Shown piece after piece: positions 1 through 64,000 of a stretch of DNA of 64,000 nucleotides. How positions within the stretch are numbered: the stretch's first letter is position 1; every line of letters starts with the position of its first letter. Under the pieces are notes generated by a model. That model was given only the letters and a program-made list of their open reading frames with translations, made no database searches and was not told the origin of the DNA. The translations under genes were made by a program, and so were the position numbers. This stretch comes from Lantana camara (taxonomy: Eukaryota > Streptophyta > Magnoliopsida > Lamiales > Verbenaceae), in assembly GCA_037501455.1 (NCBI GenBank), contig CM074858.1:38375001-38439000 (forward strand), read 5' to 3'.

Positions 1-1714
1 ACGGCATTAATGTGTTGTATCCATTTTCTATTTTAGAGTAATTGCTATTATGATCGGACTTGGTTAATTATCGAAAGTGTTAGGATATCTTTGTAAGTTA
101 TCAATGTACTTTCTAACCTTAAGAATGATATAAACTGAGATTGCTTATCTTAACTTTCGAATTGCTTTGTGTATTATATGTTATGATATGACTCCAAGTA
201 TGCTCTAACTCTAGTACTTCATGTTAATTGTATAATCTATTAAATACATGTCTTATGCTATGCTACATGACCTATGTGACGCATATCGTTCCTTAATGCA
301 TTTCATACATGATGCTTATACGTTGCCGTGCGTCTTACTTGGTTCATATAGAGTTTAAGTCTGGGTTTTTGCATGTCTTGTTACAGAGTTTGGTGGTGCC
401 GGTGAGCCCGATGTTTAGAGTGTTTGGCCCTTCACACTCTCAGACACTACTACTACGAGGTGAGGTTTAGGATTTTGTATAGTTATGCGACCTATGGCCT
501 TAATATGTTGATTTCAACCCTTGCGTGCGATTATATCTATTATAAATACGTATGTGTCAGATATGATATGTTTATGACCTTGTGAATAAGCTCTGTTTTG
601 GAAAATTAGTTATGAAAGCATATGTAAGCTGTTTTGAAAAGTTATGTTATGTTATGCTTCAGTAGCGAGTTAGCCATGATATATGGTATCTGTTCTGTTA
701 TGTTCTGTTATGGATCCGAGGAGCTATGGGTAAGGAATCCCTGGGACGGTATAGGGCCATCAGGGCTTGGCCTGTGCATAGTCTCCATTTGAGATATCAT
801 TGCGCGACTCAGGGAGATAGGGGAGGCATGATATCTTGAGCCTAATGTACAGCCGAGGAGGACTCTTGTGGGTTTGCTACCCCTTGAGGGTATGTCTGTT
901 ATGGATGGTTTGGAGACGGTACATCTCCTTCATCATTGGTGTGACGGTTGGATTGATTTTGTATTTTATGTTCTAATATGTTCTTAGGAGTAAAGGTTGG
1001 AAGCTCGTACTCACTGAGCATGTGATCTGTTTTGTCTGGGAATCATGAATCGAGATAGAGTTTCTGAAATGTTTTCTAAATCTTATATATCTATATTTTC
1101 GGTACTTTTGGAAATGTCTTTGGTATGCAACACCTATCTCCGGTTCATGAGTCCACGCTTCTGATATGTGCTATGCTCTATACATATATAGTGGGTGTGC
1201 GTTAGCCCCCTCACTCGGTCAAGTTGACTGACCCCTCATTTACACTTTTAGTTGCAGGTATGTTACCGTTTGCTAGGCGGGAGTGAGTCGTTTGAGTTGC
1301 ACTTCGTCAGTCTAGCTCTTCTGTTTGCATTTGTCTTTCATACACTTTACTTATGTTTTGACTTGTAGTCTCGAGATTATACTTTACTATTCGGTAGCCC
1401 TGCATGGCACTCTCATTCGGCCCCTTGTGGCACTTGATGACTATTACTTTATGTTGAACTATTATTCGGGATTAGGGATCTATGCTAGTTGAACCCCGTC
1501 ACCTGTCTTGAATGTTGATTTAAATGCTTCCGCTATCTTGATGAATGTTTGAATGGCTTCCGCGCTCTTAGTTTGTCGAGTTAGATCTGCCTAGCATAGC
1601 GTGTGCGTTTGTCTCCCGTTCGCTCTGATTCGGATTCGGGCATGGACTTCCATTTCATGACTGTGTCTGGGTCATAGTGCGGGGGATGTGGCATCCTCCG
1701 TTTGGGGTGTTACA
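1..1714 (+). mobile_element. D-type gypsy LTR, 3' part (cut by window start)
   Basis: This stretch ends in GGGGTGTTACA, a typical LTR 3' terminus, preceded by the module shared by many LTRs in this window: CCCCTCACTCGG near 1208, GCTAGGCGGGAG near 1274 and GTGCGGGGGATGTGG near 1678. The segment at 355-460 matches the D-type LTR that starts at 3069, so both belong to one family. A splice-acceptor-like TTACAG (about 385) and a donor-like GAG|GTGAGGTTT (460) are present. No coding potential is seen. The 5' part lies outside the window or was lost. Whether it is a solo LTR or belongs to a full element cannot be told. Confidence 0.8.
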
Positions 1715-1869
1715 TTGTATATATTTGAGGGTTAGTCCCGCCTAGCTAGTGGTTTATTTCCTCTTGTCACCCGTTCGCTATAGTTTTGGTTCATTTACGG
1801 ATCATCCATTTCGTATGTGGACTGGGCTATAGTGTAGGGGTATGGCATCTCGGCGTTCCGGGTGCTACA
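1715..1869 (+). mobile_element. C-type LTR, 3' terminal fragment
   Basis: These 155 bases align by eye with the last part of the complete C solo LTR (about 12640-12788), sharing GAGGGTTAGTCCCGCCTAG and the end TTCCGGGTGCTACA. It directly follows the D LTR end, so the D element apparently inserted into an older C LTR, of which only the 3' end is visible here. Confidence 0.75.
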
Positions 1870-2681
1870 TAAACACACATATCACTAACCTTAAGTGAAA
1901 GATAGAAGAGATGATATAGATGAAATGATGAAGGTGATAATGATGATCCTAGACCTCTTCTTCTTATTCCTCTTACTTGATCAAAAATGTGTGTAAGAAG
2001 AAAATGGAAGAAAAGGGGTTTGTGTGTGTTGTAGAGATTTAGTGTGTGTGTTCTTGTGTTTGAATGAGACAGAGATGAGTGAGTGTATCTAATGTAATAT
2101 ATATATGCTATATGATATATTAGTGAAATGTATATGTATACGTATATGATGATAGGTGCAAAAAGTCTTGCCTAATTATGATTATTGCAACTAGACCCTT
2201 ATCTATTAGATAATTACATGTTAGAAGTGAGTGGAATGAGGGTATAAATGCAATTATATTATATAATGATCAAGTGGATGCATATATATATATATATATA
2301 AGTTGTAGAAATATATAGTCAAGTACAATATATATATATCTATATATAGATGATTCATTTATGTTATATTAATACATTTAAGACCAATTGTACTTAGTTA
2401 AGTATTTATTCTTACAAATTTACATAATAAGGGGTGATCAAAATAATCAAACACTCAATCATGTTCGGGGAATTAAATATACAACTCATGTAATGAAATT
2501 CGCAAAAATTAGAAATTTAAATCATAATTGCACGTATTCAAATCAAGGAAATTAAATAGCGCAAATCAATTAAATATGAATGAAGCCATAACTTACAAGT
2601 TAATAAAATTTCATGGAGCACCTTGATAAAATAATTTACAACTATCATGAAATACATAACTAGAAAACTGTAGGCGTTACA
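1870..2681 (-). mobile_element. J-type LTR, 5' part in reverse
   Basis: Read on the minus strand this begins TGTAACGCC at 2681, an LTR 5' terminus, directly next to a purine-rich tract on its upstream side (2682-2695). The minus strand has AT-rich sequence with TATA-like runs (2090-2160) and then a pyrimidine-rich leader that reaches a donor-like AAG|GTTAGTG near 1890. It breaks at 1870, where the C LTR fragment begins. No protein-coding potential is visible. Confidence 0.65.
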
Positions 2682-3068
2682 ATCTCTACCCCTCAAGCGG
2701 ACTTGGTCCCCAAGTCCACTCCTCGAGTTCCGGACTCTAAAACAAGCGACGAGAGAGCCCCGTCTCTCAAGTAAACAGTTAGAGAATCCCCATCGCTCAA
2801 CAAGCAACGAGAGAGCCCCATCTCTCAAATAAGCAATGAGAGACCCCGTCTCTCAACCAAGCAATGAGAGAACCTCGTCTCTCAACCAACACCGCCACAA
2901 CCCAGAAGAACAAATAGATAAACCCTCACACCAGCCATATAAGAAACAGGTAGGAAAAATAATAAATACCTTAGTTATTGGTCAAACAAAAGCAATTTAG
3001 CAAAAGACAAGGAGCCATATACGACAATAATAGAAAGGCATGATGCGCGTGCTATGCATGTTTAGGTG
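2682..3068 (-). mobile_element. J element, 3' end of internal region (non-autonomous)
   Basis: This lies upstream, in element sense, of the J LTR and begins with a polypurine-like tract (minus-strand GAGGGGTAGAGAT, 2682-2694). It carries five hairpin units of the GAGAGA-n-TCTCTC type between 2738 and 2893. No gag-pol similarity is seen. The D-type LTR interrupts it at 3069. The same arrangement, a hairpin array just upstream of the polypurine tract, occurs in B, H and E, which supports its being a non-autonomous element. Confidence 0.6.
2738..2893 (-). repeat. Hairpin array (GAGAGA/TCTCTC units) in J internal region
   Basis: Five units each contain a GAGAG arm, a 4-8 nt GC-rich loop such as GCCCCG or ACCCCG, and a CTCTC arm, often extended with flanking complementary bases (TGAGAGA/TCTCTCA). 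The units are spaced about 30 bp apart. They resemble the arrays at 17688-18035, 25832-25910, 49433-49512 and 52277-52353. Confidence 0.7.
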
Positions 3069-4652
3069 TGTGACGCCCCGTCCGATAGATCGTACAGGTA
3101 TGTGCCACGATCGAGTTTACTTTACGCACTTATGTGATTTAATTTCCTTTCTATGTGTTTAATTCCAACTTTGACTGAAAATGTGACTTAATTAACTAAA
3201 TTGCAAAATTATAAAATATGAATTCTTGCATGACAATTTAGGATTTGAAACTTGGGTGAATTTAAATTAATTGTTGGATTTGGATTTAAATAGGCCTTGG
3301 ACCTATTGGTGTGTTTGGGCCTAACTCTAGTTAGGTGAGTTTGGGTCATTCGGGACCAATATGAGCTCGGAAATTCGAATTTGAATTCCGACACCACCAT
3401 TGGACTTGATTCAGAGTTTCGGGTCCAACGGAATTTACTTTATCTTTTTTGGAAATTGGTTAGACCTTAAACCGTTTAATTTTGACTTATCGGGCCGAAA
3501 GTCATTTATTTAAGCCCAAATCCAATTAAAGTCTTTAGCCTCATATTATATCTTGGAAACCCTAATCTTGACCTAAAACTATTAGCCACCATATAAATAG
3601 CTTTATCCCTTTTCATTTCATTTCAAACCACACAAGTTAGCCTCAAAGAGAATCATGGAGAAACTTCAAGAGAAGATCAAGACTTCAACCATCTTTCATT
3701 CTAAGAGCTCATTTTCTTTGATTCCACATTCCTTCACAAGACAAGGTAAGTTTTGGATCTCTTTTGATGAGTATTTCATTTCTATTCTTGGATTGGAGCA
3801 TGAAATTGTTAGTATGAACTTGAATGATGAGATCTTAAATTCCTTAAGCAAGCCTTGGTGATTTAAATGCTCCTTATGTGTCTTAGTTGCTGTAAATTCG
3901 TGTAAGGAAGACTAGGAATTCATATCTTCATGTTTAAGCTTGAAATTCATGAAAATGGGTGTTTGAGATTTTGAGCAAAAACATTCCTAAATTTGAATTG
4001 ATTGATGTTTTGATGCTAAGCATGATTTATTTGATGTTATACCTGAATTTCATGATGTTTTATGGTAGATTTCGTGTTGATTTTATGATTTTTGGTGTTC
4101 CCCTTCTTCTTCCTGAAACTGTCAAGTTTTTGCCCCAGATCCATGTCCGAAACAGCCGTTCCCGTTTGTACTTTAAGCCCGGAACGGCCCTTCCGGGTTA
4201 GGGTCTGGTTTTGGCCGCCGAACATGGGAATGACTGTTCCCATGTGTGCTTGGATTGGGAACGGCCGTTCCCAGTCTCGCTTAGCCTTGGCGTGGGAAGG
4301 ACCGTTCCCATGCTATATTGTGCATGGGAATGGCCGTTCCCATACGTCTGTGACCCTGTTTACTTTCTTTTTGGTGCGTATTTGATTCGTTTGAGTTGTT
4401 ACTTGACTTGTATGCTCCAATATGGCTTGGAATGCAATCTCTGAACCTTCATACTTCCTTACTTGCATGATTTCCTTGAATATTTGAATTATCCCTTGTG
4501 ACCAATTTGATAAACATCATTCCATTTCACATGTCATTCATACTTTGTACGTCGTGCGTCTTACTTGCTTCATATAGAGTTTATGTTTGGGCTTTTGTTT
4601 GTCTTGTCACAGAGTTTGGTAGTACCGGTGAGCCCGAGGTTTAGAGTGTTTG
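3069..4652 (+). mobile_element. D-type gypsy LTR, 5' part
   Basis: It begins TGTGACGCCCCG, an LTR 5' terminus. It has a TATA box (CATATAAATAG, about 3591), a pyrimidine-rich leader and a consensus donor-like CAAG|GTAAGTTTTG at 3746. A cluster of GC-rich dyads follows (4143-4346), then an acceptor-like CTTGTCACAG at about 4612. From about 4580 it matches 340-420 of the D LTR at the window start. The reverse LTR K interrupts it at 4653. A reading frame beginning at 3655 (68 codons) lies across the putative leader exon and donor, and I do not regard it as a gene. Confidence 0.75.
4143..4346. repeat. GC-rich dyad cluster, GGGAACGGCCGTTCCC type (D LTR)
   Basis: About six units resemble GGGAACGGCCGTTCCC, including one exact copy near 4257. 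Several are extended by flanking complementary bases, for example CATGGGAA/TTCCCATG. They lie between the donor-like and acceptor-like sites of the LTR. Confidence 0.85.
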
Positions 4653-4894
4653 TGTAACACCCCGGAGCGAAAGGTGTCACATCCCCCGCACTAAGGTCTA
4701 ACACGAGTAACGAAATAGGGAGTTCGTACCCGTATCAAACCATTGCGAACGGGAGACTCACAAAACTCACACACTCGCTAGGAGGCCTACACCCTCAAGA
4801 ACTGCGCAAATTAAAATCAGAGTAGCGGAAACAATTCATATCCAACATAACCCCTAAGATCACATATATACATAATCAAAATGGGGGAGGGTCA
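4653..4894 (-). mobile_element. K LTR, 3' terminal part in reverse (continues at 61691)
   Basis: Read on the minus strand this ends GTGCGGGGGATGTGACAC...GGGGTGTTACA, the shared 3' LTR module, with the terminus at 4653. It is broken at 4894 by copia-alpha. The LTR resumes at 61691, because GGTCA at 4890-4894 is repeated at 61686-61690 and the downstream sequence continues in the same reverse orientation with the expected next LTR module (GCCGCCTAGC, near 61848). Confidence 0.75.
4890..4894. repeat. Target site duplication of copia-alpha (left copy, GGTCA)
   Basis: GGTCA immediately precedes the copia-alpha 5' LTR and recurs immediately after its 3' LTR at 61686-61690. Five bases is the usual length for Ty1/copia insertions. 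Confidence 0.75.
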
Positions 4895-6092
4895 TGTTAG
4901 GAATAGTTCCCTAGAAAGCCGATTGTATATCCGCTTTGTGCTTTTCCTTATTGTAATCACAGACAATCTTTGAATGAAATAACGAATTGAGGCAAGACTT
5001 CTTTATATGCTCTTGTTTGGTATGCGTTTACTTTAGCTGTGCATGTATGAGAACTCCCCTAATCCTGATGACTTTAGGACTCTACCATTTAGGTGAAATG
5101 GTTCATGAAACGAGCCCTATATCACGTAAGTCATGATTAGTAAAATGCTCCAAGTCGATGAGTCCTACAGGCAGTGGGAGTGTCAACCTGACTCCTCGAA
5201 GGCTTGCTTGTGGGATCATGCCCTTAAGAAGGACCACCTTGTTTCATGGAGGTGCAAAGTGTATAGTTGATACGTGCGTAATACATGAGGGTGCTTACTT
5301 TAATAAGTAAGTTCACTGAGGTGCCCCGTGTGAGAACATTCCTAAATGGGAAATGAAGTTTCTATTTCAGGAAATGGAATCTTCCAGATTAGGAAATATC
5401 TCACGAGTCATTGATGTGATTAATTGTTCCTTAGACTTGAGGTTCCTTGTCACTTTATGAGTTAACTCTGTAGTCTTAGGTATAAGCTTTAAAGGGTGTC
5501 GCCTTAGACAACTGATTCAAGGCTTATGCTGGGCCTGCAGAAGTGATTCATGAAAGTGAATGAGAATCAAGAAAGGACCTAGACTTGCATTTGCAAGGTG
5601 ATCTCTTATTGTGTAAGTCATTCATATGCCATATGGAGTCCTTGGCCAAGGCAGTAGATCAAGACATCAAGAAAAGGGTTTCTTGGATTGAGATCAAATG
5701 GATATGAAATGCACTTAGCTTTAAGACCGGATTATTAGGGTTCTGATTATTCCCTTACCCTAGATCTTGGTTGAGAGATAGTAAGTAGGAGGATTGTATC
5801 TCACATGAATCAATGACTTAAAGGTTCTGTCGAATCCGAACATTCCAATTCAGCTAGGGGTTAAACACCTGTTGCTAGACTATGGTCGTTTAATATGTGG
5901 ACTGATTAATTAATTAGTGAATTAATTAATTAGGGTCATTGCTTATTGAATTGAGAACCTAGAGGGTCACACACAACAACTTGGTTACATGAGTTGAGGC
6001 TTTAAAATGATTAAACGAGTTAATCGAGCCAAGAGGGTTCCACACGTGTGGGTCACGTGAGTGACATGTGTCCCACACGTGTAAATCTATAT

Positions 6093-6134
<42 letters not shown>

Positions 6135-6815
6135 AAATAATTAAATGTGTTAATTATTTAATAGACTTTGGTTTAATTTTGAATTAAAAAGAAAGTCTTA
6201 TTTTGGAGAAAAATAATCTAGTTAATTAATTATGAATTAATTAATTAGATAAAATAAGTTATTTATTTTAAATAAATAAAGTATAAAATTATCCAAAAAT
6301 AGTTTGGATATTTTTAGCTCTCTTTAAAGTTGATTTGAATTTGAATTCAAAGTCAAAGTCAAAATTACTTGATGATCAAGTAATAGGAGAGAGAGAGACC
6401 AAAAGCCTAGCCCATAAAGGACTAGCATTTTTTGTCCTCCCTTATTATAAATAGGGGAGCTCGAGCTCCCATTAGAGCTAATTGGCAATTCTTTTGGTTC
6501 ATGTGTTGAACACCATCCTTTCTCCAAGATAAACGAAAGCCAAGGTTAAGCCTAAACACTAACTAGAGAACTAGCATCCTTACTAGTTAGATTGTAGTCA
6601 AGTTGGTGGACTATCTCTAGAGAGCTTCAAGTTAGAAGTTTGAAGATTCGAGCTTTACCAAGGAGAGGGGATCAAGCCGCGAGAAAAGCGTTCTTGGGTG
6701 GCTTGAAACGCTTCAAGAAAGAATAAAAGAAAAGTAAGTTTCTTAACTCTACGAATTTGGATACACGATTGCGAGTTCTAGATCCTTTTGTTGGGAAATT
6801 TTTTTTAAATTCCGC
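4895..6815 (+). mobile_element. Copia-alpha 5' LTR (3' end deleted)
   Basis: It starts TGTTAGGAATAG and matches the copia-1 LTRs (28214-30158 and 46462-48404) along its length with scattered differences. It has a G-box cluster at 6041-6085, a (TA)n run at about 6096-6131, a TATA box (TATAAATA, 6446-6453) and a 16-bp palindrome GGGAGCTCGAGCTCCC (6455-6470) at the expected transcription start. The last 27 or so bases of the LTR are missing. The sequence jumps at 6811-6818 from the LTR tail to the GC-rich leader, so the LTR end and the primer-binding site are deleted. Confidence 0.85.
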
Positions 6816-7733
6816 CCAGTCCGTCCCGTAACCGCGCGGGACGCCTACACAGCCCGCCTAGTCGCGGCGGGTACTGCTGCGCGCGGCGCGCTCATGATGC
6901 ATGCCCAGCGTGCGCACACGAGCGGCAACTGGCGTGCATCCGCGCAGCAGCCTCGCGCGACTGGGCTGTTTTCGGGCTCGTTTTCGTGTTTCGTGTTTTT
7001 CGTGTTTTCGGTCCTTAAAATCCCGATTTAATTTTATTTTAATTTTATCTTTTAAAATCAGTTTTGATAATATAAAATTATTTTAAAATTTTGATTAAAT
7101 TGGGATTTTGAGAAATTAAATCGATTTTGAATTTTGGGGAAATTATGAACTTTATTTTCTGAAAATAATGAAAGAATAAAATTATTAATTTTTGGAAATT
7201 AATTGGAATTTTATTGGTTTATTGTTTTTCGGGTTTTATTGAAAAGGCTCTTGAACAAGAATTGCATCTAAGTCGTGTTTTAAGTCATTAGGACTTGAAA
7301 CGGGAATTTTAATTTATTGGCTAAATTTAAATTCTCGCAAAAGCATGTTAGGTGATCATGTGTTTAGACTTATGTATGGTTTTAATTTATGCACATGGAT
7401 GGTTTAAATTGGGGTTGGAGCCCTATAGTTGCGTTTTTCAATTGAGATTGGAGCCTCACTTATGTGCGTACTGTTATGTGATTTATTATGTGGCTTTCCA
7501 TATTACTGTTTTTTAGGCCGGGGTATGCCCCGTGTAATTGTCTAAGGCCAATATGAAGATTGAGCCTTATTACTTTATGTCTTTTTCTTTTTATTGTAGT
7601 TTGAGAGTAGAGATAGGTGGTGAGGTTTTATTTTCTTTTTGGAGACAATGCACCCATGGAGTAAGATGGAACACATACAAGTAACAAGGAGGCCATAAGT
7701 GAAGACCCCTCAAAATGTTAGGGAGGGGAATCT
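6816..7733 (+). mobile_element. Copia-alpha leader remnant
   Basis: This corresponds to about 30485-31464 of the copia-1 leader. It has the GC-rich hairpin block (one hairpin with stem CGTCCCG/CGGGACG and loop AACCGC at 6822-6843), then AT-rich leader sequence ending GGGAGGGGAATCT. At 7733/7734 it switches abruptly to B-family LTR sequence. The gag-pol region of this element is absent from the window. The small frame at 6901-7086 lies in the non-coding leader and is not a gene. Confidence 0.75.
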
Positions 7734-8227
7734 TGCTCTCCTTTACCGAGCCAAAACCATGGAGAAGGGGAGGAGAAAATCATCACCTTCAAGCTAGAAT
7801 TTGTTAGAAACCCATGATTCAAGCTCAAACATCCATACTTCATCTTCTCTTTTCATTCCAAGGTATATATAAGCTTATATGTGAATTCTTGATAATAATT
7901 CTTGAAGCTAGGGTTTGAGATTAAATGGAATATTACGTGCTTTAATTGTTAGAAGCATGATCCTAAGCTTTAGTCTTGAATTTCATGCATGAATCTAGAA
8001 GATTATTGAATTATATGGTAATTGGATATTTGAGCTTGAAGTGACAATTGTGATGTTCAAGGAATGAATTATGTGTTTATATTGAGTGTTATTGCCTCTC
8101 AAGCATGTATGTATACTTCTCTTCTTGAATTATAGCATAAGAGATTGAATTATGAGTGTTTGTGGAGATTTGGGTTCAATTCGTGCCTCCCCTGTTCTTC
8201 ATCCTCTGTTTCTGCATCTTCTGCGTA

Positions 8228-8399
8228 ACGGGAACGACCCTTCCCGTTCCCTTTGTAATTGGGGACCGGCCGTTCCCATTGATTTGAATAATTTGCATGG
8301 CGGCGAGGACGGAAACGACCGTTCCCATCTTCGAGGAGCCCGACAGGCGGGAACGGCCATTCCCACTTTGAACTGAAACCTGGAACGACCGTTCCCAGC
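8228..8399. repeat. GC-rich dyad cluster, GGGAACGGCCGTTCCC type (B LTR1)
   Basis: Five units of the GGGAACGNCCGTTCCC type with some decayed arms lie at the same position in the LTR as the clusters of the other B copies. Confidence 0.85.
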
Positions 8400-9100
8400 C
8401 CTATGGAAGTGCAGAAAGTTTCTGCATAAAATTACATTTTTAGCCCCTCGATCCAATGGCTTATTTGACCCCAAATTGTTACTATATGAATGATTACATG
8501 CCAAAACGTGATAGTTGCATGCTACATTGTTTATTGCACGATGTCTCGTACTTGATCAAGCCGTGCGTCGTACTTGGTACCATTGTCGAGTTTGGTCTCA
8601 CGAATGCATGTATGTTTCCACTTCTTGTCCAGTTACTCTCCAGGGAGGAGATTGTCAAGAATGAGCACGTTCACGTATTCACGAGTCCTGTGTTGCCTGT
8701 CAAGTGAGGTTTAATTGCTAGCTACTTAGAACCTGTATAACCTTATGTGACTTTTGGGCCAAAAGATATAAATATATAATGATAATTGTTTATAAACTAT
8801 GAAGTCGTGTTCTTTAAAAGTAAACCGTGTTCCTTGAAAGCAAGTCGTGTATCGTGTTACAATCAAGTCGTGTATCGTGTTACAAGCAAGCCATGCATCG
8901 TGTTATCGTGTTAGGCGAATTATCGTGTATCGTGTATCGTGTATTATGGGCCCGAGGGTGAGTGTATGAGCCAACCGGGAAAGCATAGGGCTGACGGGTA
9001 ACTCACACACCTCTCTCAAACCGTGGGGATGCCCCCTGAATCCACCATGAGGTTTGGTGGAGGAAGGAGTCCCGTACGTGGGAGTCATGTCCCGACGTGC

Positions 9101-9105
9101 AATGT
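9101..9105. repeat. Target site duplication of F (AATGT; other copy AACGT)
   Basis: AATGT precedes the F terminus and AACGT follows it at 24533-24537. The single C/T difference fits decay by deamination. Removing F and one repeat restores the order seen in B LTR3 near 51595. Confidence 0.75.
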
Positions 9106-9929
9106 TGTAGCACCCCTTAACACGTGGAGGTGCCACACCCCCTCACTATAGGTCAATCCACATACGAAACGGCCAATCCGTACATGAACCAACCTATAGC
9201 GAACGGGTGACAATGCAATACACGACAAGCTAGGTGGGATTACTTATACATGCAACAAAATAAAGCGGAAGGATAAACTGGTTTCCATCAAATATTTCCA
9301 TCTATCAAATCATGACATTTCTCGTTTACCAACTAAAATATGTTCTAGCCTTCCATATCAATACATTATCACCTCCCAATATAAAACAATTAACATTAAA
9401 CGTAATTCCTTGAACAAGAAAATAGACAAGTGAATATCATGCACCGTGCTTGACTCGATTACAAAGACTGGACTCGACTCACTTCCCGCCTAGCGTGCAC
9501 CTGCAATAACCTGAAAGGTGGAGGCGTCAGTCTGTGAAGACCGAGTGAGGGGTTTACATACATATTTGCGCAGATAACATGCAAGTTATATTCTCGGATA
9601 AAGATTTATAAAAGATAAATATATGAGTTCAACTATAATATAGCTTCGCCCGAGAATACAACTATCCAGATTAAACACTTTGTTCCTTTTCATGCAATCA
9701 ATACATGGCGAACTCCAACTGTACATGAACATGCTTGCTTGATTATTAAACAATAAGTGATCATGCAATTCAGTTATCGTGCAATCGTGCATGTGTAATC
9801 ATATAGCACGTTCATGGAATGGAAATCATGCAATAACCCGAGGGCAATCCGCGGTGCTGGATTCATCCCCAGTCTCTTTCGGTTCATGATAAGGTTTTGT
9901 TCCTCCTGTGGTTGGACGGACAACCACCA
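9106..9929 (-). mobile_element. Solo LTR F, 3' part in reverse
   Basis: It starts TGTAGCACCCC on the plus strand, the reverse complement of the LTR end GGGGTGCTACA, and follows the 3' half of the H LTR (58030 onward) closely. It is interrupted by solo LTR C at 9930. The remaining F pieces are 12794-13886 and 23404-24532, giving about 3.05 kb in total. Confidence 0.8.
9925..9929. repeat. Target site duplication of solo LTR C (CACCA, left copy)
   Basis: CACCA at 9925-9929 and 12789-12793 flanks the C LTR exactly. Confidence 0.85.
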
Positions 9930-12788
9930 TGTAACGCCCCGGTTTTTCCATTCAATCATTATGTGATATTATATGTTACTTTACAACTTTCATCATAATA
10001 TATGCATCCTATCTCTATGCATTTATATGAATTAACTTTTAATATGAAATTGTGAATTAAGTGATAATGTGCTTAATTGTCTTATGTGACTTTAATTGAT
10101 CATCTCATAAATTTATGAATTTTATTTGTACATGTTTAATTGAAATACTTGTCAACTTGAGAATTATTACGTGAACCACATTTGATTGTTACGTGAAATA
10201 ATTGAACATGATTTATTTGCTTATATGTCCTTAAGTTATCTAATTGTATTATATGTCCTTAATTGCTCCTTAGTGTAAAGTTATGGACCTAATTGCATAA
10301 CATGAATTGGATTTGAGTGATCTTTTGTATAGGGATAGAACTTGATTGCATGCATTTAAATACTTCAAGGACTAATATGCAAATTGGTTGAGTCACCATA
10401 TTTGATGGAAGACTTTAGAGTATATCTTATATCTCTTCCATTTCATTTTATTTTCATCAAAGAACTCACACATACACACACTTATACACGGTATTTTCAC
10501 CAAGAAGAGAAGAAGGATTTGCATCTCATAATTCAAGCTATATTTGAGGGATTTTGGAGCTAAGATCATCATCATCACCATATCTTCATATCATCATTTC
10601 TTTCTTGGATTTAAGGTTTAACTTGGGAGAATTTCTTGATATATGATTGAGTAGGGTTCTTGAACTAGATGATGAATTCTTGTGTGATTAGAGCTAGAAG
10701 CATGTTTATGAGTAAAAGGGATAAAAGATTGCATGAGAACTTTGATTTATTTGGAAGTTGGAAGCATGTATACAAATGGGGTTTCCATGATGTAATTTTG
10801 ATGCTTTGATGCATATTTTATGGTTTGATTGATGAAGGAGTGAAGTATAATCTGTATTGGATGTGCTAAATTAATTGTTATGGATTGAACTTAGATTTGG
10901 TTGTGGTTTGGTGGTGTTTTGTCTCGGAAATCCCCTGTTTTTCCCCTGTTTTGCTGCTGCTGCGTAACGGGTCGCGACCGCGACTGAATATAGGCCAAAA
11001 TTGGTCGCGCCCGCGACCCCATTTTGGTCAAGTTTCGAGTCTTGAAAAACTGGAGAAAATTCGGCCAAAAATACTTGGTCGCGGCTGCGACCATTTTGTG
11101 AAGGTTTATGGTCGCGCCCGCGACCACCCTCCAGAAACTGCATTTTGTCCAACTTCAAACCAACGCCATTTTCACCTTGGTTTGAATTAGAAAACGTGCC
11201 ATATAGCGTTGGAAAGGTCTATGTGTCTAATTTCATTCCCAACCAGCAAAAATCAATTCCCACTTCTAGAATTTAAGATATTACAGTTTTTCCACAACAT
11301 GTGCATTTTCCCAAAATTGTCTATTTTTGCCAAACTTCACCAAAACCTTTCATATTGCATTCTTTTCACTTCTTTGGCTCCCGTATGTGACTTATATGAG
11401 TTATAAACTTGGTTTAGTGATAATTATGTGCCTACTTGACATTCGTTGATTGTTATTGCATAATATATTGATTATTACTTTGCCGTGCGTCTTAATTGGT
11501 TCATTTGAGTATAGTCTCATGTAAACTTGTCCTTGTTACACAGATCTTCTTCCAGTTGACGTGGGACATGCACCAATAGTTATATCCTTGTTTTGATCGT
11601 CACAGGTGAGGTTATTTCTATTTATAAAAGAACCCTATAACCCTATGTGATTTTGGACCAAAACCAATAATTATATCTATAGTTTTCCGAAAATTGAATT
11701 GTTATTTCATTGATCGATTGATATTGTACCGAGTGATTATTATTGATATTGAATTGAATTGATTGATCGTGTTTTGGCGAGTAAGCATGTCGTGTTCACA
11801 TGGGCCCGAGGGTAGTGTATTGAGCCAACCGGGGAAGCAAGGGCTAATGGGTAACTCTTGCACTATCCTCACCAAATTTTGGGATCACCTCTGAATCCAC
11901 CGGGAGGTTTGGTGGAGGAAGAAATCCCGTGCGTGGGAGTCGTGTTCCCGACGTACACCGTTCATGGATGGCGGGGCCTTGCAATCCCCTATCACCCGGA
12001 GGAAGTAGGAGACTGGGGACGGGTCCGGCACCACGGATTGTCCTCGGGTTATTGTCATGATTGCACTTATTGATTGTCTTGCTTGAATACAATATGCACG
12101 AATGCACAATAATTGAACTGCATGACCACCTATTGATTAATAAAGCAAGCACGAATTGTACACAGTCGGAGTAAGGTTGGAGAATTGCCCTCACTCGCCG
12201 GGCCACTGATTGAAATGAATTGTAATTGATTGTATTGTTAAATTGGATAGTTGTAATCTCGGGCGATGATTATTTCTTTTGTTAATTTATATTGTTTCAA
12301 CTGTAAAAGACTTTACCCGAGATTATAGCTTGCATGATACGTGCGCTAATATTTATTTAAACCCCTCACTCAGTCTGTGGTAGACTGACACCTCACACTT
12401 TTCAGGTACTTTCAGTGGTGTGCTAGGCGGGAGTCCGACTTGTGTCCAGTTGTCGAGATGTGTCTAACATTACATTTTCATGTTAGGGGCATTTATGGAT
12501 CAATTAGGTTATCGTTATGGATATGGTGTTGATTGATAATGTATTGATAAAAAGTTGGAAGTTAACTCTTTTGGGATATTTGATATATGCTAATGAAATT
12601 ATTATGCTTCCACTTTAAATTCTAATATTTGGATTGAATGGTTTGAGGGTTAGTCCCGCCTAGCTAGTGATTTTTATTTTGTTGTCACCCGTTCGCCATG
12701 AGTCCGGTTCATATATGGACTACCCATTTCATGTGTGAGCTAGACTTATGGTGCGGGGGTGTGGTATCTCGGCATTCCGGGTGCTACA
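9930..12788 (+). mobile_element. Solo LTR C (complete)
   Basis: It starts TGTAACGCCCCGG and ends GGGTGCTACA, is 2859 bp long, and is flanked by a perfect 5-bp duplication (CACCA). It contains a pyrimidine-rich leader near 10430-10600 and a dyad cluster of GGTCGCGNCCGCGACC type (10970-11126). An acceptor-like TTACACAG (about 11540) and a donor-like CACAG|GTGAGGTT (11606) follow. The shared 3' module is present (CCCCTCACTCAGTCT near 12361, GCTAGGCGGGAG near 12422). No internal region or second LTR is present, so recombination between its two LTRs most likely removed the rest. Short frames in it are not genes. Confidence 0.9.
10970..11126. repeat. GC-rich dyad cluster, GGTCGCGNCCGCGACC type (C LTR)
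   Basis: Four units, GGTCGCGACCGCGAC, GGTCGCGCCCGCGACC, GGTCGCGGCTGCGACC and GGTCGCGCCCGCGACC, are spaced 33-55 bp apart. They sit in the same LTR compartment as the AACGGCCGTT dyads of the B family. Confidence 0.9.
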
Positions 12789-12790
12789 CA

Positions 12791-13045
12791 CCAGCTCTAA
12801 GACCAGCCCAGCGCCCTCACCAAGGAGAACCTGGCCAGGAGAACACATGTACACGATGGGCTTGTTCTTCCTGTGGTTGGACGGACAACCACCAGCTCTA
12901 AGACCAGCCCAGCGCCCTCACCAAGGAGAACCTGGCCAGGAGAACACATGTACCAGATAGGGCATTGTTCTTCCTGTGATTGGATGGACAACCACCAGCC
13001 CGAAGACCAGCCCAGCGCCCTCACTAAGGAGGACCTGGCCAGGAG
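12791..13045. repeat. Tandem repeat, 101-103 bp period, in F LTR
   Basis: Copies start at 12791, 12892 and 12995, the last incomplete. Each has CCAGCCCAGCGCCCTCAC and then CTGGCCAGGAGAAC. The same repeat with a 103-bp period lies in the H LTR (58797-59102). The C solo LTR inserted within the first copy. Reading frames through it (for example on the minus strand to 13198) owe their length to the repeat and are not credible genes. Confidence 0.9.
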
Positions 13046-13731
13046 AACGCATTCACACGACAAGGCTTTCATGACATGACTTGCTTGATTCATGCACACT
13101 AACATAACCTGCTTGCTTGATTCATGAACAATAACATAACTTGAAAGGATAAGTGCTTTAATGAAATTATAATATAAATACCTTTGGCCAAAAATCACGC
13201 AAAGGTTATACGGGGTTCTATATAACTAGAAATTAAACCTCACCTGACAGGCGACACACGACTCGTGAATGCGTGAACGTGCTCATGCTCGACAATCTCC
13301 TCTCTGGAGAATAACTGGACAAGAAATGAAACAATGTACGTGCATGAGACCTCAATTCAGGAATATTACTTCATATAAGACGCACGGCGTGATCAAGTAC
13401 GAGACATCGCGCAATAAACAATGTAGCATCTAAATATCACGTTTTGGCCCGTAATCAATCATATAATTCACATATGGGAGCTAAGAGAGTGAAAGGAATG
13501 CAATAGTAGAGGTTTTGGTGAAGTTTGACAAAAACGGACAATTTTAGAAAATGTACATGTTGAGGGAAAACTGGAATATCTTTAATTCTAAAAGTGGGAA
13601 TTGAGTTTTGTTTATTGGATATGAAACTAGACACAAAGACCTTTCCAACGCTATATGGCACGTGTTCTAATTCAAACTGAGGTGAAAATGGCGTTGGTTC
13701 GAAGTTGGATAAAATGCAGTTTCTGGCGGGG

Positions 13732-13886
13732 GGTCGCGGGCGCGACCAAAATCCTTCACAAAATGGTCGCGGCCACGACCAAGTATTTTTCCGAAATTTT
13801 CATCCAATTTTCCAAAAGTCAAAAGTTGTCCAAAATGGGGTCGCGGGCGCGACCAGTTTTATGCATATTTTTGGTCGCGGGCACGA
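13732..13886. repeat. GC-rich dyad cluster, GGTCGCG type (F LTR)
   Basis: Three complete units (GGTCGCGGGCGCGACC, GGTCGCGGCCACGACC, GGTCGCGGGCGCGACC) are followed by a fourth that the E insertion disrupts at 13886. Confidence 0.85.
13882..13886. repeat. Target site duplication of element E (CACGA, left copy)
   Basis: CACGA at 13882-13886 is repeated at 23399-23403, exactly flanking E. Confidence 0.9.
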
Positions 13887-16800
13887 TGTAGCACCCCAAG
13901 CGGTGGGGCACCACACCCCCGCGCTATGACCCGACACGTGGTACGAAATGGAAAGTCCGCACACGCACCAAGTCACAGCGAACGGGTGACAAACGAAAAA
14001 AAAAACCAACCAAAGCTAGGCGGTACCAAAACCCTGTACAAGAAAAATAAGCAAAACCCGAATGCGGAAGCGATGCAAAATATGAACTAACAAAACTTTA
14101 ATCAACAAACGTAAGTAAACGGGTTCAACTAATTCCACGAACCTGTCCTAACCTGTCCCGAATTCAAACATACAACAAAGACGGGTTCAACTAATCTCAG
14201 CCCTGTCCTAACCTGTCCCGAAAATTCATGTAATCCAAGCATAAGTATCATCTTGTACAGAATATACTATATACATAATTTTCATAAATAAATCAGAACA
14301 AAATACTTAGCAAAATCAAACGGACCGACACAGACTCGACAGACCAGACTCAAAGCCGCCTAGCTCGAACTCCCACAACTGGTACCTGCAACTAAAACAT
14401 AGGTGGGGCGAGGGTCAGTCCACTGACTGAGCGAGGGGGCTGAACACACACCAACACATATATACGTATAGAACAAAGCACGGATCAAAAGAAAGATTAT
14501 GAACCGGGAATAGGGTTTTGCATACCAAAACCATTTTCAAAACAAACTTATACATATCTTATCAAATCAAACTTATACGTATCTTATCTTATTCAAACTT
14601 AACAAACTGAGCAAATTCATATTTTAATAATAGAGAAAGCTCCTATCCCGTTTCATAATCAACATAACAGATCATAAACATATACCCGGCGAGTACGGGT
14701 CTCCCACCTTACTTCCATATCGAATCATACGTATCAAATCAGAAAACAAACAAATATCATAAACAATCCAACCCCAACACCATGTAGTTCGGGGAGCAAA
14801 CCCTCACTACTCATACAGATACAAACACACACGGGGTAGCGAACCCACACTGTGCCTTCCCCGGTTATCCACCGAGGGCTCAAGATACTACGCCTTCCCA
14901 ACCTCCCTAGGTCGCACGTGAATATCTCAAATGAGAACGTGCACAGGGGTCATAACCGGCGACCCCATGGTCGTCCCGGGTCCCCCTTACCCACGTCTCG
15001 GGGCCCAACATATCAAAACAGAGCATATCAGAACAGATCATATCATAACTCGCTACATATCAAACTTATCATATCGAATCAAAATCATACTTACGTACCT
15101 TATCGGAGCATACCATACCTTGCAACTTAGCATATGCTATAAACGTACCTCTCCGTGTCATCCTAATCCGCAGCTGGTATGAAGACACACGGTTTGGAGC
15201 ATAGCCTCGTTGCAAAACATTTCAAGCTTACATATGCTCGTACATATACAGTTCAAAACCTTTAATCGTATGACAAATTCATAAACATATCATATAAACA
15301 CACATATCTATTATATAAATATAATAGAATAATCGCATGCAGGCTTGAAAACGAGCACAGAGGGTTGTAGGTCGTTGTAACTAAAACAAAATTCCTAAAA
15401 CCTCACCTTACACCGACGAAACGGAAAACCTGAGTCAAGAAGTCCCACTGGAACCCAAACAGCTGACAAACACTCCCTGGACAACTGAACACACACAGAA
15501 CACAAGACTCAGACTCCAAACACAACCACAAAGACGCACGGCCATGCTCACGAATACAAATGATGCAACATATAATACATATCTATTCAATCAAGTCATT
15601 CAGAGCATATTATAATTCATATTCCATATCAAAAGTTGCATACTTATAAAATTCATAACATTAATTACATAAAATAAAGTAGAACATTAAGAATTCAAAT
15701 CATATCATGCACCAAGTCTCACGAAATTAACATGAATTACATAACAATAAATATATAAATTACACAATGGCATATTTCACAATATAACAACAATTGGTAT
15801 ATTTGATCAATTTATTCAAATTAAATACAACGTATCTTTTCATAATTCATTTGTTATGTTTTATAAAATATCATAATCACTTTAATTTCTAAAATTACAC
15901 TAACATCCCCTCAAACAATAATTATTCTCAAATAGATGGCGTAAAACGAGACAAATAAATTCGATAAATCACGAATCAAATATTCATACATCATAGCATA
16001 CTTCCACGTATCATACAACTCATAATTTCAATTTATAGCACATACGGGATCAAATTGCACAATTAAAATCAATTAACGAATAAAATACAATAACTTCAAA
16101 AATTCATATAAAATCAACCGGACATCCGATTGACGAACGGGAAGTGGCGTTGGACTCACCACGACGAGAGGAACCTACTGTCCGAAAGTCGCCGGAATGC
16201 CGCCACCGCAACCGGACGAACAGCCAACGGCCGCCACCGGAATACCGCCTCCGGTGGTCGGAAAAATCCCCGGAAGGACAGAAACATGCGCCTCGGCCTA
16301 CTCAATAAAAACCCTCAACCAATTTCAGAAAATAGCAAACACGTGGGACTTCGTTAAAGAAAAACCGACCCAAATCCCAACGACGGAAACTGAAATTAAA
16401 TACAAACCGTAAAACGAAAATGAAATCCGAGCATACCGTTGGAAAGCTTGTAACGAGCCCTACGAAAGCCCCAAGTCAAACCGCCGGAAAAACCGCCGGA
16501 AAATCGGACCGCCGGTCCAGGCCCGGTCCGCCACCGGTCTGCCGCCGCCGGCCGGTTCTCTGACCGCCACCACCACGAGTAGATCGGACTCGACCTCAGG
16601 AACAACTTTTGTGAAGATGTCATCACCAAAACCGGCCGGAAAATGGCCGAACCGCCACTCCAAAGTCGCGCCGCTGCGTCATCGCCGGAACCACCACTTC
16701 CGCCGCGATTCGCTTGAAAAGGAGGCCGGAAATGGAACGGGAAGGTCCAAAAACGTAGGGTAGGGTGGTTGATGGCCGGCGAGGGTCGCCGGAACGCCGC

Positions 16801-17376
16801 CGGCGTGGAGGTGGCGCAATCCCGCCACCGTCGGACCTCCGCTGCTCCGCCGCTGGTCACTTTCAGGCCACGAAACTGGTACGGTTGTGACGGGCTCGTC
16901 GAGCTGATAAATTTCCACTATCAATTCGTCGAATTCCGTCGAGAAACGAGGGAGAACGGGCTAGTGCGTGAAAACGCACCTTCGAGTGTGTGTGAACAGT
17001 GAAAATCGCTGGAGAAGACGACGCTGGGCTGAGGTCTGATCTTTGGCACGCAAAACGAGGATCCGGGGTATATATCTCGGGTCCTCGTACGCAAAAACGA
17101 TCAAACGAACGAGCTAACGACATCCGAATTGGGCAAACTTAGAGTCTACGGACTCGTCTCGATGCCCCGGACGCGTTGAAGGGGTCAAAGAGGTCAAAAT
17201 CTCGACCGAACGAGAAGTGACCGGAAAACCCCTAAAAGAGAAAAAAAAAACAAACAAGCCCCTAAACTCTTAAAGAGTTCAAAATAGGGCCACGAAAAAT
17301 ATAAAATCACACAATTAAACACATTAAAAGGTTGAAACGTAGCGTACCGTACAAATTGGACGAGCGGGATGTCACA
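13887..17376 (-). repeat. E 3' LTR (3490 bp)
   Basis: In element sense it starts TGTGACATCCCGC at 17376 and ends GGGGTGCTACA at 13887. A TATA-like GATATATACC (minus strand, about 17066-17075) sits inside an imperfect palindrome. A GC-rich block with many CCGG/GCCGGN motifs occupies 16140-16830. A donor-like AAG|GTGAGGTTTT lies at 15401-15408 on the minus strand. The shared 3' module (CGCCTAGCT reversed) is at about 14355. The 154-codon minus-strand frame at 16396-16860 falls wholly in the GC-rich block and has no recognisable domain; I treat it as chance. Confidence 0.9.
17056..17087 (-). promoter_or_regulatory. Putative E LTR promoter: TATA inside imperfect palindrome
   Basis: The arms CGAGGATCC (17056-17064) and GGGTCCTCG (17079-17087) match at 8 of 9 positions and enclose TATATAT. 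On the minus strand a pyrimidine-rich leader follows. An identical copy lies in the other LTR at about 23078-23109. The assignment as promoter is inferred from position and TATA sequence only. Confidence 0.5.
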
Positions 17377-17390
17377 AACTCCCCTCCTTC
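17377..17390 (-). other. Polypurine tract of E
   Basis: Minus-strand GAAGGAGGGGAGTT directly adjoins the 3' LTR, the expected site for plus-strand priming. Confidence 0.8.
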
Positions 17391-19889
17391 AAAAGGACCT
17401 GTCCTCAGGTCCTATTACTGAGTCGTAAAGCTTCGAACTGGAATACTTCAATCCATCTCCTGAAATCGTGTAGAGTCATAGCCCTGGCTATGAAGTTTAC
17501 TCCCACTGTTTGCATCAACTCCCTGCAGAGTTCCGTAGTCACAGAGGTTTGTTCAAACAGTTGACCAATGGTCGCTTCAAACTTGTTCGATCCCCCACTA
17601 GGCCACTGCACCCAAGGCTCGAAATCGTCGCTTCCTCGTCGATTGCAAACCAACATCAGGCCACACGAAACTCAGCCACGACAAACAAGAGAGAATCCCA
17701 TCTCTCAGCACACAAGAGAGAGAGAGTCCCGTCTCCCGGCACATCAAAAGAGAGAACCCCGTCCCTCAGGCACAGAATTGAGAGAACCCCGTCTCTCAAC
17801 CTAAGTCTGGCAGACTTCCACATCTTCCAAACAACCTAGTTTGAGAAAATCCAGCATTTCTCAAACCCCTAAATTCGAGAGAATCCAGCATCTCTCAAAC
17901 ATCTAACTCCAAGAGAATCCAACATCTCTTGCTCACATAATTTAGAAAGAATCCAACATCTTTCTATCACAAAAATAGGGAGAATCCCACATCTCCCTAA
18001 CACGTAAATAGAGAGAGATCTCAACAACTCTCTAGCACACAAGTTCACTTACACAGCATTCAAACATACGCACATCAAAATAACACATGATGCAAAACAT
18101 GGAATGCATGTGTAGTGTACCTTTACCCGACTGATATCGGTGTCCCTAGAGTATCGACTCATCATCCATGCTCAACTCAGGGGGATATCGCGATGGAATC
18201 TCTGTAAAATAAAATCACAATATGCTTGTAGGTGCATGAAGGATTAGTGAGTAACCAAAGAAATTATAAGCACTGAAGCACGGATAGTTCACGCAAGCAG
18301 GTAATCCATATAGTTTACAAAAATTCACAACAACAACAATTTTAAAGTTATGAAAATTACAGCAGTTAGTCACGTTATTAAACTCGAGCAACATCAAACA
18401 TTACACATTGTCACATATGTCAAGCAAAAATATTTATAATTACTTATGAAATGCATGAGTGCAAATGCCATGGATGCTCAATGTACCGTTCACCGTAGTA
18501 GTGGAGTCGAGGTTGGCAATTTCTTTAACTTGAAAGGTTAATCAACTCCTTAACTGGCCATAGTTCCAACTTCCCGTTCAAACTTGCATTCTTTAGTATT
18601 CCTTCAGAGTCTCGGGTACTCAACTGATCTTGGATCGTCTCACTTGATTCTCGGAGTATAGTGATCCGCGTAATCTCTTGAAATCCTAATAGAATCCTCG
18701 GTAATCGGAAATCACCATTCTTTCATGGTAAAATCTCTCAAGACAATCGTGGAGAGATAAATGAAGAATCCTTACACAATCTTGCTTAGTACACCGTCGT
18801 CGTGACTGATATTCTTATCCTCAATATTTGGTGAAGTTGTTCTTCAATGACCTCGGCATAAAATTCCACAGCTAACACAACTTTCCCCTTTTTCATTTGT
18901 GTAGTGCAACTACTCTGGTAGGTGTCTTTATAACAGTAACCTGATTTCCTGCTTGGAATTCTCTGAATGGTACAATTGCCTTGATCTTTTCATTGTCACT
19001 TCACGCCATCCAGAGTTAGAAATTCTGGCTTTCTTATAAAACATGTACTCCCGAGCACCTCCAAATAATAAGTACCTACCCTGAGGCACCCTGATAGTTA
19101 AAGGATCTCTTATCTCTCTCATATTTGAGTATCTTCTTTTATCCACTCACTACCCTGACTGTGTTAGCTTGATCATACATCATCTGATTAACCCTTGTTC
19201 GAATCCCAATGTTGCTTCCACTAAAATCGATCCTCGTTGGAACAGGTAAGGAAGTCACCTAAATATAACCACAGAGCTAATGCATGTGGGGTTAGGGATG
19301 TGAATGGAGTGCACTCATATCCAGCAAAGAAAGCAGTCAAGCACGTAGAACAAATGTTCGAAACAATTATAATTTAATCCAATGCATGATGCACGTGCCA
19401 TGTATGCATAATACCCGTTTCCATAGCAGTAGCATTGATTCCTTGTTATAAATTCTTGTAGAGGTCCATTTGCTTTTCATCCAAATAGTCAGAAGATGAG
19501 AGTTTCAAATCCTCCTTCACGAATTTGTAGCAGTAGGAAGTGTTGTCTCGATCAACTTCAATTTTTGACATCAAGGCAACACCCTATAATTCACAAATGG
19601 ACCAAATATCTATGCATGTGGGTTAGTACGTGGGTATGTCAAGTAATGAAAGCAATTAAGAACACTTAAGTAATGCAGATGCAATACGTAATTTAATAAA
19701 ATTTAATCATAACAATAATAATTTTACAAAAATCATAATCATAGTGTGCACACAATCACATAAGCTCGGACAATTTCATACATACAAGTCGAAATTTCAC
19801 ATCAGACGAATGCAATGCACAAGTATTCCTATGCCGTACGACCTAAACTGACACGACACAACTCCAGAGCACCGGGTCTGAACCTGGTA
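17391..19889 (-). mobile_element. E internal region, non-coding
   Basis: About 2.5 kb of internal sequence carries no recognisable retroelement protein. In element sense it runs from the primer site (19901) to the polypurine tract (17390), with the hairpin array (17688-18035) near its 3' end. The longest minus-strand frame of note (18928-19146, 72 codons) has no family resemblance that I can see. AT-rich stretches around 18230-18420 and 19620-19800 are unremarkable. Confidence 0.8.
17688..18035 (-). repeat. Array of ten hairpins with variable stems and conserved loop (E internal)
   Basis: Ten inverted repeats are spaced about 30-60 bp apart. Plus-strand examples: GTTTGAGAAA/TTTCTCAAAC with loop ATCCAGCA (17839-17866), CAAGAGA/TCTCTTG with loop ATCCAACA (17910-17931), TAGAAAGA/TCTTTCTA with loop ATCCAACA (17943-17966), TAGGGAGA/TCTCCCTA with loop ATCCCACA (17976-17999), and TTGAGAGA/TCTCTCAA with loop ACCCCG (17778-17799). 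The stems differ in sequence but stay complementary, which argues for selection on structure. The element-sense loop is TGTTGGAT or a close variant. Confidence 0.9.
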
Positions 19890-19901
19890 GCTCTGATACC
19901 A
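19890..19901 (-). other. Primer-binding site of E (initiator Met tRNA type)
   Basis: The minus strand reads TGGTATCAGAGC, beginning seven bases inside the 5' LTR end (19909). It is the standard site for initiator methionine tRNA in plant LTR elements. Confidence 0.9.
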
Positions 19902-19908
19902 CTTAAGA

Positions 19909-22900
19909 TGTAGCACCCCAAGCGGTGGGGCACCACACCCCCGCGCTATGACCCGACACGTGGTACGAAATGGAAAGTCCGCACACGCACCAAGTCACAG
20001 CGAACGGGTGACACACGAAAAAAAAAACCAACCAAAGCTAGGCGGTACCAAAACCCTGTACAAGAAAAATAAGCAAAACCCGAATGCGGAAGCGATGCAA
20101 AATATGAACTAACAAAACTTTAATTAACAAACATAAGTAAACGGGTTCAACTAATTCCACGAACCTGTCCTAACCTGTCCCGAATTCAAACATACAACAA
20201 AGACGGGTTCAACTAATCTCAGCCCTGTCCTAACCTGTCCCGAAAATTCATGTAATCCAAGCATAAGTATCATCTTGTACAGAATATACTATATACATAA
20301 TTTTCATAAATAAATCAGAACAAAATACTTAGCAAAATCAAACGGACCGACACAGACTCGACAGACCAGACTCAAAGCCGCCTAGCTCGAACTCCCACAA
20401 CTGGTACCTACAACTAAAACATAGGTGGGGCGAGGGTCAGTCCACTGACTGAGCGAGGGGGCTGAACACACACCAACACATATATACGTATAGAACAAAG
20501 CACGGATCAAAAGAAAGATTATGAACCGGGAATAGGGTTTTGCATACCAAAACCATTTTCAAAACAAACTTATACATATCTTATCAAATCAAACTTATAC
20601 GTATCTTATCTTATTCAAACTTAACAAACTGAGCAAATTCATATTTTAATAATAGAGAAAGCTCCTATCCCGTTTCATAATCAACATAACAGATCATAAA
20701 CATATACCCGGCGAGTACGGGTCTCCCACCTTACTTCCATATCGAATCATACGTATCAAATCAGAAAACAAACAAATATCATAAACAATCCAACCCCAAC
20801 ACCATGTAGTTCGGGGAGCAAACCCTCACTACTCATACAGATACAAACACACACGGGGTAGCGAACCCACACTGTGCCTTCCCCGGTTATCCACCGAGGG
20901 CTCAAGATACTACGCCTTCCCAACCTCCCTAGGTCGCACGTGAATATCTCAAATGAGAACGTGCACAGGGGTCATAACCGGCGACCCCATGGTCGTCCCG
21001 GGTCCCCCTTACCCACGTCTCGGGGCCCAACATATCAAAACAGAGCATATCAGAACAGATCATATCATAACTCGCTACATATCAAACTTATCATATCGAA
21101 TCAAAATCATACTTACGTACCTTATCGGAGCATACCATACCTTGCAACTTAGCATATGCTATAAACGTACCTCTCCGTGTCATCCTAATCCGCAGCTGGT
21201 ATGAAGACACACGGTTTGGAGCATAGCCTCGTTGCAAAACATTTCAAGCTTACATATGCTCGTACATATACAGTTCAAAACCTTTAATCGTATGACAAAT
21301 TCATAAACATATCATATAAACACACATATCTATTATATAAATATAATAGAATAATCGCATGCAGGCTTGAAAACGAGCACAGAGGGTTGTAGGTCGTTGT
21401 AACTAAAACAAAATTCCTAAAACCTCACCTTACACCGACGAAACGGAAAACCTGAGTCAAGAAGTCCCACTGGAACCCAAACAGCTGACAAACACTCCCT
21501 GGACAACTGAACACACACAGAACACAAGACTCAGACTCCAAACACAACCACAAAGACGCACGGCCATGCTCACGAATACAAATGATGCAACATATAATAC
21601 ATATCTATTCAATCAAGTCATTCAGAGCATATTATAATTCATATTCCATATCAAAAGTTGCATACTTATAAAATTCATAACATTAATTACATAAAATAAA
21701 GTAGAACATTAAGAATTCAAATCATATCATGCACCAAGTCTCACGAAATTAACATGAATTACATAACAATAAATATATAAATTACACAATGGCATATTTC
21801 ACAATATAACAACAATTGGTATATTTGATCAATTTATTCAAATTAAATACAACGTATCTTTTCATAATTCATTTGTTATGTTTTATAAAATATCATAATC
21901 ACTTTAATTTCTAAAATTACACTAACATCCCCTCAAACAATAATTATTCTCAAATAGATGGCGTAAAACGAGACAAATAAATTCGATAAATCACGAATCA
22001 AATATTCATACATCATAGCATACTTCCACGTATCATACAACTCATAATTTCAATTTATAGCACATACGGGATCAAATTGCACAATTAAAATCAATTAACG
22101 AATAAAATACAATAACTTCAAAAATTCATATAAAATCAACCGGACATCCGATTGACGAACGGGAAGTGGCGTTGGACTCACCACGACGAGAGGAACCTAC
22201 TGTCCGAAAGTCGCCGGAATGCCGCCACCGCAACCGGACGAACAGCCAACGGCCGCCACCGGAATACCGCCTCCGGTGGTCGGAAAAATCCCCGGAAGGA
22301 CAGAAACATGCGCCTCGGCCTACTCAATAAAAACCCTCAACCAATTTCAGAAAATAGCAAACACGTGGGACTTCGTTAAAGAAAAACCGACCCAAATCCC
22401 AACGACGGAAACTGAAATTAAATACAAACCGTAAAACGAAAATGAAATCCGAGCATACCGTTGGAAAGCTTGTAACGAGCCCTACGAAAGCCCCAAGTCA
22501 AACCGCCGGAAAAACCGCCGGAAAATCGGACCGCCGGTCCAGGCCCGGTCCGCCACCGGTCTGCCGCCGCCGGCCGGTTCTCTGACCGCCACCACCACGA
22601 GTAGATCGGACTCGACCTCAGGAACAACTTTTGTGAAGATGTCATCACCAAAACCGGCCGGAAAATGGCCGAACCGCCACTCCAAAGTCGCGCCGCTGCG
22701 TCATCACCGGAACCACCACTTCCGCCGCGATTCGCTTGAAAAGGAGGCCGGAAATGGAACGGGAAGGTCCAAAAACGTAGGGTAGGGTGGTTGATGGCCG
22801 GCGAGGGTCGCCGGAACGCCGCCGGCGTGGAGGTGGCGCAATCCCGCCACCGTCGGACCTCCGCTGCTCCGCCGCTGGTCACTTTCAGGCCACGAAACTG

Positions 22901-23398
22901 GTACGGTTGTGACGGGCTCGTCGAGCTGATAAATTTCCACTATCAATTCGTCGAATTCCGTCGAGAAACGAGGGAGAACGGGCTAGTGCGTGAAAACGCA
23001 CCTTCGAGTGTGTGTGAACAGTGAAAATCGCTGGAGAAGACGACGCTGGGCTGAGGTCTGATCTTTGGCACGCAAAACGAGGATCCGGGGTATATATCTC
23101 GGGTCCTCGTACGCAAAAACGATCAAACGAACGAGCTAACGACATCCGAATTGGGCAAACTTAGAGTCTACGGACTCGTCTCGATGCCCCGGACGCGTTG
23201 AAGGGGTCAAAGAGGTCAAAATCTCGACCGAACGAGAAGTGACCGGAAAACCCCTAAAAGAGAAAAAAAAAACAAACAAGCCCCTAAACTCTTAAAGAGT
23301 TCAAAATAGGGCCACGAAAAATATAAAATCACACAATTAAACACATTAAAAGGTTGAAACGTAGCGTACCGTACAAATTGGACGAGCGGGATGTCACA
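19909..23398 (-). repeat. E 5' LTR (3490 bp)
   Basis: It is nearly identical to the LTR at 13887-17376 and has exactly the same length and the same internal features. The internal frames repeated in both LTRs (for example 22418-22882 minus) are copies of the same non-coding sequence. Confidence 0.92.
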
Positions 23399-23403
23399 CA
23401 CGA

Positions 23404-24532
23404 CCTTCAAATTCTAGAGAAAAACAGAGCAGAAAACAGAGCATGGCTACGGCAACAACAGCCAGACACCCAAAACTCCAAGTTTGATCAACAAATGCAA
23501 TGATTTCGGGTAATATACATGCATACATACTCAAGATATGATAATATATCATTTAAACACATAATTCATGAAAAATCATCAAGAATTCAAGCTTTCAAGT
23601 TCATGCATCAATCTTTACAAACTCTTAAATTGTGGCAAGGATTCATGCTCTAAATCAAGATATAATCATATATTCATGCTTCAATTAATCTCTAATCCAC
23701 AAATTCATAAATTCATAAACCCTAACTACTTCAAATATGATCAAGATCATAAATTCATGCAATTACCAACCTTGAAATGAAAGAAATGGAGGAAATGGAT
23801 GAAGATGATGATCAAGCTTCAATTCTTGGAATATTTCTTGGAAATTCTTGAGGTAAAGGATGAAAATCTCTTCCCTTTTCTTCCTTGATGAAACCGAGAG
23901 CAAAGGAGCAAGTATGTGGAAGGTTTTGGATTGAAATGAGATGAAGGAAGCATATGGAAACCATATTACGTGATTCACCATCCTTGATTTTGGTGAAATG
24001 TTCAAATTGCAATTTGATCCTTTGTTTTATGAACTCATGCAATCAAGTATGCAACGATTTGAAATATGCTCAACTAAGTCCTTGCAAAGCTATGCAATTG
24101 AGTCCCTAAATTTAAAGAAATGAATGCTTAGGGATAATTCGGTAATTAAAACACTCTCGGTAACGGTTTTTCGTAATAAATATTTTTCCGTGTCATGAAA
24201 TAATATTTCGATGGTATGTATTCACATAATTCATATAAATACTGTTTTCATGCAATTAAATCCTCAAAGAAAAGGAGATGAGCAATTAAGGACAATTAAG
24301 CAAGTAATATAAATTGGACAATTAATTCATGTAACAATTAAATTCCATATGTAACATAATTCCCAAGTTGGTATACATTTCATATATTTTCACGTAATCA
24401 TGTTGGAACACAATTTATAAAATTAATATAACAAGTATAAATTGAAGAAATAAAAATAATAAAATAGAATCCTAGCGCTCGAAACTCACACGTGTCGAGC
24501 GTACCTGACTGTCTGAAATTTGGGGCGTTTCA
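23404..24532 (-). mobile_element. Solo LTR F, 5' part in reverse
   Basis: F sequence resumes after the CACGA duplication and continues to the LTR 5' terminus, read on the minus strand as TGAAACGCCCC at 24532 (slightly changed from TGTAACGCCCC). A CTTGAAAATGA-type leader and pyrimidine-rich tracts (23760-23960) occupy the region equivalent to the B LTR leader. The minus-strand frames around 23763-24042 are within this leader and are not considered genes. Confidence 0.75.
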
Positions 24533-24537
24533 AACGT

Positions 24538-25318
24538 GATATCGTGGGTGGTTCGGGCCTTGCAAACCCACCACCATTGGAGAAAGGAGAATTTCGTGTT
24601 ATTGATCGTGTGCACTATAATGACTTGCGTGATAACTTAATTAAATGAAATGGAAACCCTTGTTCACGGTCGAGGTTGGTTGGAGATCGTGCACGGCCCT
24701 CGCCAGGGCCACTGATTGTTATAATAAACGTGATTGTCGTGTTAAACCTGATAGTTGTAATCTCGGGAGAGTTCTTGATATTCTTGCTCTTATATTATTG
24801 TTATTAGTATTTTGGTTACAAAACCTTACCCGAGGTTATAACTTGGATGTTATCTGCGCAAATATATATCTATTCCCCTCACTCAGTCTTCCATAGACTG
24901 ACGCCTCCACCTTTCAGGTTCTTGCAGGTGCACGCTAGGCGGGAGTCGAGTCGTGTCAAGTTCAGTTCATGTATTCGAGTCAATCACGGTGCATATTGCT
25001 AATTGTCGCTTTACAATTGTTATTATAGTTACTTGTTATTTATATTCGGAGATGATAATGTATTGATAGGTAAATCTGGAACACATTTGACTTGGTAAAT
25101 GAGAAATGTCGTGACATGTTTAATAATTATATTTGATAGTGAACAGTTTATGCTTCCGCTTTCACTCGTTGCATGTATACAGTAATCCCGCCTAGCTTGT
25201 CGTTTATTGCATTATCACCCGTTCGCTATAGGTTGGTTCATGTACGGATTGCCCATTTCGTATGTGGATTGACCTATGGTGCGGGGGTGTGGCACCTCCA
25301 CGTGTAAGGGGTGCTACA
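24538..25318 (+). mobile_element. B-family LTR1, second part
   Basis: It resumes LTR1 after F. It contains TAATCTCGGG (24758), CCCCTCACTCAGTCTTCC (24876), GCTAGGCGGGAG (24935), GCCTAGCTTGTCG (25191) and the terminus GGGGTGCTACA at 25318. An internal region with a primer site follows directly, so this is a 5' LTR in the tandem array. Confidence 0.88.
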
Positions 25319-25325
25319 TCTAAGG

Positions 25326-25337
25326 TGGTGTCAGAGC
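25326..25337 (+). other. Primer-binding site of B copy 1 (one mismatch)
   Basis: TGGTGTCAGAGC differs by one base from TGGTATCAGAGC, which is intact in the sister copy at 48974-48985. It lies seven bases after the LTR. Confidence 0.85.
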
Positions 25338-25631
25338 CCGGTTGCAAAACCGAGGTTCTTGTGTCGTGTCATGTCGAGTCTAGGTCGTACGGCGTAGGAA
25401 GTATTTGGTAACTTGGGTATTGCATTCATTCTTGTCATTAATTGCTCATTACTTGACCTTATGTGCCGTGAAATTTATGTAAGTAACTTGTCTAAGTGAA
25501 TCTTGTGAAATTAATTGTTATATTTGGCGTTCGGAATTGTTTCTAAATGTGACACGTGCATTGACATCTTAACCGGCATGCACAATTTCGTGATTCTTGT
25601 TAGTAAATATTCACTTCGGACTTCGGAAGGC

Positions 25632-25662
25632 TTAAGAAAGAAAATTTCATTTTCTTTCTTAA
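25632..25662. repeat. 13-bp perfect inverted repeat, present only in B internal region 1
   Basis: TTAAGAAAGAAAA (25632-25644) and TTTTCTTTCTTAA (25650-25662) enclose a 5-base loop TTTCA. The segment is missing from the second B internal copy near 49270, where GGACTTC runs directly into ATGGCCAAGG. Confidence 0.9.
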
Positions 25663-25831
25663 CGGGGAGAGACGGCCAAGGAACTAATTTAAGGAATCAA
25701 GTGTCAACCGAACTACTACAACGAAGAATTTCAATCCACGGTGAACGGTACACTTGAACATGCATATCACGTGCACCATGTATTTCATTATTGTTACCTT
25801 TAATCTCTTGTTAGTTGGTTTATTTTGTTAG

Positions 25832-25910
25832 TCAAGAGACGGGGTTCTCTTGATACATGTGCTAGAGACGGGGTTCTCTCATCGCTCGTTAGAGAGACGG
25901 GCCACTCTCA
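25832..25910 (+). repeat. Hairpin array of B internal region 1
   Basis: The first unit, TCAAGAGA/TCTCTTGA with loop CGGGGT (25832-25853), is perfect. The second (AGAGA/TCTCT, same loop, 25864-25879) and a decayed third follow. They lie about 200 bp upstream of the polypurine tract. Confidence 0.85.
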
Positions 25911-26110
25911 TTCCTATGTGACAACTTGTTCTAGTGAAAGGTTAGATTTCCTCGCGAGTGTTTAGAATCCTGGAAAGTTGACGGTCGTGATTTAACGACA
26001 TTGCAAGGAATCTCATGGATTTAAGACCTCTTTCGAACTAATCCCTGATGGGGACTGGCCAACCCGCGTGGGATGAACACGAAAGGGTGAATCCGAGGAT
26101 GGATTCTCTT

Positions 26111-26123
26111 AAGGGGGAGAGAG
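26111..26123 (+). other. Polypurine tract of B (copy 1)
   Basis: AAGGGGGAGAGAG ends one base before LTR2. Confidence 0.88.
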
Positions 26124-27076
26124 TTGTAACGCCCCGAATTTCAGACAGTCAGGTACGCTCGACACGTGTGAGTTTCGAGCGTTAGGATTTTACTTTATTA
26201 TTTTCGTTTATTCAATTTATACGTGTTATATTAATTCTTATAAATTGTGTTCAACATGATTACGTGAAAATTATATGAAATTCATTTCTTTTTGGAGAAT
26301 TGTTGTACGAATGGAATTTAATTGCTACATGAATTAATTGTCCAATTTGTATTAATTGCATAATTATCCTTAATTGCTCATTTCCTTTTATTTAAGGACT
26401 AGATTGCATGAAAACCTTTGAGGACTAAATTGATCATTTTCCAAACTTCACATCCTTAATTGCATAACGTATATTATTTGGAGGATGTGATCATAAATAT
26501 TACATATTTTCCCCAAACATATCGTTATATGCATTTCTTCCACATTCTTCATTTCATTTTCATCAAGAATCATCATCTCTCTTTGCTCTCCTTTACCGAG
26601 CCAAAACCATGGAGAAGGGGAGGAGGAAATCATCACTTTCAAGCTAGAATTTGTTAGGAAATCCATGATTCAAGCTCAAGCATCCATACTTCATCTTCTC
26701 TTTTCATTCCAAGGTATATATAAGCTTATATGTGAATTCTTGATAATAATTCTTGATGCTAGGGTTTGAGATTAAATGGAATATTATGTGCTTTAATTGT
26801 CAGAAGCATGATCCTAAGCTTTAGTCTTGAATTTCATGTATGAATCTTGAAGATTATGGAATTATATGGTAATTGGATATTTGAGCTTGAAGAGAGAATT
26901 GTGATGTTCAAGGCATGAATTATGTGTTTATATTGAGTGTTATTGCCTCTCAAGCATGTATGTATACTTCTTTTCTTGAATTTTAGCATAAGAGATTGAA
27001 TTATGAGTGTTTGTGGAGATTTGGGTTCAATTCGTGCCTCCCCTGTTCTTCATCCTCTGTTTCTGCATCTTCTGCG

Positions 27077-27282
27077 TAACGGGAACGGCCCTTCCCGTTC
27101 CCTTTGTAATTGGGGAACGACCGTTCCCATTGATTTGAATAATATGCATGGCGGCGAGGACGGGAACGACCGTTCCCATTTTGGCTTGCAAGCCGGCACG
27201 GCCGTTCCCATCTTCGGGGAGCCCGACAGGCGGGAACGACCATTCCCACTTTAAACTGAAACCTGGAACGGTCGTTCCCAGC
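27077..27282. repeat. GC-rich dyad cluster, GGGAACGGCCGTTCCC type (B LTR2)
   Basis: Six units occur, including GGGAACGACCGTTCCC near 27161 and the decayed CTGGAACGGTCGTTCCCAG near 27264. Confidence 0.88.
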
Positions 27283-28208
27283 CTTCTGGAAGTGGAGAAA
27301 GTTTCAGCATAAAATTACATTTTTAGCCCCTCGATCCAATGGCTTATTTGACCCCAAATTGTTACTATATGAATGGTTACATGCCAAAACGTGATAATTG
27401 CATGCTACATTGTTTATTGCACGATGTCTCGTACTTGATCAAGCCGTGCGTCGTACTTGGTACCATGGTCGAGTTTGGTCTCACGAATGCATGTATGTTT
27501 CCATTTCTTGTCCAGTTACTCTCCAGGAAGGAGATTGTCAAGCATGAGCACGTTCACGCATTCACGAGTCGTGTGTCGCCTATCAGGTGAGGTTTAATTG
27601 CTAGCTACTTAGAACCTGTATAACCTTATGTGACTTTTGGGCCAAAAGATATAAATATATAATGATAATTGTTTCTAAACTATCAAGCCGTGTTCTTTAA
27701 AAGTAAACCGTGTTCCTTGAAAGCAAGTCCTGTATCGTGTTACAATCAAGTCGTGTATCGTGTTACAAGCAAGCCATGTATCGTGTTATCGTGTTAGGCG
27801 AATTATCGTGGATCGTGTATCGTGTATTATGGGCCCGAGGGTGAGTGTTTGAGCCAACCGGGAAAGCATAGGGCTGATGGGTAACTCACACACCTCTCTC
27901 AAACCATGGGGATGCCCCCTGAATCCACCAGGAGGTTTGGTGGAGGAAGGAGTCCCGTACGTGGGAGTCATGTTCCCGACATGCAACATGATATCGTGGG
28001 TGGTTCGGGCCTTGCAAACCCACCACCATTGGAGAAAGGAGAATTTCGTGTTATTGATCGTGTGCACTATAATGACTAGCGTGATAACTTAATTAAATGA
28101 AATGGAAACCCTTGTTCACTGTCGAGGTTGGTTGGAGATCGTGCACGCCCCTCGCCAGGGCCACTGATTGTTATAATAAACGTGATTGTCGTGTTAAACC
28201 TGATAGTT

Positions 28209-28213
28209 GTAAT
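28209..28213. repeat. Target site duplication of copia-1 (GTAAT, left copy)
   Basis: GTAAT at 28209-28213 recurs at 48405-48409. Removing copia-1 restores the sequence GTTGTAATCTCGGG seen in B LTR1 at 24752. Confidence 0.92.
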
Positions 28214-29354
28214 TGTTAGGAATAGTGCCCTAGAAAGCCGATTGTATATCCGCTTTGTGCTTTTCCTTATTGTAATCACAGACAATCTTTGAATAAAATA
28301 ACGAATTGAGGCAACACTTCTTTATATGCTCTTGTTTGGTATGCGTTTACTTTAGCTGTGCATGTATGAGAACTCCCCTAATCCTGATGACTTTAGGACT
28401 CTACCATTTAGGTGAAATGGTTCATGAAACGAGCCCTATATCACATAAGTCATGATTATTAAAATACTCCAAGCCGATGAGTCCTACAGACAGTGGGAGT
28501 GTCAACCTGACTCCTTTAAGGCTTGCTTGTGGGATCACGCCCTTCAGAAGGACCACCTTGTTTCATGGAGGTGCAAAGTGTATAGTTGATACGTGCGTGA
28601 TACATGAGGGTGCTTACTTTAATAAGTAAGTACACTGAGGTGCCCCGTGTGAGAACATTCCTAAATGGGAAAGGAAGTTTCTATTTCAGGAAATGGAAAC
28701 TTTCAGATTAGGAAATATCTCACGAGTCATTGATGTGATTAATTGATCCTTACACTTGAGGTTCCTTGTCACTTTATGAGTTAACTCTGTAGTCTTAGGT
28801 ATAAGCTTTAAAGGGTGTCGCCTTAGACAACTGATTCAAGGCTTATGCTGGGGCTGCACAAGTGACTCATGAAAGTGAATGAGAATCAAGAAAGGACCTA
28901 CACTTGCATTTGCAAGGTGATCTCTTATTGTGTAAGTCATTCATATGCCATATGGAGTCCTTGGCCAAGGCAGTAGATCAAGACATCAAGAAAAGGGTTT
29001 CTTGGATTGAGATCAAATGGATATGAAATGCACTTAGCTGACCGGATTATTAGGGTTCTGATTATTCCCTTGCCCTAGATCTTGGTTGAGAGATAGTAAG
29101 TAGGAGAATTGTATCTCACATGAATCAACGACTTAAAGGTTATGTCGAATCTGAACATTCCAATTCAGCTAGGGGTTAAACACCTGTTGCTAGACTATGG
29201 TCGTTTAATCTGTGGACTGATTAATTAATTAGTGAATTAATTAATTGGGGTCACTGCTAATTGAATTGAGAACCTAGAGGGTCACACACAACAACTTGGT
29301 TACATGAGTTGAGGCTTGAAAATGATTAAACGAGTTAATCGGGCCAAGAGGGTT

Positions 29355-29428
29355 CCACACGTGTGAAATCACACGTGTGGCTCACGTGAGTGACATGTGT
29401 CACTGTGACACGTGTCACACACGTGTGT
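29355..29428. promoter_or_regulatory. Cluster of CACGTG (G-box) motifs in copia-1 U3
   Basis: Five ACGT-core palindromes (three CACACGTGTG, CTCACGTGAG and GACACGTGTC) fall within 74 bp, roughly 340 bp upstream of the TATA box. Such motifs are known binding sites for plant bZIP and bHLH factors. The cluster recurs at 47607-47681 and, with fewer copies, at 6041-6085 and 60881-60936. The regulatory role is inferred. Confidence 0.65.
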
Positions 29429-29763
29429 ATATATATATTATATATATATATTAAATAATTAATTAGTTAATTATTTAATAGACTTTGGTTTAATTTTGAA
29501 TTAAAAAGAAAGTCTAATTTTGGAGAAAATAATCTAGTTAATTAATTATGAATTAATTAATTAGATAAAAATAAGTTATTTATTTTATAATAAATAAAGT
29601 ATAAAATTATCCAAAAATAGTTTGGATATTTTTAGCTCTCTTAAAAGTTGACTAGAATTAGAATTCAAAGTCAAAGTTGGAAAATACTTGATGATCAAGT
29701 AATAGGAGAGAGGGACCAAAATCCTAGCCCATAAAGGACTAGGAATTTCGGCACCCCCCTCAC

Positions 29764-29787
29764 TATAAATATGGGAGCTCGAGCTCC
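29764..29787 (+). promoter_or_regulatory. Copia-1 TATA box and 14-bp start-site palindrome
   Basis: TATAAATA (29764-29771) is followed by GGAGCTCGAGCTCC (29774-29787). The palindrome is 16 bp in the copia-alpha 5' LTR (6455-6470), 18 bp in its 3' LTR (61299-61316) and 12 bp in the copia-1 3' LTR. The transcript would be expected to begin 25-35 bases after TATA, at or just past the palindrome. Confidence 0.7.
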
Positions 29788-30160
29788 TTATGGAGCTAAT
29801 TGACAATTCTTTTGGTTCATGTGTTGAACACCTTCCTTTCTCCAAGATTAAATTAAACCCTAGGTTAAGCCTAAACACTAACTAGAGAACTAGCATCCTT
29901 ATTAGTTAGATTGTGATCAAGTTGGTGGACTTTCTCTAGAGACTTCAAGTTAGAAGTTTGAAGATTCGAGCTTTACCAAGGAGAGGGGATCAAGCCGCGA
30001 GAAGAGCGTTCTTGGGTGGCTTGAAACGCTTCAAGAAAGAATAAAAGAAAAGTAAGTTTTCTATCTTTACGAATTTGGTTACACGATTGCGAGTTCTAGG
30101 TCCTTTTGTTGGGAAAATTTTTTAAATTCCGCTGCTTTCTGATTCGTGTTTTCCAACAAG

Positions 30161-30173
30161 TGGTATCAGAGCC
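30161..30173 (+). other. Primer-binding site of copia-1
   Basis: TGGTATCAGAGCC lies two bases after the 5' LTR. It is complementary to the 3' end of initiator methionine tRNA, the usual copia primer. Confidence 0.93.
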
Positions 30174-30491
30174 ACCTCGTTAATCGTGTTTCTGATTCGT
30201 CTCAATTATTCTGAATTTGGCAGAAATTCTTAGGCTTAGATGCGAATTAGGTATTCATGAGTTCTTTTAGAAAGCCTGAAATACGAAACTGTAATTCTTC
30301 CTGAATTTCTGAAACTGTTTTCTTAAATTGTGATTTTGAAAACCGTTTTGATTGAAATATGTTTAAATCGAATTTTTTAATTTTGGATTGTTTTGGTTTT
30401 TGAACTAAAAGTATGAAACACGAAATCGCGTTACGAAAACGCGAGCCTGACGTGCTAAGGCGTAGCACGCCAGGCCCGCGACCGCCCGCCC

Positions 30492-30591
30492 AGCAGTCCC
30501 GCAACCACGCGGGACTGCTCGCCACTGACGCCCGCCTGTCCCACAACCGCGCGGGACAGCCGCCCGCACGCTCCCGCAACTGCGCGGGAGC
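30492..30591 (+). repeat. Three GC-rich hairpins with shared hexaloop AACYRC
   Basis: Stem AGCAGTCCCGC/GCGGGACTGCT has loop AACCAC (30492-30519). Stem CTGTCCC/GGGACAG, plus an inner C-G pair, has loop AACCGC (30536-30559). Stem GCTCCCGC/GCGGGAGC has loop AACTGC (30570-30591). The distal stem bases differ but pair in each. A fourth member, in the copia-alpha leader (6822-6843), has stem CGTCCCG/CGGGACG and loop AACCGC. Confidence 0.85.
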
Positions 30592-31877
30592 ACCCGCCCG
30601 GCATCGCCCGCATGCGAGCAGCAGCAAGCTGCGCGCGTTGCGCGCAGGGCGTGCGCCTACCGCGCGCGCCTACCGCGCGATGCTGCGCGGCGAGTCTGTG
30701 CTCGTTCCGGGCGATTCCGGGCACGGTTTTGGCGTTTTCGTGTTTTCGTGTTTTCGGTCCTTGAAATCCCGATTTAATTTTTCAGAAAAATTATATTTAT
30801 TAAATTTGAATTATTTTTGAAATAATTGTTTGAATTTGGATTTTGAAAATTTAAGCGATTTAAATTTGGAAAAATTACAATCTTTATTTTCTGAAAATAA
30901 TGAAAGAATAAAATTATTAATTTTGGAAATTAATTGGCATTTTATTGGTTTATTGTTTTTCGGGTTTTATTGAAAAGGCTCTTGAACAAGAATTGCATCT
31001 AAGTCGTGTTTTAAGTCATTAGGACTTGAAACGAGAATTTTAATTTATTGGTTAAATTTAAATTCTCGCAAAAGCATGTTAGGTGATCATGGGTTTAGAT
31101 CTATGTATGGTTTTAATTTATGCACATGGATGGTTTAAATTGGGGTTGGAGCCCTATAGTTGCGTTTTTCAATTGAGGTTGGAGCCTCACTTATGTGCGT
31201 ACTGTTATGTGATTTATTATGTGGCTTTCCATATTACTGTTTTTGAGGCCGGGGTATGCCCCGTGTAATTGTCTAAGGCCAATATGAAGATTGAGCCTTA
31301 TTACTTTATGTCTTTTTCTTTTTATTGTAATTTGAGAGTAGAGATAGGTGGTGAGGTTTTATTTTCATTTTGGAGACAATGCACCCATGGAGTAAGATGG
31401 ACCACATTCAAGTAACAAGGAGGCCATAAGTGAAGACCCCTCAAAATGTTAGGGAGGGGAATCTCAATTGTTAAATGTAATAGAGATAGGGCTCGTATTT
31501 TGTTACCGCTTTCCCTTATGTGATTTAAACTGTTTATGTGGCATGTATGTTAGAACTTGTGATTGTGGAGTGGCTCCCACATATCACGCATAAGATAGGT
31601 AGAACCCATGATCATTACATGTTAGTATCATGCTAGGACATGTTATCTGTTTATGTGCTTGTTTGATATGCATTTAAGTGTACTTGCATTAATCAAGACT
31701 AAGAAAATTGGATAACATATATGTTGGTGAGGTCGAACCGGACAACTCTCAGGTTGATTCGAAAATTCCCATTAAATATTAAGCTAATTTCGAACAAATA
31801 GGTGTTTAATTCGAGATGCAAATTTTGAATTAAATTCCTAGCATTCCATCAATAGGTTTTAAGTTTAGTAAGTAAAG

Positions 31878-32215
31878 CTAGTTATTGTCCGCGAGTCGTG
31901 GGATAGCTAGTGGAGCTTATTAGTTCTTAGTTACCTAATTAATCATTTTAAATGATCAATATTTCGTGGTCAATTTTAGCAAGGGCGATGTCCGCGAGTC
32001 GTGGATCGTTCGAACTAAGTTTTGGTCATGATCTTATGATTGATGGGTCTAGCTTAACGCCTAAGTAAATATGGATGTCGGACGAGTCGTGGGTCCATAT
32101 TGAAAGATAGGTGATGCAAAAACAATTACTAAGAGTTCTAAAGGTGTTAGAATTGGTAAGTTGTACCTACCTAGGGTTCTTACTTAGAATGTCCGCGAGT
32201 CGTGGGTTCGAGGTA
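31878..32215 (+). repeat. Four hairpins presenting a common loop (TGTCCGCGAGTCGTGGG) in copia-1 leader
   Basis: Loop copies begin at about 31886, 31989, 32076 and 32190. Flanking stems: CTAGTTAT/ATAGCTAG (31878-31885 with 31903-31910, one G-U); GGGCGAT/ATCGTTC (31983-31989 with 32005-32011, two G-U); AATATGGA/TCCATATT (32068-32075 with 32094-32101, perfect); TACTTAGAA/TTCGAGGTA (32181-32189 with 32207-32215, one mismatch and one G-U). The loop can itself fold as CCGC/GTGG with apical GAGTC. The stems share no sequence yet all pair. Confidence 0.88.
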
Positions 32216-32412
32216 AAATGCCTAGGATCTTAGTACCCATTGGGAAACGTGTTCCTCTTAGATCTTTGGGAATTCTAGATCTTTGAAAAACAGTGGGAGC
32301 TACAATAGATTAAAGACCTTATCTTTTGTATATCGTCATAATTCAGCATGCTCACTAGTTCTCTGTTTTACCATTTAGGTCGTAGATTCTTTGATTCTCT
32401 ACGTGTTTTGAA

Positions 32413-35400
32413 ATGGCAACCAAAAACCCTCTTGTATCGATCCTTGAGTCAAACAAGTTGACTGGTCCCAACTATTCTGATTGGCTGAGGAATCTAAAAA
32501 TCATTTTAGATTCTGAGAAGAGAACTTATGTTCTCTTCGAAGGGGAGCCTAGTCTCGAAGGGGAGGCTCCCACTCGGGCCGAGCGGGACGCGATTCAGAA
32601 GTGGAAGGATGATAATCTCCAAGCCCGTTGCCTTATGTTGGCTAACATGTCTCCTGACTTGCAAAGGCAACATGAGGCCATGGAATTTGCTTGGGAGATT
32701 TACGACCACTTAGAGAAACTTTACCGCCCTCATGAACGTGTTACAAGGTATAACACTTCAAAGGAATTGTTCCACTTGAGAATGAGGGAAGGTTCAAGTG
32801 TCCATGAATATGGACTCAAGTTTCTTGCCCTTACTGAGAAATTTGCTTCCATGGACATGCCACTGAAAGATGAGCTTTCAGTGGATTTGTTGCTAGCTTC
32901 GCTCCCACCATCATTCAACCCATTTGTCCTTAACTTCAACATGAATCATGCTGGTGCTACTGTAGCTGAGCTGATTAGTCAGCTTGTGACTGCTGAAAGC
33001 ACGATCAAGAAGGACAATAAGGTTTTGATGGTGAATGCTCCATCTTCCTCTTCTGGGCCTTCTAAAGGTAAGGGCAAGAAAGCCCAAAAGAAGAAGAAGA
33101 AACCCCTTAGGCCCACTGGTGGCATTTCGAAGGGGAAGGCCCAAAAGAAGAAGCGTGATCAGAAAGAGGATGTTTGCTTCCATTGTGGCAAAGCGGGACA
33201 TTGGAGGAGAAACTGCCCAGAGTACAAGGCTACTCTAAAGAAAGGTATCTTTCTCGTTGAAGTAAATCTTTCTATTAATTCTAGTTCATGGGTACTTGAT
33301 ACCGGTTGTGGAACTCATATCTGTAACGATGTACAGATGCTAAGTGAAGTCCAACAACTCAAAGAAGGAGAATGTGTCTTGAAGATCGGCGATGGCTCAA
33401 ACGTTGCTTTAGGCACAATTAGATTAGATTTAGGTAGTTTTGAGTTAGTATTAAATAAAGTCCTTTATATACCGAGCATTATTCGTAATATAATTTCAGT
33501 TCCAATATTAGATTGTGAAGGTTATGAAACTTATATTAAGAATGGTAAATATTTTATCAAACGGAACAACTCTTCCGTTCATATCGGTACTCTAAGTAAT
33601 GGACTTTACCTAACTCAAAATATCAATATTATGAATATACAACAAGAAACAAAGCGTAAGAGAGATGACAAATTTTCAGCTCCCTTATGGCACGCTAGAT
33701 TAGGACACATTTCCAAGAACAAAATTAGCAAGATAAACACTTTAGGATCATTCTCTGAAAATGATCTCAAAGAGTTGACTTCTTGCGAATCCTGTCTCAA
33801 AGGAAAGATGTCCAAAGTTCCTTTTGAAGGAACTGTGGAACGTGCCACTAAGGTTTCGGATTTGATCCATACTGATGTTTGTGGACCGCTTAGTGTAAGC
33901 ACTAGAAGCAATCATCAGTATTTCATAACCTTTACTGATGACTTTAGTCGGTATGGTTATGTATACTTAATGAAGTATAAATCTGAAGCTTTTGTGAAAT
34001 TCTTAGAATTTCAAAAGGAGGTTCAGAACCAAACTGGTCACAAGATCAAAGCACTTCGATCTGATCGAGGAGGCGAGTATCTTAGTGAAGAATTCCTTAA
34101 TCATCTCAAAGATAATGGAATTATCTCTCAGTGGACTCCTCCGGGAACTCCTCAGCTTAATGGAGTTTCTGAGAGAAGGAATCGAACCCTACTTGATATG
34201 GTTCGTTCCATGATGAGTTTCACTGACTTACCACCTTCTTTCTGGGGTTATGCCCTAGAAAGTGCAGCAAAGATTTTGAATCTAGTTCCCTCTAAGTCAG
34301 TCCCTAAAACGCCCTATGAAATGTGGCATGGTAAAATCCCTAGTTATTCTTACTTAAGAATTTGGGGTTGTCCTGCTTACGTGAAGAGGACAGTGGGAGA
34401 TAAGTTAGAATCTCGTTCTAACTTATGCTACTTTGTAGGTTATCCTAAGGAATCCATAGGATACTACTTCTATGATCAATCTGAGCAAAAGGTGTTTGTT
34501 TCCAGAAATGCTACTTTTCTGGAGGAACCGTTCCTTAATGAAAAGAAAGTCAAGATCATAGAATTAGAAGAAGTACAAAGTGACCCCTTACCACCCACTG
34601 AAGAAACGTCCCACTCTGATCAACCACAACCAATCACGAATTTCGATACACACGAAAACCCTCCTCTAAGGCGTTCTGAACGCACTCCTAGAAAGCCGGA
34701 GAGATGGTATGGATTCTTCCATGAAATCTCTCAAAAGGATAATGATCCTTTAACATATGAGGAGGCACTTTCAGATTCTGACTCTGAACAGTGGATAGAA
34801 GCCATGAAATCCGAAATGGACTCCATGAACTCCAACCAAGTTTGGACCTTGGTAGATTTGCCTGATGGGGTCAAACCTATAGGTTGCAAATGGATCTTTA
34901 AGAGAAAGCTTGGAGTTGATGGAAGCATTGCAGCCTACAAAGCAAGACTGGTTGCAAAAGGATTCACTCAGAGACCCGGCGTGGATTTTGATGAAACCTT
35001 TTCACCAGTTGCAATGCAAAAGTCTATTCGGATCATGCTTACCATTGCTGCATATTATGACTATGAGATATGGAAAATGGATGTGAAAACTGCCTTTCTC
35101 AATGGTGACATTGACAAAGACATTTATATGGAGCAACCCATAGGTTTCACATTCAGTGGGAGTGAGCAAAAGGTTTGCAAACTCCATAGATCAATCTATG
35201 GATTGAAATAGGCTTCTAGCAATTGGAACATTCGATTTGATGAATCGGTCAAAGCGTTTAGCTTCATCCAAATTTCGAATGAATCATGTGTGTATAGAAA
35301 GGAATTGGAGACCTCAGTGCAATTCTTAGTACTTTATGTTGATGACATCCTTCTTATTGGGAATTCGAAGGATGACATGAAAGTGACTAAGTTATGGTTA

Positions 35401-36121
35401 TCGAACCAATTCGAGATGAAAGATCTTGGTGATGCGTCCTATATCCTTGGAATTAAAATCTATAGAGATAGATCTAGAAGGTTAATAGGACTATCACAGT
35501 TGATGTACATTGACAAAGTATTGAAGAGATTCAATATGGAGTCAGCAAAGGTTAAGAACCTTCCTATGAGTGTAGGAGCATGTCTTTCAAAGAAGATGTG
35601 TCCTAAGACTAACCTTGAGAAGGAGAGAATGACTCATACACCTTATGCATCAGCAATAGGTAGCATAATGTATGAAATGTTATGTACTCGACCGGATGTG
35701 GCTTATGCACTTAGTGTAACGAGTCGTTTCCAATCTGACCCTGGAGATGGTCACTGGGCTGCCGTGAAGAATATTCTTAAGTACTTGAAAAGTACTAAAG
35801 ATTTATTCTTAGTTTATGGAGGTCAGAAAGATCTTAATGTCGAAGGATACTGCGATGCAAGCTTTGCATCTGACTTAGATGATTTTAAGTCAATGTCAGG
35901 ATACATTTTCTGCCTAAACGACGGAGCAGTGAGTTGGAAGAGTTCCAAGCAAACAACCACTGCAGATTCGACCACTGAGGCCGAATACTTAGCTACAAAT
36001 GATGCAGCTGAGGAAGGTGTTTGGATTAGAAACTTCATTCAAGAGTTGAATGTTGTTCCTAGCATGAAAGACCCCATTACTGTGTTTTGTGACAACACTG
36101 GGGCGGTTGCTCGAGCAAGAG
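32413..36121 (+). pseudogene. Copia-1 gag-pol polyprotein, part 1 (nonsense codon, then split by gypsy element)
   Basis: The frame starts at an ATG after the leader and reads without a gap to an in-frame TAG at 35209-35211 (codon 933). It then continues in the same frame to the gypsy insertion at 36122. Order: a Gag domain with an N-terminal TGPNYSDW motif; zinc knuckle CFHC...C (codons 255-268); aspartic protease with LDTG (D296); integrase HHCC from H427 and catalytic D488, D551, E587 (35 residues between the last two); reverse transcriptase with YVDD (codons 975-978); start of RNase H (DASFASD, TEAEYLA). The stop falls where the family has glutamine after IYGLK, consistent with one C-to-T change. 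The start is chosen because the Gag domain begins at once. Function is lost through two nonsense codons and the insertion. A nuclear integrase and a cytoplasmic particle would be the roles of the intact protein. Confidence 0.93.
36117..36121. repeat. Target site duplication of the gypsy element (AAGAG, left copy)
   Basis: AAGAG at 36117-36121 recurs at 46238-46242. Both lie within the copia-1 coding sequence, which continues in frame across them. Confidence 0.95.
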
Positions 36122-38790
36122 TGTAACGCCCCGGTTTCCGGATGAACAGGTAAGCACGCCACGTGTGCGTTTTGGGCGTAGGTTATATTTTATTTCTTTA
36201 ATTTATAATATATTCTTACGTGGCATTCATATTTTTATAAAATTCAAGAAATATTATTTATATCAATTATATGATTCCATATCGTTCAAAATATTATTTC
36301 ATGGCACGAAAAATATTTCTTGCATGAAAACCATTACCGAGAGTGTTTTAAATTACCAAATTACCCTAGCCAAATATTTTTCAAAACTCTAGGGACTTAA
36401 TTGCATAATCTTTTAGGGGCATGATTGATCATTTCTCAAAACTTTATATACCTTATTGCATAACTTAGAGACTTCAAGGATCAATTGGCAAATTAGCATA
36501 TTTCACACTTTTCAAAAATGGGATGTATCGGTATAAGGCTTCCTTAAGCTTCCTTGAACAATTTCATCAAAAATATTTCCCAACTCATTCACTCTCTCTC
36601 TCGGTATCAAGAAGCAAGGAGAAGGAAGAGATTTTTCATTTCAATCATCAAGATTTCAAGAAGTGTTCCAAGGAATTAGGAGATCATCATCATCATCATC
36701 CACTTTCTTCATTTCTTTCATTTTCAAGGTTGGTTTGCATGGAATTGATGATTTTGATCACGTTTGAATAGGTTAGGGTTTGAGCTTGATGTGCTAGATG
36801 AATTAGGTGTTGTGCCAAGCATGATTCAATAATCATATCATGAATTATTGCATGATTTCTAGCTTGAAATTCTTGGATATTTGGCAAAAATGATCAAGTT
36901 TGATCATGAGCTTGGAGCATGAATATATGATGATATTTCATGGTTTTAGGTGTCTAAGTGTTATATTATCATGTATTGAAGTTGTTTACATCATAATTCC
37001 AGAGATTATAGCATTTTGGGATCAAAAATGAAATTTTGTTGCTTTGTTGCTTCTTCCCCGAGAGCATACTCTGTTTTGCTCTGTTTTCCCAGTTGCAGAA
37101 CTGGGAACGACCGTTCCCAGCCTCAAGGCATTGCGGGAACGGGCGTTCCCTTCTTTCAAACTGAAACCGCGCGGCCGACTATGGGAACGGCCGTTCCCAT
37201 TTTGGCCTTGGAGCCGGAAGGGCCGTTCCCGGCTAGGTGCGTTTTAAAAATGGAAAAACGTTGGAGCGCTTTGGGGTTGCATGGGAACGACCGTTCCCAT
37301 TTTACAAAGGGAACCGGAACGGCCGTTCCCACCTGAATTGCAGTGTAAAATTCACTGCATAAAATTACGAAATTAGCCCCTCGATCCAACGACTTCTTTG
37401 ACCCCGAATTGCTATAATATGTGCTAATATGATGTAAAACGAAAAGTTATCATACCACATTGCATTTTCATGGTCGTCTCGACACATTTCCGCCGTTCGT
37501 CATATTTTGGTCATTTTAGGTCATGTCTCACGAATGTACATCGTATTTGCACAGGTCACGAGGGCGTGGACGGGGAGCAAGCTCCTTAGAACGCTTATTT
37601 ATTATATTTTGCAAGAAAGGTGAGGTTTTGTTTTGGTAAAACGAACCCTATAACCCTTATGTGCTAGTTTTCGGCCAAAAACGTATTATACTTATAAATG
37701 ATTTCAAACCATGAACATTTCCAAGCAAGAAAGTATTGGTTATCATGAATTCAAGCATGTTTGGCGAGTACATGATTGCACGTGGGCCCGAGGGTAATTC
37801 TTGAGCCAACCGGGAAAGCAAGGGCTGACAGGTAACTCCTGAATTATCCTCACATTGTTGGGATCACCCCCGAAGCCACTAGGAGATTAGTGGTGGAAGG
37901 AGTTCCGTGTCTAGAGGGTCATGTCCTCTACACACACCATGTCGTGGATAGTCGAGCCTTGCAAACTCGCTATCACCCGGAGGAAGAAGGAGACTGGGGA
38001 TTAATCCGGCATGTCGGGTTATCCTCGGGTTATTGCATGATTTCAAGCATGAACTTGTTTATATGAGCACTAATTAAATTGCATGATCACGTATTTATCA
38101 AGCAAGCAAGCATGATCACGTATTGTTCACGATTGGGAGTTCGGTTGGAGATTGCCCTTGCTCGCCGGGGCCACATGTTCATGACATTGACAAGCATGAT
38201 TAAAATAAATGTGTTATAATGATTGGTTGTAATCTCGGGCAAAGATTAACTTCTTGAATTACATATCTATTTTATGCTAAAGTCTTCACCCGAGGCTACA
38301 ACTTGCATGTGACGTGTGTTATATATAATTATTGCCCCTCACTCAGTCTTCGGTAGACTGATACTTCACTTTTCAGGTACCTTTGAGCGTGGTCGTGCTA
38401 GGCGGGCGTTGTTCGAGTCTTTTGCATCTTCACGAGTCTAGCACCTTTCATGTATAATATTTTGAGACATTTCATGTTATGCTCGTTATTGTCACGTTTT
38501 GAACACTTACTGATGTATATTATCCAGATATGATAATGTATTGGTAGTTAATGGGTACCTATATGTATCTATGTAATAAATATGGTACCTATATATATGA
38601 ATGACTTTATTGCTTCCGTTTTTCTATTCATGTTTGCTTTGATTATGTTGGGGAGAGTGTCCCGCCTAGCTCGTCATTTTTATTGTCACCCGTTCGCTGT
38701 GGTCTTGGTTTATGTATGAACTGTCCATTTCATACGTGGATCGAGGCTATAGTGCGGGGGATGTGGCGCCTTGGGGTTTAGGGTGCTACA
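36122..38790 (+). repeat. Gypsy element 5' LTR (2669 bp)
   Basis: It starts TGTAACGCCCCGG and ends GGGTGCTACA. It has a TATA-like GGTATAAGG (36530), a leader with donor-like CAAG|GTTGGT (about 36728), a dyad cluster (37104-37333), an acceptor-like TTGCACAG (37556), a donor-like AAAG|GTGAGGTTTT (37620) and an acceptor-like TTTTCAG (38377). Frames of 63-106 codons repeated in both LTRs are not genes. Confidence 0.95.
37104..37333. repeat. GC-rich dyad cluster (gypsy 5' LTR)
   Basis: Six units occur. Examples are CTGGGAACGACCGTTCCCAG, ATGGGAACGGCCGTTCCCAT and GCCGGAAGGGCCGTTCCCGGC. The outer base pairs differ between units but stay complementary. The same cluster lies at 44550-44781 in the 3' LTR. 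Confidence 0.92.
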
Positions 38791-38798
38791 TCTACAGG

Positions 38799-38810
38799 TG
38801 GTATCAGAGC
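38799..38810 (+). other. Primer-binding site of the gypsy element
   Basis: TGGTATCAGAGC lies eight bases after the 5' LTR and is of the initiator Met tRNA type. Confidence 0.93.
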
Positions 38811-39045
38811 CCGGTTGCAAAACCGAGGTTCTCGAGTCGTGTCAAGCCAGTCTAGGTCGCACGGCATAGGATTATGTGGTATTTGGGAGTCTGCATTGGG
38901 TTGACTTACCTGAATTATTTATTTCTTTGCATTACTTGAGCTACTTGATCTTCCTTGAACGTGTGCTATTTGATACTATGGAAATTGTGTGCACACATTT
39001 GCATTTATTGATCAAGCCACGCATGTTTAGTGATCTAATTTCAGG

Positions 39046-40850
39046 ATGGAGCACGACAGATATTTTAGTGATCGATCCTCGAGGCACAGGCATCATCACC
39101 GCCGACACCATCGCCGCGAGAGATCACCCCTCATCCGCCTGCTCAGGCACAGCCCCAGGATTTTATGAATGCGGTAGTGGGGCTAATTGATCAGAGATTA
39201 CAGGAAAGGGTTCCTCCACCACCACCACCAGCGCAGGTAGCACCTCCGGAGAACCCCATTTCGGCTGTTTTTCGAGAGTTTCAGAATCAGCGTCCCCCGA
39301 AGTTCTATAAGGGAGACGATATGCAGGCAGAGATGTGGCTAAAAGAGATTGAAAGGATTTGGCAGTTTATTCCTTGCGACAGTCAGGAGAAGGCTCGTTG
39401 CACCCTCACTCTTATTCAGGGCGAGGCCTACTCCTGGTGGGAGAGTACTCAGATTGTTCTGGAGGCAGCCGGGACCGAGATTACTTGGGAGGTCTTTGTA
39501 CGGGAGTTCAGAAACAAGTACATTCCTCCAGCTTCCCGTACCCGCAGGTTGAGGGAGTTTACAGAATTAAAGCAGGGAGGCAGATCTGTGGGTCAGTATA
39601 TTGCCGAGTTCGAGAGACTTTCTCGCTATGCACCCAACATAGCGAACGATGACTTTCACAAGGCGATGCAGTTCGTTCAGGGGTTGAGACCAGACATTCA
39701 GGATGCACTGAAAGCGACTAATACCAGCACCTGGGCGAAAGCTACAGCAAAAGCCCTAAAGGTTGAAGATTCTGATAGTGCGAGGAAAGCTACTGCACGG
39801 ACCGGACAGGCTTCAGGCTCGAGATCAGGCCAGGGTTCGAGCTCAGGGAAAAGGCCGATGATTTACCCTACACCTCCAGCTCAGAGGGACACCGGGAAGA
39901 AACCTAAGTACACCGGGCCATTTCCGAGAGGTCCAAGAGCTCCCGCACCACCCCAGCCACCTCAGAGACCGAGATGTAGCTGGTGTGGACTTACTACGCA
40001 CACCTATGATAACTGCAGGCGCCGGTTGGGCCTATGTTTGATCTGTGGGAGTAACGAGCACCTGGTTGATGGTTGCCCGGATCGTCAGGATCAGCCACCT
40101 GCAGGACCGAGGCCATTGGTGAGAGCTCGGGCTTATGCACTCGCGGGAGAAGGGCAGGAGGCTGATATTGACCCCGCTGCGGTAGTTGAAGGTATTATTT
40201 GCATTCATGGCACGAACATCCATACATTATTTGATCCAGGAGCTACACACTCCTTTCTTGCGCATTCTATTGCTATTACTTTGTCTTTGCCTGCTATGTG
40301 TACTTCTGTGCGCTATATAGTTAGTACTCCTTTCGGTAGTAGGCGAGAGACGGATCAGGTTTACAGGGATGTTCCAGTTGTAATTGAAGGCCGGGAGTTT
40401 CTGACAGATTTTATTGTTATGCCGATGGAGAGATACGGGGCTATTCTGGGGATGGATTGGCTTTACAGACATTGTGCTACTGTGGATTGTCGGGCTAAGA
40501 AGGTTCAGTTGGGTTCAGAGGTTGTTACGGGCTGTACTTCGAAGACCGTGCCCCTACTTTCGTTTTCAGAGGCTCAGAGATTAGTCAGAGACGGGGCTAC
40601 AGGATTCATTGCTTACATTCTGAACAAGCCCAAAGATCAGGTGAAATTAGAGGACACAGAAGTGGTAAAGGAATTCCCCGAGGTATTCCCAGAGAAATTG
40701 GATTCCTTGCCTCCTGAGCGGGAGATTGAGTTCGTGATTGATCTTTTTTCGAATGCTGAGCCGTATTCAAAGACTCCGTACCGGATGGCTCCAGCCGAAT
40801 TAAAGGAACTAAAAGTTCAGCTTGAGGCTTTATTGGAAGTTGGTACATTC
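39046..40850 (+). pseudogene. Gypsy gag, protease and start of reverse transcriptase (frameshifted)
   Basis: An uninterrupted frame runs from an ATG at 39165, but homologous-looking sequence in another frame starts earlier (ATG 39046, Arg/His-rich), so a frameshift near 39120 is likely. From 39165: Retrotrans_gag-type domain (residues about 30-190), basic Ser/Gly-rich linker, zinc knuckles including CLICGSNEHLVDGC (about 290-304), and the protease region at 357-364, where the expected D-S/T-G triplet reads D357-P358-G359. The substitution would be expected to impair the protease. The start of reverse transcriptase follows, then the frame is lost at about 40841-40845, where one base appears missing. 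The out-of-frame tail ends at 40892. The intact product would form the particle and mature the polyprotein. Confidence 0.9.
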
Positions 40851-43042
40851 GGCCAAGTTTTTCGCCGTGGGGAGCACCGGTGTTGTTTGTAAAGAAAAAG
40901 GACGGGACTCTAAGAATGTGCATCGATTACAGGGAGTTGAACAGGATGACTATCAAGAACAAGTATCCCCTCCCACATATCGAGGAGTTGTTCGATATAC
41001 TCCAGGGTTCTAAGGTGTATTCGAAATTGGATTTAAGACAGGGATACTATCAGCTGCGAATCCGAGCAGAGGACATTCCAAAGACAGGATTCAATACTCG
41101 GTACGGGCACTATGAGTTCGTGGTTATGCCGTTTGGATCGACTAATGCCCCTGCAGCTTTTATGGATATGATGCACCGGATATTCAGGCCTTTCCTCGAT
41201 AAGTTCGTGGTGATTTTCATTGATGATATTCTGGTTTTCTCGAAATCAGTTGAGGAGCACGCAAGACATCTCAGACTTGTTCTTCAGACTCTAAAGGAGC
41301 ATCAGTTGTTTGCTAAGTTCAGCAAGTGTGAATTTTGGATTGATCGGGTTTCATTCTTGGGGCATGTGATTTCAGGAAAAGGGTTGGAAGTCGATCCCTC
41401 AAAAATCGAGGCCGTGCTTAAGTGGGAGAAACCAAAGAATGCCTCGGAGATTAGAAGCTTCTTGGGATTGGCCGGTTATTACAGAAGGTTTGTTCAGGAT
41501 TTCTCCAAGATTGCGGCACCGTTAACCCGGTTGACTAAGAAGGATGTTAAGCTTGTCTGGGACGAGAAGTGTGATCAAAGCTTTAATTTTCTGAAAGAAA
41601 AGTTAGTCTCAGATCCGGTGTTAACTTTACCCGAGGGTTCAGAGGGATATGCAGTGTATACAGATGCTTCTAAAGAAGGCTTAGGTTGTGTTTTGACTCA
41701 GAAAGGAAAAGTGATCGCTTATGCTTCTCGGAAGCTAAAGGAATATGAAAGGAATTATCCAACACACGACCTAGAGCTTGCAGCCGTGATCTTTGCTCTC
41801 GGGAAATGGAGACATTATCTTTACGGGACTTCCTTTGAGATTTTTACCGACCATAAGAGCCTCCAGTATTTATTCACACAGAAAGATTTGAATATGAGGC
41901 AACGGCGTTGGATGGAAAAGTTGGAAGATTATGATTGTACAATTAAGTACCATCCCGGGAAAGCCAATGTGGTCGCCGATGCACTTAGCAGGAAGGCGAG
42001 TGTATCGAGTTTGGAAATAAAGGACAGTGAGGAAGTTGCCCTGATTGTATTACAGGCTCGGGTTTCTAATATCACAGTTCAGCCGGAATTAAGGTATCAG
42101 CTATTTGAGGCCCAGAATAAGGATCCGGAAGTGCAGAGGCTTGTAAGTAAAGCTAAGGATGACCCGGAGAGTCCGTTTGGGTTTGATGAGACCGGGTTGC
42201 TTCGGTTTAAGAACAGAGTAGTAGTACCTGAAGAGTTGAGACGGGTCCTATTCGAAGAAGCTCACAAGTCAGCCTACTCGATCCACCCAGGAGGAAATAA
42301 AATGTATAAGGATTTGAAACAATATTATTGGTGGAACGGAATGAAGAGAGACGTGGCAGAGTATGTGAAACATTGCCTGACTTGTCAGAAAGTGAAAGCT
42401 GAGCACCAAAAACCCGCGGGATTTCTACAACCGTTACCTATTCCCGAGTGGAAGTGGGAACAAGTAACGATGGACTTTGTTTCTGGATTACCGAAGGTTA
42501 AAGGTGGGTTTGATGGAATTTGGGTAATCGTGGATAGATTTACAAAGTCTGCTCACTTCCTACCGGTTCGGATGTCCTATAAGATCCCGAAGTTGGCTGA
42601 AATCTATAACAGAGAGATCATTCGACTTCATGGTATTCTGGTGAGCATAGTTTCAGATCGAGACCCGAGGTTTACTTCTAAGTTGTGGCAGGAATTACAA
42701 GCTGTCTTGGGAACGAAACTTAAGTTCAGTACAGCATTTCACCCTCAAACAGACGGTCAAACTGAAAGAGTAATCAGGTATTTGGAAGATCTTCTTCGGG
42801 CTTGCGCGATGGATTTTCAGAACTCGTGGGCAGAACAGCTTCCCTTGATCGAGTTTGCTTATAATAACAGCTTTCAGGCTTCGATCGGAATGGCTCCTTA
42901 CGAGTTACTTTACGGAAGAAAGTGCCGATCTCCGTTGTTCTTCGACTTGGAAGAATGGAAATGGTCAAAACAGGAAGGAGTAAAGAAAGGTGAAAGATTC
43001 GAAAGGCCTTCCAAAGTCGTCCAGGCTATGATTGAAAAATGA
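40846..43042 (+). pseudogene. Gypsy reverse transcriptase, RNase H and integrase (frame 2)
   Basis: Downstream of the frameshift the pol sequence continues in a new frame, with the first ATG at 40880. Numbered from that ATG: reverse transcriptase with FIDD (D115, D116); RNase H with the TDAS motif (D262) and a DHKSLQYL motif; integrase zinc site from H462 (HH then CC) and catalytic core D532, D593, E629 with 35 residues between the last two. Every catalytic residue I can check is present, so this part decayed by frame loss only. It ends at a TGA (43040-43042) created by a second frame change just before the integrase C-terminal domain. Confidence 0.92.
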
Positions 43043-43530
43043 GAGCCGCGCAAGATAGGCAGAAGAGCTACGCCGATAAGCGCCGAAGAGATCTAGAATT
43101 TGAAGTGGGTGACCGGGTATTCTTGAAGGTGTCGCCAAGGAAAGGTTTCACCCGGATCGGGAAAGGAGGAAAACTTAATCCTCGCTATTTAGGTCCGTTC
43201 GAGATTTTGGAAAGAATAGGCGAGGTAGCCTATCGACTGGACCTACCACCGAGTCTTACGGGGATTCACAACGTGTTTCATGTTTCACAATTAAGGAAAT
43301 ATTACCCCGATGAGACTACGATTCTCCCCGTGGAAGAAGTTGAGCTGGAACCGAATTTGACGTTTGTTCAGAGGCCGGTTAAGATTATGGATCGGAAATT
43401 TCAGGAGTTGAGAAACCGGAGAATTCCCATGGTTAAGGTTTTGTGGAGAAGCGATAAAACCGAGGAAGCTACTTGGGAAACAGAGGATAAAATGAAACGG
43501 TTCCACCCGGAGTTATTCGAGCAAGACTAG
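43039..43530 (+). pseudogene. Gypsy integrase C-terminal region with chromodomain-like tail (frame 3)
   Basis: The third frame begins at the second break (ATG at 43039 overlapping the stop by 4 bases). It carries the integrase C-terminal GPF/Y-type region (NPRYLGPFEIL, AYRLDLP, HNVFHVSQLRKY) and a chromodomain-like tail (IPMVKVLWRS, EEATWETED). The family's usual sequence between the two frames is shortened, suggesting a small deletion at about 43030-43040. In chromoviruses this tail is thought to direct integration to heterochromatin, which fits the surroundings. The stop at 43528-43530 lies 25 bases before the polypurine tract. Confidence 0.9.
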
Positions 43531-43554
43531 AGAATCTGGGGACCAGATTCTTCT

Positions 43555-43567
43555 AAGGGGGGGAGAG
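43555..43567 (+). other. Polypurine tract of the gypsy element
   Basis: AAGGGGGGGAGAG ends one base before the 3' LTR. Confidence 0.92.
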
Positions 43568-43568
43568 T

Positions 43569-46237
43569 TATAACGCCCCGGTTTCCGGATGAACAGGTAA
43601 GCACGCCACGTGTGCGTTTTGGGCGTAGGTTATATTTTATTTCTTTAATTTATAATATATTCTTACGTGGCATTCATATTTTTATAAAATTCAAGAAACA
43701 TTATTTATATCAATTATATGATTCCATATCATTCAAAATATTATTTCATGGCACGAAAAATATTTCTTGCATGAAAACCATTACCGAGAGTGTTTTAAAT
43801 TACCAAATTGCCCTAGCCAAATATTTTTCAAAACTCTAGGGACTTAATTGCATAATCTTTTAGGGGCATGATTGATCATTTCTCAAAACTTTATATACCT
43901 TATTGCATAACTTAGAGACTTCAAGGATCAATTGGCAAATTAGCATATTTCACACTTTTCAAAAATGGGATGTATCGGTATAAGGCTTCCTTAAGCTTCC
44001 TTGAACAATTTCATCAAAAATATTTCCCAACTCATTCACTCTCTCTCTCGGTATCAAGAAGCAAGGAGAAGGAAGAGATTTTTCATTTCAATCATCAAGA
44101 TTTCAAGAAGTGTTCCAAGGAATTAGGAGATCATCATCATCATCATCCACTTTCTTCATTTCTTTCATTTTCAAGGTTGGTTTGCATGGAATTGATGATT
44201 TTGATCACGTTTGAATAGGTTAGGGTTTGAGCTTGATGTGCTAGATGAATTAGGTGTTGTGCCAAGCATGATTCAATAATCATATCATGAATTATTGCAT
44301 GATTTCTAGCTTGAAATTCTTGGATATTTGGCAAAAATGATCAAGTTTGATCATGAGCTTGGAGCATGAATATATGATGATATTTCATGGTTTTAGGTGT
44401 CTAAGTGTTATATTATCATGTATTGAAGTTGTTTACATCATAATTCCAGAGATTATAGCATTTTGGGATCAAAAATGAAATTTTGTTGCTTTGTTGCTTC
44501 TTCCCCCGAGAGCATACTCTGTTTTGCTCCGTTTTCCCAGTTGCAGAACTGGGAACGACCGTTCCCAGCCTCAAGGCATTACGGGAACGGGCGTTCCCTT
44601 CTTTCAAACTGAAACCGCGCGGCCGACTATGGGAACGGCCGTTCCCATTTTGGCCTTGGAGCCGGAAGGGCCGTTCCCGGCTAGGCGCATTTTAAAAATG
44701 GAAAAACGTTGGCGCGCTTTGGGGTTGCATGGGAACGACCGTTCCCATTTTACAAAGGGAACCGGAACGGCCGTTCCCACCTGAATTGCAGTGTAAAATT
44801 CACTGCATAAAATTACGAAATTAGCCCCTCGATCCAACGACTTCTTTGACCCCGAATTGCTATAATATGTGCTAATATGATGTGAAACGAAAAGTTATCA
44901 TACCACATTGCATTTTCATGGTCGTCTCGACACATTTCCGCCGTTCGTCATATTTTGGTCATTTTAGGTCATGTCTCACGAATGTACATCGTATTTGCAC
45001 AGGTTACGAGGGCGTGGACGGGGAGCAAGCTCCTTAGAACGCTTATTTATTATATTTTGCAAGAAAGGTGAGGTTTTGTTTTGGTAAAACGAACCCTATA
45101 ACCCTTATGTGCTAGTTTTCGGCCAAAAACGTATTATACTTATAAATGATTTCAAACCATGAACATTTCCAAGCAAGAAAGTATTGGTTATCATGAATTC
45201 AAGCATGTTTGGCGAGTACATGATTGCACGTGGGCCCGAGGGTAATTCTTGAGCCAACCGGGAAAGCAAGGGCTGATGGGTAACTCCTGAATTATCCTCA
45301 CATTGTTGGGATCACCCCCGAAGCCACTAGGAGATTAGTGGTGGAAGGAGTTCCGTGTCTAGAGGGTCATGTCCTCTACACACACCATGTCGTGGATAGT
45401 CGAGCCTTGCAAACTCGCTATCACCCGGAGGAAGAAGGAGACTGGGGATTAATCCGGCATGTCGGGTTATCCTCGGGTTATTGCATGATTTCAAGCATGA
45501 ACTTGTTTATATGAGCACTAATTAAATTGCATGATCACGTATTTATCAAGCAAGCAAGCATGATCACGTATTGTTCACGATTGGGAGTTCGGTTGGAGAT
45601 TACCCTTGCTCGCCGGGGCCACATGTTCATGACATTGACAAGCATGATTAAAATAAATGTGTTATAATGATTGGTTGTAATCTCGGGCAAAGATTAACTT
45701 CTTGAATTACATATCTATTTTATGCTAAAGTCTTCACCCGAGGCTACAACTTGCATGTGACGTGTGTTATATATAATTATTGCCCCTCACTCAGTCTTCG
45801 GTAGACTGATACTTCACTTTTCAGGTACCTTTGAGCGTGGTCGTGCTAGGCGGGCGTTGTTCGAGTCTTTTGCATCTTCACGAGTCTAGCACCTTTCATG
45901 TATAATATTTTGAGACATTTCATGTTATGCTCGTTATTGTCACGTTTTGAACACTTACTGATGTATATTATCCAGATATGATAATGTATTGGTAGTTAAT
46001 GGGTACCTATATGTATCTATGTAATAAATATGGTACTATATATATGAATGACTTTATTGCTTCCGTTTTTCTATTCATGTTTGCTTTGATTATGTTGGGG
46101 AGAGTGTCCCGCCTAGCTCATCATTTTTATTGTCACCCGTTCGCTGTGGTCTTGGTTTATGTATGAACTGTCCATTTCATACGTGGATCGAGGCTATAGT
46201 GCGGGGGATGTGGCGCCTTGGGGTTTAGGGTGCTACA
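43569..46237 (+). repeat. Gypsy element 3' LTR (2669 bp)
   Basis: It begins TATAACGCCCCGG, a G-to-A change from the canonical TG of the 5' LTR, and ends GGGTGCTACA. It has the same internal features as the 5' LTR, including a dyad cluster (44550-44781). It is followed by the AAGAG duplication (46238-46242). Confidence 0.94.
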
Positions 46238-46242
46238 AAGAG

Positions 46243-46445
46243 AACCAAGATCTCACCAACGGACCAAGCACATTATGAGGAAGTATCACCTAATCCGTGA
46301 TATTATCAAAAGAGGAGATGTGCAAATTGAGAGGGTCACATCAGCATAGAACGTGGCAGATCCACTTACTAAACCCCTTAGTCGAGAAGCTTTCCAAGGT
46401 CATCTTCAGAAGATGGGACTTAGAGTAGCTTTAGAATGGCTTTGA
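46243..46445 (+). pseudogene. Copia-1 gag-pol polyprotein, part 2 (end of RNase H, with a second nonsense codon)
   Basis: After the AAGAG duplication the copia-1 frame resumes in phase with RTKHIMRKYHLIRD and ADPLTKPLS, the conserved end of copia RNase H. An in-frame TAG lies at 46347-46349, and the normal stop TGA at 46443-46445 is followed by the polypurine tract. The piece proves that the gypsy element inserted inside the copia coding sequence without loss of bases other than the duplication. Confidence 0.92.
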
Positions 46446-46450
46446 CGGGC

Positions 46451-46461
46451 AAGTGGGAGAT
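46451..46461 (+). other. Polypurine tract of copia-1
   Basis: AAGTGGGAGAT lies directly before the 3' LTR, the typical copia form. Confidence 0.85.
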
Positions 46462-48404
46462 TGTTAGGAATAGTGCCCTAGAAAGCCGATTGTATATCCG
46501 CTTTGTGCTTTTCCTTATTGTAATCACAGACAATCTTTGAATAAAATAACGAATTGAGGCAACACTTCTTTATATGCTCTTGTTTGGTATGCGTTTACTT
46601 TAGCTGTGCATGTATGAGAACTCCCCTAATCCTGATGACTTTAGGACTCTACCATTTAGGTGAAATGGTTCATGAAACGAGCCCTATATCACATAAGTCA
46701 TGATTAGTAAAATACTCCAAGCCGATGAGTCCTACAGACAGTGGGAGTGTCAACCTGACTCCTCTAAGGCTTGCTTGTGGGATCACGCCCTTAATAAGGA
46801 CCACCTTGTTTCATGGAGGTGCAAAGTGTATAGTTGATACGTGCGTGATACATGAGGGTGCTTACTTTAATAAGTAAGTACACTGAGGTACCCCGTGTGA
46901 GAACATTCCTAAATGGGAAGGGAAGTTTCTATTTCAGGAAATGGAAACTTCCAGATTAGGAAATATCTCACGAGTCATTGATGTGATTAATTGATCCTTA
47001 GACTTGAGGTTCCTTGTCACTTTATGAGTTAACTCTGTAGTCTTAGGTATAAGCTTTAAAGGGTGTCGCCTTAGACAACTGATTCAAGGCTTATGCTGGG
47101 GCTGCACAAGTGACTCATGAAAGTGAATGAGAATCAAGAAAGGACCTACACTTGCATTTGCAAGGTGATCTCTTATTGTGTAAGTCATTCATATGCCATA
47201 TGGAGTCCTTGGCCAAGGCAGTAGATCAAGACATCAAGAAAAGGGTTTCTTGGATTGAGATCAAATGGATATGAAATGCACTTAGCTTTAAGACCGGATT
47301 ATTAGGGTTCTGATTATTCCCTTGCCCTAGATCTTGGTTGAGAGATAGTAAGTAGGAGGATTGTATCTCACATGAATCAATGACTTAAAGGTTCTGTCGA
47401 ATCTGAACATTCCAATTCAGCTAGGGGTTAAACACCTGTTGCTAGACTATGGTCGTTTAATCTGTGGACTGATTAATTAATTAGTGAATTAATTAATTGG
47501 GGTCACTGCTAACTGAATTGAGAACCTAGAGGGTCACACACAACAACTTGGTTACATGAGTTGAGGCTTGAAAATGATTAAACGAGTTAATCGGGCCAAG
47601 AGGGTTCCACACGTGTGAAATCACACGTGTGGCTCACGTGAGTGACATGTGTCACTATGACACGTGTCACACACGTGTGTATATATATATTATATATATA
47701 TATATTAAATAATTAATTATTTAATAGACTTTGGTTTAATTTTGAATTCAAAAGAAAGTCTAATTTTGGAGAAAATAATCTAGTTAATTAATTATGAATT
47801 AATTAATTAGATAAAAATAAGTTATTTATTTTATAATAAATAAAGTATAAAATTATCCAAAAATAGTTTGGATATTTTTAGCTCTCTTAAAAGTTGACTA
47901 GAATTAGAATTCAAAGTCAAAGTTGGAAAATACTTGATGATCAAGTAATAGGAGAGAGGGACCAAAATCCTAGCCCATAAAGGACTAGGAATTTCGGCAC
48001 CCCCCTCACTATAAATAAGAGAGCTCGAGCTCCTTATGGAGCTAATTGACAATTCTTTTGGTTCATGTGTTGAACACCTTCCTTTCTCCAAGATTAAATT
48101 AAACCCTAGGTTAAGCCTAAACACTAACTAGAGAACTAGCATCCTTATTAGTTAGATTGTGATCAAGTTGGTGGACTTTCTCTAGAGACTTCAAGTTAGA
48201 AGTTTGAAGATTCGAGCTTTACCAAGGAGAGGGGATCAAGCCGCGAGAAGAGCGTTCTTGGGTGGCTTGAAACGCTTCAAGAAAGAATAAAAGAAAAGTA
48301 AGTTTTCTATCTTTACGAATTTGGTTACACGATTGTGAGTTCTAGGTCCTTTTGTTGGGAAAATTTTTTAAATTCCGCTGCTTTCTGATTCGTGTTTTCC
48401 AACA
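46462..48404 (+). repeat. Copia-1 3' LTR (1943 bp)
   Basis: It starts TGTTAGGAATAG and ends TTCCAACA, followed by GTAAT (48405-48409). It has the same features as the 5' LTR with about 20 differences by eye, most notably in the TA repeat near 47690 and a few bases near 47290. Confidence 0.93.
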
Positions 48405-48409
48405 GTAAT

Positions 48410-48966
48410 CTCGGGCGAGTTCTTGATATTCTTGCTCTTATATTATTGTTATTAGTATTTTGGTTTCAAAACCTTTCCCGAGGTTATAACTTGCATGTTA
48501 TCTGAGCAAATATATATCTATGCCCCTCACTCAGTCTTCCATAGACTGACGCCTCCACCTTTCAGGTTCTTGCAGGTGCACGCTAGGTGGGAGTCGAGTC
48601 GTGTCAAGTTCAGTCCATGTAGTCGAGTCAATCACGGTGCATATTGCTTATTATCGCTTTAGAATTGTTATTATAGTTACTTGTTATTTATATTCGGAGA
48701 TGATAATGTATTGATAGGTAAAGCTAGAACACATTTGACTTGGTAAATGAGAAATGTCGTGACATGTTTAATAATTATATTTGGTAGTGAACAGTTTGTG
48801 CTTCCGCTTTCACTCGTTGCATATATACAGTAATCCCGCCTAGCTTGTCGTTTATTGCATTATCACCCGTTCGCTATAGGTTGGTTCATGTACGGATTGC
48901 CCGTTTCGTATGTGGATTGACCTATAGTGCGGGGGTGTGGCACCTCCACGTGTAGGGGGTGCTACA
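48410..48966 (+). mobile_element. B-family LTR2, second part
   Basis: It resumes LTR2 after copia-1 and matches 24763-25318 of LTR1 closely, ending GGGGGTGCTACA at 48966. A primer site follows. Confidence 0.9.
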
Positions 48967-48973
48967 TCTAAGG

Positions 48974-48985
48974 TGGTATCAGAGC
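48974..48985 (+). other. Primer-binding site of B copy 2
   Basis: TGGTATCAGAGC lies seven bases after LTR2. Confidence 0.9.
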
Positions 48986-49432
48986 CCGGTTGCAAAACCG
49001 AGGTTCTCGTGTCGTGTCATGTCGAGTCTAGGTCATACGGCGTAGGAAGTATTTGGTAACTTGGGTATTGCATTCATTCCTGTCATTAATTGCTCATTAC
49101 TTGAACTTATGTGCCGTGAAATTTATGTAAATAACGTGTCTACGTGAATCTTGTGAAATTAATTGTTATATTTGGCGTTCGGAATTGTTTCTAAATGTGA
49201 CACGTGCGTTGACATCTTAACCGGCATGCACAATTTTGTGATTCTTGTTAGTAAATATTCACTCCGGACTTCATGGCCAAGGAACTAATTTAAGGAATCA
49301 AGTGTCAACCAAACTACTACAACGAAGAATTTCAATCCACGGCGAACGGTACACTTGAACATGCATATCACGTGCACCATGTATTTCATTATTGTTACCT
49401 TTAATCTCTTGTTAGTTGGTTTATTTTATTAG

Positions 49433-49512
49433 TCAAGAGACGGGGTTCTCTTGATACTTGTGCTAGAGACGGGGTTCTCTCATCGTTCGTTAGAGAGACG
49501 GGGCACTCTTAT
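49433..49512 (+). repeat. Hairpin array of B internal region 2
   Basis: The perfect unit TCAAGAGA/TCTCTTGA with loop CGGGGT (49433-49454) is followed by two shorter units, as in copy 1. Confidence 0.85.
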
Positions 49513-49711
49513 TCCTATGTGACAACTTGTTCTAGTGAAAGGTTAGATTTCCTCACCAATGTTTAGAATCCCGGAAAGTTGAGGGTCGTGATTTAACGGC
49601 ATTGCAAGGAATCTCGTGGATTGAAGACCTCTTTCGAACTAATCCCTGACGGGGACTATCCAACCCGCGTGGGATGAACACAAAAGGGTGAATCCGAGGA
49701 CGGATTCTCTT

Positions 49712-49724
49712 AAGGGGGAGAGAG
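49712..49724 (+). other. Polypurine tract of B copy 2
   Basis: AAGGGGGAGAGAG ends one base before LTR3. Confidence 0.88.
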
Positions 49725-49725
49725 T

Positions 49726-51780
49726 TGTAACGCCCCGAATTTCAGACAGTCAGGTACACTCGACACGTGTGAGTTTCGAGCGTTAGGATTTTATTTTATT
49801 ATTTTCGTTTATTTAATTTATACGTGTTATATTAATTCTTATAAATTGTGTTCAACATGATTACGTGAAAATTATATGAAATTCATTTCTTTTTGGAGAA
49901 TTGTTGTACGAATGGAATTTAATTGCTACATGAATCAATTGTCCAATTTGTATTAATTGCATAATTGTCCTTAATTGCTCATTTCCTTTTATTTAAGGAC
50001 TAGATTGCATGAAAACCTTTGAGGACTAAATTGATCATTTTCCAAACTTGACATCCTTAATTGCATAACTTATATTATTTGGAGGATGTGATCATAAATA
50101 TTACATATTTTCCCCAAACATATCGTTATATGCATTTCTTCCACATTCTTCATTTCATTTTCATCAAGAATCATCATCTCTCTTTGCTCACCTTTACCGA
50201 GCCAAAACCATGGAGAATGGGAGGAGGAAATCATCACCTTCAAGCTAGAATTTGTTAGGAAATCCATGATTCAAGCTCAAGCATCCATACTTCATCTTCT
50301 CTTTTCATTCCAAGGTATATATAAGCTTATATGTGAATTCTTGATAATAATTCTTGAAGCTAGGGTTTGAGATTAAATGGAATATTATGTGCTTCAATTG
50401 TTAGAAGCATGATCCTAAGCTTTAGTCTTGAATTTCATGTATGAATCTTGAAGATTATGGAATTATATGGTAATTGGATATTTGAGCTTGAAGTGAGAAT
50501 TGTGATGTTCAAGGCATCAATTATGTGTTTATATTGAGTGTTATTGCCTCTCAAGCATGTATGTATACTTCTCTTCTTGAATTATAGCATAAGAGATTGA
50601 ATTATGAGTGTTTGTGGAGATTTGGGTTCAATTCGTGCCTCCCCTGTTCTTCATCCTTTGTTTCTGCATCTTCTGCGTAACGGGAACGGCCCTTCCCGTT
50701 CCCTTTGTAATTGGGGAACGGTCGTTCCCATTGATTTGAATAATGTGCTTGGCGGCGAGGACGGGAACGACCGTTCCCATTTTGGCTTGCAAGCCGGAAC
50801 TGCCGTTCCCATCTTCGGGGAGCCCGAGAGGCGGGAACGGCCATTCCCACTTTGAACTGAAACTTGGAACGGCCGTTCCGAGCCCTCTGGAAGTGCAGAA
50901 AGTTTCTGCATAAAATTACATTTTGAGCCCCTCGATCCAATGGCTTATTTGACCCCAAATTGTTACTATATGAATGATTACATGCCAAAACGTGATAATT
51001 GCATGCTATATTTTTTATTGCACGATGTCTCGTACTTGATCAAGCCGTGCGTCGTACTTGGTACCATTGTCGAGTTTGGTCTCACGAATGCATGTATGTT
51101 TCCATTTCTTGTCCAGTTAGTCTCCGGGGAGGAGATTGTCAAGCATGAGTACGTTCACGCATTCACGAGTCATGTGTCGCCTGTCAAGGGAGGTTTAATT
51201 GCTAGCTACTGAGAACCTGTATAACCTTATGTGACTTTTGGGCCAAAAGATATAAATATATAATGATAATTGTTTCTAAACTATCAAGTCGTGTTCTTTA
51301 AAAGTAAACCGTGTTCCTTGAAAGCAAGTAGTGTATCGTGTTACAATCAAGTCGTGTATCGTGTTACAAGCAAGACATGTATCGTGTTATCGTGTTAGGT
51401 GAATTATCGTGTATTGTGTATCGTGTATTATGGGCCTGAGGGTGAGTGTTTGAGCCAACCGGGAAAGCATAGGGCTAACGGGTAACTCACACACCTCTCT
51501 CAAACCGTAGGAATGCCCCTTGAATCCACCAGGAGGTTTGGCGGAGGAAGGAGTCCCGTACGTGGGAGTCATGTTCCCGACGTGCAACGTGATATCGTGG
51601 GTGGTTTGGGCCTTACAAACCCACCACCATTGGAGAAAGGAGAATTTCGTGTTATTGATCGTGTGCACTATAATGACATGCGTGATAACTTAATTAAATG
51701 AAATGGAAACCCTTGTTCACTGTCGAGGTTGGTTGGAGATCGTGGACGCCCCTCGCCAGGGCCACTGATTGTTATAATAA
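49726..51780 (+). mobile_element. B-family LTR3 (3' truncated)
   Basis: It matches LTR2 from its first base to about 28177 and contains the dyad cluster (50678-50881). The second donor-like site appears damaged (AAGGGAGG at about 51187). It is cut at about 51780, where a filler sequence joins it to element H. The missing 3' part includes the shared terminal module. Confidence 0.87.
50678..50881. repeat. GC-rich dyad cluster (B LTR3)
   Basis: Six GGGAACGNCCGTTCCC-type units lie at the same offset as in LTR1 and LTR2. Confidence 0.87.
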
Positions 51781-51819
51781 ATTCATGTATTCATGTATTC
51801 ACTGTCGAGGTTGGTTGGA
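51781..51819. other. Templated filler at rearrangement junction
   Basis: Between truncated B LTR3 and truncated H LTR are two copies of ATTCATGT and then a 22-bp copy (51798-51819) of the sequence at 51716-51737, only 82 bp upstream. Such filler is typical of error-prone end joining. Confidence 0.8.
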
Positions 51820-52032
51820 CAATTAATTCATATAACAATTAAATTCCATTCATACAGTAATTCTCAATTTGAAATGAATATCATATAATTTCCACGTATT
51901 CATGTTGGAACACAATTTATAAAATTAATATAACATGTATAATTGAATAAATAAAATAATAAAATAAAATCCTAACGCTCGAAACTCACACGTGTCGAGC
52001 GTACCTGACTGTCTGAAAATCGGGGCATTACA
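51820..52032 (-). mobile_element. Element H, 3' LTR fragment (reverse)
   Basis: It matches the last 213 or so bases on the plus strand of the H LTR at 58030-60718. The LTR start reads TGTAATGCCCCG on the minus strand at 52032. The rest of this LTR is deleted. Confidence 0.82.
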
Positions 52033-52535
52033 ATTCTCTCCCCCTTAAGAGAATCCGTCCTCGGATTCCATGTCCTGAATTCCTGGAATTTAATTGGCTC
52101 TTACGTGTTCATCCCACGTGGGTTAGCTACTCCCCGTCAGGGATTAGTTCGAAAGAGATCTTCAATCCACAAGGTCCGCCAAGATGTGAAATCACGACCC
52201 TCAACTTTCCGGAGCCTAAACACTTGTAAGAAAATCTAATCTTCCACTAATACAGGTTGACAAATAGTTGAAATAATGAGAGTACCCCGTCTCTCAAGCA
52301 ATTAACGAGAGAACCCGGTCTCTTGACAACCCCGAGAGAGTCCCCGTCTCTCACGCACATAAAATAAATTCAAGCAAGCCCTTAGATAAACATTTACAAT
52401 TAACACATAAGGAACAGGTAGCAACATTAATTATACAATTTATCATTCACATAAAACAATTAATAATAATAAACAAGAAATCTTATATGCGAATAATAAA
52501 ATAAGGATAACAGATAATAATAAAATAAAAGTAAG
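52033..52535 (-). mobile_element. Element H internal region, 3' part
   Basis: It begins with a polypurine tract in reverse (TCTCTCCCCCTTAA, about 52035-52048) and holds a hairpin array (52277-52353). It has no coding similarity and is interrupted by solo LTR G at 52536. Confidence 0.78.
52277..52353 (-). repeat. Hairpin array of H internal region
   Basis: Three units are of the TGAGAG/CTCTCA and GAGAGA/TCTCTC type with CCCC-containing loops. They are placed about 240 bp from the polypurine tract, as in B. Confidence 0.8.
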
Positions 52536-55472
52536 TGTAACGCCCCGCGTTTTCACACGTGCAGGTAAGAGTTACGTGCGCATTTACATTTAATTATATG
52601 ATTTTATATCTTGATTACTAATCGAATTCGTTCCTAATTTGATTTAATTGTTTAAATTTTATATGAATTCCAATGTGTGGTATGAATATATGAATGAAAT
52701 TGCGAGAATGTGAATTTCATGAATTCGGTGTTAATTGAATGGAATTATATGTTTCGTGTAATCTGTGGGCTTGATTGTAACTTATTTGAATATTTTGGAA
52801 TCAATTGGAAATAGAGTTTGGGCTTGATTGCCACTTTTTGAAACTTTAGGGACCTAATTGAATATTAGGCAACCCCGAACGGTTTTCGCGATATCTTGAG
52901 CTCCGGACCTCGAAATCGAGATCCGTAACCGGTGTTGAACTTGTTTCGACGTTACCTATCCATTAAAATTGACCTTGTACTTTTTTGATACCGTTTGAAC
53001 CTTCGACAACGAACTTTTCCTCAACCTCGACCTTATAACTTGTTGAACCGTTTACTAATCGAACTGGACTTGAACCGACCCGTATTCTACCCATTTTATC
53101 ACTAAATATCAGCATTTTCCCCCTCCTTTCTCCCACTTTTCATCGATCATCATCATCTCAAGAGGCCAAGGAAGAAGCTCCAAGAAACCCTCCCTTTTTG
53201 ATCATCCAAACCCTAAGCTCAAGATCAACTTTCATCCAATCTTCTTCCAAGGTAAGGTATGGATTGTTTTTCCCTCATTCTCCTCTCCATTTTCTTCCGA
53301 TTATATCTTGGTACAAGTTGGAGAATCATGTGTTATGACAAAAGTTTGAAAATGAATCAAATGGTATGAATTCTTGGTTCCATGTCTTTCCTTGGTTTTA
53401 AGTGATAGTTGATGCATGGAATGTGTTGCTTGTAACTTCCTCATCATTTCTATATCTTTAAATCTCATGTTGGATATGTATTACATGATGTGCCATTGTT
53501 GAAGCTTGAAGCTTCCATGAATGAAAGCTTGAATTTGGGTGATCATTTGCCAATTTTATGCATGAATTCTTGTGTATATGAATGAGTTATATGATTTGCA
53601 TGATTTTTATGACTTGAATACATGTCTAAGTGTGTATAAGAGCTTCCTTAGAGCTGCCCCTGCTTTTTCAAGCTTTTCCCTCTGCTCTGTTTTTCTTTGC
53701 AAAATTATGAGCTGACACGGCCGTGTCAGCTTTGAACTGAAAATGGACACGACCGTGTTGGGCTCTCGACTTCGAATTTTTTCTGAATTTAACCTCGGAC
53801 ACGGCCGTGTCCAAATGCTTTGAAAACTCAACACGGCCGTGTCAAGCCCTCGACTTTGATTTTTTTTTGGATTTTAAACCTCGGACACGGCCGTGTTGAG
53901 TTTTCCTTTGAAAACTCAACACGGCCGTGTCATTTGAAATGACAGCTTTGGGGAACCTCTTTTCTTGCTTATATCTCGTTTATGGCTCGTGTTGGTGGAT
54001 TATATGTAACGTGGTTATATTCAAGCTATGTCTTATGATGGATATATGATATTGATAACCTTATGAATGCAAGTATGAAAGTATGAAAGATATGAACGGG
54101 AATGAATACGGTTTTACCGTATATTGAACGAAGTTTGGTGAATTATGTGTTTAATTGAATTCTATGGTATTCATGAGCATATTTGGACATGTTTTATGTT
54201 TCAAGCATTCTATAGCATGTCATTTCTTCACCGAGCGTCAAATGTGGTCATATTGAGTCTCACACTACCTTTGTCACACAGATCTTGATCCAGTGGGTGA
54301 CGAGGTCGGGCAGTGAGAGCGTTGTCGGGTTCTTTTGTCTACCAGGTGGGTTTTTCTTCTATTAGTTACAATATGACCCCGAACACCTAATGTGCAAGAT
54401 TTTGTCCAAAACCCTATATATGTATATATCGAGTTTTAACGAACAAATGTTTTCGAACGAAAGCCTTTATGATGTTATCCTACCAAAATGTTTTGGCGAG
54501 AAATGAATGATCACAATGAATGGGGGCCCGGGACTTAGCGTAGTGGTGAACCGGGGAAGCTTGGGCTGACGGGAATCCATTTATACTAGTTCTAACAATT
54601 TCGGCAACCTGGATTTCACTAGGAGATTAGTGACTGAAAGGGGACCCGCGCTTTTGGGGATTCATGTACCCCTCTAGCATTAATGAATGAGGGTTCGGGC
54701 CTTGCAAACCCGTTCCCTACCCGGAGGAAGAAGGTGGTAGATGAACGATTGAATGAATGATCAAATGTATGTGCACGAAAGAATGTAATGTATGAATGAA
54801 TGAATAATGGACTACACGAGGTGATGGTTGGAGATAATGCACGCCCCCTCGCCGGGCCACTAATGACCTAATGAATGAAATGAATTGTTATAATCTTATT
54901 CGTTGTATTTTATTTCCCACTTGGGAAAAATGCTTCTAAACCTCGAATAAGGATTATAACTTGCATATATGTGTTTCAATTCCGCGATATATTGATATTA
55001 TGCCTATCTTTTTTTTACCCACCAGTCTGTCTAAGACTGAACCCGGAGCTGTTTCAGTTGTTTTTGCAGGAAGGGATGCTAGGCGGGATACAAGTCTGAG
55101 AGAGAGTCTTGCATAGTGTCTAGCCTTTCTTACTTTACACTCATACGTTTACTTTATGATCACTTTTTGGATTTTGATTATGATTGCGAGCGTACATGTA
55201 TATGGTACCTTTATGTATTTTATTCAGACTTGAATGTTGGTACCTAGAGCATCTAGCTCAGTATATAGTATATGAATGATTGCTTCCGCCTTTCTGTTAC
55301 TCTGATTGTTGTTGTGGTTGTTGTTGGGGTTTAAGTTATAGGTTAGTCCCGCCTGGCTTAGCGAGTGTGTATGTCTCCGTTCGCTATGATTTGGCTCGTG
55401 TGTGGAAATCCATTTCATATACGGGTCGGGTCATGGTGCGGGGGTTGTGACGTCTCGCGCTCGGGCGTTACA
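52536..55472 (+). mobile_element. Solo LTR G (complete)
   Basis: It starts TGTAACGCCC and ends GGGCGTTACA, perfect 10-bp terminal inverted repeats, and is 2937 bp long. The flanks GTAAG (52531-52535) and GTATG (55473-55477) are a target duplication with one mismatch. A consensus donor-like CCAAG|GTAAGG (about 53252), a dyad cluster of ACACGGCCGTGT type (53714-53936), an acceptor-like TCACACAG (54283), a donor-like CCAG|GTGGG (54346) and the shared 3' module (GCTAGGCGGGA, 55079) are seen. No internal region is present. Confidence 0.87.
53714..53936. repeat. GC-rich dyad cluster, GACACGGCCGTGTC type (G LTR)
   Basis: Six units have the core ACACGGCCGTGT or one base off it, at about 53715, 53744, 53796, 53829, 53883 and 53919. 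Confidence 0.92.
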
Positions 55473-55477
55473 GTATG

Positions 55478-58010
55478 GGTGCACGTGGTATGCATGATTA
55501 AGTGTACCGTCCTCCGAGAATGGAAGTTCTGGAACTGAATTAATTCGGTTGAATACTTGATTCTTTAGTTGAGATTTCTTTTACTCGGTACCGTTACGGT
55601 TTAACATTCCCATTTCTGATAACCGTCTTTATCCATGTACTATTTTCTAACATAATCTGTAAATCATCATTTATCACCACATCTTCAGACCTGTTTTAAT
55701 CTCAGATCCCCCGGTTGTACCCTTCTCGCACTGATTCTCACATTCACCTTCCGGTTTTGGAATTAAAATAACCATGGTTTTCTGGTTAGAGATTAATTGT
55801 GTATTCAAGCTTAGAAGATTGACGTTATGTTTCAAGCAAGCTCTTATCCAACCAACAGAGAAAACAGGCGTTACCATTTCCCCGACCTCAGTAATTAAAG
55901 TAAACATTTTCCCGAAGCAACATTCTTGACTCCTTGTTTGCAATCTGAAAGTTGAGCTCTTATTCCCTTTAGTTTAGAACACGATGGATTTTTATTACAG
56001 AAGAATCAAGGTTATCATCCCGTGAGAGTAATTCAGCAAGCACACTTGCATAGAAACCGAAAGAATCAGGTCCTAGTGAAACGTTTTCCTTTGACCCCTG
56101 AAATTTGATAACATACCCCACAATTCCACAAAATATCTTGAAAGAGAGGATCGTTCAATCTTCAGTCTTTTCTGAAATGTTCATGGTAAGCTGGTATATT
56201 TATGGAGGTGATAACGACAGCACGAATGAATGCACGGTGTGCATTTACAGGCATCTCTAGGGTATAAGTAATAACCTCGTAAGAAAACTCTTGTCGGAGT
56301 TAACCTACGGAGTTAACCTACTAAAACTTGAGATTGCTTCCGAGTATTACCCAACTGAATCCTTTCTATTTACTGAGTCAACTGATATCCTGAGGCTACC
56401 AAAGAACCATAGACAATGTACCCACGTCCTTGGAACGGTGATAGGGCAAGGTACTGTCGATGATGGGACTTTTCTTTAGGTAAGAGGGAGAATAGGTTTG
56501 ATTAATTGAAAACTTCCTTCACATGGTTCTGATAGAGGATTTCCCACCCTCCTGAATGCGGTCTAGTTTCCGATTTAAATTTATTCCCAGACCGGCTCTC
56601 CCCCTTAAGAAAATGGAGATTTTCTAAATTTTGTAAATGTGTTTTATCCTTTCCCACTTGCAAGCTGCTCTGCTGGTTCAAATTCCGTAATCTTTTCCCT
56701 TGTCCTGCCTGTTACTAGTCAAGATTTTTGATTAATGGTTCTTTTCTAATCTTTTCTGTTAAAGACGTACCCAACTTGAAATTCCCTGACTGTCACCACT
56801 CTGATTTGATATTAAAATTTTCCAGCATTCCACAACCCTTCTGCTATTCATGAAAATATCATATCCCGTACTTACCACCTACTGCTTCTAGAGTTGATAT
56901 TTGCAAGTTAGCACCCTGATCCAAAGCTAGAAAAGTTATTTCTTCTACCCTTACTGAATTCCCAAAATGCCAATTAGTTTCTGAAGGTTGAAAGACACAC
57001 TGAACAATTTATCTGCTTGAACTTATCGTCATTTCCCCATTTTCCAAAATTTTCCAAATCTCTATATCGTACATGCTTCTAAGGAATCCTGAATCGACAA
57101 ATTCTCACAGTCCCCAAACCTTATTAAACTTCGAGTCCACTCGGACGACCCCGTTACAACCATGATACCCAATAATTCAGAAACCTCTTCCTTGAATTCA
57201 AGTCAATAGACATAGGAGCAAGGATTGAGCAGAGCATAGGAAAAAGCTATTAACAATAAACACTAAATAATGCATGACAGTTAAAGTGTCAATGCACATC
57301 ACATACCTATTAGCAATTTAAGTGCAACACGTTGGAACATTTATATTAACTTAAAAATATACTTGTAAGTAAAACAATTTAAATACTTCAACTAATTTAA
57401 GCATATACTTAATGCATCAAGTAGGTAATTTGAATAACATCTATAACAATATTTATAAATACAAGGCAATCCAATTAATAATTATGATGCACGTGTTTAT
57501 GAATGCATTGAAGAACCTGGCACCGTAGAAATGTTGAGCTCGATGCCGGTATCCCTTCCTTGGTTGACCGAATTGCAACTTGGTTCAAGCGGGTGATCGG
57601 TCTCTTAAATTTCAAGATCCTCCGGCCTTCATTCATACATTTCCAAAACCTAACACTCACAACTTACTTTGCAAATAAATGCATGTGGGTAAAACGTGTT
57701 CATGTCACATAGTTGTCACATAATTAATATCGGCGAGAATTTAATATAAACTGCGACAAGTAATTCATCAATACTTAAACTAAACACGTTGATCATATAA
57801 AATTCAAGTAAGTTGAAGCCAATTAATCAACAATGGCAAACAAGTATCGATTAGATGCTCAAGTTATTCAAGAATTCAAGAAATTCAAAGAATTTGAGTA
57901 GACAATTAATTTCAAATAAAATGCAAGACTCTCAGATTGTCAAATAATTCCTATGCCGTACGACCTAGACTCGACACGACACGACACTAGAACCTCGGTT
58001 TTGCAACCGG
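55478..58010 (-). mobile_element. Element H internal region, 5' part (non-coding)
   Basis: About 2.5 kb between solo LTR G and the H primer site shows no gag-pol similarity. The short frames (for example 55674-55943 minus, 56291-56479 plus) have no recognised domain. The end next to the primer site resembles the start of the B internal region (ACCTCGGTTTTGCAACCGGG reversed), linking H to B. Confidence 0.72.
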
Positions 58011-58022
58011 GCTCTGATACCA
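58011..58022 (-). other. Primer-binding site of H
   Basis: Minus-strand TGGTATCAGAGC lies seven bases inside the LTR boundary at 58030. Confidence 0.9.
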
Positions 58023-58796
58023 CCTTAGATGTAGCACCCCTTAACACGTGGAGGTACCACACCCCCGCACTATAGGTCAATCCACATACGAAACGGCCAA
58101 TCTGTACATGAACCAACCTATAGCGAACGGGTGACAATGCAATACACGACAAGCTAGGCGGGATTACTAACACATGTAACAAAATAAAGCGGAAACATAA
58201 ACCAATCACTATCAAATATTTCCATTTATCAAGGCATGACATTTTCCATTTACTGAATAAAATATATTCTAACTTACATATCAATACCTTATCATCTCCT
58301 TAAAATAAATAACATATAACAGTAAACATGATTCTCTCGAACAATAATTAAACAATTAAATAAATGCACCATGTTTGACACAACTCTAATAACTGGACTC
58401 GACTCACTTCCCGCCTAGCATGCACCTGCAATAACCTGAAAGGTGGAGGTGTCAGTCTGTGAAGACCGAGTGAGGGGTTTACATATATATATTCGCGCAG
58501 ATAACATGTGAGTTATATTCTCGGGTAAAGGTTTATAAAGGATGAATATATGATTTCAAGAATAAAGTATTCTTCGCCCGAGAATACAACTGTCAACATT
58601 AATTACTTGTTCATTTTCATGCAATCAATCAATACATGGCCTCGGCGAGTGCGGGCGATTTCCTAATGTACATGAAACATGCTTGCTTGATTATAAATTA
58701 ATAGGTGATCAACTGTGCAATCATGCGATAGTGTACTCAATAAGCACATTCATGGAATGGAAATCATGCAATCAATACATGGCTTGCTTGTAACAC

Positions 58797-59102
58797 GATA
58801 GGGTTTGTTCCTCCTGTGGTTGGACGGACAACCACCAGCACTGAGACTAGCCCAGCGCCCTCACTAAGGAGAACCTGACCAGGAGAACACAGGTACACGA
58901 TAGGGCTTTGTTCTTCCTGTGGTTGGACGGACAACCACCAGCCAGAAGACCAGCCCAGTGCCCTCACTAAGGAGGACCTGGCCAAGAGAACGCACGTACA
59001 AGATAAGGCATTGTTCTTCCTGTGGTTAGACGGACAACCACCAGCCTGAAGACCATCCCATCGCCCTCATTAAGGAGAGCCTGGCCAGGAGAACACATGT
59101 AC
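58797..59102. repeat. Tandem repeat, 103-bp period, in H LTR
   Basis: Three copies are anchored on CCAG at 58835, 58938 and 59041, each with GTTGGACGGACAACCACC or a close variant (a short inverted repeat, GGTGGTTGTCC/GGACAACCACC, on the two strands). The array is shared with F. Confidence 0.9.
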
Positions 59103-59558
59103 TTGCTTTCATGAACATGGCATGCTTGATTCGTGAACACTAACATGCTTGAAATAATAAGTGATTTCATGAACTTATAAATATAAATACGTTTGGCCAA
59201 AAATCACGTAAAGGTTATACGGGTTCTATATAACTAGAAATTAAACCTCACCTGACAGGCGACACACGACTCATGAATGCATGAACGTGCTCATGCTTGA
59301 CAATCTCCGCCCTGGAGAATAACTGGACAAAAACGGGACAATATACTTGCATGAGACTATAATTCAAGGACATTATTCCATATAATGACGCACGGCATGA
59401 TCATACACGAGACATCGAGAAATACACAATGCAGCATGTAAATATCACGTTTTGGCATGTAATCGATCATATAATATCAATTTGGGGTAAAATAAACCGT
59501 TGGAACGATGTCCCAAAATTCCAATTTTATGCAGAAAGTTTCTGCACTACCAGAGAGC

Positions 59559-59757
59559 TGGGAACGACCGTTCCAGGCTTTAGTGGAAAATGGGAATGGC
59601 CGTTCCCGCCTGTCGGGCTCCCCAAAGATGGGAACGGCTGTTCCGGCTCCCAAGCCAAAATGGGAACGGTCGTTCCCGTCCTCACCGCCAAGTACATTGT
59701 TCAAGATATGGGAACGGCCGTCCCCCAAATACAAAGGGAACGGGAAGGGCCGTTCCC
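59559..59757. repeat. GC-rich dyad cluster, GGGAACGGCCGTTCCC type (H LTR)
   Basis: Six units are of the same type as in B LTRs, here in reverse orientation; most are imperfect. Confidence 0.85.
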
Positions 59758-60718
59758 ATTTTACAGAATCTGCAGAAAACAGGGGAGAAGAACAGGGAAT
59801 GCACGAAACCACCTCCAATCCTCATCAAACTCATATAATCCAATTCCAAACATTATAATTCATGAAGGGAAATATATATACATGCTTAAAGTGCAATAAA
59901 ACGCAATACAAACACTTGTTTCATACTTGATCATCTCAAATCATCAATTTCAAGTTCATACACAAATCCATCATATATCATCAAATTCTCCAAGAATTCA
60001 TGCATGATTTCAAACTATGATCAAGTATTCATGCTTCTAACATCAAGTAATCAAGCTATTGCATCCAAATCATAACCCTAGCTTCCCACAAAAATTTCAA
60101 GAAATCATATAAATGATCTTATATACCTTGAGATGAAAATAGATGGAAAAAGATGATGAATATGGGTGCTTGAGCTTGAATTCATGAAGTTTCCTAGCAA
60201 ATTCTAGCTTGAACATGAAGAATTCTCTCCTTCCTCCTCCAAGGGTTTGGTTCGGTAGAGAGAAGAAAGAAGGGATGATGATTCTTGATGAAATAAAATG
60301 AAGAGCAAGGAAGAGATGCATATATCGTTATATTTGGGGAAAATTATAATATTTGCAATTAAACCCCTCAATTGTATAAGTTATGCAATTAAGGATGCAA
60401 AGTTTGCACATGATCAATTTAGTCCCTTAATAGTTCATGCAATTAGGTCGTTAAAGAAAGGGAAATGAGCAATCAAGGACAAATATGCAATTAATACAAA
60501 TTGGGCAATTAATTCATGTAACAATTAAATTCCATTCATACAGTAATTCTCAATTTCAAATGAATATCATATAATTTCCACTTATTCATGTTGGAACACA
60601 ATTTATAAAATTAATATAACACGTATAATTGAATAAATAAAATAATAAAATAAAATCCTAACGCTCGAAACTCACACGTGTCGAGCGTACCTGACTGTCT
60701 GAAAATCGGGGCGTTACA

Positions 60719-60945
60719 CTATGGTCGTTTAATCTGTGGACTGATTAATTAATTAGTGAATTAATTAATTAGGGTCACTGCTAATTGAATTGAGAACCTA
60801 GAGGGTCACACACAACAAATTGGTTACATGAGTTGAGGCTTTAAAATGATTAAACGAGTTAATCGAGCCAAGAGGGTTCCACACGTGTGAAACCACACGT
60901 GTGGGTCACGTGAGTGACACGTGTCCCACACGTGTAAATCTATAT

Positions 60946-60976
<31 letters not shown>

Positions 60977-61685
60977 GTTAAATAATTAAATGTGTTAATT
61001 ATTTAATAGACTTTGGCTTAATTTTGAATTAAAAAGAAAGTCTTATTTTGGAGAAAAATAATCTAGTTAATTAATTATGAATTAATTAATTAGATAAAAT
61101 AAGTTATTTATTTTAAATAAATAAAGTATAAAATTATCCAAAAATAGTTTGGATATTTTTAGCTCTCTTGAAAGTTGATTTGAATTTGAATTCAAAGACA
61201 AAGTCAAAATTACTTGATGATCAAGTAATAGGAGAGAGAGAGACCAAAACCCTAGCCCATAAAGAACTAGGATTTTCGGTCCTCCCTTATTATAAATAGG
61301 GGAGCTCGAGCTCCCCTTAGAGCTAATTGGCAATTCTTTTGGTTCATATGTTGAACACCATCCTTTCTCCAAGATAAACGAAACCCTAGGTTAAGCCTAA
61401 ACACTAACTAGAGAACTAGCATCCTTACTAGTTAGATTGTATTCAAGTTAGTGGACTATCTCTAGAGAGCTTCATGTTAGAAGTTTGAAGATTCGAGCTT
61501 TACCAAGGAGAGGGGATCAAGCCGCGAGAAGATCGTTCTTGGGTGGCTTGAAACGCTTCATGAAAGAATAAAAGAAAAGTAAGTTTGTTAACTCTACGAA
61601 TTTGGATACACGACTGCGAGTTCAAGATCCTTTTATTGGGAATTTTTTTTAAATTCTGCTGCTTTCTGATTCGTGTTTTCTAACA
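60719..61685 (+). mobile_element. Copia-alpha 3' LTR (5' truncated)
   Basis: It matches the copia-alpha 5' LTR from about 5880 on, sharing the variants CCTCCCTTATTATAAATAG and a long (TA)n run (60948-60976) that separate it from copia-1. It has a TATA box (61291-61298), an 18-bp palindrome (61299-61316) and the terminus TTTTCTAACA at 61685. GGTCA follows. The 97- and 96-codon minus-strand frames over these promoters are not genes. Confidence 0.85.
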
Positions 61686-61690
61686 GGTCA
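61686..61690. repeat. Target site duplication of copia-alpha (right copy, GGTCA)
   Basis: It is identical to 4890-4894 and directly follows the LTR terminus. Confidence 0.75.
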
Positions 61691-64000
61691 AGTATTCAGG
61701 CTACATGCTAGATCATATACAAAATATACATTGCGTGACAGCCAAAATAGCAAAAGTGTAATCAGAATACATAAGTGAGCGGGAAAGTGATCCACTACAA
61801 TGCATGCGGACTCAAGCTATACCACAAGTAAACCAAAAGACACTTGCCGCCTAGCTTGACTCGGAAGGACCTGCAAACTCAAAAGAAAGGAAAAAGGGGA
61901 AAACAACAACGAGGGTTAGTCCTAGTGACTAGTGAGGGGCTAACTCACGCACCTGATATACATATAGAGAAAAGCAATTAAGCAAAACGAAAGGATCCGT
62001 GAACCGAGAGTGGTTTTTGCAAGCCAAAGTAATTCCCGTGATATAGATATACATAGGTTAAAGAGAAAGAAAAAGGCCAAATGCCAAATCCCAAGTTTTA
62101 GGTGATTTAAGAATCCACTCTCGTTCCATAGATCATACAAAACTAAACCAACTCGGCGAGTACGAGTTACTCTCCAAACTTCCATAAACGAAGATCAAAG
62201 CAAAACAAAACAAATCAGAATCCATCCCCAACACCGATTGATAGAAGGGTTTATCGGCCCTAACTATCCACATACACAGACGAGACAAGGTTTAATCACT
62301 ACCTTGAAACCTTCGGCGGTTGCCTCCGCCAGCTCAAGAGAAACACCCTTCCTCAACCTCCCAAGGTTGGGTGAGACTCTCAAATGGAGGTGCTGATGGA
62401 AGAGCTGGGCGACCCCTCGGCCTTCCCGAGATTACCATTCCACACTCCGGGGCCCAAACAGATCACGAAATCACATATACATATCTCAAAGCTTATCTTT
62501 CAAAGTCACATCTGGCTTACACACACACACTTGCACAAAGCTAAACTTTTGCAAACGAAGGAAAAATAACTACATACTTATACAAAGCGTTTTCAAACTC
62601 TTATAACAAATGGGACAATCCCGCAACATATGTATCATACACATATTTACCATATATTATACTTATTCGCATGTGAGGTTTCAAGTCAAATAGGGTCATA
62701 GGTCGAATAACTAAAAGAACAAAAACCTCACCTTGACAACGAACGTAGTTGAGACAAAAAGGGGAAAACGGAGACCTACGGAGCAAGCTCGTCCTCAACA
62801 GGAAGATCCTCTGAACAAAACAAGCAAAAAGGAACACTCTTAGACTCAATATGAACCACATTGACGCTCGGTACATGCATATGTAGGCTTATGATGCAAA
62901 TGATATGAAATGAATCCACATTAGGTCATTTACGAGCAAACAATGCACACAAAAACATATATCTCAAACGAGGACGTAAATCAAAGAACAAATTCATAAC
63001 ATAAGGCTTCACACATCATATAACAAGTTAATCATGCATACACATCAAAAGCGAGGCAAGAAGGATCAACAAGAAGCAACGAAAAGGCGAAAGAAATCTC
63101 CTCGGACGCCACCCTGTTGGACACGGCCGTGTCAGAATTGAAAAGGGGGCGGACACGGCCGTGTCCGGAAAATAAATTTGAAAAAAAAAACATTTCTGAG
63201 ACCTCAACACGGCCGTGTCCATTTTCCCTTGTAGCATGAAACGGCCGTGTCATGCGTTCGGCGCAGAAAAAAATAACGCAGCAGGAGCAGTTTTGAAATG
63301 GCAAAACAGGGGGGGCTTTTAGGAGTCTCTTATGCCATTGAAAACACATAAATCAAGCATCAAAATAACACCAATGCAACATGGATTCATGCCAAAAAGG
63401 AAGCAACAACTTCAGCCACAAAAATGCAAGCATCAAAGTAAGAATGAGAGGAAATGCATCAAGTTCTATCTCCAAAAGCTCAAGCATTCATTAATGGCAA
63501 ATTGATCATATTCCAACTACCATGAAAGGAGGAGTAATAAATGTCAAGAACCAAGTCATGGAAGCATTAAATCATCATCATAAATCAAGGGAACAAGAAA
63601 GGAGCAAGAATCAACAATTTCTTCCAACTTCCACTATTCATATGCTTGCCAAATCTCTTGAATCAACCAAGGAAATAAGCTCAAGATCACATAAAAGAGA
63701 GAAGAGAGTGTGTAGAAGACAACCATAAACTTATCTTTCAAAATGGAGAAACTTGGATGATGATTTGAGCTCAAAAATCACAAAATGGCCAAAGGGGGTT
63801 TTTCTTCCTTCTTGTTTCCTTGGAGCTAAACGAGATTGGGGCAAAGAGAGAGGGAATGGCTCGGTTACAAGGGGTTTAGGGGCTGAAATGGGTAATTAAC
63901 TCAAGGCATAGATCATGGTTAAGGCTTAGTTGGGTTTAAGTGGGGTCCACAAGGTTTAATTAGGTCAAAAGGTAACTCTCAAACGTAATGGGCTCGTTTC
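61691..64000 (-). mobile_element. K LTR, remainder in reverse (runs past window end)
   Basis: In reverse it shows the shared LTR modules: GCCGCCTAGC (61848), GTGAGGGGCTAACTCACG (61932), a donor-like AAG|GTGAGGTTTT on the minus strand (about 62731), a dyad cluster of ACACGGCCGTGT type (63116-63256) and a pyrimidine-rich leader. The 5' terminus lies beyond 64000. No coding sequence is recognised; the frames present are short and unrelated to known families. Confidence 0.75.
63116..63256. repeat. GC-rich dyad cluster, GGACACGGCCGTGTCC type (K LTR)
   Basis: Four units lie near 63120, 63151, 63207 and 63240; the second reads GGACACGGCCGTGTCC exactly. Confidence 0.9.

Follow-up and report, generated by a model that had tools for sequence, protein, structure and literature searches.

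How LTR retrotransposons that make no protein have their RNA selected by the proteins of other elements is an open question. For two non-autonomous kinds, LARDs and TRIMs, a conserved RNA structure is stated in general terms in an extract of PMC7215508. Repeats at the 3′ end are described for elements that do code for proteins: in Sireviruses, cis-elements are repeated in a cluster before the 3′ LTR, with multiple PPTs (extract of PMC2829016), and Retand elements carry tandem repeats between pol and the 3′ LTR (extract of PMC11963269). In RSV, the packaging signal lies in the 5′ UTR and its stem-loops are bound by the zinc fingers of NC (extract of PMC5035971). A study in wheat considered that without experimental data it is hard to tell which autonomous family mobilises a non-autonomous one; its listed criteria for a partner were a shared primer site, LTR ends and promoter, and no internal RNA element (extract of PMC9744471). 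Here we describe a stretch of 64,000 nucleotides from a plant genome (the window, in which elements are designated by letters), where a non-autonomous element, E, carries upstream of its 3′ LTR a tandem array of RNA hairpins.

As an LTR retrotransposon, element E is complete; it inserted recently and has no detectable coding sequence (Table 1). Its LTRs of about 3.49 kb each enclose an internal region of about 2.53 kb. The primer site, which we take to be of the initiator-Met type, and the PPT adjoining the LTR start both place the sense of E on the minus strand. An earlier note on this DNA had stated that E moved recently, and this is confirmed by the LTR pair, with 5 differences in 3492 bases compared, and by the 5-bp target-site duplication. 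At a general rate of 1.3e-8 substitutions per site and year, the insertion would be some 55,000 years old. The statement that E has no coding sequence also holds as far as tested: tblastn with the gag-pol of the chromovirus C over the 64-kb window matched C only and gave nothing in E, a search that a very different gag-pol would escape, and in Pfam no family came near the cut-off for seven ORFs of E (best E-value 0.051). An ORF of 83 aa between the array and the PPT (17405-17656, minus strand) gave no homologue by a word-filter search and no family, and is probably not a gene. A reading of the array as a coding repeat was discarded, the ORFs tried having yielded no homologue and no family. Because the ends are complete (LTRs, primer site, PPT, target-site duplication) while no gag-pol, Pfam family or ORF homologue was found, E is classed by its structure as a non-autonomous, LARD-like element.

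In RNA order the array runs from 18033 to 17689 and ends about 300 bases upstream of the PPT; its units are spaced by about 30-36 bases. A mechanical scan (stem of at least 6, loop of 4-10, Watson-Crick pairs only) found 8 non-overlapping hairpins at 17688-18035; 1000 dinucleotide shuffles gave 0.5 on average and never more than 4, which rejects a chance origin. Five of these hairpins (17839-17999) have 8-base loops, two have 6-base loops and one a 10-base loop, and the count rises to 11 units once wobble pairs and imperfect units are included. The scan thus recovers the consecutive inverted repeats, perfect or nearly so, that had been reported there, and the five stems named at the time are present. 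Three points of that description have to be revised. The 8-base loop given as ATCCAGCA was a plus-strand reading; because the sense of E is the minus strand, the loops read UGCUGGAU, UGUUGGAU, UGUGGGAU, CGGGGU and the like. The loop is not invariant: it has 10 bases in E1 (UUGUUGAGAU), 8 bases in E2 to E7 (UGUGGGAU, UGUUGGAU, UGUUGGAU, UGCUGGAU, UGCUGGAU and UGUGGAAG, respectively) and 6 bases in E8 to E11 (CGGGGU, CGGGGU, CGGGAC and UGGGAU), with a GG-purine core common to E2-E11 and missing from E1. Finally, the stems are not unrelated in sequence, almost every one being a form of GAGAGA/TCTCTC; purines dominate the 5′ arms, the outer pairs vary and those adjacent to the loop are nearly constant. 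The units are therefore homologous repeats whose arms have diverged in step.

Table 1. Positions of the features described in the text (window coordinates unless prefixed by the label of another locus)
Feature	Position	Strand	Remarks
Element E	13887..23398	-	LTR pair and target-site duplication
3′ LTR of E	13887-17376	-	
Internal region of E	17377-19908	-	
5′ LTR of E	19909-23398	-	
Target-site duplication of E	13882-13886 and 23399-23403		5 bp, CACGA
Primer binding site of E	19890..19901	-	TGGTATCAGAGC
Hairpin array of E	17689..18033	-	11 tandem units; hairpin scan, wobble and imperfect units counted
Stem E1	18012-18033	-	
Stem E2	17976-17999	-	
Stem E3	17943-17966	-	
Stem E4	17910-17931	-	
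Stem E5	17873-17900	-	
Stem E6	17838-17867	-	
Stem E7	17805-17832	-	one mismatch
Stem E8	17776-17801	-	
Stem E9	17750-17767	-	
Stem E10	17720-17737	-	
Stem E11	17689-17706	-	
PPT-proximal hairpin of E	17394..17413	-	AGGACCTG-AGGA-CAGGTCCT, then PPT and LTR start 17376
Other PPT-proximal hairpins in the window	2699-2717 (-), 26089-26106 (+), 49690-49707 (+), 52050-52069 (-), 43530-43552 (+)		
Conserved box of E	18440..18504	-	ACGGTGAACGGTACA...CAT
Further CATGCAT-type copies in E	18086-18109 and 19385-19409		
Box positions	25742 (+), 49345 (+), 18492 (-), 55512 (-), 3039-3060 (-), L109:8103 (-), L113:5062 (+)		
Array of element A	2745..2890	-	5 units
Array of element B1	25831..25915	+	3 units
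Array of element B2	49432..49516	+	3 units
Array of element F	52270..52360	-	3 units
Chromovirus C	36118..46237	+	autonomous type, candidate helper; gag-pol 39165-43530, three frames in this copy

Several known kinds of structure were considered for the array. Rfam gave no match at the gathering threshold in the window and none up to an E-value of 5 in 17377-18130, so that no known RNA family was recognised. Pairing as G-quadruplexes through GGGG loops is not general, because the loops of E2-E7 have only short G runs. Dimerisation through kissing loops looks unlikely, because no 6-base palindrome was seen by eye in the loops of the 47 units that are compared below.

The array is present in E as first reported and is not peculiar to it, homologues being carried by elements A, B1, B2, F, H, X and N. 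A covariance model built on 21 units of the window, with those of B2 left out of the training, gave 13 matches up to an E-value of 1 in the window, all of them inside the arrays of E, A, B1, B2 and F. Two further stretches of 40 kb were sampled, of which one lies next to the window and the other on a different chromosome. Outside the training set the model matched the arrays of H (7 units, best E-value 4e-9), X (12 units, 2e-7) and N (6 units, 1e-8). The window and the two sampled stretches, 144 kb together, thus hold 8 arrays of 3 to 12 units, each 20 to 350 bases upstream of a PPT. X, which is related to E (78% identity in 701 columns), has one unit more (a 29-base insertion). The units B1.2 and B2.2 have 5 inner pairs only. 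No match to the gag-pol of C was found in E, X, B, F and N, nor in the visible part of A, which is split by an insertion. H has a damaged gag, with the middle part missing, one stop and two zinc knuckles kept; at L109:7640-8860 (minus strand) this gag remnant is directly followed by the conserved box (see below) and the array. A search of IMG/VR with a pattern made of one unit and GAGA returned 37 stretches, none with two array-type hairpins; this negative result is weak because the filter detects only 4 of the 11 units of E.

The B elements, whose internal region is about 0.8 kb, stand in tandem (LTR-internal-LTR-internal-LTR, 24533-51781). Matches to their array recur every 3.4-3.5 kb or so on three chromosomes of the genome (C7:64049785-64096980, C9:63993807-64008136 and C6:22070699-22077863), and similar tandem arrays have been reported for Cassandra (extract of PMC7215508). 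A copia element (LTRs 28213-30158 and 46460-48404) has its gag-pol (32413-36126) interrupted by C, and both are nested inside a B LTR. The window also contains 84-base repeats at 53714-53932 that hold the palindrome GACACGGCCGTGTC.

Pairing was evaluated by comparison between units. Forty-seven units from seven groups were placed by hand, keeping E1, E7, X1, X5 and X7 and leaving out the three of B2 as near-duplicates; MAFFT misplaced the arms of the units with 8-base loops, and its alignments were not used for the counts. In this set pairing holds in 84.3% of the cells for the inner 8 pairs. Changes on both sides that still pair were found in 33 cells and at all 8 inner pairs, against a shuffle mean of 13.4 cells, and none of 2000 shuffles reached 33; when the partners were slid by 1-3 columns, there were 5-18 both-sided cells, and 42-67% were paired. 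A second, independent count on 21 units (E1 and three B2 units left out) found such changes at 6 of the 8 pairs and in 12 cells, with 0 of 500 shuffles, the shuffle statistics of both counts taking no account of the relatedness of the units. An identical change from G-C to A-U at pair 6 in E4, B1, H7 and N2 suggests a repeated origin. Mismatches also occur, A-C at pair 6 in F2, H2 and N5, and A-A at pair 1 in B3, F3 and N3, for which an 8-base loop is the better reading. At pairs 1-6, wobbles and A-C mismatches number 6 and 7 overall, 6 and 2 in E and X, and 0 and 5 in the other groups, so that E and X alone give support for the folding strand. Folding energy does not tell the strand, because each strand folds better than its 100 shuffles (z −4.1 for the minus, sense strand and −7.9 for the plus, antisense strand).

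Copies of E were compared with the window as reference. The 39 other copies are all those fetched of 40 places that were scored among 3498 candidates, the fortieth being the window copy itself, and spacers were counted only within the array. Changes affected 87 of 6630 stem cells (1.3%), 110 of 3198 loop cells (3.4%) and 270 of 3705 spacer cells (7.3%), and 32 of 169 columns were variable in the stems versus 40 of 98 in the spacers (Fisher p 0.0002). The earlier note had held that uncompensated arm changes among the copies would speak against a selected fold. Such changes exist: of the 86 changed pair-cells 21 break the pair, and 65 still pair, 64 of them by a one-sided and 1 by a double change. 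Compensation within E is thus mostly by wobble, the double changes being seen between units and groups. Stem variants shared by at least two copies keep the pair in 7 of 9 cases and singletons in 8 of 23 (p 0.049), and each of the seven pair-keeping shared variants replaces, on the sense strand, G-U by A-U or G-C, or the reverse. Diversity among the copies is.030 and.034 in the first 200 bases of the array and.061 in the next 100, compared with.028 in the leader at the primer site,.022 at the PPT and.066 to.19 in the remaining regions; the low values of the array are biased because the copies were chosen by it.

X was met by sampling beside the window and not by similarity of its array. Between E and X, 16 of 168 stem positions (9.5%), 12 of 80 loop positions (15%), 20 of 95 spacer positions (21%) and 42 of 153 flank positions are changed (stem against spacer, p 0.014). 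Nine of the 14 changed pairs without a gap are paired; 5 are unpaired, 2 of which are already so in E. For B, 22 rows were used (the two window copies and 20 of 38 places elsewhere), and diversity was.074 in stems,.058 in loops and.150 in spacers. Its seven shared stem variants (3 G-U, 3 A-C and 1 other) keep the pair in 3 cases and its singletons in 1 of 14, so that the evidence for pairing within B is weak and this test does not support a selected fold there. Apart from B, these comparisons argue for the selection on the fold that had been suggested at the outset: arms covary between units, stems are the slowest class both among the E copies and between E and X, and shared variants of E mostly remain paired. 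The array of E is very probably a selected RNA fold. A plain tandem repeat without selection on pairing is disfavoured by the covariation between units and by the rates of stems, loops and spacers in the E copies and X.

Two other motifs accompany the array. A hairpin with an AGGA or GGA loop and a stem that differs by group stands directly before the PPT in all ten 3′ ends looked at, namely those of E, A, B1, B2, F, H (L109), X (L110), N (L113), a gag-only element (L115) and the coding element C. Upstream of the arrays of B1, B2, E, H and N lies a box, ACGGTGAACGGTAC and then CAT-rich sequence; in E the full box is some 400 bases upstream of the array. The box of F has the form GGACGGTACAC and is separated from the array by a later insertion, and in A the second half of the box was seen. 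The motif, ACGGTGAACGGTACA and then a CATGCAT..CACGTGCA.CATG-like sequence, is partly palindromic and splice-donor-like, its GGTAC resembling a 5′ splice site.

The best helper candidate in the window is the chromovirus C, with domain matches to gag, protease, RT, RNase H, integrase and chromodomain, and with two CCHC knuckles seen by eye in the translation of its Gag. Its family is large: of 22,196 candidate places 150 were scored, and many of these have open frames of about 1500 aa. Its 5′ leader recurs in B and F (about 85%) and in E (77%). No relative of its pol was found in IMG/VR. C contains no array-type hairpin in its internal region of 4778 bp, and no covariance-model match. The gag-only element (L115:7294-9131, plus strand), a short element of LTR type with one stop in its gag frame, no pol, and a PPT with hairpin, likewise has no array in 1838 bp and no covariance-model match. 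Beside the window lies a third coding element, which is interrupted and has its 3′ end outside the part seen; that part has two scattered loose-filter matches. Thus neither of the two coding elements seen to the 3′ end carries an array. Arrays were found in elements in which no pol was detected and in neither of these two, a suggestive distribution which, with 8 arrays and 2 array-less elements, is not a statistical one. The idea that E borrows another element's machinery by having copied the signal of its helper is not supported by these data: C shows no array, so the array was not copied from this candidate, and the RNA of C itself must be packaged without it.

We propose that the array in E RNA may act as a multivalent docking site, in which each hairpin would offer an RNA-binding protein much the same G-rich loop. 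As partner we consider most likely the Gag of an autonomous chromovirus such as C, through its zinc-knuckle (NC) part. RNAs unable to recruit a Gag made on their own RNA could in this way be packaged in trans, and the docking array would make up, in trans, for an element that does not make Gag. This function is one that we infer from sequence features, and we give the whole statement, a selected fold together with multivalent Gag docking for packaging in trans, a probability of about 0.4. The two CCHC knuckles in the Gag of C, the leader common to C, B, F and E and the size of the C family would be in line with it, as would the position before the PPT that all eight arrays share and the lack of an array in the two coding elements seen to the 3′ end. 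As expected of a packaging signal, the fold is kept by compensatory change between units, among E copies and between E and X, weakly so within B. The signal would also be expected in the RNA of the element that supplies Gag, and there, if C is taken to be the helper, no array was found. This absence, the small number of elements (8 arrays, 2 array-less coding elements), the weak evidence for pairing in B, the support for the folding strand in E and X only and a 3′ position unlike that of usual retroviral packaging signals all speak against docking.

By its place before the PPT, an element for RNA export or stability fits nearly as well and is a close rival, although somewhat unlikely in our estimate; host factors would bring the RNA, unspliced and untranslated, into the cytoplasm or prevent its decay. 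Some retroviruses have transport or stability elements at the 3′ end, and here all eight arrays precede the PPT and the 3′ LTR, sit in elements without long reading frames and repeat similar loops on varying stems. Coding elements, however, would be expected to need such an element too, yet C and the gag-only element lack the array, and we know of no host partner for these loops. It is improbable that the array is a neutral tandem repeat whose units were multiplied by slippage and whose arms were matched by templated repair or by template switching in reverse transcription. The units are indeed homologous tandem repeats, X differs from E by a whole unit, and the copies of B keep pairing no better than expected by eye; templated correction can also yield both-sided changes without selection. 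Such a process does not account for stems being the slowest and spacers the fastest class inside one array, among E copies and between E and X, for loops that are also more conserved than spacers, or for G-U intermediates that persist in many copies of E.

Purine-rich arms with GGGG close to the PPT could point to an aid to reverse transcription, either as extra plus-strand primer sites or in strand transfer, comparable to the PPT copies of Sireviruses, of which there are on average four upstream of the 3′ LTR (extract of PMC2829016). We regard this as very improbable: the purine run differs from the terminal PPT and is interrupted where the loop begins, by C or U, the G runs in the loops of E2-E7 are short, and the paired arms would be left unexplained. 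Least probable of all is a role as origin or target of small RNAs of the host, or as a feature acting at the DNA level; it would suit the folding of both strands beyond their shuffles, but Dicer-like substrates usually have longer stems than these 6-10 pairs and a conserved loop core would not be expected.

Returning to docking of Gag, a broader proposal can be made, which we consider rather unlikely in its entirety. The box (ACGGTGAACGGTACA...CATGCAT), the array and the PPT-proximal hairpin may form a portable 3′ module that makes an RNA without gag-pol mobile and replaces the advantage of having its own Gag. Selection would keep this module in otherwise unrelated non-autonomous families, and the length of the array would set their competitiveness for the shared machinery. 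Compact and fixed in place, with a common loop core and with stems whose changes are compensated, such an RNA module would be a concrete and testable candidate, and any plant genome can be scored for it.

LARDs are the nearest known kind for E. They have in common LTRs of several kb, an internal region without coding sequence and a mobility assumed to occur in trans; they differ in that a repeated hairpin array is not mentioned in the extract of PMC7215508, and in that the array bearers described here range from B, with its short internal region, to H with its gag remnants. TRIMs have very short LTRs and little internal sequence, which does not apply to E given the sizes of its LTRs and internal region. 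The gag-only element and the damaged H resemble elements of the TR-GAG type in having gag and no pol; the two differ from each other, the former being without array and the latter having one. With the 3′ linker of Sireviruses, E shares repeated cis-elements upstream of the 3′ LTR. Sireviruses, however, are copia elements with gag-pol, their repeats are identical PPT octamers, and an inverted repeat occurs once, across the PPT/LTR junction, whereas the array bearers have Gypsy-type ends, hairpins with varying arms and units that do not repeat the PPT. Retand elements also have tandem repeats upstream of the 3′ LTR, but they are non-chromovirus elements with coding regions, and no fold is described in the extract of PMC11963269. 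Retroviral packaging signals resemble the arrays in being made of stem-loops; binding by NC zinc fingers is shown for RSV and only proposed for the array, and these signals are usually found near the 5′ end, while the arrays stand near the 3′ end with 3 to 12 copies of the hairpin. No such array was found among the literature matches listed, which comprise titles and the starts of abstracts and mostly leave out subscription journals. In the extracts cited here, the repeats before the 3′ LTR are copies of the PPT or tandem repeats, without a described fold.
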